Origin: Acidobacteriota bacterium
GTDB lineage: Bacteria > Acidobacteriota > Terriglobia > Acidiferrales > UBA7541
Reading direction: 5' to 3'
Length of the DNA stretch: 36,484 nucleotides
Assembly: GCA_003223255.1 (NCBI GenBank)
Contig: QHYJ01000209.1
Coordinates: 1 to 36,484 of the forward strand
Shown: piece by piece, positions 1-36,484 of the stretch
How positions within the stretch are numbered: position 1 is the stretch's first letter
Layout of the letters: each line of letters begins with the position of its first letter
Notes under the pieces: model-generated
The model's input: only the letters and a program-made list of their open reading frames with translations
The model's database searches: none
What the model was told of the DNA's origin: nothing
Translations under genes and position numbers: made by a program

Positions 1-403
1 AGCGGAAGAGTTTGACGGCTACTCCTGTATTTTCTCGACTCGCCCCAGGCCCAAAGTGGAACTGGTACGGCTCTACTTTGACAAGGACGTGGTGGAAAAA
101 GCCTTTCGCTCCCTCAAAGGTGTGGTCAAACTGCAACCCATCCGACACTGGCTGGCGCAGCGCGTCACCGCCCACGTTTTTATCTGCTATCTGGCTTACC
201 TCCTCCTATCGCTCCTCAAATTCCGCCTCCGCCCCCTCGCTCTCTCTCCGCAACAGACGCTGGATGAACTGCACACCATGTACAAGGTCTACCTACGAGA
301 CGCTAAGCACGGTTTCCAAATCTCCCGCGTGGTTACCCTCAGTAAGAAACAGGAGGCCATCCTTAAGACTATCGATCGCAAGCTCCTGAAAGCGGAAAAC
401 TGA
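1..403 (+). pseudogene. IS4/IS1634-type transposase, C-terminal fragment
   Basis: The frame is open from base 2 to the TGA at 401-403, so it enters the window from the left. It carries the IS4-group signature Y-x2-[R/K]-x3-E-x6-K as YFDKDVVEKAFRSLK. E is the third acidic residue of the DDE triad. The text after it (QPIRHWLAQRVTAHVFICYLAYLL) is the usual C-terminal helix region of these enzymes. The first two catalytic Asp residues would lie outside the window, so it cannot be told whether the whole gene is intact. Immediately downstream begins a 5'-truncated amidase, so the element appears to have landed in or next to that gene. I label it a fragment because only about 133 residues are visible. 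The insertion-sequence family is inferred from the motif only. Confidence 0.75.
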
Positions 404-432
404 TGTAGTAAGTACTTTTACTTTGAAATTCA

Positions 433-1475
433 GGTAACACCAACACGCCCGAATTCCTGATGGCCTATGAAACCAGCAATCTCCTCTCCGGGAAAACCAG
501 CAATCCGTGGAATCTCGCATACTCCTCAGGCGGCTCCAGGCGAAGCCGCAGCCATCGCTGCAGGTTGCTCGATGGGCGGCGTCGGCAGTGACGGCGGCGG
601 CTCCATTCGTGTCCCCGCCCATTTTTGCGGCATCTGTGGACTGAAGCCCACGCCCGGCCGCATTCCCGCAACCGGCTACTTCCCTTCGGGCGCCGGCGCT
701 TTTGGTTGGATCGGGGTCGTTGGTGCCTTGGCTCGCACGATCGCCGACGTGCGCGCGCTCTTCGAAGTCATGTCCGGCCCTGATCCCGGCGACGCGCACT
801 CCGCGCCCGTCCCGCTGCGCACTTACCCCGAAAATGATTTGGGCACGCGCATCGGAATTCTGGAAAGTTCTGCTCTCGGCAGCGCCACGGCCGAAACGCG
901 CTCTGCCGTCGACCGCGCCGCAAAACTTCTCAGCGATCGCGGCTTCTCAGTCGAGCCATTCGAATTAAGAGGCCTCGATCGCGCCCTCGACCTTTGGTGG
1001 TTTTTCTTCGGCTCGGTGATCGCCCATCTGCTCAATACCAATCTCGCTGGCCACGAATCCCAACCCAGCCCCATGCTGCGCGAATATCTTTCGATCGCCG
1101 CCCCGCGCGCTCCTCTCTCGGTCGATGAGTTCATCCAGGCTTGCGCGGAGCGCGATCTCCTCCGCAAAAAATCCTCCGCCAGATGGATCGCGTCCGCATT
1201 CTTCTCTCGCCCGTTTCGCCCGCCCCCGCGTTTCGCCACGGCGAGGGAAACTACCAGCCTGGCATCGGCTACCGCGACACCCTGCATTTCTCTCAATGGC
1301 TCAATCTCACCGGTTTCCCTAGCGCTTCCGTCCCCATCACTCTCTCGAAGGAAGGTCTTCCCCTCGGTGGCAAATCATCGGTCGCCCGTTCGAAGACGAA
1401 CTCGTCCTCGCCATCGCCGGAGCCCTCGAGCACTCCCGCGGCCCCTGGCAATCCCCTCCTGCGCTGTACTGCTAA
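433..1475 (+). pseudogene. Amidase-signature enzyme, 5'-truncated and frameshifted
   Basis: An amidase (AS family, Ser-cisSer-Lys hydrolase) can be read across three frames. Frame 1 from 433 gives TNTPEFLMAYETSN...NPWNLAYSSGGS. Frame 2, from about 541, gives GEAAAIAAGCS then GSDGGGSIRVPAHFCGICGLKPTPGR. This holds the nucleophilic Ser of GSxGGSIR. It runs to about 1160. Frame 1 resumes with QMDRVRILLSPVSPAPAF...YRDTLHFSQWLNLTGFPSASVPITLSKEGLPLG. Frame 3 from 1368 gives WQIIGRPFEDELVLAIAGALEH and stops at 1473-1475. The GGSSGG segment that supplies the cis-Ser is damaged by the first shift, and the N-terminal Lys region is missing. The gene begins directly after the transposase scar. Three frame changes plus truncation make a non-functional relic. 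Confidence 0.85.
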
Positions 1476-1525
1476 ACATTTGCACAAAGGGGTTTCTTCT
1501 ATCTTCTACCTTCCTATTCCGCCTT

Positions 1526-2779
1526 CTATTCCGGCTGCCGTGTCAGCTCTGGATTCGGCAGGCGGTTTTCCTCGCGCTTCGCTCGCTCTTTATCCAGTTG
1601 AGCATCCAGCGCCTTTTGCGCCGCCGCAAGTTCCACGCGCGCCTCTTTCTCTCGTCCCAGCTGTGCCAGAACCCTTCCTCGCAAGAAGTGCCCGCCCTGT
1701 ATGTCCGTGTCGAGACGCAGCGCCGCATCAATCATCTTCAGAGCCGGTTCCAGTTTTCCTTGTTTCTGATAGAGTTTCGCGAGCCCTTGATAGGAGCTGG
1801 ACATCCTCGAATCTCTTCGCAACGCCTGTCGAAACGATTTTTCCGCATCTTCATCCCTCTGCATCCGTGAGTACAGCACGCCAAGCTGTTCGTACGTGTC
1901 GGCCAGATCCGGATCCACGGCAATTTCTTTCTGAAATTCCGCTTCCGCTCCTTCGTTGTCCGCCGAGCGCATGTACGCGATTCCAAGATTCAGATGGATG
2001 AACGGCAATCGCGGATTCATTTCCAGGGCGCGTTCCAATTCCGCGGTCGCTTGGGGAACTTCATCTCTCTTCAGATACGCCTTACCCAGAATGAGGTGGA
2101 ATTCCGGCGTTCCTCCGCCCACTGCGATCATTTGCTTCAAGATTTTTTCGTCGAGTTCCTTTTTTTTCGATTCCACCGCCGCAATGTCCATCAAATAAAG
2201 GTACAGCACGTCACTGGACCTGCTGGACCAAAGCGGTTGGAGGATCTTAATTCCCTCGTCGTAGTGTTTGGTGAATACCTGGCACATTCCCAGAAGGTAA
2301 CGCGCCTGCTCCGACTCCGGCTGCTCGCGAAGAAACGATGCGAGAGGAGCAATCGCGGCAGCATAATTTCCGCGCCGGTATTCCACGAGCCCGATGTTCA
2401 ACCGGATTCCCGCCATCTTTGGTTCCAGCGTTTCTGCTTTTCGCAAAAGCGTAATCGCCTTGTCCCACTCTTTGCGGCGCATCGCGATAACGCCAAGATT
2501 CGAATACGCGGCTCCGGAGCGCGGGTCGAGCGCAACCACTCGCCGAAACGCCGCTCCCGCGACTTCAAGGTCGCCTCTCTGCAGCGCCTCCTGCCCCTTG
2601 GCAAACCACGTTTGAGGACTCGAGCCGTTGGCCACCGCGTCCTGTGTGGACGTGGATTGCGGAAGCCCTGGCTCCGCTCCCCCGCGGGTCCATCCGAGAG
2701 CAAAAGGTCCCAAGGCACCAGAAGCACTCAGGACCGTCAGCCAAGCGATACCAAAGCGCGCGAATACTCTCATCGGCAT
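1526..2779 (-). CDS. Secreted TPR-repeat protein
   Basis: This is a protein of about 417 residues if it starts at the ATG at 2779 (MPMRVFARFGIAWLTVLSASGALGPFAL). That choice places a Sec-type signal peptide at the N-terminus; the open frame extends 38 codons further up to 2893 without a convincing start. About ten tetratricopeptide repeats fill the rest (for example AAYSNLGVIAMRRKEWDKAITLLRKAETLEPK and PFIHLNLGIAYMRSADNEGAEAEFQKEIAVDP). It ends in a charged Lys/Arg/Glu tail. TPR arrays are protein-binding scaffolds; the partner is unknown. No strong Shine-Dalgarno sequence is visible. It diverges from the TonB-dependent receptor across roughly 420 bases. The function is not assignable beyond periplasmic TPR scaffold. 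Confidence 0.8.
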   Translation of the reverse strand: MPMRVFARFGIAWLTVLSASGALGPFALGWTRGGAEPGLPQSTSTQDAVANGSSPQTWFAKGQEALQRGDLEVAGAAFRRVVALDPRSGAAYSNLGVIAMRRKEWDKAITLLRKAETLEPKMAGIRLNIGLVEYRRGNYAAAIAPLASFLREQPESEQARYLLGMCQVFTKHYDEGIKILQPLWSSRSSDVLYLYLMDIAAVESKKKELDEKILKQMIAVGGGTPEFHLILGKAYLKRDEVPQATAELERALEMNPRLPFIHLNLGIAYMRSADNEGAEAEFQKEIAVDPDLADTYEQLGVLYSRMQRDEDAEKSFRQALRRDSRMSSSYQGLAKLYQKQGKLEPALKMIDAALRLDTDIQGGHFLRGRVLAQLGREKEARVELAAAQKALDAQLDKERAKREENRLPNPELTRQPE

Positions 2780-2960
2780 GTAGTTTCTGGCAGCGTCTCC
2801 GAAATTACAAGAAGTCTGGCTCAGCGAGCTATTCCCTTTCAGATTCGACTCCCGCCTCGGCACACGAAGAGGTTGCCGGCTGCTGCCTTGCATATTGAGC
2901 GTTCCAAGGGGCCGCCCCTGGCCAATTGGGCCGCTGGCACTCGCCCCTGCCGTATTCCAC

Positions 2961-2988
2961 TTTTGACCTTGAACTTTTGACTTGACAC
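2961..2988 (+). repeat. Two imperfect 14-base tandem units before the receptor promoter
   Basis: TTTTGACCTTGAAC (2961-2974) is followed directly by TTTTGACTTGACAC (2975-2988). The second copy runs into the -35 box of the promoter. A binding site for a regulator is possible; this is inference from position only. Confidence 0.4.
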
Positions 2989-3010
2989 ACGTCTTTCAAA
3001 GCAGTATTAA
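2982..3010 (+). promoter_or_regulatory. Sigma-70-like promoter of the TonB-dependent receptor
   Basis: TTGACA at 2982-2987 and TATTAA at 3005-3010 are separated by exactly 17 bases. This is near-consensus for a housekeeping promoter. Transcription would begin near 3017 and give a 5' leader of about 180 bases before the GTG at 3198. TATTAA and TTAATA (3005-3010 and 3017-3022) form an inverted repeat over the -10 and start region, a typical repressor position. Confidence 0.65.
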
Positions 3011-3197
3011 CTCGTTTTAATAAGCGGCTCCGGTGCAGTTTAGCTATGCCTGTCGAGTGGTGGGGGGCTGTCTCAGTGAGGGGTATTCTTCGATCTGACG
3101 GTCTTGGCGCAAAGTTCATTATCTACTCGAAGTGTGCCCGCACTTTCCACGCGTTCTCTTCGTCACCCCAATTTCCATTTTTTTTGGAGGTTTTACC

Positions 3198-6100
3198 GTG
3201 ACGGAAAACTTTAGCTTTAATCGTTTGCATCAAAGAATCAATAGCGTTGGAGTTGCGCGCTTGGGGCCCTGCCTCTTGCTGGCACTGCTTCTCCTTCCTC
3301 TCGCCTCGCGCGCACAGGACACCGGCTACATCAGCGGCACCGTCGTGGACAAATCCGGCTCGGCCGTGGTCGGCGCAGAAGTTGTCATTGCTAACGCTTC
3401 CGGCAGCTTTACACGCACAACCAGCACCAATACCGACGGCGCGTACGTGATCGCCGGCTTGCCCGGTGGTACTTATAACCTCGCCATAACTGCAAAAGGG
3501 TTCCAGAAGTATTCTGCCCGCGGCGTTGTCTTGGATGTCGCCCAAAAATCACGCGTTGACGTCCAACTCACCGTCGGCGCTGTCACCGAGACCGTTGAAG
3601 TGACCGGCGAAGCTGTGGCCCAAGTGGAAACCACATCCTCTGATCTGAGCAGCACTATCACCGGCAAACAGATCGACAACCTCGTCATGAACGGTCGCAA
3701 TTTCACTCAACTTGTCAATATCGCCCCTGGTGTGGTCAACCAGACTGGTCAGGATGAAGGCAGAGTCGGCGTCTACGGTAACGTCAGCTATAGCATGAAC
3801 GGCGGCCGCACCGAATACAACAACTGGGAACTCGATGGCGGCGACAACATGGATAACGGCAGCAATTCCACGTTGAACGTTTATCCGAACCCCGAAGCCA
3901 TTGCCGAATTCAAAGTTCTCACGTCCAATTACGGCGCACAGTACGGTCGCAACGGCTCCGGCACTGTCGAAGTCGAAACCAAATCCGGCGGCACTACCTT
4001 CCACGGCAGCGCGTTCGAATATCTCCGCAACGAATTCTTCAATGCCAAGGACTGGCGAGATGGCGCTGATCCGGCCTCCAAGAAACCCCCGTACAAAAAG
4101 CATGATTTTGGCTACACCATCAGCGGGCCCGTATTTATTCCCGACCACTACAACGCCGATAAGAAAAAGACTTTCTTCTTCTTTTCCGAGGAATGGCGCC
4201 GGAATAAAATCCCTAACACCACAGACGTTGTTAATGTCCCCTCAGATGCGGAGCGCACGGGAGATTTTTCCGACGTGTGTCCCGGGGCCGATTGTCCCAG
4301 CGTTGGAGCTACAGTCCCAATAAACCCGGCGGGCCAAGCACTCCTGTCGTTAATCCCAACGGCCACACCGGGTTTGCTCAAAGGCGGCTTTCCGGCTGTC
4401 GTGCAAACAGTATCCCTCCCCGAAACCTGGCGCGAAGAACTCGTTCGAATCGATAACAACTTCACTGACAATTATCGGCTCACTTTTCGATACATTCACG
4501 ATTCTTGGCAGACACAAACCGAAAATCCCCTCTGGGGCAACGGCACCAACTTTAACAACATTAACACCGAGTTCGCCGGTCCAGGCACCAGCTTTGTGGC
4601 TCGCTTGAACGCAAATATTTCACCGACGTTGCTCAACGAATTTGTCGCCAGCTACACTGCCGATCACATTTTCCTTACCGCCCTCCATAATCCTCCTCCT
4701 CCTTCCGGTTTCGCCATGGGTGCGTTGTTTAACAATGGATTTGGCGGAAAGCTCCCTGCGATTTCCTTAGGCACCAACCCCGAGTACGGTGTCGACAGCA
4801 GCCTAACGGCCGATACGGGTTACTTCCCGTGGAACAACGCCAATCCCGTTTACACTTATCGCGACAACATGACCAAAATCCATGGCACCCACACGTTTAC
4901 GTTTGGGATTTACACCGCGTTCGCCCAAAAGAACGAGGAAAACAGCCCCTACGTCCAGGGAATTCTGACTTTCGATTCCAGCAATTCGACGGTGAGTTCC
5001 GGAAATGCTTTCGCCGACCTTCTCATGGGGAATATTGCAAGCTACCAACAGTGGAATCTCACGGCTAAGTATTACAACCGCTACAGGCTTGTGGAACCCT
5101 ATTTCCAAGACGACTGGCGTGCCACGAAACGACTTACCTTCAATCTAGGTCTCCGACTCAGTCTCTTCGGGACCTACCGCGAACGTTACCGCCGTGCTTT
5201 CAATTTCGAGCCAACGGCGTTCGTCTCCGCCAACACTCCGGTCTTGCAGGGCGACGGATCTCTAACACCGGGAGTTGGAAACGCCTTGAACGGCGTCATT
5301 CAGTGTGGAGGACCGGGAGGAACTGTGACCCTTCCCGGTTTTGGGTCCGCCAACGTCGGCTCTTCTTCGAACGCTGGGTGCCTCAAGGGGCATCTGTTCA
5401 ACCCCGCCCCGCGTTTCGGCTTTGCTTTCGACCCCAAGGGTGACGGGAAGATGGCCATCCGCGGCGGCTACGGCATGTTCTTCGAACATACCAACGGAAA
5501 TGAGGGCAACACCGAGTCCCTCGAAGGCTCAGCACCGTATGCGCTTAACGCTACCCAAGTTAATATCGCTGGCGGAGTCGGCAGTTGTCCAGGAGCGTCG
5601 TCTGGTTACTCCTGTATCGGCGGCACCGGCGCGGTAATCCCGGTATTTCCCCTCTCGGTCAATTCCATCCCAAGCAAGGCCATTTGGCCCTACGTCCAGC
5701 AATGGCACCTCGATGTGGAAAAAGAACTACAGTCGCATATCGTGGTTACCGCCTCCTATGTCGGCAGCAAGGGTACGCACCTTACACAGCAGCGAAACTT
5801 TAACCAGCTTCTCCCTGTAACTTCGAACAATCCTTTTGCACCTGGGCAGCCAATAACCTCAGCCGATTGCACCAGTTTGTCCTCCAACACCCTCGCGAAC
5901 GGCAAGCCTGTTAGCGGTCAGGCCGCTACCGATCTGGGCGTTGCTTGCGGCAATGACGCCAATCCATCACGTCCATTCCTCGGGTATTCGGACATTACCA
6001 AACTGGAGGATCAAGCGAACTCCATTTACCACGCGCTTCAAGCTACAGCGCGGCGCACCGTGGGCGACCTCACTCTAAGCCTCGCGTACACCTACAGCCA

Positions 6101-6809
6101 TTCTATTGACAATTCGTCAGATCGCTTCGACGGTGCCTTCGTAAATTCTTACAACGTCGCTACTAATCGGGGCAACTCCAATTTTGATCAGCGTCATACG
6201 TTGGCCATCAGCTATGTTTATGCGCTGCCGCTCTACCAGGGATCAGGCCTCGCACACACTATGCTTGGTGGATGGCAGATTTCAGGCATCACCGTCGCCC
6301 AAACCGGCCAGCCGTTCAGCGTTACGAACGGCACAGACTTTGGCGATAACGCTGGTGTGGCCAATGGCGTGGGAACAGGCTCCCGTCCTGATCTGGTTGG
6401 CAACCCTCATTCCGGTGTTACGCAGTCCAACATTCCCGGAATTCGAGGCCCGCTTCTCTATAACCCGGGAGCATTCGCCCTGCCCACGGGACTCACCTTC
6501 GGCGATGTGGGACGCAACACCCTTTACTTGCCTGGCCGCCTGAATTTCGACTTCGGCCTCTTCAAGCGCTTTTCCTTCGGCGAGAATAAAGCAATCGATT
6601 TCCGCTGGGAGAACTTCAACCTTTTCAACCATACGCAATTCAACGAGGTTAGCGGTTCGGGAGCTGGCGGCGGCGTGGCAATGGACTGCACCGGTGGTGC
6701 AAACAACACCGCCGGCGACCCCGGGTGCATCGCAACATCCTCTTTTCTTCATGCCACTAACGCGCATTTCGCGCGGCGCATGCAGTTTGGCTTGCGCTTC
6801 CAGTTCTGA
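3198..6809 (+). CDS. TonB-dependent receptor, Oar-like, with N-terminal carboxypeptidase-regulatory domain
   Basis: This outer-membrane protein of 1203 residues probably imports or binds large carbohydrate-derived ligands. The GTG at 3198 is chosen because GGAGG lies 7 bases upstream and a signal peptide follows (LGPCLLLALLLLPLASRAQ, cut near residue 40). Residues 42-125 form the CarboxypepD_reg-like beta-sandwich (YISGTVVDKSGSAVVGAEVVI...GTYNLAITAKGF). A plug domain follows (about 140-270; VMNGRNFTQLVNIAPGV, NGGRTEYNNWELDGGDNMD). The remainder is a beta-barrel ending in aromatic FGLRFQF, as expected for BAM-dependent insertion. The length and order match acidobacterial Oar-like receptors. 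No TonB box was identified with confidence. It has its own promoter and a strong terminator, so it is probably monocistronic. The ligand is unknown; neighbouring sugar enzymes suggest a glycan or glycoside. Confidence 0.93.
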   Translation: MTENFSFNRLHQRINSVGVARLGPCLLLALLLLPLASRAQDTGYISGTVVDKSGSAVVGAEVVIANASGSFTRTTSTNTDGAYVIAGLPGGTYNLAITAKGFQKYSARGVVLDVAQKSRVDVQLTVGAVTETVEVTGEAVAQVETTSSDLSSTITGKQIDNLVMNGRNFTQLVNIAPGVVNQTGQDEGRVGVYGNVSYSMNGGRTEYNNWELDGGDNMDNGSNSTLNVYPNPEAIAEFKVLTSNYGAQYGRNGSGTVEVETKSGGTTFHGSAFEYLRNEFFNAKDWRDGADPASKKPPYKKHDFGYTISGPVFIPDHYNADKKKTFFFFSEEWRRNKIPNTTDVVNVPSDAERTGDFSDVCPGADCPSVGATVPINPAGQALLSLIPTATPGLLKGGFPAVVQTVSLPETWREELVRIDNNFTDNYRLTFRYIHDSWQTQTENPLWGNGTNFNNINTEFAGPGTSFVARLNANISPTLLNEFVASYTADHIFLTALHNPPPPSGFAMGALFNNGFGGKLPAISLGTNPEYGVDSSLTADTGYFPWNNANPVYTYRDNMTKIHGTHTFTFGIYTAFAQKNEENSPYVQGILTFDSSNSTVSSGNAFADLLMGNIASYQQWNLTAKYYNRYRLVEPYFQDDWRATKRLTFNLGLRLSLFGTYRERYRRAFNFEPTAFVSANTPVLQGDGSLTPGVGNALNGVIQCGGPGGTVTLPGFGSANVGSSSNAGCLKGHLFNPAPRFGFAFDPKGDGKMAIRGGYGMFFEHTNGNEGNTESLEGSAPYALNATQVNIAGGVGSCPGASSGYSCIGGTGAVIPVFPLSVNSIPSKAIWPYVQQWHLDVEKELQSHIVVTASYVGSKGTHLTQQRNFNQLLPVTSNNPFAPGQPITSADCTSLSSNTLANGKPVSGQAATDLGVACGNDANPSRPFLGYSDITKLEDQANSIYHALQATARRTVGDLTLSLAYTYSHSIDNSSDRFDGAFVNSYNVATNRGNSNFDQRHTLAISYVYALPLYQGSGLAHTMLGGWQISGITVAQTGQPFSVTNGTDFGDNAGVANGVGTGSRPDLVGNPHSGVTQSNIPGIRGPLLYNPGAFALPTGLTFGDVGRNTLYLPGRLNFDFGLFKRFSFGENKAIDFRWENFNLFNHTQFNEVSGSGAGGGVAMDCTGGANNTAGDPGCIATSSFLHATNAHFARRMQFGLRFQF

Positions 6810-6823
6810 CGCCCCTAATCCCG

Positions 6824-6859
6824 AAAGGGCGGTCCGGCTCAGTCGGACCGCCCTTTTTC
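6824..6859 (+). terminator. Rho-independent terminator after the receptor gene
   Basis: AAAGGGCGGTCCG (6824-6836) pairs perfectly with its reverse complement beginning at 6844, across a 7-base loop. The U-rich tail is TTTTT. It sits 15 bases after the receptor stop codon. Confidence 0.92.
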
Positions 6860-6898
6860 TGCCGAGCCCCTGTTCCCTTTCCCTCTCGAAGAGGTAAA

Positions 6899-7840
6899 AT
6901 GCAGCGCATGAATCGACGCACATTTATCGGCAGTTCGCTTGCCGCAACTCTTTCCGCCGCTGTCAAACCCGCCTGGGCCGCGGTTCCTCTTAAACCAATG
7001 TTTGCCAAAGCAGATCCTGAAAACCCAACACACCAAATCGATCGCGTCGGCCTCCAGCTCTACACCGTGCGCGGTACCATGAAAACCGATTTCGAAGGCA
7101 CCATCGCCAAAGTCGCCGCCACCGGCTACAAAGAAGTCGAATTCGCCGGTTATTTCGGCCACTCGCCCAAAGACGTTCGCGCGATTCTCGACAAGAACGG
7201 CTTGGTCTCGCCTTCTTGCCACGTCGACTACAAGGTGGTCGAAAACAAGTGGCCCGAAACGCTGGAGGCCGCAAAAATCGTCGGACACAGCTACATCATT
7301 TGCCCCTGGATCGACGAAAAACAGCGCGCAGATGCTGGCGGATGGAAGCGCGCCGCGGATCTTTTCAATAAGGCCGGCGAAGCCGGCCAGAAAGCCGGCA
7401 TCCAGTTCGGCTACCACAACCACTCGTTCGAATTCCAGCCCTCCAAAACTCTCGGCGGCAAGCTTCCGTACGATTTTCTTCTCGCCGAGACTGATCCCAA
7501 ACTCGTCGCCATGGAAATGGATCTCTGCTGGATCAGCGTCGCCGGAAAAGATCCCATCGCTTATTTCGATCAGTATCCCGGCCGCTTCCCGCTCGTTCAT
7601 GTGAAGGATTGGGTGAAAGACGCCAGCTCCAACAGCGGCTACGAAGGCGCCATGGGCCAAACTGTAAAGTACGGCGGCCACATGGCCGACGTCGGCCAGG
7701 GTTCCATCGACTGGAAAAATCTGTTTGCGCGCGATGGTAAAGCTGGCATCCAACATTATTTCGTCGAAAATGACGATCCGAAATCCGCTTTCGACGACAT
7801 CAAAATCAGCTATGACTATCTCCGCGATTTGCGATTTTAA
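6899..7840 (+). CDS. Tat-exported sugar phosphate isomerase/epimerase-like TIM-barrel protein
   Basis: The 313-residue protein has an N-terminal twin-arginine signal (MNRRTFIGSSLAATLSAA) and an AP-endonuclease-2/xylose-isomerase-like TIM barrel. Visible barrel signatures are VGLQLYTVRG (strand 1), GYKEVEFAGYFG (strand 2), IQFGYHNHSFEF, LVAMEMDLCWISVAG and FPLVHVKDW. The conserved His, Glu and Asp at strand ends fit a divalent-metal site. Export makes a sugar-phosphate substrate unlikely. Relatives include keto-sugar hydratases and lyases and inositol or hydroxypyruvate isomerases. The ATG at 6899 has GAGG four bases upstream. An ATG at 6908, directly before the RR motif, is the alternative. 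It lies after the receptor's terminator and before a Gfo/Idh/MocA gene on the same strand. The exact reaction cannot be read from sequence. Confidence 0.85.
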   Translation: MQRMNRRTFIGSSLAATLSAAVKPAWAAVPLKPMFAKADPENPTHQIDRVGLQLYTVRGTMKTDFEGTIAKVAATGYKEVEFAGYFGHSPKDVRAILDKNGLVSPSCHVDYKVVENKWPETLEAAKIVGHSYIICPWIDEKQRADAGGWKRAADLFNKAGEAGQKAGIQFGYHNHSFEFQPSKTLGGKLPYDFLLAETDPKLVAMEMDLCWISVAGKDPIAYFDQYPGRFPLVHVKDWVKDASSNSGYEGAMGQTVKYGGHMADVGQGSIDWKNLFARDGKAGIQHYFVENDDPKSAFDDIKISYDYLRDLRF

Positions 7841-8170
7841 AGCTTGCGGGAACGACCTGTCGTGCCCACAAAGAGTCTGTGTGATAACTGGGGGGGACGG
7901 ACGTTTAGGTCCGACATCAAGTTCCGCATTATCATTTGGCTTTAGCCCCGGAGGAACTGATTGTGATTTTCTACACACAGCCCTTCAGCGCGGCGCCTCC
8001 GGCTTTTAGTACTGTAAGGGACCCTTCGTGTCATTCCGAGCCTGCCTGCGGTTGGCAGGCGAAGCTCGCTTTTTAGCGCTGCGCATGTTTTTGCGGAGCG
8101 AGGAATCTGGTTTTTCGGTTCGGGTTTGAACTGTAAACTGTCGACCGTCAACTTCTTTGAGGAGCGCACC
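7841..8170. other. Intergenic region between isomerase and oxidoreductase genes
   Basis: No gene is supported here. It holds a short hairpin (CGGAC/GTCCG near 7898-7913) after the isomerase stop and a dispersed-repeat-like unit at about 8028-8113, listed separately. The ribosome-binding site of the next gene is GAGGAG at 8159-8164. Confidence 0.6.
8028..8113 (+). repeat. Interspersed repeat unit of the GTCATTCCGAG...GAGGAATCT type
   Basis: The unit begins GTGTCATTCCGAG and ends GCGGAGCGAGGAATCT. Inside are smaller inverted repeats (GCCTGCC/GGCAGGC and AGCTCGC...GCG-rich arms). Its end motifs resemble two other intergenic units in this window (15128-15165 and 17020-17075, both on the minus strand). 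It is non-coding and shows no transposase. It is probably a mobile or miniature palindromic repeat. Confidence 0.55.
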
Positions 8171-9538
8171 ATGAAAAACAATCTGTCCCGCCGTGAGTTC
8201 CTCCAGCGCAGCGCCGGCGCTACCGGAGCGCTCGCCGCTTCGCCCCGAATTTTTCTCGAGCCCGAGCACATTCCTCTACCTTTGCAATCCACGCCGCCAA
8301 GCGACCGGGTGCGCTTCGGCATCATCGGCATCGGCATGCAGGGGTCGGGGCTGCTAACGAATGCCATCCAGCTTCCGGGCGTCGAGTGCGTCGCCGCGGC
8401 CGATCTGTGGGACGGCCGCCACACGCTCGCGCAGGAAATTGTCGGCAAGAGCATTCCCACCACGCGCCGCTACAAGGAGCTTCTCGACAACAAGGAAATC
8501 GACTGTATCGTCGCCGCCGTCCCCGATCACTGGCACAAGCAGGTCGTCGTTGACGCCGTGAACGCCGGAAAAGACATCTACTGCGAAAAGCCGATGTCGC
8601 ATTCCCCCGCCGACGGCGTGGCTATGGTGGCCGCTGCGCAAAAAACCGGCCGCATCGTGCAAATTGGCTCGCAACGCGTTAGCTCGGTTATCTGCGCCAA
8701 GGCCAAGGAGCTCCTCGCAAACGGCATCATCGGCACGCTCACCTTGGTCGAAGGCTCGCTCGGCCGCAACGATCCCACCGGCGCGTGGGAATATCCCCCG
8801 CCGCCCGATCTCGCTCTCAGCAATTTTGATTGGGACACTTGGCAGGGCGATGCGACGAAGCGGCCCTGGGATCCTGACATGTCCCCCAAATACTTCGCGC
8901 GCTGGCGCTGCTGGAGAGAATACGGGACCGGCCTAGCCGGCGATTTGCTCGTGCACCTCGTCAGCGGGATGAATTTCATGCTGGGCTGGAACGAGCCGCC
9001 GCGGAAAGCCATGGCCCTCGGGAACATCTTGCGTTTCAAGGATGGCCGCAACATGCCGGACGTCCACGCCACGCTCTTTGACTACGGCCCGGATCGCCCG
9101 CCGGTGTACCTGCGCCTGAATCTCGGCTGCGAAACTCCGGAGATTTATCGTTTCCAGGGTTCCAAAGGAATTCTCGAAGTCACGGAATTCACGATTACCT
9201 ATTTCCCGCAATCCGGACAGGACGAAGCGCCCAGCTACTACGCCTACGGCTTTCCACGCGCCATGCGCGAACCCTACTTCAAAAAATGGCATGAAGAGCA
9301 CGACCCCAAACCCGGCAAGGAGCCGGTCACGGAAGGCTACAACTATCGCGGCGCTTCGTGGGACGAAGAGAAACCGCATCTCTGGAAGTTCTTCTCGGCC
9401 GTGAAGTCGCGACAGCCCGTCGTCGAAGACGCTGTGTTTGGCCACAATGCCGCGCTGGCTTGCCACATGGCCAACGAATCCTACTTCCGCAAAGCCGCGG
9501 TCACCTGGGACGCCGCCTCAAACACGATCAAGTCCTAA
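8171..9538 (+). CDS. Tat-exported Gfo/Idh/MocA-family oxidoreductase
   Basis: This is a protein of 455 residues beginning at ATG 8171, with GAGGAG six bases upstream. SRREFLQRSAGATGALAA is a twin-arginine signal peptide. The Rossmann fold starts at GIIGIGMQGSG (residues 50-60). The family motif EKP is at 139-141 (DIYCEKPMSHS), with its Lys as the usual catalytic or cofactor-contact residue. The C-terminal alpha/beta domain follows (SGMNFMLGWNEPPRKAMALGNI...). Family members oxidise or reduce sugar hydroxyls with tightly bound NAD(P). Exported members include the glucose-fructose oxidoreductase type and the glycoside 3-oxidases. It follows a Tat-exported TIM-barrel protein, a pairing seen in keto-glycoside degradation. 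Substrate specificity is not readable. Confidence 0.9.
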   Translation: MKNNLSRREFLQRSAGATGALAASPRIFLEPEHIPLPLQSTPPSDRVRFGIIGIGMQGSGLLTNAIQLPGVECVAAADLWDGRHTLAQEIVGKSIPTTRRYKELLDNKEIDCIVAAVPDHWHKQVVVDAVNAGKDIYCEKPMSHSPADGVAMVAAAQKTGRIVQIGSQRVSSVICAKAKELLANGIIGTLTLVEGSLGRNDPTGAWEYPPPPDLALSNFDWDTWQGDATKRPWDPDMSPKYFARWRCWREYGTGLAGDLLVHLVSGMNFMLGWNEPPRKAMALGNILRFKDGRNMPDVHATLFDYGPDRPPVYLRLNLGCETPEIYRFQGSKGILEVTEFTITYFPQSGQDEAPSYYAYGFPRAMREPYFKKWHEEHDPKPGKEPVTEGYNYRGASWDEEKPHLWKFFSAVKSRQPVVEDAVFGHNAALACHMANESYFRKAAVTWDAASNTIKS

Positions 9539-9561
9539 GGAAGTGCCGTAAGCTCGTTCGT

Positions 9562-9585
9562 GGCACAGCCCCTCCCGGCTGTGCC
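9562..9585. terminator. Hairpin between convergent genes
   Basis: GGCACAGCC (9562-9570) and GGCTGTGCC (9577-9585) form a perfect 9-bp stem with a 6-base loop. It lies between the ends of the convergent oxidoreductase and stress-protein genes. No U-run follows on the plus side, so termination efficiency is uncertain. Confidence 0.55.
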
Positions 9586-9630
9586 ATAAGGGATGGATGA
9601 TTTCTAACCCGCTGCTTTTTTTCGCTTACC

Positions 9631-10531
9631 CTACGACCGCACTGTCAGCACCGGGCAATGCGCCTTCGAGACAACTTTATAGGCCGTGGTTCCCGGGACA
9701 TGCCCCGCCAGTCCCTGCGCGCCTTCGCTCCCATAACGATCAAGTCCGTCTGGATTTCATTGGCGTAGCGCAAAATTCCCCCAGCCGGATCGCCCGCGGC
9801 CAGCCGAAACTCCGTCCTGCACCAGGACTCCGCGCCGCACGGCACCAGGTCTTCGAACCGGTTCTTGACCGATTCTCGCTTGAGCGTCAGTCCGTCGTCC
9901 GAATAGTCGTCGAGGTGATGAACAACATGGAGCAGGGTGACCGTTGCATTGTGTTCCCGCCCGAGACAAAAAACATACGCCGCTTCCCGCTCGCAGCTAG
10001 GGCCAAAATCCGTGGCGAACAGAATGTGTTTGAAGACCACACTCGGACGAACGTGGCCTTCCGCTCCCGGCCTCACGGTGAGCACCGGCTGCGGGCACTG
10101 CCGGAAAACTTGTTCGGCGCCGGAACCAATCACCCCCTTCTGAAATGCGCCGATGCCGTGCGTGCCGACGACCACCAAGTCAATGCTTTGGTTCCGGATC
10201 ACCTTTTCAATGGCAGGCCAAAGACCGACTTCTTCGACCAAGATATCGTACGGCACATCATCCAGCTTGCCGGCGAGGAGCATTTCCTGGATCTTGTTTT
10301 GCGCCGTGCGCCGCTGCGTCTCCACCAATCCGACGGTCACTTCCGGGGCGGCTAACGGATAGGCGTCCCCGGAAATCACGTGCGTAAGAAAGATATGCGA
10401 ATCGTAACGCTTCGCCGGAGAAAGGGCGTATTCGAGAGCGCGTGAGAAATGGGCGAGAAATCCGTCGCCACCAGGATGTTCGCCAGCGGAATCTTCCTTT
10501 CGGCAAAAGCCTGCTTGGGCGCGGTGCCCAT
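9631..10531 (-). pseudogene. Universal stress protein (tandem UspA domains), two frameshifts
   Basis: The gene starts at ATG 10531 with GGGAGG five bases upstream, giving MGTAPKQAFAERKIPLANILVATDFSPISHAL. That is the canonical opening strand of a UspA domain. The frame then shifts near 10440 and continues LEYALSPAKRYDSHIFLTHVISG through domain 1 (VVVGTHGIGAFQKGVIGSGAEQVFRQCPQPVLTV, the ATP-binding G-x2-G-x9-G[S/T] type) and domain 2 (HILFATDFGPSCEREAAYVF). A second shift near 9695 restores LAGHVPGTTAYKVVSKAHCPVLTVRS and the stop at 9631-9633. All parts are recognisable, so the damage is recent, or the shifts are sequence errors. Tandem Usp proteins act in cytoplasmic stress response. It is convergent with the oxidoreductase gene. 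Confidence 0.8.
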
Positions 10532-10557
10532 ACGCACCTCCCGCGGGACCACAGGTG

Positions 10558-10606
10558 GCGGTAGATGCCAGTGCGTCTGGGGGACCAGTCACGTAGCATC
10601 TACCGC
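10558..10606. repeat. 11-bp perfect inverted repeat upstream of the stress-protein gene
   Basis: GCGGTAGATGC (10558-10568) and GCATCTACCGC (10596-10606) are perfect inverted copies 27 bases apart. They lie just upstream of the ATG at 10531. They could be an operator pair or a leader hairpin; no matching protein is known here. Confidence 0.55.
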
Positions 10607-11086
10607 CCGGGTCATGGGAACGTGGAGAGGGGCCCCATACGCCACACCTACGCCGAAGGCCCTAACCTGTCTGTGACAGCAATCACCTGGCCCGGTGACC
10701 TCAGGTTTTGCTCCGCTGGGCATCTTCCATGAGATGCTCCCACGCGACTTATCCCTTGTGTTTTCAGCTCTTACAAAAACTGCCGGGGTGGACCTGGTTT
10801 CTTCCCAAATTGGACTTTCGCACTCCCTACGCAAAAGGAACTGCCATGAATCCCGAAACCCCTATTCCCAGCTCTACCTTTGCTCCATTGCCAGCAGCGC
10901 TCGGCTTCCGGACGACCCTTTGCCGCCGGCCCGCTTCCGACCGCAGCCCGGCCTTGCTACATGCACGCCGCGCAATTGCAGAAAACGTCAAAGGATGCCT
11001 TGCCCCTATGTAGAGGTGCTAGTCTGAAGGCCGCCACGAAAGATTCGTCCTTGCGTCCAATCGAAAGGAGCATTGGGGAGGCGGCC
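10607..11086. other. Intergenic region, possible tiny ORF
   Basis: No recognisable gene was found. A 55-codon frame from ATG 10846 to the TAG ending at 11013 has AAGGAA a few bases upstream. It encodes a proline/arginine-rich peptide with no recognisable domain, so it is not called as a gene. The right end supplies the ribosome-binding site GGGGAGG of the next gene. Confidence 0.4.
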
Positions 11087-12667
11087 ATGGAGCTGTTGAA
11101 GATCGGGTGCGTGGCAGTTGCGTTGGCGCTGGGAACAGGCGGTGCTGCAGCACAAGTCGCGACGTCGCAGTACGACAATCTGCGCACGGGCGCAACCCTG
11201 AGCGAGAAGACCTTAACGTTGCAAAACGTGGACACGCAACATTTCGGGAAGCTCGGCGCATTCCAGGTGGATGGAGCGGTCTACGCGCAACCGCTGTTCC
11301 TTCCCGGGGTGGAAATTCCGGGCAAAGGCAAGCACGACGTGCTCTTTGTGGCGACAGAGCATGACAGCGTGTACGCGTTCGATGCCGAACGGCCAAACGA
11401 TCCGCCGCTCTGGCGGGTGAGTTTGCTGGATAAGATGCGCGGCGAAGAAACCGTTCCCGCGCGTGACGTGCAATGTCCGTTCATCCAGCCCGAAGTCGGC
11501 ATCACTTCCACGCCTGTAATTGACCTGCAATCGGGCACGCTGTACGTGCTGGCGCGCACCATGATCGGCCATCTCTTCAAGGACAACGAATATTTTCAAT
11601 CCTTGCATGCGTTGGCAATCACCACGGGCGCGGAGAAATTGGGCGGGCCCAAGCTCATTACGGCTTCCGTGCCAGGCCGCGGCGCGGGGACCGCCAACGG
11701 GCAGGTACCGTTCGATCCGCTGAAAGAAAATCCGCGCGCGGCGCTGCTGCTTGCGAACAACGTTGTGTATCTCACGTGGGGTTCGTCGTGCGACGTGGAT
11801 CCCTACCACGGCTGGGTGATGGCCTACGATCCACAATCGCTGGCGCAGAAAGCGGCGCTGAACGTCACGCCAGACGGCAGCGAAGGCGGGATCTGGGCAA
11901 GCGACACAGGCCTGGGCGCCGACGCGAGCGGCAATGTCTACCTGGCAACGGGGAATGGGACTTTCAATGCCGCGTCGGGAGGCCGCGATTACGGCGACTC
12001 GCTGCTGAAGCTCGCGTTGGAAAACTCCTCTCTTGTGGTGCGGGATTACTTCACGCCCTTCAATCAAGCGCAACTGAGCGATGCGGACGCCGATTTGGGC
12101 TCCAGCGGGCCGCTGCTGCTGCCTGATCAACCTGGGCCGCACCGCCACCTGCTTCTGCAGCCGACCAAGGGCGGGATGATTTATGGGATTGACCGCGACC
12201 AAATGGGACAATTTCAGGCGCAAGGCGACGCGGTCATCCAGCGAATTCACATGCCTGGCGGCGGATACGGCGCAATGGCCTATTGGAATGGCCACGTCTT
12301 CTTTGCGTGCAGTGACGATTCCCTGCGCGATTACGCCGTCGAGAATGGACGGCTCACACTGAAAACACACTCGAGCATCAAATTCGAGAACCCCGGCGCC
12401 ACGCCCTCAATTTCGGCGGACGGAAACAAGAACGCCATCGTGTGGGCCATTGCCACCAAAACCTGGAATGGTGCAAACCGGCCGGCGGTGCTCTATGCGT
12501 TCGATGCAAATAATGTCGAGCAGCCCATCTATACTTCGGAGCAGAATAGCCAGCGAGACCGAGCAGCAATGGCCACACGGTTTGTGATCCCTCTCGTCGT
12601 GAATGGGCGCGTGTATTTCGGCGCGCGAGGCGAAGTGGAAGTGTACGGACTTCTGAAACAGAGGTGA
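11087..12667 (+). CDS. Secreted PQQ-type beta-propeller repeat protein
   Basis: This is a protein of 527 residues from ATG 11087 (GGGGAGG five bases upstream; MELLKIGCVAVALALGTGGAAAQ signal peptide). The open frame runs up to 10880, but that extension is arginine/proline-rich and lacks a start signal. Blades of the quinoprotein/WD-like propeller show as VLFVATEHDSVYAFDAE, GTLYVLARTM, NVVYLTWGSSCD...GWVMAYDPQSL, GNVYLATGNGTFN and AVLYAFDANN. The metal and PQQ ligand set of true quinoprotein dehydrogenases is not evident, so a non-enzymatic or cofactor-free propeller is equally likely. The next gene begins 7 bases after its stop, so the two are probably co-transcribed and act together in the periplasm. 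Confidence 0.82.
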   Translation: MELLKIGCVAVALALGTGGAAAQVATSQYDNLRTGATLSEKTLTLQNVDTQHFGKLGAFQVDGAVYAQPLFLPGVEIPGKGKHDVLFVATEHDSVYAFDAERPNDPPLWRVSLLDKMRGEETVPARDVQCPFIQPEVGITSTPVIDLQSGTLYVLARTMIGHLFKDNEYFQSLHALAITTGAEKLGGPKLITASVPGRGAGTANGQVPFDPLKENPRAALLLANNVVYLTWGSSCDVDPYHGWVMAYDPQSLAQKAALNVTPDGSEGGIWASDTGLGADASGNVYLATGNGTFNAASGGRDYGDSLLKLALENSSLVVRDYFTPFNQAQLSDADADLGSSGPLLLPDQPGPHRHLLLQPTKGGMIYGIDRDQMGQFQAQGDAVIQRIHMPGGGYGAMAYWNGHVFFACSDDSLRDYAVENGRLTLKTHSSIKFENPGATPSISADGNKNAIVWAIATKTWNGANRPAVLYAFDANNVEQPIYTSEQNSQRDRAAMATRFVIPLVVNGRVYFGARGEVEVYGLLKQR

Positions 12668-12674
12668 GAGCCGC

Positions 12675-13613
12675 ATGAAGACTTTTCGAAAAGGCAGAGA
12701 GCTGGGTGCCGTGGCGCTAGTTTCCTTCCTGCTTGCTTGCGCATTCGCCTGCGCAAGCCGGGCGCAGGAGACTCTCAGAGGCGAAAGCGGGGATGTGAAA
12801 GTCACCGAGGTCACGCCCAACGTGTTGGTATTTGCCACCAGGACGGGCAACGTGGTGGCTTCCGCTGGACCAGACGGCGCGTTGTTGATCGGGACGCCCT
12901 CGGCAGACAGCACCGAGCGTATCAGCAGCGAACTGGCGAAGCGCACCCCATCGCCGGTCCGCTACGTCGTGATTGCGCCGGAGGACCCTGCGCAGTCGGA
13001 AGGCGATGCGGGATGGCGCCAGCGCGGCGCGTTCGTGGTCATGCAGGAAAAGGCCCTGGAACGCCTCGGAGGACACGTCATGGGAGCCCCGAAACCGCTG
13101 TCCGAGCAGTTCGTTAAGCTGGGAGTCGACCGCGCGCGAATTTCCTTCTCGGAAGTGATGAGCTTCGACCTGAACGGAGAGGCGGTCCACATGGTGAAGC
13201 AAAAGCCCGGTTACAGCGACGCGGACGCGCTGGTGCATTTTCACGTGGCCAAGTTGCTGTATTGGGGCGAAGTCTTTCCCGGAGACGGCTATCCAGCAAT
13301 TGATACCGCACACGGCGGCAACCTGGACGGGCTTGTGAAAATGTTGGATGGCTGGACCAATGCCGGATTCCATGTGGTGCCGGCGCGCGGCGAAGTGACC
13401 AACGGCACGGGCTTGAAGGCCTTCTGCGACATGGTTGTGGCGGTTCGCGACCGCGTGAAACATTTGATCGAGGCCGGGCGAACGGAAAGCGACGTGATTG
13501 GCGAACACCCCACCGCCGACTTCGACGCGAAATGGGGACACGGGCGGGTGCCGCCGGACACGTTTGTACAGGAAATTTACAGGGAGCTGAAGGCAGACAA
13601 AGGAAGCTGGTGA
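12675..13613 (+). CDS. Secreted metallo-beta-lactamase-fold protein lacking metal ligands
   Basis: The protein has 312 residues and a signal peptide ending near ASRAQ (about residue 31). Fold order matches the secreted MBL family: VTEVTPNVLVFATRTGNVVASAGPDGALLIGT (first sheet), RYVVIAPEDPAQSEGDAGW (position of THWHGDHTGGN), GYSDADALVHFHVAKLLYWGEVF, GGNLDGLVKMLDGW and VVPARGEVT (position of PGHGPV). The C-terminus also fits (VAVRDRVKHLIEAGRTESDVIGEHPTADFDAKWG...PDTFVQEIYREL). Every expected zinc ligand is replaced: the HxHxDH positions are P102, D104, A106 and Q107, then Tyr180, Glu199 and Arg238. It is therefore probably a binding or scaffold protein, not a hydrolase. It is encoded directly after the beta-propeller gene. 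Confidence 0.8.
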   Translation: MKTFRKGRELGAVALVSFLLACAFACASRAQETLRGESGDVKVTEVTPNVLVFATRTGNVVASAGPDGALLIGTPSADSTERISSELAKRTPSPVRYVVIAPEDPAQSEGDAGWRQRGAFVVMQEKALERLGGHVMGAPKPLSEQFVKLGVDRARISFSEVMSFDLNGEAVHMVKQKPGYSDADALVHFHVAKLLYWGEVFPGDGYPAIDTAHGGNLDGLVKMLDGWTNAGFHVVPARGEVTNGTGLKAFCDMVVAVRDRVKHLIEAGRTESDVIGEHPTADFDAKWGHGRVPPDTFVQEIYRELKADKGSW

Positions 13614-13992
13614 ACGCGGATATTCGAAGTGTGGGGCAAGTGCAGTACCAGCAAGGCCGCCAACTCACGCGTCTTGCGGCCAAAAAGACTGAAGGCGCAA
13701 CGGCCTTGCGACCGCTGCGCCCTCTTTCAATTGTGCCGCAAAGTTTTTTACGCTTCCCGGCTCAACCTGTGCGAGAGATTAGCCCTGTCGCTTTTTCTTG
13801 GCAAGAGGAATCTGAAAATTCAACTGTGGAAAGCTGTGCACGCCTTGTGCAAAATTCCCAACCCGAAAGATGGGAATTGGAAAATCGAAACGGATGGGAC
13901 GTTTCCGAAGGCGGCCCGGCTGTGCGACTTGGCATTTTTTCAAGAAGCCTACACAGAGGACACAGAGGTAAGATACAGGTACGAGGCGAGTA
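13614..13992. other. Intergenic region with ACACAGAGG-type motif
   Basis: No supported gene lies in this stretch. Near 13950-13972 it contains a doubled CACAGAGG motif (ACACAGAGGACACAGAGG). A similar CCCAGAGAACGCAGAGG string occurs near 15099-15116. The open frames here have no recognisable protein content. Confidence 0.4.
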
Positions 13993-14292
13993 ATGTTGCC
14001 CTATATCGAACGGGTTGTCAAAAAATACAAAAAGACGCTGAATGTTTCCAAGCTCTATACCACGGCGGAGGCCGCCCGGTTGGCGGGCATCTCGCGGCAA
14101 ACGCTGCAGGTGTGGATTGTATCGGGAAAAATCAAGCCGCCGGAGGTACAGCGTCCGTCGCGGCTGCGCTTGTGGACCAGCCAAGACGTTGCCCAGCTCA
14201 AGCAAGTGAAGCGCAAGCGATTCCGCCGCAAGCCAGGAAGAAAGCCCAAGGAGGAAGAGGGCGCGGGCGGGGCAGTCAACGCCAGTACTTGA
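13993..14292 (+). CDS. Small MerR/excisionase-like helix-turn-helix protein
   Basis: This is a 99-residue protein from ATG 13993 with GAGG upstream (about six bases). Residues 20-75 read LYTTAEAARLAGISRQTLQVWIVSGKIKPPEVQRPSRLRLWTSQDVAQL. This is the winged-helix pattern of MerR and excisionase DNA-binding domains (TxxEAAxxxGISxxTLxxWxxxGxIxPP...LWxxxDVxxL). A very basic tail (KRKRFRRKPGRKPKEEE) follows, with an AT-hook-like RKPGRKP. There is no effector domain. It stands alone between the propeller/MBL pair and the dehydrogenase cluster on the other strand. It could regulate either side or be a remnant of a mobile element. The target is unknown. Confidence 0.75.
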   Translation: MLPYIERVVKKYKKTLNVSKLYTTAEAARLAGISRQTLQVWIVSGKIKPPEVQRPSRLRLWTSQDVAQLKQVKRKRFRRKPGRKPKEEEGAGGAVNAST

Positions 14293-14465
14293 CGCGCGGC
14301 CAGATGGTTTGCAGGTTCCACTTCAAGCCGCGGCAAAGCAGGATTGGTCGCGTTTCGTAGGAATATGCGTAAGGAATGTTCAGAGTTGCGGCCACTTCGA
14401 CCGAGGCAAACACACTCCCCCGTGGGAATTCACACGCAGCCATCGCCGCGCAGTGGATCACAAGA

Positions 14466-15062
14466 TCATTCCGGAAGCGGCGGGCACCCGGCAAATTCGC
14501 GCTGGGAGCTGTTGCCGATGTAGCCGAGGTCGGCGATGCCGATTTTGCTGGTGTAGTAGCCGTCGCAAGTCATGTTGCGAAGAAACGCGAAGAAAGAAAC
14601 GCCCTGGCTGAGCGAGGGATCCTGCCTCGCGTTTTTGCCGAAGGCAATGAGGTCGAGAATTTCCTTTTTCTGTTCTGGAGTACACTCTAGAAAAACCTTG
14701 CCGCAATGATCCGTGGAGTAATTGTCGAGCCAAAAAATTCCGCCGCCAAGCCTCAATTGATACTTTTCGTTTTCGCTGGTGAGGAGATCGATGAATTCGG
14801 GAGCGCCGGCCTCGACCGCGCCGCCGCACTTTTCGTCCTTGGGAATGATCATGTCGCACAGTGCGACGAGCGTGGCGTATTGCGCGGCGGAAAAATATTT
14901 TGGAGTGTATTTCCCTGCAGGAGAGGCTGCTTTTTCTTTGCGCACCATTTGGTGGATGTATTCGGCGGCTTCTGCAGGAATGACCTGGAGTACGGAGCCA
15001 GCGGCGGCGCCCACAGCGAGCGTGCGGAGAATGTCGCGACGAGAGATGGATTCGTTAGGCAT
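14466..15062 (-). CDS. Tat-exported small subunit of GMC dehydrogenase (gluconate 2-dehydrogenase subunit 3 family), copy B
   Basis: This protein has 198 residues from ATG 15062; a GTG at 15071 is possible but has no better ribosome-binding site. SISRRDILRTLAVGAAAGSVLQVIPAEA is a twin-arginine signal. The mature part matches Gluconate_2-dh3: YFSAAQYATLVALCDMIIPKDEKCGGAVEAGAPEFIDLLTSEN, then a helical middle and the C-terminal NMTCDGYYTSKIGIADLGYIGN. In characterised FAD-dependent sugar dehydrogenases this subunit carries the Tat signal and drags the folded flavoprotein across the membrane. Its partner is most likely the GMC gene ending at 15206, which lies 143 bases upstream in the same direction. 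It shows little close similarity to copy A beyond the family motifs, so it is not a recent duplicate. Confidence 0.85.
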   Translation of the reverse strand: MPNESISRRDILRTLAVGAAAGSVLQVIPAEAAEYIHQMVRKEKAASPAGKYTPKYFSAAQYATLVALCDMIIPKDEKCGGAVEAGAPEFIDLLTSENEKYQLRLGGGIFWLDNYSTDHCGKVFLECTPEQKKEILDLIAFGKNARQDPSLSQGVSFFAFLRNMTCDGYYTSKIGIADLGYIGNSSQREFAGCPPLPE

Positions 15063-15127
15063 GGGATTCACCGGAAAGAAAAAGATTTAACACCGCGGCC
15101 CCAGAGAACGCAGAGGAAGAAAGGCAA

Positions 15128-15165
15128 AAGAAGATCCCGCGATTCGCTCGGGATGACAAGACAGC
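15128..15165 (-). repeat. Interspersed repeat unit, short version
   Basis: On the minus strand the unit reads TTGTCATCCCGAGCGAATCG then CGGGATCTTC. It has the same terminal words (GTCATYCCGAGC ... GGATCT) as the unit at 8028-8113, but almost no interior. It sits between the GMC gene and its small subunit, so the operon must read through it. Confidence 0.5.
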
Positions 15166-15205
15166 CCGACGGACAGAAGGGAGAAGCGCTGGCGAGAAAC
15201 GCATG

Positions 15206-16909
15206 TTAGAGGTTGCCCTTTCTGGCTTCGTCGAGGAGGTATTCCGAGGCGCGCCACCCCAGCGCCATGATGGTGAGGGTGGGATTTTTGTCGGGATTGG
15301 TGACCAGCGGAGCGCCATCGGTGACGAAAAGATTTTTCACCTCGTGCGCCTGGCAAAAACCGTTGAGCACGGAAGTCTTGGGATCGGCGCCCATGCGGGC
15401 GGTGCCGACTTCGTGGATGATTTTTCCGCCGGGCTCGATGCCAAAGGGGAGATTGCCATGGATGGAAGTTTTGGTCTTGTATTCGCCGCCCGCAGTTTCC
15501 ACAATGGCTTTGAACGTTTCCTGCATATCCTTGGCCTGAAGCAATTCATAGTCGGACCACTTGAAGTGGAAGCGAAGGACGGGAATGCCCCACTCGTCCA
15601 CCACCTCGGGATCAATTTCGCAATAGGTATCGGGATTGGGAATCATTTCTCCACGACCGGCGAAGCCGATGTGGCAACCGTAAATTTTGCGAGCGCGCTG
15701 TTTTAGAGAAACTCCGTAGCCTTCTTCTTCCCGATTCATGGCGTTGAACATGCCGACGCCGGGCATTTCGCGGCCGCCGCCGAATTCGATGTGATAGCCG
15801 CGGGGAAAATCATTTTTGCGGTCGAATTTCCACCAGGGCATGTACATATGCATGCCGCCGACGCCGTCATGATTGTGCGGAGGCATTTTCTCGAGTTGCG
15901 GGAAATAACCGTAGCCGCCGCTGCCGACTGAGTCGGTCAAATATTTGCCCACCGCGCCGGAAGAGTTGGCAAGGCCGGTGGGAAACTGCGTGGACTTGGA
16001 ATTAAGCAGTAACCGGGCGGATTCGCAGGCGCTGGCGGCCACCACGATGGCGCGAGCGTTGATGCGTTTTTCGGAGCGCGTAGCTTTATCGATGTAAGAG
16101 ACGGCGGTGGCTTGGCCATCTTTGTCGACGAGGATTTCGCGAGCCATGGCGCCGGTGATGAGAGTGAGCTTCCCAGTTTTTAGCGCCGGCGGAATGAGAA
16201 CCTGGCTGGAGCTGAAGTTGGAAGCCGTGACGCAGCCGCGGCCACACTGACCGCAGTAGTGGCAAGGGAGGCGGCTATTCACGGATTTTGTGAGGATGGC
16301 GAGACGCGATGGAATGCAAATAATGCCGAGCTTGTCGCAGGCTTTCTTGACGATCAATTCGGTGCAGCGAGGCTTCGGTGGAGGAAGGAAGACGCCGTCG
16401 GGCGCGCTGGGCACGTTTTCTTTGGTGCCGAAAACGCCGATGTAGGATTCCACTTTGTCGTAGTAGGGCGCAAGATCCTCGTACGTGATGGGCCAATCGT
16501 CTCCGAGACCGTCGCGCGTTTTGGACTTGAAATCAATGGGAGCGAAACGCAGGGCGATGCGGCCCCAATGATTGGTGCGGCCGCCAACAATGCGCGAGCG
16601 AAACCATTGGAAATCCGAGCCGGGAGCCGAAGTGTAAGGCTCGCCTTCAATGTGCCAGGCGCCGTTGGGCGCGAGGAATTCGCTGAAGTTTTCGCGGGCG
16701 TGGCCACCGACACCCGCGCCGCGATGAGGCAAATCGTACGGCCACATGAACATTTTGAAGTCTTTTTCGGGGTGAACTTCCGGCCCGGCTTCGAGCATGA
16801 CGCAATTGAGGCCGCCTTCGGTGAGGACCTTCGCGGCCATGCCTCCGCCTGCGCCGGAGCCGATGATGCAGACGTCGTATTGTTTGGGAGAACGGATTAC
16901 CTGGGACAT
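15206..16909 (-). CDS. GMC-family FAD-dependent sugar dehydrogenase, large subunit, copy B
   Basis: This flavoprotein of 567 residues has the FAD-binding Rossmann motif GSGAGGG at 17-23 (YDVCIIGSGAGGGMAAKVL), followed by the ribose-contacting Glu of VMLEAG. SRIVGGRTNHWGRIALRF is the FAD-covering GMC segment. The catalytic pair is His499 (HEVGTARMG) and Asn542 (NPDKNPTLT). Residues 216-226 (CHYCGQCGRGC) hold four Cys in CxxCxxCxxxC spacing. This recalls the iron-sulfur cluster segment of the bacterial FAD glucose dehydrogenase large subunit. It has no signal peptide and probably hitch-hikes on the Tat signal of the next gene's product. The length is normal for sugar and glycoside dehydrogenases of this type. 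No cytochrome c subunit is encoded in the window. Confidence 0.9.
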   Translation of the reverse strand: MSQVIRSPKQYDVCIIGSGAGGGMAAKVLTEGGLNCVMLEAGPEVHPEKDFKMFMWPYDLPHRGAGVGGHARENFSEFLAPNGAWHIEGEPYTSAPGSDFQWFRSRIVGGRTNHWGRIALRFAPIDFKSKTRDGLGDDWPITYEDLAPYYDKVESYIGVFGTKENVPSAPDGVFLPPPKPRCTELIVKKACDKLGIICIPSRLAILTKSVNSRLPCHYCGQCGRGCVTASNFSSSQVLIPPALKTGKLTLITGAMAREILVDKDGQATAVSYIDKATRSEKRINARAIVVAASACESARLLLNSKSTQFPTGLANSSGAVGKYLTDSVGSGGYGYFPQLEKMPPHNHDGVGGMHMYMPWWKFDRKNDFPRGYHIEFGGGREMPGVGMFNAMNREEEGYGVSLKQRARKIYGCHIGFAGRGEMIPNPDTYCEIDPEVVDEWGIPVLRFHFKWSDYELLQAKDMQETFKAIVETAGGEYKTKTSIHGNLPFGIEPGGKIIHEVGTARMGADPKTSVLNGFCQAHEVKNLFVTDGAPLVTNPDKNPTLTIMALGWRASEYLLDEARKGNL

Positions 16910-17019
16910 TTTTGAGTTCTCAGTCTTAGATTTTAAGTTCTCAGTCGGAAAAAGAATCTTTGATTGCTCAACGCGCTTTTTTCAGAGCCATTTTAGACCT
17001 GAATTCTGAAGATGAAGAG

Positions 17020-17075
17020 AGATTTCTCCCTGCGGGGCGGCAAAAGGCCGCCGTCCCTCCGGTCGAAAATGACAG
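17020..17075 (-). repeat. Interspersed repeat unit of the TCATTTTCGACCGGAGGGACG...GAGAAATCTC type
   Basis: On the minus strand the unit begins TGTCATTTTCGACCGGAGGG and ends GCAGGGAGAAATCTCTC. Its centre is a GC-rich hairpin (GGCGGC/GCCGCC, 17036-17052, 5-base loop). It occupies the 193-base gap between the two GMC genes. It may act as an intra-operon attenuator. Confidence 0.55.
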
Positions 17076-17102
17076 ATTGGGCCGTGGTCATCATGGTTGT
17101 GG

Positions 17103-18794
17103 CTAGAGATTGTTTTTCTTCATTTCGGAGACGGCGAAATCACAAGCGCGCGCGGTGAGCGCCATGTACGTCAGCGACGGATTCACGCAGGAGGAAGAAG
17201 TCATGCAGCCGCCATCGGTGATGAAAAGATTCTTCACGTCGTGCGCCTGGTTGTGGGCATTGAGAACAGAAGTTTTGGGATCGCGGCCCATGCGCCCGGT
17301 ACCCATTTCGTGAATGCCGAGGCCCGGCGAACTGATTTCCTGATAGGTCTGGATGTCCTTGGCACCGGCGGCGGCGAGCATTTCTCCCGCCTGGATGGAG
17401 ATGTCTTTGGACATTGCATGCTCGTTGGGGCCCCAGGCGCAGTGAATCTTGAGGGTGGGGATGCCCCAGGCGTCGAGTTTCTCCTTATCAACCTCCACAT
17501 AGTTGTCGTGATTTGGCAGGCATTCGCCGAATCCACCCACACCAAAGCGCCAGGGGCCGGGCTTGCGGAGCGCGTTCTTGAAATCTGCGCCAATGCCGGT
17601 CATCCACATGCCGCGCGACCAGCCTTCGCGGTGTCCGCCACCCTGATAGCCATAGCCGCGAATGAAATCGTTTTGCTTGGTTTTCACGTTGCGGAACCGC
17701 GGGATGTAGATGCCATTCGGGCGGTTACCAAAAGGCATTTTGTCTTCGTGGCCCGGCATCATGCCGTTGGCGCCGGCGCCCATGTGGTGGTCCATGAGAT
17801 TGTGACCGAGCTCGCCGCTGGAGTTGGCCAGGCCATTGGGAAACTCCGGGGTGGCGGAATTGAGAAGGATGCGCGTGGATTCTAGAGTAGAAGCACAAAG
17901 AAAGACGATGCGGCCTTTGCATTCGAGTGGATTCTTCGTTTGCGCGTCGATGACACGCACGCCGGAAACTTTGCGCGTCTTCGAATCGAAGAGGAGGCTG
18001 TGAACAACGCTATAGGGACGGATAGTGAGGCGGCCGGTTTTCTGCGCGGCAGGCAGCGTGGAATTCAGGCTGCTGAAATAAGACTGCGTGATGCAGCCGC
18101 GATGGCAGACGCCGCAATAGTGACAGGCGGCGCGGCCCTTGTGGACTTGCGTAAGCACGGCGGAGCGGCCGATGGTCATGATGCGATCGTCGAAATGCTT
18201 GGCAAGGGCATCCCTGAAATCCTGTTCGACGCAAGTCATTTCCATGGGCGGAAGGAATTTGCCGTCCGGGAGCTGCGGCAAACCTTCGGGCTGACCGCTG
18301 ATGCCGGCGAATTCTTCGACGTAGTCGTACCAGGGGGCGATGTCGGCATAGCGAATGGGCCAATCGACGGCAATTCCGTCTTTCAGGTTGGCTTCGAAAT
18401 CGAGATCGCTCCAGCGATAGCTTTGCCGACCCCAGGTGATGGACTTGCCGCCGACCTGGCGCCCACGAATCCAGGAAAAATGTTTCCCGGGATCACAGGA
18501 ATAGGGGTTTTCGACGTCGCTAACGAAGAACTTGTGAGAGTACTCGTCGCAAGCGTAATAGCATTCGCGCTGAACGGGCTGCGTGCGTTCGCGTTCGAAG
18601 CGATTGTCCCAGTAGCGGTACTTGAGCTCCCAAACCGGAACGTGTTCGACATAGTCCTGTTCAGGAACGATAGTGCGGCCGGCCTCGAGCACCAATGTAT
18701 TGAGGCCTTTTTCGGTGAGTTCTTTCGCAGCCCACCCGCCGGTGATTCCCGAGCCGATAATGACCGCGTCGTAGGTCTTGGAATTCGGGGCCAT
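17103..18794 (-). CDS. GMC-family FAD-dependent sugar dehydrogenase, large subunit, copy A
   Basis: The 563-residue flavoprotein begins at ATG 18794, preceded by AGGTGA and only 9 bases after the small-subunit stop. The in-frame GTG at 18803 is less likely. FAD motif GSGITGG starts at residue 14. The GMC segment is RGRQVGGKSITWGRQSYRW. The four-Cys segment CHYCGVCHRGC covers 224-234. Catalytic His495 (HEMGTGRMG) pairs with Asn538 (SCVNPSLTYMAL). It lacks a signal peptide, consistent with Tat hitch-hiking on its small subunit. It aligns with copy B in all motifs but is clearly diverged, which implies a second substrate. Electrons would pass to an acceptor encoded elsewhere. Confidence 0.9.
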   Translation of the reverse strand: MAPNSKTYDAVIIGSGITGGWAAKELTEKGLNTLVLEAGRTIVPEQDYVEHVPVWELKYRYWDNRFERERTQPVQRECYYACDEYSHKFFVSDVENPYSCDPGKHFSWIRGRQVGGKSITWGRQSYRWSDLDFEANLKDGIAVDWPIRYADIAPWYDYVEEFAGISGQPEGLPQLPDGKFLPPMEMTCVEQDFRDALAKHFDDRIMTIGRSAVLTQVHKGRAACHYCGVCHRGCITQSYFSSLNSTLPAAQKTGRLTIRPYSVVHSLLFDSKTRKVSGVRVIDAQTKNPLECKGRIVFLCASTLESTRILLNSATPEFPNGLANSSGELGHNLMDHHMGAGANGMMPGHEDKMPFGNRPNGIYIPRFRNVKTKQNDFIRGYGYQGGGHREGWSRGMWMTGIGADFKNALRKPGPWRFGVGGFGECLPNHDNYVEVDKEKLDAWGIPTLKIHCAWGPNEHAMSKDISIQAGEMLAAAGAKDIQTYQEISSPGLGIHEMGTGRMGRDPKTSVLNAHNQAHDVKNLFITDGGCMTSSSCVNPSLTYMALTARACDFAVSEMKKNNL

Positions 18795-18803
18795 GAGAAT
18801 CAC

Positions 18804-19400
18804 CTAAGCCTTTCTCTCTGCGGGAACCACCGTGCAACCGTGAAATGCGCCGGGAATGATTTCGAGATTCAATTCCTTGGTGAATGCAACCTCGGAGGTG
18901 TAGTAGCCATGGAGCGTTATATTCTTGAAGACGGTAAAGAAATCTTCCTTAAGCTGGGTGTCCGGCTGGGGAACCGTGTTGTTAGCGTGGCGTCTCCTCT
19001 CCGATCGTGAGGCCGCAGCGGCGTCGTCCATAGAACGTAACAGGGTGACTTGTTGCACCGACGAAGCGGCAGCGAAATCCTTTCCGAAAAGTTCATTGCC
19101 TTGCTTATCGACGTCCGCGAGGCCGTCGAGGAAATGACGGCGCTCGTCCTCCGTAGCCCACTCAGTGAGAATGACGTCGATGAATTCGTTGACGCGAGCC
19201 GCTTTCGCGCCGGGCGTATCCGTGGCGGGGATAATTTGGTCGATCATGGCGACGACGGTGTCGTTCTGGTGAGGATTCAGGGTGCGCAGCGAGTAAGAGG
19301 CGTCAGGATGGGCTTGGCGGTAAAAGCCAAACAGCTCCGGAGTCAACGCGGGAATAACGGCTCCGGCGGTAAGCATGCGAAGGGCATCACGTCGATTCAT
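18804..19400 (-). CDS. Small subunit of GMC dehydrogenase (gluconate 2-dehydrogenase subunit 3 family), copy A
   Basis: This protein has 198 residues from ATG 19400, with GGGAGG four bases upstream. The longer open frame to 19460 merely overlaps the upstream gene. MNRRDALRMLTAGAVIPALTPELFGF is a short twin-arginine-like signal. The family core reads TLNPHQNDTVVAMIDQIIPATDTPGAKAARVNEFIDVILTEW, and the C-terminal signature is FKNITLHGYYTSEVAF. The gene overlaps the end of the upstream isomerase gene by 14 bases and ends 9 bases before the GMC start. Translation of all three is therefore likely coupled. It provides export and probably electron transfer or stability for GMC copy A. Confidence 0.87.
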   Translation of the reverse strand: MNRRDALRMLTAGAVIPALTPELFGFYRQAHPDASYSLRTLNPHQNDTVVAMIDQIIPATDTPGAKAARVNEFIDVILTEWATEDERRHFLDGLADVDKQGNELFGKDFAAASSVQQVTLLRSMDDAAAASRSERRRHANNTVPQPDTQLKEDFFTVFKNITLHGYYTSEVAFTKELNLEIIPGAFHGCTVVPAERKA

Positions 19401-20337
19401 AGTTCCTCCCCGATTCGAATGAGCGAGCCATGCGGGCGGAGCGCGCGCTGGAAATGGCAAGCTCGCGAGCGTCGCGCAATTCCTTCACCGGATCGCCAAG
19501 GGGATGAAATTCCATGGCGACGTAGCGGGAGTAACGCAGCTCGGCGAGCTTGCGATAGATATTGGCGTAGTTGATTTCGCCGGTTCCGGGGTGGTGGCGG
19601 CCGGGAACGTCGGCGACGTGGATGAGGCCGACAAGATCGATGTTTTTCTCGAGTTTTTCGATGAGATTGCCTTCGGCGATCTGCTCGTGGAAGAGATCGT
19701 AGAGAAACTTGACGTGCGGATTGCCGGCGGAACGGACAATGTCAAAACCTTCTGCGGAGCTGGTCAGAAAATATTTGGGATTTTCTTCCGGGTCGATGTT
19801 TTCAATGAGCAGCTCGATCTTGTTTTCGGCGGCGATATCGGCACCGCGCTTAAGCGTTTCGATGCAGTTGGCGTGCATTTGCTCCGGAGAGAGGCCGGGA
19901 ATCTTGTCGCCGGTCTGCATGATGAGGCGCGTGCAGTCCAGTTCGCGCATGGTGGGAATGAAATCGCGAAGGGCCTTGAGAAAAGCTTCACGCTTGGCAG
20001 CGTCCGCAAGAGGAAGCCACACGCCGCAGGTGCCATCGAACTCCATGCCCAGCTCATGCTTTTTGCGGCGCGCTTCGGCAAAGTCCGGCGGCTTCCAATC
20101 CTTGAATTCCCCGACCAGCTCGACGGCGTGATAGCCGGCTTCGGCAACCTTTTCGAGACGCTGCGGAAACGGGAGATCGCGGTAGACGGTCCAGAGCATC
20201 ACGGTGAAGGAGAAAGGAACGCCTTCGTTCTCTGTGGCCGCGTTCCGTGGCAATGTGGCGGCAGTTGCGGGAGCACGACCGGCGGCAGCCGTCACAGCGG
20301 CACCGGCACAAACGCCCATGAATTCGCGTCGATGCAT
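19387..20337 (-). CDS. Tat-exported hydroxypyruvate-isomerase-like TIM-barrel protein
   Basis: The 316-residue protein starts at ATG 20337 with GGGAGG eight bases upstream. MHRREFMGVCAGAAVTAAAG is a twin-arginine signal. The barrel matches the Hyi branch of the AP-endonuclease-2 superfamily: FTVMLWTVYRDLPFPQRLEKVAEAGYHAVELVGEF, ELLIENIDPEENPKYFLTS (strand Glu), VKFLYDLFHEQIAEGN (Asp/His), LVGLIHVADVPGRHHPGTGEINY and YVAMEFHPLGD (second Glu). These residues make up the divalent-metal site of the family. Cytoplasmic Hyi converts hydroxypyruvate to tartronate semialdehyde. An exported version next to sugar dehydrogenases more likely acts on a keto-sugar. It is the second gene of the cluster, overlapping the next by 14 bases. 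Confidence 0.87.
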   Translation of the reverse strand: MHRREFMGVCAGAAVTAAAGRAPATAATLPRNAATENEGVPFSFTVMLWTVYRDLPFPQRLEKVAEAGYHAVELVGEFKDWKPPDFAEARRKKHELGMEFDGTCGVWLPLADAAKREAFLKALRDFIPTMRELDCTRLIMQTGDKIPGLSPEQMHANCIETLKRGADIAAENKIELLIENIDPEENPKYFLTSSAEGFDIVRSAGNPHVKFLYDLFHEQIAEGNLIEKLEKNIDLVGLIHVADVPGRHHPGTGEINYANIYRKLAELRYSRYVAMEFHPLGDPVKELRDARELAISSARSARMARSFESGRNYEST

Positions 20338-20341
20338 CGTT

Positions 20342-21517
20342 TCAACCTCCCAGAATTTCGTTGCGAACGTTTTTCAAAACGTAGGCGGCGCGTTCGACGC
20401 CCACTTCACCGGCAAGAATGGGATCCTCGTTTTCAATGCTGAGGATGCCGTCGTAACCGATTTCCATGTATGCCCTGATGATGGATTTCCAAAGGCTGGC
20501 GCTGTGGCCGTAGCCGACCGCGCGAAAGGTTTCCGAGGCTGAGTCAAGATCGCCCTTTTCGAAAGCAAAGTTGAGGACGCCATACTTGTCGCGGTTTTCC
20601 GGGAAGAAGACAGTGTCTTTCATGTGTGCGTGAAAGATGGCGCCCTGCTTGCCAAGAAAATGGATGACCTCCACGGGATCGCAACCCTGCCAGAAAAGAT
20701 GGCTGAGATCGTTGTTGGCGCCAATTTCTTCGCCGACGGCTTCGCGAAGCTTGATCAGCGTACGAGGATTATAGACGACAAAATTGGGATGCATTTCAAG
20801 CGCCAGACGCTTGACGCCATGCTCGCGAGCGTACTGCGCGGCCTCTTTCCAGTAGGGGACGACCTTTTCCTTCCACTGCCAGTCCTGCATTCTGGCGTAT
20901 TCGGGAGGCCAGCGGTAGGTAATCCAGTTCGGCTGGGTATCCTGGGGCGTGCCGCCGGGGCAACCAGAAAAACCGACGATGACTTTGACGTCGAGCATTT
21001 CGGCAAGGAGAACGGTCTTGCGAAAAGTGTCGATGTCCTTCTTCGCGATGCGGGCATCGGGATGAATCGGGTTGCCGTGACAACTGAGTGTGGCCACGCG
21101 AATGCCGCGGTCCTCAAACTTTTTCTGCCAAGCTTTGGCCTTGGAGCGGTCGGCAATGAGGTCGTCGAGAGGACAGTGGCGATTGTTGGGATAGCCGCCG
21201 GTGCCAATCTCCATGGCTTCGAGGCCAAGGGCGGTGACCTTGTCGAGCATGGCGTCGAGAGAAAGATGCTCGTAGACGGGATCGAAGACGCCGATGGGAA
21301 TTTTGCGCACGCTGCCAGCGGGCCAGGGATTGGGCGCCGGGGCAGAGGAGGTTACCGATTCAGCCGCGTGCACCATGATAGAACCGCCTGGAACCGTCGC
21401 CGCGAGCAAGCCGCCCGAGGCGGCGAGGAATTTCCGACGGTCCATGAACGAATCTTTGGAAAACGAATTTCTGAGCGGCGAATCTTCAGCCGGCAAGTCT
21501 TTGGGGAGCGACCGCAT
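20342..21517 (-). CDS. Tat-exported sugar phosphate isomerase/epimerase-like TIM-barrel protein
   Basis: ATG 21517 has GAGG eight bases upstream and lies about 48 bases after the predicted transcription start. It gives 391 residues. ATG 21445, directly before the twin-arginine stretch MDRRKFLAASGGLLAATVPGG, would give 367 and is the alternative. The mature domain is a xylose-isomerase-like barrel: IPIGVFDPVYEHLSLDAMLDKVTALGLEAMEIGTGGYPNN, VATLSCHGNPIHPD, KRLALEMHPNFVVYNPRTL (strand Glu), IGANNDLSHLFWQGCDP, FHAHMKDTVFF and YDGILSIENEDPIL (second Glu). These residues imply a metal-dependent isomerase, epimerase, hydratase or lyase on a sugar. It is the first gene of the dehydrogenase cluster, with only four bases separating it from the next. 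Confidence 0.86.
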   Translation of the reverse strand: MRSLPKDLPAEDSPLRNSFSKDSFMDRRKFLAASGGLLAATVPGGSIMVHAAESVTSSAPAPNPWPAGSVRKIPIGVFDPVYEHLSLDAMLDKVTALGLEAMEIGTGGYPNNRHCPLDDLIADRSKAKAWQKKFEDRGIRVATLSCHGNPIHPDARIAKKDIDTFRKTVLLAEMLDVKVIVGFSGCPGGTPQDTQPNWITYRWPPEYARMQDWQWKEKVVPYWKEAAQYAREHGVKRLALEMHPNFVVYNPRTLIKLREAVGEEIGANNDLSHLFWQGCDPVEVIHFLGKQGAIFHAHMKDTVFFPENRDKYGVLNFAFEKGDLDSASETFRAVGYGHSASLWKSIIRAYMEIGYDGILSIENEDPILAGEVGVERAAYVLKNVRNEILGG

Positions 21518-21571
21518 GCGCGTCACCTCGGCCAACGCAGCACCACAAACTGGCACCATGGGTTCTGCGGC

Positions 21572-21601
21572 ATTATACGAAACCGTGTGACGCGCAAACA
21601 A
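21572..21601 (-). promoter_or_regulatory. Promoter of the isomerase/GMC cluster
   Basis: On the minus strand TTGTTT (21596-21601) and a consensus TATAAT (21572-21577) are 18 bases apart. Transcription would start near 21565, about 48 bases before the ATG at 21517. Confidence 0.6.
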
Positions 21602-21606
21602 GTATC

Positions 21607-21620
21607 GAAAATCGATTTTC
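21607..21620. promoter_or_regulatory. Perfect CG-centred palindrome upstream of the cluster promoter
   Basis: GAAAATCGATTTTC is a perfect 14-bp palindrome with a central CG, the hallmark of LacI/GalR-family operators. It lies five bases upstream of the -35 box, between the binding-protein gene and the cluster. The LacI regulator at 28926 is a candidate, by inference only. Confidence 0.55.
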
Positions 21621-21675
21621 TAAAGGACCGTTTGTTTCGAGGAGGCAGGAGCGCGACTTGAGAAAACCCAAAAGA

Positions 21676-22578
21676 TCACCGACGCTTGAGCTGGTTCAGA
21701 GGAGGGACGGAGACGGGGACGGTGAGGGCGCGCTCGGCCGGCTGCTTACCGCGTTGCAGCGCATCCACAAACATTTCGATGGCTTGGCCGGTGTTGGGCG
21801 GAACAAAAATGGTGGCGGCGAGAAGACGGCTCTTGACCCAAGCCTGGCCGGTCTTGGGCAGGCCGTCGCAGCCCAGGAACGGCAGGCTGAGCCAGCGCTC
21901 TTTTTCGGCTTCGTCAGGCAATTCCTCGAAGGCTTTGCGGGCCCCAATGGCCATGGAGTCGTCCTGAGCGGCAACGATGTCAATCGCGGCTTTGTGTGAA
22001 GTGGTGAGCTTTAACCAGGAGCGGACGGCTTTTTGCGCGCTCTCCTCGGTCCATTGGGCACGCAGAAAAGTGGGATGAACATTGACGGGCTTGGTTTCCT
22101 GCATGCCGGTGGCGCGATCCTTCGCGGCGGAATTTTCGGCAGGCCCTTGAATGCAGAGAACAGCTCCGCCGTGGGGCACGAGCGCGGCAATTTGATGGCC
22201 CTGGATGCGGCCGATCTCCAGATGGTCGGAAGTCACAACGAAAACGGGAGCGGATGACGACTTGCGAAGTTCTGAAACGTAATTGGCATCGCGGTTGAGA
22301 ACGGCCCAGCCGATCCCGGCGGAAGCAGCCGCGCGAGCGACCTGAGGCAGGGCGGTGCCGCCGACGGGCTCGAAGATGATGGCGTCGGGACGGTGCGACT
22401 GTTCGGCCTGGATTGCCTTGAGAAGCTGCGTGCTCTGGGTGATAGCATCGTTCTCCGCGTAAATCACCTGGAGCTCAACGCCGAATTTGCGAGCGGCCTC
22501 TTCAGCAGACTGTGCCTGTTCAATCTGATAATCGTTGTCGTTGGTGGTGAGCGAGACGAGAAAACGCAGTTTTTTCAT
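21676..22578 (-). CDS. RbsB-like sugar-binding protein without a signal peptide
   Basis: The 300-residue protein has the type-1 periplasmic-binding fold (Peripla_BP_4): RFLVSLTTNDNDYQIEQAQSAEEAARKFGVELQVIYAENDAITQSTQLLKAIQ, then PDAIIFEPVGG, WAVLNRDANY, VVTSDHLEIGRIQGHQIAALVPHGGAVLCIQGP and IDIVAAQDDSMAIGARKAFEE. It begins MKKLRFLVSLTTNDND, so strand 1 of the domain starts at once and there is no signal peptide or lipobox. No upstream in-frame extension supplying one was found. No ABC permease or ATPase is nearby. Such proteins may act as cytoplasmic ligand sensors, for example with a kinase. The ribosome-binding site is weak. It lies upstream of, and in line with, the dehydrogenase cluster. 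Confidence 0.83.
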   Translation of the reverse strand: MKKLRFLVSLTTNDNDYQIEQAQSAEEAARKFGVELQVIYAENDAITQSTQLLKAIQAEQSHRPDAIIFEPVGGTALPQVARAAASAGIGWAVLNRDANYVSELRKSSSAPVFVVTSDHLEIGRIQGHQIAALVPHGGAVLCIQGPAENSAAKDRATGMQETKPVNVHPTFLRAQWTEESAQKAVRSWLKLTTSHKAAIDIVAAQDDSMAIGARKAFEELPDEAEKERWLSLPFLGCDGLPKTGQAWVKSRLLAATIFVPPNTGQAIEMFVDALQRGKQPAERALTVPVSVPPLNQLKRR

Positions 22579-22705
22579 GCTGGTTGAGACCTGGCCACAA
22601 TGGCGAAGCCTAGCATAGCGCCTGAAACATTCGCTGCGGGGGAGAAACTAGCGGAAAGTTTCGTCAAAGGAAATCCCTGCCGCCGGAGGAACGGTTACGC
22701 AAAGG

Positions 22706-22929
22706 CTATAGGAATCTTGGAGGATTCATTTGCCGGGCGGGCGAGTCATCTCTAAAGTCATCAATATGCCCGGCTTCGAGGGTCGGCTTCTTCGTGCCCG
22801 GACTCTCGAGGGGAGCGCCGATGGAGCGCTTCCAGGCGGCTTTGGGAAGGTCATCGCCAGCCAGCGTGAACTTCGGAAAAGAAAAAGTCAGAGCAACAAA
22901 AAGAAAGGAACTACCCTGCGCACCTGCAT
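22706..22929 (-). pseudogene. N-terminal scrap of a secreted protein resembling GH116 glycosidase
   Basis: ATG 22929 with GGAGG four bases upstream opens MQVRRVVPFFLLL, a signal-peptide start that hits a stop. A one-frame shift continues FVALTFSFPKFTLAGDDLPKAAWKRSIGAPLESPGTKKPTLEAGHIDD and then unrelated residues to the stop. The order W-K-R-x-I-G-x-P-L-x-x-P-G ... I-D-D resembles the N-terminus of GH116 beta-glucosidase/glucosylceramidase proteins, from memory of the family. The catalytic domain is absent. The assignment is tentative, but the good start signals plus the secretory start support a real dead gene. Confidence 0.4.
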
Positions 22930-22991
22930 AAAACCTCCACGACGGCACAAGGACGGGGCCGTGACCCGAGGGAACGCAGCGGTCCCTAGCA

Positions 22992-23175
22992 GCGCTTGCG
23001 AGCTCTGGCACCGGGCCTGACTCCTCGAGCCGTGCTGGAAAAGATGTCCGCTATCCAAATGGTGGATGTACGGGTGCCGACGACCGATGGGCGGTTGCTG
23101 ATTCTCCCGCGATACACGCAACCGGAGACTCCTCCAGCAGGAACTAGAGAGTGTTGTCGAAGGGGAAAACCTGTA
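22992..23175 (+). pseudogene. Transposase C-terminal fragment, inverted relative to its neighbour fragment
   Basis: LRALAPGLTPRAVLEKMSAIQMVDVRVPTTDGRLLILPRYTQPE is the conserved end region of an IS4-type transposase subgroup. A one-base shift then reads LLQQELESVVEGENL to a stop near 23175. The catalytic part is on the opposite strand at 23289-23529, so the element has been rearranged. Confidence 0.6.
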
Positions 23176-23234
23176 GTGAAGACCTTTTGAAGTCTCGGAC
23201 GTAGAATCAATAACTTGCGGAAAAATTAAGGCCC

Positions 23235-23543
23235 AGTTGTCAAAGTCGGGCGCCGCAGCGTAACATACAGAGAATAAGCCAAGAACGATTACGAGATATG
23301 TGCCTCAATGCGCGAGTCCTTCTGGTGATGAATGGGGCGGATAGCCAGATCGCTCTTCAGAGCGCGAAAGACAGCTTCGATCTCCGTGAGTTGAACGTAG
23401 TGTTGCCACAGCCGGGCCGGGTCTTCCTCGGGTAGATTCGAGCGCAGCAGATAATGACCTTCCCGGCGAAAGGCTTGCCGGAGCTTGTCCCTGCGCAACC
23501 GGAAGGCGAACGTCTCCGCGTTGACCGGCTAGTTGACAAAGTC
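23235..23543. repeat. 13-base direct repeats bracketing a transposase piece
   Basis: AGTTGTCAAAGTC (23235-23247) and AGTTGACAAAGTC (23531-23543) differ at one base and enclose the fragment at 23289-23529. The inner TTGTCAA/TTGACAA words are also reverse complements, so these may be element ends. Confidence 0.5.
23289..23529 (-). pseudogene. IS4-type transposase internal fragment
   Basis: The frame reads PVNAETFAFRLRRDKLRQAFRREGHYLLRSNLPEEDPARLW, then HYVQLTEIEAVFRALKSDLAIRPIHHQKDSRIEAHIS and stops at 23289-23291. YVQLTEIEAVFRALK holds the catalytic Glu and Lys of the Y-x2-x-x3-E-x6-K region. The N-terminal Asp residues are missing and the C-terminus is cut exactly before the AHIFVAFLAY helix expected in relatives. 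The missing C-terminal segment lies inverted at 22992-23175. It directly abuts the truncated TPR gene. It belongs to a different subgroup from the fragment at 1-403. Confidence 0.75.
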
Positions 23544-25990
23544 CTAGTAGAATATCCTTATTCTACGCAAGAAGATTCCGCGTGCCATTAAGGGTTTTGC
23601 GGATTCCAGGCTTTCGCGCTTTTTGAGGCGGCTCTGTTCCATCAGTTTTTGATAGGTGGTGAGGGCTACGCGCCCGTCTTCCGTGCGTCCGGCGCGGCGA
23701 TAGGCCTGGCTCAACTGGTAGTAAGTCGCATCGCGGTCGGGAGCGAGCTTTCGAGCCGCTTCGAGGCTTGCGATGGCGCCCGTAACGTCGCCCGTTTGCA
23801 GGAGGGCGCGGCCAAGCTCGAAGTGCGCCAGCTCATACTCGGGCCGCGCCTTAATCGCATCCCGAAATCGGGCGGCGGCGGCAGCAGCTTCGCCCTTGAA
23901 AAGTAAAGCAAATCCGAGATGATAGGTCGTGACCGGATCCCCCGGGCGAATCTCCAGTTCGTCGCGGAACTCTCTGGCGGCAGAGTCAAAATCGCTTTGG
24001 CGAAGGTACACGAGGCCCTCGTAATAATGCGCTTCGGGAAGTTGGGGATTAATTTTCAGCGCATTCTGCAATTCCTTGAGGCTATCCCCAAATTGGTCCT
24101 GCTGCGCGTAGGCCTGGCCGAGGAGCAGATGGACGGCGGGATTGTCGGCGTTTTGTTCGAGCAAGCGCCGAAAGATTCCCATTGCAGACTCGGTCTGACG
24201 AATGCGCACAAGCGACGTGCCCCAAGCGTAAAGCAAGCCCGGATCATCCGGCGGATCTTGCAAAAAGAGGCGAAATACTTCCGCGGTTTTGGCAAAGTTG
24301 TCGGTCATGAAATAACTGAGGCCCAGAAGCTGGCGAACAAAAGCATCCTGGGGAGAGGCAGTGAGTTGCCGCTCCAGCGGAGGGATGGCCTCGGAATACA
24401 GCTCCGCGCGGAACGCCGCAAAGCCCCAGTTGCGGTCGAGGCCCGCAAGATCGGGCTTCCAGACAGCAGCTTGCTGGAAATATTCAGCAGCTTCCCGGAA
24501 CTTCGCGGCCTTGGCGCGCATCACGCCCAGGTCGTTGTACGAAACTAGCCAGGATTTCCGAGGCAAAAGACCGATATTGTTTAGCCTCTTTCGTCTCCGG
24601 GGGCATCTGAACTACGGCAGGCTGCTGTGTCGGCGGATTCTCCTGCTTGCCCGCTAACACCATGGCGTCCGCCGCTTTTCGATCTTCGCTGGCACCGGAT
24701 TCCAACAAGCCCGCAAGGCGATCGGAGGTATGGCTGTCGCCGTCGTCCGGCTTTCCGGGATCATCGAAAATGTGCTGGGCATCGTAACGAAATTTCGTTT
24801 CACGATAGCGCTGGGAACTTAACAAGGCTTTTTGCGCCTCTTCCATACGCCCGAGACGGCGCAAGTCCTGGCCCAGCAGGAAATATGCGCGGCCCATGTC
24901 CCGGGGAACTTCTTCGGGATCGCGGACGGGGTGAACGTATTTTTCGAGCGCTTCGGCAGCCTGCGGGAGGCGCTTGGTCTCGCTGAAAACTTCCCCGAGG
25001 TAAAGGTAGGGAAACGCTTGGTCGGGTCGCAGACGCCTGGCATGCAGCAGCGTGGTTTCGGCAGCAGGAAAATCCCGGAGGGCGACGCCGGAAGTGCCGA
25101 GAAGGAGGAGCGCATTGTAGTCGTCGGGGCGGAGCTTTAACTCATTCTCAAACTCGACGCGCGCCTGCGGATAGGCTTCTTCGCCGCGGAATTCCAGGAT
25201 GGAGTAGCCAAGCAGGCCGTGAGCGCGGGGATATTTCGGGTCGAGTTGAATCGCTTTGCGAAACTCGGCAACCGCGGGCTCGGGAAAATGCGTGATGGAA
25301 TAGGCGCGGCCAATCAACACGTGCAGAGCGCGGAGTCCCCATCTTGGCTTGCAATTGCTGGAACCATTGCTGGGCGTCAGCAAAGCGTTTCGCTTTCAGG
25401 TAGGCAATGCCAAGAAAGTAGGAAGTCTCGAAGTCATCGTCGAGGGCCACCGAAGCTTGCAGCTCGTAAATGGCGGATTCGTAGTCGCCCCGATAGAGAT
25501 CAATGCGTCCCAAAACATTTTGAGCGCGAGCCTGCCGCGGATCCTTAGCGAGCGCAGACCCAACGAGTTCGCGAGCCTTCTTGACATTCCCGGCGCGAAA
25601 CCAGGCCAGCGCCGCGTCGGTAGTGATCTCAGTGTCACCGGGCGCGAATTTCAGAGCTTCGTCCAGCTCACGTGTAGCTTCGTCGAAACGGGATTCGGAA
25701 ACCGAAAGATTGGCGAGCTGCCGCAGGCCGAGCGCAATGGCTTCGTCGTAGTGGCGCTCCGCATTGGAGAGATCTCCGGAAGCTAGGGCGGACTTGGCAG
25801 CGTCGAACGCGCGCTTCAGAACGGCCGCCGGATCTTCCCCGGAAGGCGCAGCGGCAACGAGGAGAGCAAACCCGATGGACAAGAGAACAAGCCGAACACA
25901 ACCGGACAGCAGATCACTGGGGCGCCCTTGCGCCGAGCAACGCAGCTCCTGAGAGCAGAACGAAAAATACTGGCGCTTACTTCGCTCCAT
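23544..25990 (-). pseudogene. Long TPR-repeat protein gene, two frameshifts, 3' end at an IS scar
   Basis: The gene starts at ATG 25990, overlapping the end of the CRTAC1 gene by 14 bases, with a signal peptide (CVRLVLLSIGFALLVAAAP). Frame one covers 25990 to about 25345 (repeats such as ARAQNVLGRIDLYRGDYESAIYELQASVALDD). After a shift near GGGG at 25340 the second frame continues ALHVLIGRAYSITHFPEPAVAEFRKAIQLDPKYPRAH to about 24545. An extra T near 24545 moves the reading to SYNDLGVMRAKAAKFREAAEYFQQAAVWKPD. This continues to the stop at 23544. Restored, it would be about 810 residues of TPR repeats. The 3' end coincides with the IS direct repeat at 23531-23543. CRTAC1-TPR pairs are common in Acidobacteriota. 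The frameshifts could be real decay or sequence errors. Confidence 0.8.
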
Positions 25991-27803
25991 TGGGCGCTCC
26001 ACCCGAGGGTGGCGGGAGAGGCGTACGGTTGCGGATGCCTTCCCCTTCGACAATCGTATAAATCGCGTCGGCAGCGACGTTGGCCAGAGTTTCCGTCTTC
26101 CCGCTGGGCCAGCGGATTTCTACCGATTCCATCTTCTTCGCAGCACCAAGACCAAAGTGCAAACGCAAATCATTTTGTGAGAGATAACTGCTGCCCCCAT
26201 GAACCTCCCTGAACTGCTTTACGCCTGCCGAGTGAATGGTGACGCGCGCGCCGATGGCCACGCGGTTGCTCTTCGTTCCAACCAGTTTAAAAAGAACGCG
26301 ATGGAATCCGCTGGCGTTCTCGTTTTCCAGGAGCGACGGTGGTTCGCCGGCGTTGAGCAACAGGACGTCGATGTTGCCATTGTTGAAGACATCGCCAAAG
26401 GCCGCGCCCCGGCGCGAGTGAAGCGGAAGTGCGGCAAGGCCCGCTTCCTTGCAGACCTCGTCAAAAGTGCCGTCGCGATTGTTGCGATGGAGGAGCAGCG
26501 GCTCCTTGAAGCGGGGACCGGTGTCCAGCGTATCGATCTGCGGATAGACATGGCCATTGGCGACGAGAATGTCGAGCCAGGTATCGTTGTCCATGTCAAA
26601 GAATGAAGTACCCCAACCGACGTATGGATAGCTCGGCTGGCCCACGCCCGAGGTCCAACTCACGTCGTCGAAGGTGTTCTGGCCCTTGTTGCGATACAGC
26701 GAATTGGGCTGCTCCTCGAAGTGGGTCACGAGGAAGCTCAGGCGGCCGCTGTGGTCGTAATCACCCCAATCGACGCCCATGTTGCCAAGCTCCATGCCTT
26801 CGCCGCTGAGAGCCACGCCTGTCAGCATGCCTACGTCGGTAAAAGTGCCATTGTGATTGTTGTGGTAGAGATAGTTGGGAACGGAATCGTTGGCCACGAG
26901 CAGATCGGGCCAGCCATCATCATCATAGTCGACCCACATGACGCCCAGCCCGTAGTAGCCGATGTCGTCGTGTACGCCGGCTTTCACGGAAACTTCCTCA
27001 AACGTGCCGTCGCCCCGGTTGTGGTAAAGAAAATCGCTTTCGCCCTCGAGACCCCAAGGCCCGCACTGCACCAGAATGCCCTTGAAGCGGCAAAATTTAT
27101 TGCTGCCGAATTCCGGGAGATGATTCATATCCAGATGCGAATAGCGGGACACGTAGAGGTCCACGAAGCCGTCGCGATCGTAATCACCCCAGGCTGCGCC
27201 GGTCATGAAGCCGCTTCCGGCTACCCCCGCTTTTTCGGTGACGTCGTCAAACTTGCAGTTCCCCAAACCGTGGTACAAAGCGCTGCCGCCGAAGCCGGTC
27301 ACAAAGAGATCGAGTTTGCCGTCGTTGTCATAGTCGGCCACCGCCACACCCATGCCCCAACCACGATGCGTCAAGCCCGCTTCCTTGGTGATGTCTTTGA
27401 AGCTGCCATCGGGCTCCTGGTGGTAGAGGGTCACCAGGGGATCGCCGCCCGCCCGGTAGCGCTCGACCGTTGAACCGTTGACAACGACAGCATCGAGGCG
27501 GCCGTCGTCGTCGCAATCGAACAGGCCCACGCCGCCGCTAATCGAGTCGATCACGTAATGCGCTTCCGGAGCGGCAATATGCGAACCCGTGAGGCCGGCT
27601 TCTTTTGCGATGTCCCTGAACGTGGGAATGAGCGGCAGGCCGCTGCGGTCTTTTTTGGCTTGCGTCGGCAGCTTGGGGAGGGGAACGCGGGTGGCACCGG
27701 CTTGCCGGCTCGGAGCTTGGTGCTTCATCGCGGCGGAGAGGAAAACTACGGGCAAGCAAACTGACAGAACACAAAAAAAACGCCGCAAGCGAGTCCCGTG
27801 CAT
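25977..27803 (-). CDS. CRTAC1-type secreted protein (FG-GAP/VCBS repeats with ASPIC/UnbV domain)
   Basis: The protein has 608 residues from ATG 27803 (MHGTRLRRFFCVLSVCLPVVFLSAAM, signal peptide). The frame is open up to 27857 without a better start. It has repeated FG-GAP/VCBS blades with Ca-binding-like loops, for example GVGLFDCDDDGRLDAVVVNGS, GVAVADYDNDGKLDLFVTGFGG, GAAWGDYDRDGFVDLYVSRY, VMWVDYDDDGWPDLLVANDS and FFDMDNDTWLDILVANG. The C-terminal ASPIC/UnbV domain is RVAIGARVTIHSAGVKQFREVHGGSSYLSQNDLRLHFGLGAAKKMESVEIRWPSGKTETL. This architecture is a seven-blade propeller plus carbohydrate-binding-like cap, secreted or periplasmic. It probably binds rather than catalyses. It is translationally coupled to the damaged TPR gene through a 14-base overlap. 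Confidence 0.93.
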   Translation of the reverse strand: MHGTRLRRFFCVLSVCLPVVFLSAAMKHQAPSRQAGATRVPLPKLPTQAKKDRSGLPLIPTFRDIAKEAGLTGSHIAAPEAHYVIDSISGGVGLFDCDDDGRLDAVVVNGSTVERYRAGGDPLVTLYHQEPDGSFKDITKEAGLTHRGWGMGVAVADYDNDGKLDLFVTGFGGSALYHGLGNCKFDDVTEKAGVAGSGFMTGAAWGDYDRDGFVDLYVSRYSHLDMNHLPEFGSNKFCRFKGILVQCGPWGLEGESDFLYHNRGDGTFEEVSVKAGVHDDIGYYGLGVMWVDYDDDGWPDLLVANDSVPNYLYHNNHNGTFTDVGMLTGVALSGEGMELGNMGVDWGDYDHSGRLSFLVTHFEEQPNSLYRNKGQNTFDDVSWTSGVGQPSYPYVGWGTSFFDMDNDTWLDILVANGHVYPQIDTLDTGPRFKEPLLLHRNNRDGTFDEVCKEAGLAALPLHSRRGAAFGDVFNNGNIDVLLLNAGEPPSLLENENASGFHRVLFKLVGTKSNRVAIGARVTIHSAGVKQFREVHGGSSYLSQNDLRLHFGLGAAKKMESVEIRWPSGKTETLANVAADAIYTIVEGEGIRNRTPLPPPSGGAPNGAK

Positions 27804-27871
27804 GAATCGATTGTATCCCAAAGAATTTTCACGTCTAAACGAACATTCCACGCACAAAGCAAGTCGACCCC

Positions 27872-27922
27872 GTCAGAAAAATGAAGCGTCCCGCCAAGCT
27901 TTTGAAGAGCCTGGCGGGACGC
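27872..27922 (-). terminator. Rho-independent terminator after the receptor remnant
   Basis: An 11-bp perfect stem is formed by GCGTCCCGCCA (27886-27896) and TGGCGGGACGC (27912-27922). On the minus strand it is followed by TTCATTTTTCTG. It terminates transcripts of the receptor remnant before the CRTAC1 gene. Confidence 0.85.
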
Positions 27923-27949
27923 GAACATAGGTCAAGCTGTGCCAGTACG

Positions 27950-28343
27950 CTAGAAGGTGAACTTCAGCGCGTACTGGATTTGCCGGTAGCCGTTTTCAGT
28001 AATCGAATTAATTTTGCCGTAACCGCCGGCCGACGGAGTCGCGGAGAGAATCTGAGTCGCGCCAACAAGCGTCTTGTTTGCATTCGGCACCACAACATTC
28101 CCACTCGCATCACCGTAAACTGGGTTCTGGAAATTGACGGCGGGGCTAAGAATATCGTTGTAGTTGTAGTGCGGAGTGTTGAATAAGTTGAAGAACTCCA
28201 ACCGGAACTGAGCCTTGATCTTCTCAGTCACCTTGCTGCGCGGCAAAAGGAACGGCCAGCAAAACAGCGCAGACGCACACGAGGCTGGCCCACACTCTGA
28301 GTTTGCGCGGCGATTCCAACAGACTGGAAAATCGAACTTTCAT
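27950..28343 (-). pseudogene. TonB-dependent receptor with internal deletion (signal peptide joined to last strands)
   Basis: ATG 28343 follows AAGGGGGTGG at good spacing and encodes MKVRFSSLLESPRKLRVWASLVCVCAVLLAVPFAAQQ, a normal receptor signal peptide. The frame stops near 28224. In the next frame, KIKAQFRLEFFNLFNTPHYNYNDILSPAVNFQNPVYGD...GYGKINSITENGYRQIQYALKFTF is the last beta-strand region of an Oar-like receptor, ending in aromatic Phe. The carboxypeptidase-regulatory, plug and most barrel segments, about 1000 codons by comparison with the receptor at 3198, are missing. The junction lies at about 28232-28246. Promoter, ribosome-binding site and terminator survive. Confidence 0.88.
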
Positions 28344-28469
28344 TTGTTCCACCCCCTTGAGGAAGATTTTCACGTAGACCCTGGAACATCCAGTCCGCGT
28401 AACGGAGCGTTTTACGAAGACTTTGGCTCGATCTAGCCCAATTAGAAGAGTCAAAGGACCCGAACCCCG

Positions 28470-28494
28470 AAAGCATTACACCCCGTAATGCTTT
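28470..28494. promoter_or_regulatory. 10-bp inverted repeat just after the receptor-remnant promoter
   Basis: AAAGCATTAC (28470-28479) and GTAATGCTTT (28485-28494) are perfect inverted copies with a 5-base spacer. They lie about 7-31 bases downstream of the predicted minus-strand transcription start. That is a classical repressor operator position. Confidence 0.65.
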
Positions 28495-28507
28495 CCTTCT
28501 AGTGCGC

Positions 28508-28537
28508 TATTTAGAACCAACTCCGCCAGGTTGCCAA
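28508..28537 (-). promoter_or_regulatory. Candidate promoter of the receptor remnant
   Basis: On the minus strand TTGGCA (28532-28537) and TAAATA (28508-28513) are 18 bases apart. The -35 is good and the -10 moderate. Start would be near 28501, giving a leader of about 158 bases. Confidence 0.45.
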
Positions 28538-28542
28538 GCAGA

Positions 28543-28578
28543 AATAATGATATTCTTAGGAACAATAATGTTATTCTT
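28543..28578 (-). promoter_or_regulatory. Two 15-base direct repeats, 21 bases apart, upstream of the -35 box
   Basis: On the minus strand AAGAATAACATTATT (28564-28578) and AAGAATATCATTATT (28543-28557) differ at one base. The 21-base period equals two helical turns, and the inner copy ends five bases from the -35 box. This geometry suits an activator. Confidence 0.6.
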
Positions 28579-28925
28579 CAGCCTGACATTTGGGGGCCAC
28601 CATTAAAGGTAGTCATCGGTTTGGGACTTACACGGATGCTATACCCTTGGTAATCAAGGAGTAACGGCTTGACTCTGCCCGACGGTGTCCAATCCCTGCT
28701 CGCCAAACCAGAAAGTGGGGCTTTTGGGAACGTCTGGTTTTAGCTGGCAGGGGCCACGGTGTGTCCGAAAATAGAGTTCGTTATACTGGTACCGTTCCAA
28801 CCGATGGCGCCGGGCCGTTTGAACCATCATCTCTTGTAGGAATAGAGGTAAAACGGCAGGCGCACTTTGCGGAAACAAGTTGCAAGGCCAGTCGTCTTTT
28901 GCGGGTCCCCGGAGGAATTTTGTAG
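28579..28925. other. Intergenic region upstream of the LacI-family gene
   Basis: No gene is supported. A palindrome CCTTGGTAATCAAGG (28645-28659; 5-bp arms) is the only clear structure. GGAGG for the next gene lies about ten bases before its ATG. The long open frame on the minus strand here (28971-28654) has no recognisable protein features. Confidence 0.45.
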
Positions 28926-29978
28926 ATGACCCAGTTGCCCAGGAAGAAGCAGTCCCCTTGCTCCGAGCCAAGAGTCACCCTAAAAACTATCGCGGATCAC
29001 CTCGGTCTTACTCCCGGCACGGTTTCCGCCGCGCTGAATAACTCTCCGGCAGCGCGCTCGATTCCGCAACATACCAAGAACCGCATCATCGAAGCGGCGC
29101 AGGCTTTGAACTACCGGCCCAACTTTTTTGCGCGCACGCTGCGCCTGCGTAGGACTTATACGATCGGCGTGATTGCCGAAGAGATTGGCGATGCCTACGG
29201 CGCCATGGTGATTAGCGGGATTGAAGAATACCTGCGAAAAAACAACTACTTTTTTCTGACCGTAATTCACCGTCATGACCCAAAACTGCTTCAGACCTAT
29301 GCGCAAATGCTTTTGACGCGAGGCGTGGAAGGCTTTATTACCACGGACACTTCGCTATCGGAAAAGCTGGCTCTGCCCACCGTGGCGGTCGCCGGACATC
29401 ACCGCGTGGAAGGCGTAACCAATATTGTTCTGGACCACAAGCGCGCCGCCCACTTGGCCCTCGAGCATCTGAAAAATCTCGGCCACAAGAACATTGCCTT
29501 TATCAAAGGCCAAGTCTTGAGCTCGGACTCTTCCGTACGGTGGAATGCCATCTGCGAAGTCGCGCGAGAACTGAACATTCGCGTTCGGCCGGAGCTGACC
29601 ATCCAGTTGGAAGGGACGGATTCCACGCCTGGCATTGGTTACCCCTTTGCCAAAGAACTGCTGGCGCGAAAGCACCCGTTTACCGCACTGTTTGCGTATA
29701 ACGACATTTCCGCCATTGGGTCGCTGTGGGCCATTCATGAAGCTGGGCTGCGCGTTCCGGAAGACATTTCCGTCGTGGGATTTGACGACACTCCGGGAGC
29801 GGCATTCGCCAATCCCCCGCTGACCACCGTGAGGCAGCCACTTCTGCGGATGGGACAAATTGCGGCGCAAACGGTTGTCGACCTCATCGAAGAGCGCGGG
29901 GAGTACGTGCCAGAAATCGCCATTGAGCCGGAGCTTGTGGTTCGCGAGTCCACCGGGCCTGCCCCTTTGCAGCACTAA
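28926..29978 (+). CDS. LacI/GalR-family transcriptional regulator
   Basis: The 350-residue protein has a standard LacI head at residues 17-70: VTLKTIADHLGLTPGTVSAALNNSPAARSIPQHTKNRIIEAAQALNYRPNFFARTLR. This includes the hinge helix. The sugar-binding-protein core follows: TIGVIAEEIGDAYGAMVISGIEEYLRKNNYFFLTVIHRHD, EGFITTDT, VAVAGHHRVEGVTNIVLDHKRAAHLALEHLKNLGHKNIAFIKG, TALFAYNDISAIGSLWAIHEAGLRVPEDISVVGFDDTPGAAFANPPLTTVRQP. All are canonical LacI motifs. It diverges from the receptor remnant and probably controlled that receptor and sugar genes in response to a sugar. Candidate operators are the inverted repeat at 28470 and the CG-centred palindrome at 21607. Confidence 0.95.
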   Translation: MTQLPRKKQSPCSEPRVTLKTIADHLGLTPGTVSAALNNSPAARSIPQHTKNRIIEAAQALNYRPNFFARTLRLRRTYTIGVIAEEIGDAYGAMVISGIEEYLRKNNYFFLTVIHRHDPKLLQTYAQMLLTRGVEGFITTDTSLSEKLALPTVAVAGHHRVEGVTNIVLDHKRAAHLALEHLKNLGHKNIAFIKGQVLSSDSSVRWNAICEVARELNIRVRPELTIQLEGTDSTPGIGYPFAKELLARKHPFTALFAYNDISAIGSLWAIHEAGLRVPEDISVVGFDDTPGAAFANPPLTTVRQPLLRMGQIAAQTVVDLIEERGEYVPEIAIEPELVVRESTGPAPLQH

Positions 29979-30070
29979 GAAACGCACAATCGCTGCGCGC
30001 AGCCTCTCCTCCGACTGGCTCGCTGTGAGGAAAAACAAGCAGGCCATTTCCCTTCCCACTCGTGCGGATT

Positions 30071-31204
30071 TCAGTGCAGTTCTTGTTGCTTCCCGGTTCG
30101 AACGGACTCGCGTGCGGCGTCCAGAATTTCCATCACCTGCACGTTCAGTTTCATGGAAAGCGGATCTTCGATGGGCTTGTTATTGCGAATGCAATCCACA
30201 AAATACGAGATGGGATTGCTCGTTTGGCGCGCCGGCGGGTCCAGAGCGATTCGCTCTCCTTCCAGCGCGCCGTTAGCGTCCTGGCGACCCGTTGGGCGAG
30301 CGAACAAATCTCTGCCTGTTGCCAGCATGCTACCCTTCGGTCCAAACACTTGCACTTGCCCCATGCTGTAGGGCCAATCCCAGGAAGCTTCGATAATCAC
30401 TTCGCCGTCGGGATACTCCAAAAGAATGGTGGCGTCGTCATCCACGGGATTGTGCTGGTCCACTTTCAGTTTTTGAGAAACTGCTGATACTCGCGTTGGC
30501 CGCCCTTTGAGCCACACCGCCCACTCTGCACCATAGCAACCGAAATCCATAATCGCTCCGCCGCCGTTTTTTGCCGGATCGTAAAGCCAGTCGGCAAAAT
30601 ATTTGGATACGCCGATTTCTTTGGGCCCTTGGTGGCCATACTGCACGATGATCTTCTCAATCGGTCCCACCTGGTTGTTCTTCACGCGATGATACAGTTC
30701 GTGCGTCGGCGCAACCCACGCGTTCCAGTAGTTCACCATCACTTTGATGCCTGCCTGGTTTGCCAGCCGTTCCATCTCGCGCGCATCCTCCGCCGTCGTG
30801 GCCATTGGTTTTTCCGTCGAGTAGTGCATGTGCCGTTTCGCACATTCGCGCAGAATCTCCAAGTGCCGGTCGTTCTCCGTCGTTACAATGACTCCGTCCG
30901 GCTTCATTTCATTCAGCATCTGCACGTAATCCGAATAAAACTTCACGCTCGCGGGGACTTTCGCCTTGGCCTGCTCCACCAGCGCAGGGTGAGGGTCCGC
31001 TATGGCCACGAGTTCCGCGTTCGGCTCCCCCGCCAGATCCTTAAGCAAGCCCCACACGTGATCGTGGTCTAGCCCAATGACTGCCAACCGCGTCTTTTTC
31101 TCTCCCGGGTTGGATTGGGAGCAAAAAGACGGCACGGATGCCAACAAGAAGTGAAGAACGAAGATCAAAACGAAACATCGAAGCAAGCAACGCGATGATT
31201 TCAT
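30071..31204 (-). CDS. Exported Gfo/Idh/MocA-family oxidoreductase
   Basis: The protein has 377 residues from ATG 31204, which gives a Sec signal peptide (CLLRCFVLIFVLHFLLASVPSFCSQ). ATG 31213 is three codons upstream and no strong ribosome-binding site separates them. The nucleotide-binding start is RLAVIGLDHDHVWGLLKDLAG, where the usual GxGxxG is replaced by GLDHDHVWG, as in one exported subgroup. VIVTTENDRHLEILRECAKRHMHYSTEKPMATTAEDA contains the family EKP motif. The C-terminal domain (GGGAIMDFGCYGAEWAVWLKGRPTRVSAV) holds the conserved DxGxY/H substrate site. It probably acts on a sugar with NAD(P), in the periplasm if export is correct. It stands alone on the minus strand next to the regulator gene. 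Confidence 0.87.
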   Translation of the reverse strand: MKSSRCLLRCFVLIFVLHFLLASVPSFCSQSNPGEKKTRLAVIGLDHDHVWGLLKDLAGEPNAELVAIADPHPALVEQAKAKVPASVKFYSDYVQMLNEMKPDGVIVTTENDRHLEILRECAKRHMHYSTEKPMATTAEDAREMERLANQAGIKVMVNYWNAWVAPTHELYHRVKNNQVGPIEKIIVQYGHQGPKEIGVSKYFADWLYDPAKNGGGAIMDFGCYGAEWAVWLKGRPTRVSAVSQKLKVDQHNPVDDDATILLEYPDGEVIIEASWDWPYSMGQVQVFGPKGSMLATGRDLFARPTGRQDANGALEGERIALDPPARQTSNPISYFVDCIRNNKPIEDPLSMKLNVQVMEILDAARESVRTGKQQELH

Positions 31205-31404
31205 GATGAGCATCTCGAAAGAGCCATCCCCAGAAGTCAAGGTACCCGCATGTACTCCCTATGCTCCCGGCTAAATTGCTGATTCTTAAATATTTAGAAA
31301 TACTTCTCGCTCACATTCCTGAGCTTCGGAAATTTCTTAGCTTACGGTCCTAAACCGCAGCAGCGGAACGCAACCTTTTTCTGAATGCCTAGACCCTTAT
31401 TCGC

Positions 31405-34146
31405 TTAGTTTTGCGTTCGAAGCGCCGCCTGATTCTCCGACCTTCCCAGGACCATGCCGGCCTTCTGTACCATTAGCAGAAAGCCCTGGCTGGAAGCCTC
31501 TTCCTGCAAACCTTCGAGATGTATGCGGCCGGCTTTGGAGTTCCCTGATTTCAGCTCCATCTCGCCCAACGCCAGGCGAGCTTCCCACGCAGCGTTCACG
31601 AATTGTGCAGCTTTTGCCTGTTGGGCCACAGCATTCAGACGCTTCACTGCTTCTCTGCGCTGCGCCGGGCTCCCGGCTACGGCATCGATTCTAGCGCTAA
31701 TCAGGCGCGACATAAGCGCTATGTCCAAGTCTTGGGAGCGCTCGGCAAACTGCAACGCGTGGGAGACACTTTCCTTTGCTTCGCTGAATTTGCCCGAGGC
31801 CAAAAAAGTCTGAGACAGCAACATGTTGGCAGTAGCGTCATCTCGGGGAGAAGTGGTCTTCGCAAGAAGATCCTGCGCCCGTTTAATGGACTTTACCGCC
31901 TCGCTGTTCTCCCCTCGGTCGAGGAGTAACTGCGCGAGATACAATTCCGCGCGTGATTCCGGCGTTTTGTCTCCGACTTCCTGAAAGACCTCCTTGGCCC
32001 GCGTTTCACTCTCCCAGGCGGCATGCGAATCGCCCTGGGCCCGCAAGACCTTTCCTAGCCCCATCAACGCATCGGCTTCACGATCTCTGTCGCCATTCTG
32101 CCGGCAAGTATCCAGAGACTCCTCGTACATCTTGCGGGCGTCGAAAAGCTTTCCTTCCGCGAACAGAGCTTCACCCAAGCCGATCTTGGCAAGCGCCATC
32201 CCGTTGTCGTCGCGAACTTCCTGATACGTTTGAAGAGCTTCCTGAGATTTCTGCAGGGCTCCGCGGACGTCCCCTAGGTAAAGAGCAATCTCGCTCAGGT
32301 TATGGAATTCACCGGCTACGCTATGCCTATTTCCTATGCTTTGATGGATCGCCAGCGCTTCCTGATACCGCTGGCGCGCGGAGAAATAGTCGCCCCGAAA
32401 CATCAAAGCGATGGCCTCCCCGGTTTCGGCATCGGCCACTCCTCTTTGGTCATGAGCCGCAAGGTACAGATCTCTTGCCCCGTGAACGGCTTTATCCGCT
32501 TCGTCGAGTCGCCCCGCCTTCTCCAGGAGCCACGCGTGGGCGAACATAGCTTTAGCCAGGAGCAGGGATGCCCCGGAAGCTCGAGCTTTCTGCTCCGCGC
32601 TTACATAGGCAGCTTCGGCGCGCTTGGTGTCGCCGAGAGGCAGCGCGGCATCCCCCTCGGCCAGCTCAATCCGGGGATCATCCCGCAACGGCGCAGGTAA
32701 CGCTTGCAAAGCTGCTACCGTCTCCAGTGCATCTTTCCATTTATTGGCTTTGTATTCGGCATTGGCAAGCGCGAGGCCGTAGTCCAGGTTGTCGGGAAAA
32801 AATTCGAAGAGCGCCCGATAGATTCCTGCTGCTTTCTCCCAATCCCGTGAGCTTTCATGATACCGGGCTTCTACCAACAGTCCTTCCGCACGGGACAAAC
32901 TCGAGGACAGGTCGAAGGCTTTCTTTGCCTCTAACCTCGCATTTTCGTCATACCCTAGCTGGCTCCAGGCGGTCGCCAGAGTTGCATGGGAAAGCGCGTA
33001 ATTGGGCTCGGCTTCGACCGCCTTCTGCAGAAGATCTCGGGCCTGCTGCGCGTCAAAGCCGCGCAGTCTTGCCAGTCCTTCGGAATACAGCCTGGCGGTT
33101 TCGCTCTTCGTCGGCAGCGCGATGGCCACTTCCGCGGCTTCCTCGCGAGTTACCGCGCGCACTCCCAGTTTCTCGCGCAGGTGTTGGCCCGCGCGGGAAA
33201 CGAGGTCCAGCAGATGCGCTTCCGTTCCTGCCTCGGAGATTGCTCCGATAGTTTCGCCTGTCTGCGTATCCTGCAACCGCAGATCCAGGCGAATCTGGCC
33301 TTCCGGCTGTCCTCCTAACATCGCGTACGAGCCGGCAATCACGTAATCCGTTCCGAGATTCTTGCGAATTCGAATCAGACTCTCGGACCCCAAGCTATCC
33401 ACGTCTGGCATGGACAGTTCCATCTTCATGCGCGCCACGCTCTCGGCGGGAATCGCGCGCACTTGTTCGCCGGCGGTCAGCTCCGTCGTGAGCCAATCAG
33501 AAAAAGCAGTGGACAACCACGCCTCGCGCGGGTTGCCGGAAAGGTTTGTAAAGCCCAGCACCGCCACGGATCGTCGTGGACTAACTACCGCGGAGGAACC
33601 GCCGGAAGCCACCGGCGGCAGAAAGCGCAAGTAGACAAAAGCTCCCGCGGCAGCTATCGCAACTACTGCCACCAGAACGTAGAAGCGGCGGTTCCAAAAC
33701 CCTCGACGCTCCTCATCTTGCGCGCCAATTTTTCCATTTCCTGCAAAAAGCGCCTTCGGGAGTCCGCGCCCCGTCGCGTGCTTATGGGCGGCCACCGATG
33801 GCGGCGAGTAGACGGGGGCGAGAAAGCGGTAGCCGTGACGCGGAATCGTTTCAACATACCGCGGACTGTCCGCGGAATCTCCCAGCGCCGCCCGCAACTT
33901 GGTCATGGCTTTGTTCAAGCTGCGGTCGAAATCCACAAAGGTATGCCCTGGCCAAAGCTTTTCCCGCAGCTCTTCGCGGGTCACGACCTCCCCGGGGTGT
34001 TCCAAAAGGAGGGAGAGGATCTGAAAAGGCTGCTCTTGCAGCTTGATGCGAACGCCATGCTTGCGCAATTCGGCGGCGCGAAAGTCAACTTCAAACACCC
34101 CAAACCCTTTGGTTCGAAAGGCGCTCTCCACCGCTCGCATGACCAT
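31405..34146 (-). CDS. Membrane-anchored winged-helix regulator with TPR sensor (CadC/ToxR-like)
   Basis: This is a protein of 913 residues. Residues 12-110 are an OmpR/PhoB-type winged helix (FGVFEVDFRAAELRKHGVRIKLQEQPFQILSLLLEHPGEVVTREELREKLWP...FDRSLNKAMTKLRAALGDSADSPRYVETIPRHGYRF). A single membrane helix (about 153-175, FYVLVAVVAIAAAGAFVYLRFL) follows. Then comes a TolB-N-like domain (RRSVAVLGFTNLSGNPREAWLSTAFSDWLTTELTAGEQVRAIP...) and about a dozen TPR repeats to the end. The layout is that of one-component regulators that bind DNA from the membrane and sense periplasmic signals. ATG 34146 or 34140 may be used; AGGGG lies just upstream. The divergent TPR gene at 34292 is a likely target. 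Confidence 0.92.
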   Translation of the reverse strand: MVMRAVESAFRTKGFGVFEVDFRAAELRKHGVRIKLQEQPFQILSLLLEHPGEVVTREELREKLWPGHTFVDFDRSLNKAMTKLRAALGDSADSPRYVETIPRHGYRFLAPVYSPPSVAAHKHATGRGLPKALFAGNGKIGAQDEERRGFWNRRFYVLVAVVAIAAAGAFVYLRFLPPVASGGSSAVVSPRRSVAVLGFTNLSGNPREAWLSTAFSDWLTTELTAGEQVRAIPAESVARMKMELSMPDVDSLGSESLIRIRKNLGTDYVIAGSYAMLGGQPEGQIRLDLRLQDTQTGETIGAISEAGTEAHLLDLVSRAGQHLREKLGVRAVTREEAAEVAIALPTKSETARLYSEGLARLRGFDAQQARDLLQKAVEAEPNYALSHATLATAWSQLGYDENARLEAKKAFDLSSSLSRAEGLLVEARYHESSRDWEKAAGIYRALFEFFPDNLDYGLALANAEYKANKWKDALETVAALQALPAPLRDDPRIELAEGDAALPLGDTKRAEAAYVSAEQKARASGASLLLAKAMFAHAWLLEKAGRLDEADKAVHGARDLYLAAHDQRGVADAETGEAIALMFRGDYFSARQRYQEALAIHQSIGNRHSVAGEFHNLSEIALYLGDVRGALQKSQEALQTYQEVRDDNGMALAKIGLGEALFAEGKLFDARKMYEESLDTCRQNGDRDREADALMGLGKVLRAQGDSHAAWESETRAKEVFQEVGDKTPESRAELYLAQLLLDRGENSEAVKSIKRAQDLLAKTTSPRDDATANMLLSQTFLASGKFSEAKESVSHALQFAERSQDLDIALMSRLISARIDAVAGSPAQRREAVKRLNAVAQQAKAAQFVNAAWEARLALGEMELKSGNSKAGRIHLEGLQEEASSQGFLLMVQKAGMVLGRSENQAALRTQN

Positions 34147-34291
34147 TCACCCCTGCAGTTAGCCGAGCCTAGCACGCAGAGACAGCCTAATCAATACGGC
34201 CTTCACCCGAGGAATGCACCGATTCGCCGCAATTTGGAAGCGATTGCAATCCTAGGCTATTGCATGGTGCCGGTGTAAAATTGCGCGTATT
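34147..34291. other. Divergent promoter region of the regulator and TPR genes
   Basis: This 145-base spacer separates two divergent genes. I saw no consensus promoter or clear palindrome, only AGGGG for the regulator gene on the minus strand. Confidence 0.3.
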
Positions 34292-35491
34292 GTGCGGATC
34301 CATATTTTCGCAAGGGATTGCATTTCCTGCTCGAGACTCGCAGCAATCCTGCTTGCTTACATGACCCTCTGCTTCCCTTCCCTTCTTAATGCTCAAACGG
34401 AAGCGCCTGCCGGTGATGCGCGTGTACAGAAACTCTATGGCGAGGCGAAGGCCGCGGAAGGGCGCGGTGACCTCGCCGGCGCGGCTGCAAATTATGAATC
34501 TCTGCTGCAAATTGCGCCGCGCCTCGCTCCTGCCTACAACAATCTTGGGTCGCTTTATCTCCGGCAGCGCGAATACAAGAAAGCCGCCGCCGTATTGGAG
34601 AAAGGGTTGAAGATCGATCCGAAAATGTCGTCCGCCTCGGCGCTGCTGGGCATGGCGCTGTACGAAATGGCCGATTACACCGGAGCAGAACGAAGCCTGG
34701 AGTCCGCTCTGCGCGCGAATCCAAAAGACAACAACGCTGAGCTTTTCCTCGCAAACGACTTGATCAAGCTCGGAGAATTCCAGCGCGCGGCCGATCATCT
34801 GCGGCAGCTTTCGCAGCGCCAGCCAGAAAGTCAGGAAGTCTTATATTTGCTCGGCAAGGTACACATGAAGCTCTCAGAAGAAGCTCTTTCGAATCTCACT
34901 GCGCTTGATCCCAATTCCGTTTGGGTCCACGAAATTTCCGGTGAAGTGATGGAAAGCATGAAAAATTACGACGGCGCGCTGCTCGAATACAAGAAGGCGG
35001 TGGAGGTGGCCCCGCAGCAGGCGGCCACGCACTACCACCTGGGGAATGCGTATTGGTCGCTGAATATGTGGGATGCGGCGACGGAGCAGTTTCGCGCCGA
35101 GCTGGCGAACGATCCTTCGAATTGCATGGCGCAGTGGAAAATCGGCAACATCATTCTGGAGCAGCATGGAGATTCGACCCAGGCGCTGGCGGAAGTCCAG
35201 AAAGCTCTGGATGTGTGTCCGGATCTGATGGGCGCGCGCGTGGACCGCGCTCGCGCATTGATCAAGTTGGAGCGGCACGCCGAAGCGGTGAAAGATTTGG
35301 AGGCGGCGGTAAAAGCCGATCCGGGAGAGTCCTCGACGCACTTCCTACTGGCGCAAGCATATCGCGCGCTCGGGCGGACGCAGGATGCGCAGGCGGAAAT
35401 GAAAGTGTTCAGCAAATTAGAAGAAAGCGCGCGAGCGAAAACGGCGGAGCGAGCCAAGGAATTGCTTCAGGAAAAAAGCAAAGAACCATGA
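34292..35491 (+). CDS. Secreted TPR-repeat protein
   Basis: This 399-residue protein starts at GTG 34292 (MRIHIFARDCISCSRLAAILLAYMTLCFPSLLNAQ, a signal peptide). There is no clear ribosome-binding site, so the start is uncertain; an internal ATG 23 codons later would remove most of the signal. About nine TPR units follow (for example PAYNNLGSLYLRQREYKKAAAVLEKGLKIDPK and ATHYHLGNAYWSLNMWDAATEQFRAELANDPS). A Lys/Glu-rich tail ends the protein. It diverges from the winged-helix/TPR regulator and is likely controlled by it. Its role is a periplasmic scaffold of unknown partner. Confidence 0.82.
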   Translation: MRIHIFARDCISCSRLAAILLAYMTLCFPSLLNAQTEAPAGDARVQKLYGEAKAAEGRGDLAGAAANYESLLQIAPRLAPAYNNLGSLYLRQREYKKAAAVLEKGLKIDPKMSSASALLGMALYEMADYTGAERSLESALRANPKDNNAELFLANDLIKLGEFQRAADHLRQLSQRQPESQEVLYLLGKVHMKLSEEALSNLTALDPNSVWVHEISGEVMESMKNYDGALLEYKKAVEVAPQQAATHYHLGNAYWSLNMWDAATEQFRAELANDPSNCMAQWKIGNIILEQHGDSTQALAEVQKALDVCPDLMGARVDRARALIKLERHAEAVKDLEAAVKADPGESSTHFLLAQAYRALGRTQDAQAEMKVFSKLEESARAKTAERAKELLQEKSKEP

Positions 35492-35633
35492 GCGCGAAGT
35501 TGAAAGTTGTGCCAAGGAATGCAGAGTGACTGGTGACTCGTGGAAATTCGAGCTGCCAGTCTCGCTCGCAAGACTTTTCGCAGAGCTCGCCGCAGTCCCA
35601 GCAACGCAGGAAATTTGTTTAGGAGCGAAGTCT

Positions 35634-36484
35634 TCATTGACGTGGAGTTTCCTGGATAGAGTGGGTGCCGGTGAGAGCGGCGCAGCGTTCGTATTCGGTC
35701 TTCGCTTTCTCGGCCAGTCCCTGCTTGCGGTAGACGGCCGCCAACATGCAATGAAGATTGGGAGCTTGCGGAGAAAGTTCAACCGCCTTTTCTAACTCCA
35801 CCTGCGCCTTGGAAAAATCGTCTAGGCGCGTATAGGCCTTGCCGAGAAGCTCGTGCGTGCGCGATTCACGTGGAGCAATTTCAATCGCTCGAAGAAGAAA
35901 CGTGACGGCTTTCTGCGGGCGATTCTCATCGATAAGAAGGCTGCCCAGGTCAATATAAGGACCGGGATTTTTCACGAGAGACTGCGCTTGCCACGCGATC
36001 GCTTGATTGTAAGCGGCAGCAGCTTCTTCGTTGCGCCCCAACCCGGCAAAAGACAATCCAAGATTGTCCTCCGCTTTTACATTTTGAGGATCAAACTTCA
36101 AGCATTGCTGAAATGCGCTGATAGCTTCAGCGAAGCGGTTCTCGTTGTATTTGGTGCGGCCGAGGTAATACCAACCTTCGGAATCATTAGGAACCCACTC
36201 GAGCATTTTCGTCAGCCATTTATCAGCGTCGGGATAATCCACCAGCAAAACATAATCGAACGCAACGGTTTTGAGGTCGGCGGCGGAAGGGGTCCGGTAT
36301 TTTGCGCCCGCAGTGAATTCCTCGAGCGAAGCTTTCGCCATTTCTTGCGCTGCCTTTGGTACCGACACCTCGGAAGACGTTGCGCCCATGGTTCGTGCGC
36401 TTACCATGGATCCGTGAGTCTGAGACGGGAACTGGTTTTCCATCGCTGCTTGCGTTTGGATCTCGCGGAAAAGAATGTGGCCGA
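35634..36484 (-). CDS. TPR-repeat protein, 5' end outside the window
   Basis: An ATG at 36443 gives 269 residues. The same frame stays open to the window edge (GHILFREIQTQAA before that Met), so the protein probably continues upstream. Five or six TPR units are visible: DSEGWYYLGRTKYNENRFAEAISAFQQCLKFDPQ, VKAEDNLGLSFAGLGRNEEAAAAYNQAI, PYIDLGSLLIDENRPQKAVTFLLRAIEIAPR, RTHELLGKAYTRLDDFSKAQVELEKAVELSPQ and LHCMLAAVYRKQGLAEKAKTEYERCAAL. No signal peptide can be judged. It is convergent with the TPR gene ending at 35491. Confidence 0.78.
   Translation of the reverse strand, partial: GHILFREIQTQAAMENQFPSQTHGSMVSARTMGATSSEVSVPKAAQEMAKASLEEFTAGAKYRTPSAADLKTVAFDYVLLVDYPDADKWLTKMLEWVPNDSEGWYYLGRTKYNENRFAEAISAFQQCLKFDPQNVKAEDNLGLSFAGLGRNEEAAAAYNQAIAWQAQSLVKNPGPYIDLGSLLIDENRPQKAVTFLLRAIEIAPRESRTHELLGKAYTRLDDFSKAQVELEKAVELSPQAPNLHCMLAAVYRKQGLAEKAKTEYERCAALTGTHSIQETPRQ

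Follow-up and report, generated by a model that had tools for sequence, protein, structure and literature searches.

A clade of probably exported metallo-beta-lactamase-fold proteins with replaced zinc ligands in Acidobacteriota

Introduction

The metallo-beta-lactamase (MBL) superfamily is very large, and its members are usually annotated as metallo-hydrolases from the fold alone. In MBL proteins, loss of the zinc ligands implies loss of the metal. A zinc-less clade kept by selection would be a clean natural case in which an extracytoplasmic enzyme became a non-enzyme, and its many intact relatives allow comparison; the recognition of such a pseudoenzyme clade would correct the automatic annotation of these genes. 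A described case is INTS9, an MBL/beta-CASP pseudoenzyme in which NYHC replaces HxHxDH and which has been compared with CPSF100 (PMC7980224). Among the open-licence papers searched, the INTS9 paper (PMC7980224) is the only one that joins pseudoenzyme and MBL fold, and none reports a clade of exported MBL pseudoenzymes in bacteria.

The gene described here lies in a 36,484-nucleotide stretch of DNA (the window) from the 6.66 Mb draft genome, 97% complete, of an Acidobacteriota bacterium (G000). An initial annotation of the window had read its product as a secreted MBL-fold pseudoenzyme in which every zinc ligand is replaced.

An MBL-fold protein without its zinc ligands

The gene, its predicted export signal and the former ligand positions are as follows.

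12675..13613, + strand: gene for the secreted MBL-fold pseudoenzyme, ATG start, 312 aa (from the ORF and alignment)
12675..12764, + strand: probable Sec signal peptide, residues 1-30, cleaved between SRA and QE (from sequence and alignment, without a predictor)
12969..13001, + strand: region of the former motif 2 (HxHxDH), residues 99-109, VIAPEDPAQSE (from alignment)
13212..13214, + strand: Y180, in place of the motif-3 His; in the clade Y in 11 members, F in two and N in one (from alignment)
13269..13271, + strand: E199, in place of the bridging Asp; identical in 14/14 members (from alignment)
13386..13388, + strand: R238, in place of the last His; identical in 14/14 members (from alignment)

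The 312-aa ORF has no internal stop, in agreement with the earlier description of the frame as undamaged, and each of the 14 loci at which the gene was found has an open frame. The N-terminus is of the export type, and the cleavage regions of orthologues align as NAQE, IGAQE and SSAQE.

The protein was aligned with ligand-bearing relatives from G000 itself and from other genomes. In class B numbering, H116, H118, D120 and H121 correspond to P102, D104, A106 and Q107 of the window protein, and H196, D221 and H263 correspond to Y180, E199 and R238. HxHxDH accordingly reads PxDxAQ, and none of the later His, Asp and His ligands is retained; the residues given in the initial annotation (PEDPAQ, Tyr180, Glu199, Arg238) were right in every case. 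All seven ligand positions are unchanged in 34/34 sampled ligand-bearing relatives. All 34 of these relatives also have the motif-1 Asp, which is replaced by G73 in 14/14 clade members. The C-terminal PTADFDAKWG, which had been noted as intact, is indeed a motif of the wider family, and relatives show the close versions PTADLDAQWG and PTAAWDAKWG.

Profile-profile comparison of the clade with six intact relatives gives an hhalign probability of 100% and an E value of 2.4e-47 over 297 columns, end to end, so the MBL assignment does not rest on motifs alone: the window protein has whole-domain homology to zinc-dependent MBL-fold hydrolases. Its best named family is NCBIfam TIGR04559 (SoxH_rel_PQQ_2), at 31.9 bits, far under the curated cut-off of 280 bits. 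Among the proteins scanned, three clade members score 24-35 bits against this model and four intact relatives score 87-99, and by this measure the window protein would not belong to quinoprotein relay zinc metallohydrolase 2 (TIGR04559). No Pfam domain was found in the window protein, and a PAC4 match at 0.06 was dismissed as chance. The best PDB sequence match (E 0.096) is a distant MBL-fold similarity. AlphaFold2 with five sequences gave a model too poor for use (pLDDT 48.7, pTM 0.38). G000 also encodes two ligand-bearing relatives, on contigs C401 and C84, which are 23-26% identical to the window protein. The clade combines MBL homology, lost ligands and a conserved frame, as do MBL pseudoenzymes of the INTS9/CPSF100 type.

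Distribution and phylogeny

The gene is present at 14 loci in 13 Acidobacteriota genomes, the window included, and the orthologues are 49-76% identical to the window protein. Members occur in eight of the 36 genomes of the window's genus (G000, G018, G019, G025, G032, G011 with two copies, G017 and G029). Further members are in G591, G582 and G734 and in the records behind L034 and L036; G591 and G582 are apparently the contigs of L037 and L035. The titled member records are labeled Acidobacteria bacterium, Bryobacteraceae, Candidatus Sulfotelmatobacter and Candidatus Acidiferrales. The two G011 copies have diverged (78% identical) and lie on contigs C135 (L042) and C334 (L044).

An even draw of 396 genomes of the phylum yielded a member in G000 only, and the clade is therefore patchy. 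The contig scan for orthologues relied on exact matches to short peptides from the window protein, a criterion that distant members would escape. No relatives of the clade turned up in viral contigs, and a single distant, intact MBL protein there aligns poorly; phages and plasmids gave remote relatives only, with 26-30% identity among the matches listed.

In the tree a single branch separates the 14 members from the other sequences. Its support is 100/100, each of the 200 bootstrap trees contains it, and as the stem of the clade it has a length of 1.89 changes per site. This topology fits a single origin, with a fast phase that would have preceded the spread of the clade.

Conservation of the replacement residues

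P102, E199 and R238 are identical in 14/14 aligned members. Position 104 is D in 12 members, S in one and P in one, and position 106 is A in nine and otherwise in five. Position 107 is H in ten members and Q (the window protein), L, E and R in one each. The statement that every zinc ligand is replaced holds for the window protein and does not extend to the ten of 14 orthologues that still have the fourth His of motif 2. The window protein is thus the extreme case, with complete ligand loss, and most orthologues are one His short of it. The losses shared across the members indicate that loss of the zinc site preceded the spread of the clade; the one old His that most members retain is gone from the window protein too.

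Because members differ by up to 51% in pairwise comparison, the invariance of positions 102, 199 and 238 is not just a matter of recent ancestry, though about 28% of all positions in the clade alignment are invariant. Within five positions of the old ligands conservation in the clade is somewhat higher, 0.83 against 0.76 elsewhere (p 0.03); the difference is not significant at three or eight positions, and the test is a weak one whose outcome varies with the span chosen.

The five closest members have dN/dS ratios of 0.10-0.15 by the NG86 method. Among L009, L010, L011 and the second G011 copy the NG86 values are 0.12-0.15, except for the closest pair, L009/L010, which has few changes and gives 0.27 (0.38 by YN00). 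For comparison, dN/dS is 0.06-0.18 in the ligand-bearing L003 group, 0.07-0.11 in the neighboring beta-propeller gene and 0.05-0.06 in a GMC oxidoreductase. All these ratios, from NG86 and partly YN00, are approximate, with dS near 1 and close to saturation in most pairs. The clade is under purifying selection, and relaxed selection is not indicated. Ligand-retaining orthologues together with relaxed selection on the window gene, named beforehand as the contrary outcome, were looked for and not found. The earlier view that the loss is kept by selection is borne out by the shared losses, the open frames at 14 loci, the dN/dS of 0.10-0.15 and the three invariant replacement residues; that the protein is a pseudoenzyme is well supported by shared losses at 14 loci and by dN/dS values like those of intact relatives.

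Repeat R and possible gene relocation

The MBL gene of the window has the following neighbors.

11087..12667, + strand: exported PQQ-type beta-propeller protein, 526 aa, 7 bp upstream of the MBL gene; probably not part of the system
13680..13856, + strand: copy of a dispersed repeat of ~178 bp (repeat R), ~65 bp past the stop of the MBL gene
13994..14293: small MerR/HTH_17-type protein, 99 aa, downstream of repeat R
14466..19460, - strand: two GMC oxidoreductase genes and two gluconate-2-dehydrogenase subunit 3-like genes, in an order strongly conserved in relatives

In G018, DNA related to the MerR/HTH_17-type gene region follows the MBL gene, and the gap between the propeller and MBL genes contains a short ORF (L038 8112-8436, MKLAEWARQPGLDYKTAYRWFPAG...) with no Pfam match, which we take to resemble a relic of an IS607-type serine resolvase.

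Repeat R has sharp ends. It is present in 12 of the 36 genomes of the genus, with up to five copies per genome: five in G000 and three to five in several relatives. Paired copies in the same direction surround a single gene in several places. Further copies are located as follows.

L040 7946-8122 and 9071-9237: copies of repeat R
L041 8278-8452 and 9461-9632: copies of repeat R
L106 5573-5718 and 7124-7284: copies of repeat R

In G025 and G032, R copies of the same orientation lie on both sides of the MBL gene. A second locus includes a gene of the D-serine dehydratase type (DTA; Pfam D-ser_dehydrat) and has the order DTA-R-g212-g145 in G000, G018, G019 and G025 and the order DTA-R-MBL-R-g212-g145 in G032. 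At the GMC locus of G032, R is present and the MBL gene is absent, although the contig ends 430 bp upstream. The simplest reading of these arrangements is that a unit of gene plus R was transferred from one R site to another, with homologous recombination as the probable route; no recombinase was found for this movement. Repeat R has no Rfam match, and only two of its pairs show compensatory change, which is weak covariation support for an RNA structure.

Possible function and alternatives

The protein would be exported with its dinuclear zinc site permanently lost and motifs 1-5 all altered. Because the ligands are lost, the metal would by established MBL chemistry be lost with them, and metal-dependent hydrolysis of the kind done by the relatives would not be expected. 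The reading toward which we lean, with reserve, is an exported zinc-less MBL pseudoenzyme under purifying selection that acts as a binding protein through a rebuilt cleft. The conservation pattern points to ligand binding as what selection would maintain, with the old active-site cleft rebuilt around the invariant P102, E199 and R238. E199 and R238, whose spatial closeness is presumed, may form a carboxylate/guanidinium pair in place of the metals, and the cleft would most likely hold a small ligand or the end of a polymer outside the cytoplasm. The protein appears to act alone, with no fixed neighbor gene and no strict need of an active paralogue. The wider picture, in which an exported pseudoenzyme clade with a metal-free pocket (P/E/R for H/D/H) binds outside the cytoplasm and moves as gene plus repeat via the 178-bp element, is put forward only tentatively.

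The conserved polar residues H172, D184, H188, H190 and D204 count against the binding-protein reading, as they leave room for other chemistry. The protein could still be an enzyme, with a metal-free mechanism or with a new metal site drawn from D104, H107, E199, D204, H188 and H190; the clade has many invariant polar residues, and with D104 in 12/14 and H107 in 10/14 members a partial site of D104, H107 and E199 may persist in most. However, four members, the window protein among them, have Q, L, E or R instead of H107, and two have S or P instead of D104. With both variable there is no clade-wide metal site at the old position, and a surviving enzyme seems unlikely. The protein could also pair, itself inactive, with an active secreted MBL paralogue, in the way that INTS9 pairs with INTS11. 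Such pairing is a known mode for MBL pseudoenzymes (PMC7980224), and most member genomes also encode a ligand-bearing relative of the family. Yet no full-length close active paralogue was found in the drafts of G011 (98% complete) and G582 (93%), and pseudoenzyme and active genes are adjacent at none of the loci seen. G011, with its two pseudoenzyme copies, weakens the paralogue model, though draft genomes can miss genes, and we consider such a partnership distinctly improbable.

The upstream beta-propeller protein had been proposed in the initial annotation as the binding partner. In the window the two genes are on the same strand, 7 bases apart, and both products are of the exported type; the genes adjoin at four of the 14 loci (G000, G018, G019, G025). 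These four cases are, however, one syntenic locus, bordered on the other side by a gluconate-2-dehydrogenase subunit 3 gene and GMC genes, and the gap grows from 7 bp in the window to about 55 in G019, 320 in G018 and 340 bp in G025, where a repeat R intervenes. The other ten loci have no such propeller and no neighbor common to all, only genome pairs sharing a locus, and in G016 a propeller orthologue occurs without an MBL gene beside it. The search for orthologues with the same propeller neighbor thus returned a single syntenic locus, local inheritance best accounts for the adjacency, and the proposed partnership, now very improbable, is not upheld. A decaying gene or an artefact might be suspected from the loss of all catalytic residues and the long branch. 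It is contradicted by the frames, which are intact at 14 loci spread over several families, by the dN/dS of 0.10-0.15 and by the invariant replacement residues, and has next to no likelihood.

Comparison with known systems

The secreted MBL-fold hydrolases of Acidobacteria and other bacteria that resemble TIGR04559 share with the clade full-length homology, an export signal and the C-terminal PTxxxDxxWG. Among named families both match TIGR04559 best, and all fall far below its cut-off. The clade differs from them in lacking the zinc ligands and the motif-1 Asp. With the class B metallo-beta-lactamases the clade shares the MBL fold and distant sequence similarity, but its zinc ligands are gone and beta-lactam hydrolysis is not to be expected. 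INTS9 and CPSF100 resemble the clade in having an MBL fold with a destroyed HxHxDH that is kept by selection (for INTS9, PMC7980224). They are eukaryotic subunits that serve in RNA processing inside the cell, contain a beta-CASP domain and have an active partner, whereas the members of the window clade are bacterial and exported and have neither a beta-CASP domain nor a fixed partner gene.

Follow-up and report, generated by a model that had tools for sequence, protein, structure and literature searches.

A conserved CG-centred candidate operator upstream of a GMC oxidoreductase operon in uncultured Acidobacteria

The window, that is, the whole stretch of 36,484 nucleotides analysed here, carries a CG-centred palindrome (element E) just 5' of the -35 box of an oxidoreductase operon. 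Element E is probably the core of a conserved, locus-specific candidate site for a LacI-family regulator. We consider a LacI-type operator to be the best reading because E resembles the CG-centred sites that lie ahead of LacI genes in the same genomes.

Table 1. Coordinates of the elements, promoters and genes discussed in the text
Feature	Position	Strand	Remarks
Element E, GAAAATCGATTTTC	21607-21620	-	CG-centred; with flanks TAGAAAATCGATTTTCGATACTTG, 21622-21599
Promoter TTGTTT-18-TATAAT	21572-21601	-	TTGTTT 21601-21596, 18-nt spacer, TATAAT 21577-21572
TIM1	20342-21517	-	TAT-signal-like, isomerase-like TIM-barrel protein; Pfam AP_endonuc_2
Rest of operon after TIM1	14466-20337	-	TIM2, Gluconate_2-dh3, GMC, GMC, Gluconate_2-dh3
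TIM2	19387-20337	-	
Gluconate_2-dh3 (first)	18804-19406	-	Pfam Gluconate_2-dh3
GMC oxidoreductase (first)	17103-18794	-	Pfam GMC
GMC oxidoreductase (second)	15206-16909	-	Pfam GMC
Gluconate_2-dh3 (second)	14466-15071	-	Pfam Gluconate_2-dh3
PBP4	21676-22578	-	Sugar-binding protein upstream of E; Pfam Peripla_BP_4
LacI-A	28926-29978	+	LacI-family regulator, divergent from cluster
AATAATGWTATTCT pair 5' of LacI-A	28543-28556, 28564-28577	+	21 bp apart; the genome's only exact copies
AATAAGGATATTCT	23549-23562	-	1-mismatch copy of LacI-A motif, upstream of PBP4
Element T, TTGACA-17-TATTAACTCGTTTTAATA	2982-3022	+	CG-centred palindrome 3005-3022; TTGACA 2982-2987
Receptor gene	3198-6809	+	Outer membrane protein; no NCBIfam match

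Element E and its promoter in the genus

The initial annotation had described a perfect CG-centred palindrome just 5' of a TTGTTT-18-TATAAT promoter. Both points held, as GAAAATCGATTTTC is located at 21607-21620 and the promoter, which lies on the minus strand, is conserved in relatives. The centre of E is 36 bp 5' of the first T of TATAAT and 96.5 bp ahead of the TIM1 start codon. In most relatives carrying E, the promoter spacer is 16 nt rather than the 18 nt found here. Since the TTGTTT/TATAAT pair was not among the promoters listed by a promoter scan of 21400-23600, the promoter call rests on conservation. A terminator at the palindrome was rejected, as the scan of the same interval listed none there. 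The start of TIM1 (ATG at 21517) agrees with the start and the GAGG ribosome site kept in relatives.

Across 20 neighbourhoods, the order PBP4, TIM1 (TIM2), Gluconate_2-dh3, GMC, GMC, Gluconate_2-dh3 is largely kept, and some of these operons show gene losses or gaps. PBP4, which has no evident signal peptide, precedes the oxidase operon in 19 of the 20; in locus L121, the interval between PBP4 and TIM1 contains no listed frame for an ABC permease or an ATPase. The operon proteins that were scanned against NCBIfam gave no match at a curated cut-off, and the Gfo/Idh/MocA protein at 8126 showed a below-cut-off resemblance to a glycoside 3-dehydrogenase model. Judged from sequence, a role of the cluster in sugar or glycoside oxidation is reasonable but unproved. 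Between LacI-A and an ASPIC/VCBS-like gene, an apparent short remnant of a TonB-dependent receptor occupies 27930-28340 on the minus strand; as we read the sequence, its start and C-terminus are present and its middle is absent. In G023 (L122) and G048 (L130), the cluster is preceded by a receptor-like gene that is 29-30% identical to the 3132 receptor, and none is found at that place upstream of the cluster in G018, G019, G045, and G011.

TIM1 orthologues were collected as 28 copies from 27 of the 36 genomes of the genus, and all 28 are preceded by a GTATAAT -10 box. Just 5' of the -35 box, 20 of the 28 carry an AT-rich, CG-centred element, AA(A/G)A(A/T)CGATTT or AAAACGATTTT: 16 copies have TAGAARAWCGATTT, L028 has a close variant, and L027, L052, and L030 have AAAACGATTTT. 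Locus L029 retains a partial element (ACGATTT alone), and a further seven copies are without it. In an alignment of 17 copies, the most conserved 14-nt window is TAGAAAAACGATTT, with a mean identity of 0.954 and 10 of 14 columns invariant; the best -10 window reaches 0.916, and the median is 0.68. All 17 copies share the central CG; because these were the closely alignable ones, selected for carrying the block, the invariance describes the subset. This top-ranking window, together with the presence of the element in 20 of the 28 copies, constitutes the phylogenetic footprint near a promoter that a LacI-family operator is expected to leave.

The symmetry of GAAAATCGATTTTC was rejected as evidence by itself. 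Three perfect palindromes of at least 14 bp were observed in the window against 3.4 +/- 1.5 expected from a first-order Markov background, and the expectation of 0.017 for CG-centred AT-rich perfect palindromes refers to a class picked post hoc. These counts agree with a chance palindrome devoid of function, but the element is conserved in 17-20 copies, more strongly than the -10 window, and such an origin is very improbable. The significance of E, like that of the second palindrome described below, therefore derives from its conservation and not from its being palindromic. Moreover, although E is an even palindrome with a central CG, its symmetry is imperfect in most relatives. The perfect form occurs in four of the 28 copies (L016, L046, L018, and L019) and the common form GAAAAACGATTTTC in five; most copies have A instead of T at an inner position, and GAAGAACGATTTAC-type variants are present. 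Given these counts of the perfect form and of GAAAAACGATTTTC, the perfect symmetry is a derived detail of the clade.

Bacterial UP elements are AT-rich, extend over about -40 to -60, and have no G/C requirement. If E were an UP element, that is, AT-rich DNA read by the alpha subunit of RNA polymerase with no regulator involved, its position directly 5' of the -35 box, its centre at approximately -46 to -48, and its AAAA and TTTT tracts would all be explained. However, conservation within the element is highest at the central CG and in the CGATTT half, with 10 of 14 columns invariant in the 17 copies, and an UP element would need no invariant CG. We retain an UP element as an improbable rival to the LacI-type operator.

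LacI paralogues and their upstream sites

Three LacI paralogues (A, B, and C) with motifs of their own occur in the genus. The LacI-A motif AATAATGWTATTCT stands 5' of LacI-A orthologues at 18 of 31 loci (at most one mismatch), often paired 21 bp apart, and several genomes have copies of it ahead of the gene that opens the cluster. Among the 13 LacI-A loci without the motif, the upstream sequence of L225 is limited to 143 bp, and L246 holds a partial gene. LacI-B genes, represented in this genome by L080, have the motif CTAAAYCGATTTAG on their 5' side at 24 of 28 loci (at most two mismatches), and LacI-C genes have AGACAAWCGATTGTCT there at four of seven. The LacI-C gene of G000 (C149, L195, approximately 28082-29057) seems to be divided between two open frames, which would fit either a pseudogene or a misassembly.

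Based on matrices built from the LacI upstream sites with the element itself excluded, the element was ranked in the 15 sequences, of 21 scanned, in which it was located. In each of these 15, the LacI-B matrix placed it at ranks 1-3 among approximately 21,000-73,000 positions. With this placement by the matrix of another LacI group and its even, CG-centred build, E does have the LacI-family operator form that had been ascribed to it. The ranks were 3 to 109 with the LacI-A matrix, 1 to 39 with a matrix of element T, and 1 to 11 with the LacI-C matrix, which comprises two sites only. Because the LacI-C matrix also ranks the element high, the match is to the class and not to one protein. The motif of E itself does not recur ahead of a cognate LacI gene: AATAATGWTATTCT of LacI-A differs, and the sites ahead of LacI-B and LacI-C are related to E, not identical.

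As to the cognate protein, linkage favours LacI-A and sequence favours LacI-B. LacI-A is divergent from TIM1 and no more than 20 kb away from it in G000, G011, G017, G018, G019, G023, G024, G045, and G048, and with G041, where the linkage runs via a partial second copy, the linked genomes total 10; in most other genomes, LacI-A and TIM1 are on separate contigs. Furthermore, LacI-A is present in 25 of the 27 genomes with TIM1 versus four of the nine without it (p = 0.006, with no correction for shared ancestry). Among the genomes with the strict element, 16 of 17 have LacI-A, versus 13 of the 19 without it, a difference that is not significant (Fisher p = 0.09). Being related, the genomes are non-independent samples. 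E might be a LacI-A site that varies the protein's own motif, and GAATAAYGATATTC and the main form GAAAAACGATTTTC do agree at 12 of 14 positions, with two mirror-image differences. Against this, the protein's own matrix ranks the element no higher than third, and G004, G051, and G002 have lost or reduced the element yet keep LacI-A and its motif; more generally, several genomes with an element-less or partial TIM1 copy still keep LacI-A. The LacI protein at 28926, with whose predicted specificity the initial annotation had proposed to compare the palindrome, is supported as the regulator by linkage in 10 genomes, and the different motif upstream of its gene speaks against it. LacI-A is the most likely cognate protein, at rather less than an even chance.

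Its paralogue LacI-B is a distinctly weaker candidate, and with it two regulators would meet on one cluster. In addition to its matrix ranks, its presence in 14 of the 17 element-bearing genomes speaks for it, the three misses being 63-84% complete. However, the outer half-site letters differ (CT..AG versus GA..TC), and LacI-B adjoins another gene, GH3 glycosidase-like from our reading of its sequence, rather than this operon. Although the LacI-C site closely matches E (12 of 14), LacI-C was rejected as its reader because the gene occurs in only four of the 17 element-bearing genomes.

Proposed control of the operon and known systems

In the mechanism that we propose, E would control an internal promoter that starts TIM1-TIM2-Gluconate_2-dh3-GMC-GMC-Gluconate_2-dh3. 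A LacI-family dimer would bind E, and binding of a sugar or sugar derivative to the LacI protein would alter transcription. Activation of the Cra/PckR kind seems slightly preferable to simple occlusion because E is centred approximately 46-48 bp ahead of the expected start and so falls beyond the core promoter.

According to PMC4052901, 1251 of 1303 motifs of LacI-family transcription factors are even palindromes, 1173 factors have a central CG, and over 75% of the sites are found 140-30 bp ahead of the start codon, compared with 96.5 bp for E. The same study reports autoregulation for 72%, so that a motif at the cognate gene is usual but not obligatory, and a dual action of PckR (activation or repression) predicted from the position of the site in the promoter. 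It covers seven phyla, and the term 'Acidobacter' is absent from this text. Like the operators in PMC4052901, E is even, CG-centred, AT-flanked, and close to a sugar-locus promoter that has a LacI gene in its vicinity; the ThuR motif given there, natcnAAAnCGnTTTngatt, has the core AAAnCGnTTT in common with E. Unlike them, E is imperfectly symmetric in most relatives, and its regulator is a candidate only. Cra/FruR and PckR, as far as this source describes them, are dual regulators of the LacI family and thus comparable; in contrast, they are global regulators, whereas E is approximately single-copy per genome. A literature search for a described LacI regulon in Acidobacteria gave nothing on point, and E would be a switch of an ordinary type that is apparently undescribed in the phylum. 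For uncultured soil Acidobacteria (subdivision 2), a poorly studied group, the analysis provides footprint-supported candidate regulatory sites and promoters for a sugar cluster of receptor and GMC oxidases.

Distribution of E and the second palindrome at the receptor promoter

Element E is essentially unique to this operon. GAAAATCGATTTTC has a single exact copy in the window and in the 6.66-Mb genome, in which one near-copy with one mismatch and 48 with two were counted; the contrast between these 49 and the single match of a reversed-pattern control partly reflects dinucleotide content. Of 15 near-matches examined among the 49 (own site excluded), 14 are inside open reading frames and one is intergenic. 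A sequence model (R1) of 17 promoters gave 17 matches with E <= 5.6e-9 over the 36 genomes, all at this operon and all among the sequences used in building the model. The next match was at 0.0099, and several of the weak matches were again TIM1 promoters. Similarly, the strict pattern TAGAARAWCGATTT-N3-9-CTTG occurred once each in 16 of the 36 genomes, 15 times at TIM1, and its reversed control gave 0 matches. The single match away from TIM1 (G001:C147:1554-1580, TAGAAAATCGATTTTTTTTGAATCTTG) is in a genome without TIM1. The motif enrichment at sugar-gene promoters on which the initial annotation had staked a wider regulon is therefore absent, and a genome-wide or multi-gene sugar regulon of E was rejected.

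The second palindrome, element T, precedes the receptor gene, whose product we take to be TonB-dependent-receptor-like from its sequence character. An imperfect CG-centred palindrome over the -10 region of this gene had been proposed at about 3007-3020; it is real, conserved, and overlaps the -10 box, but these bounds are short, the unit being 18 bp long. The -10 box of the receptor forms the left half of the palindrome, and this overlap is a position for repression. T is kept as TTGACA .. TATTAAyyCGwTTTAATA 5' of 25 of 25 aligned receptor orthologues in 24 genomes, with one or two deviations in L273 and L277.

E and T were rejected as one motif on their half-sites. The proposal that both could belong to one sugar regulon is likewise not supported, as these half-sites differ (TTTTC versus TTTAATA) and each element is approximately single-copy per genome. 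Since G020 has the receptor and T while the TIM1 operon and the LacI-A orthologue are absent, the evidence does not tie T and E to one regulator. At five loci (L075, L077, L081, L250, and L251), LacI-B group sites are within two mismatches of the 18-letter T pattern, so the operator class of these sites may also include T. It is conceivable, though on balance unlikely, that E, T, and the tandem LacI-A pair form a set of related CG- or TG-centred operators, each distinct, that belong to the duplicated paralogues A, B, and C, with half-sites that diverged stepwise and a cluster read by more than one LacI protein. A genus in which three LacI paralogues each have their own conserved upstream site provides a natural test set for half-site divergence after duplication, and if the diverged operators were real, the specificity code of the LacI family would be traceable inside a single genus.

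A scan for TTGACA-N16-19-TATTAANYCGNTTTAATA over 84,980 species returned 29 stretches with one match each, and 24 of these matches lie directly 5' of a homologue of the receptor. Among the others, four stretches run on for no more than 313 bases downstream, and L298 is without such a gene. The matching records are mostly titled Acidobacteria gp2 or Candidatus Acidiferrum. One record titled Betaproteobacteria (L302, CAJCHZ010000031.1) contains the Acidobacteria receptor together with T, and its title is probably a mislabel.
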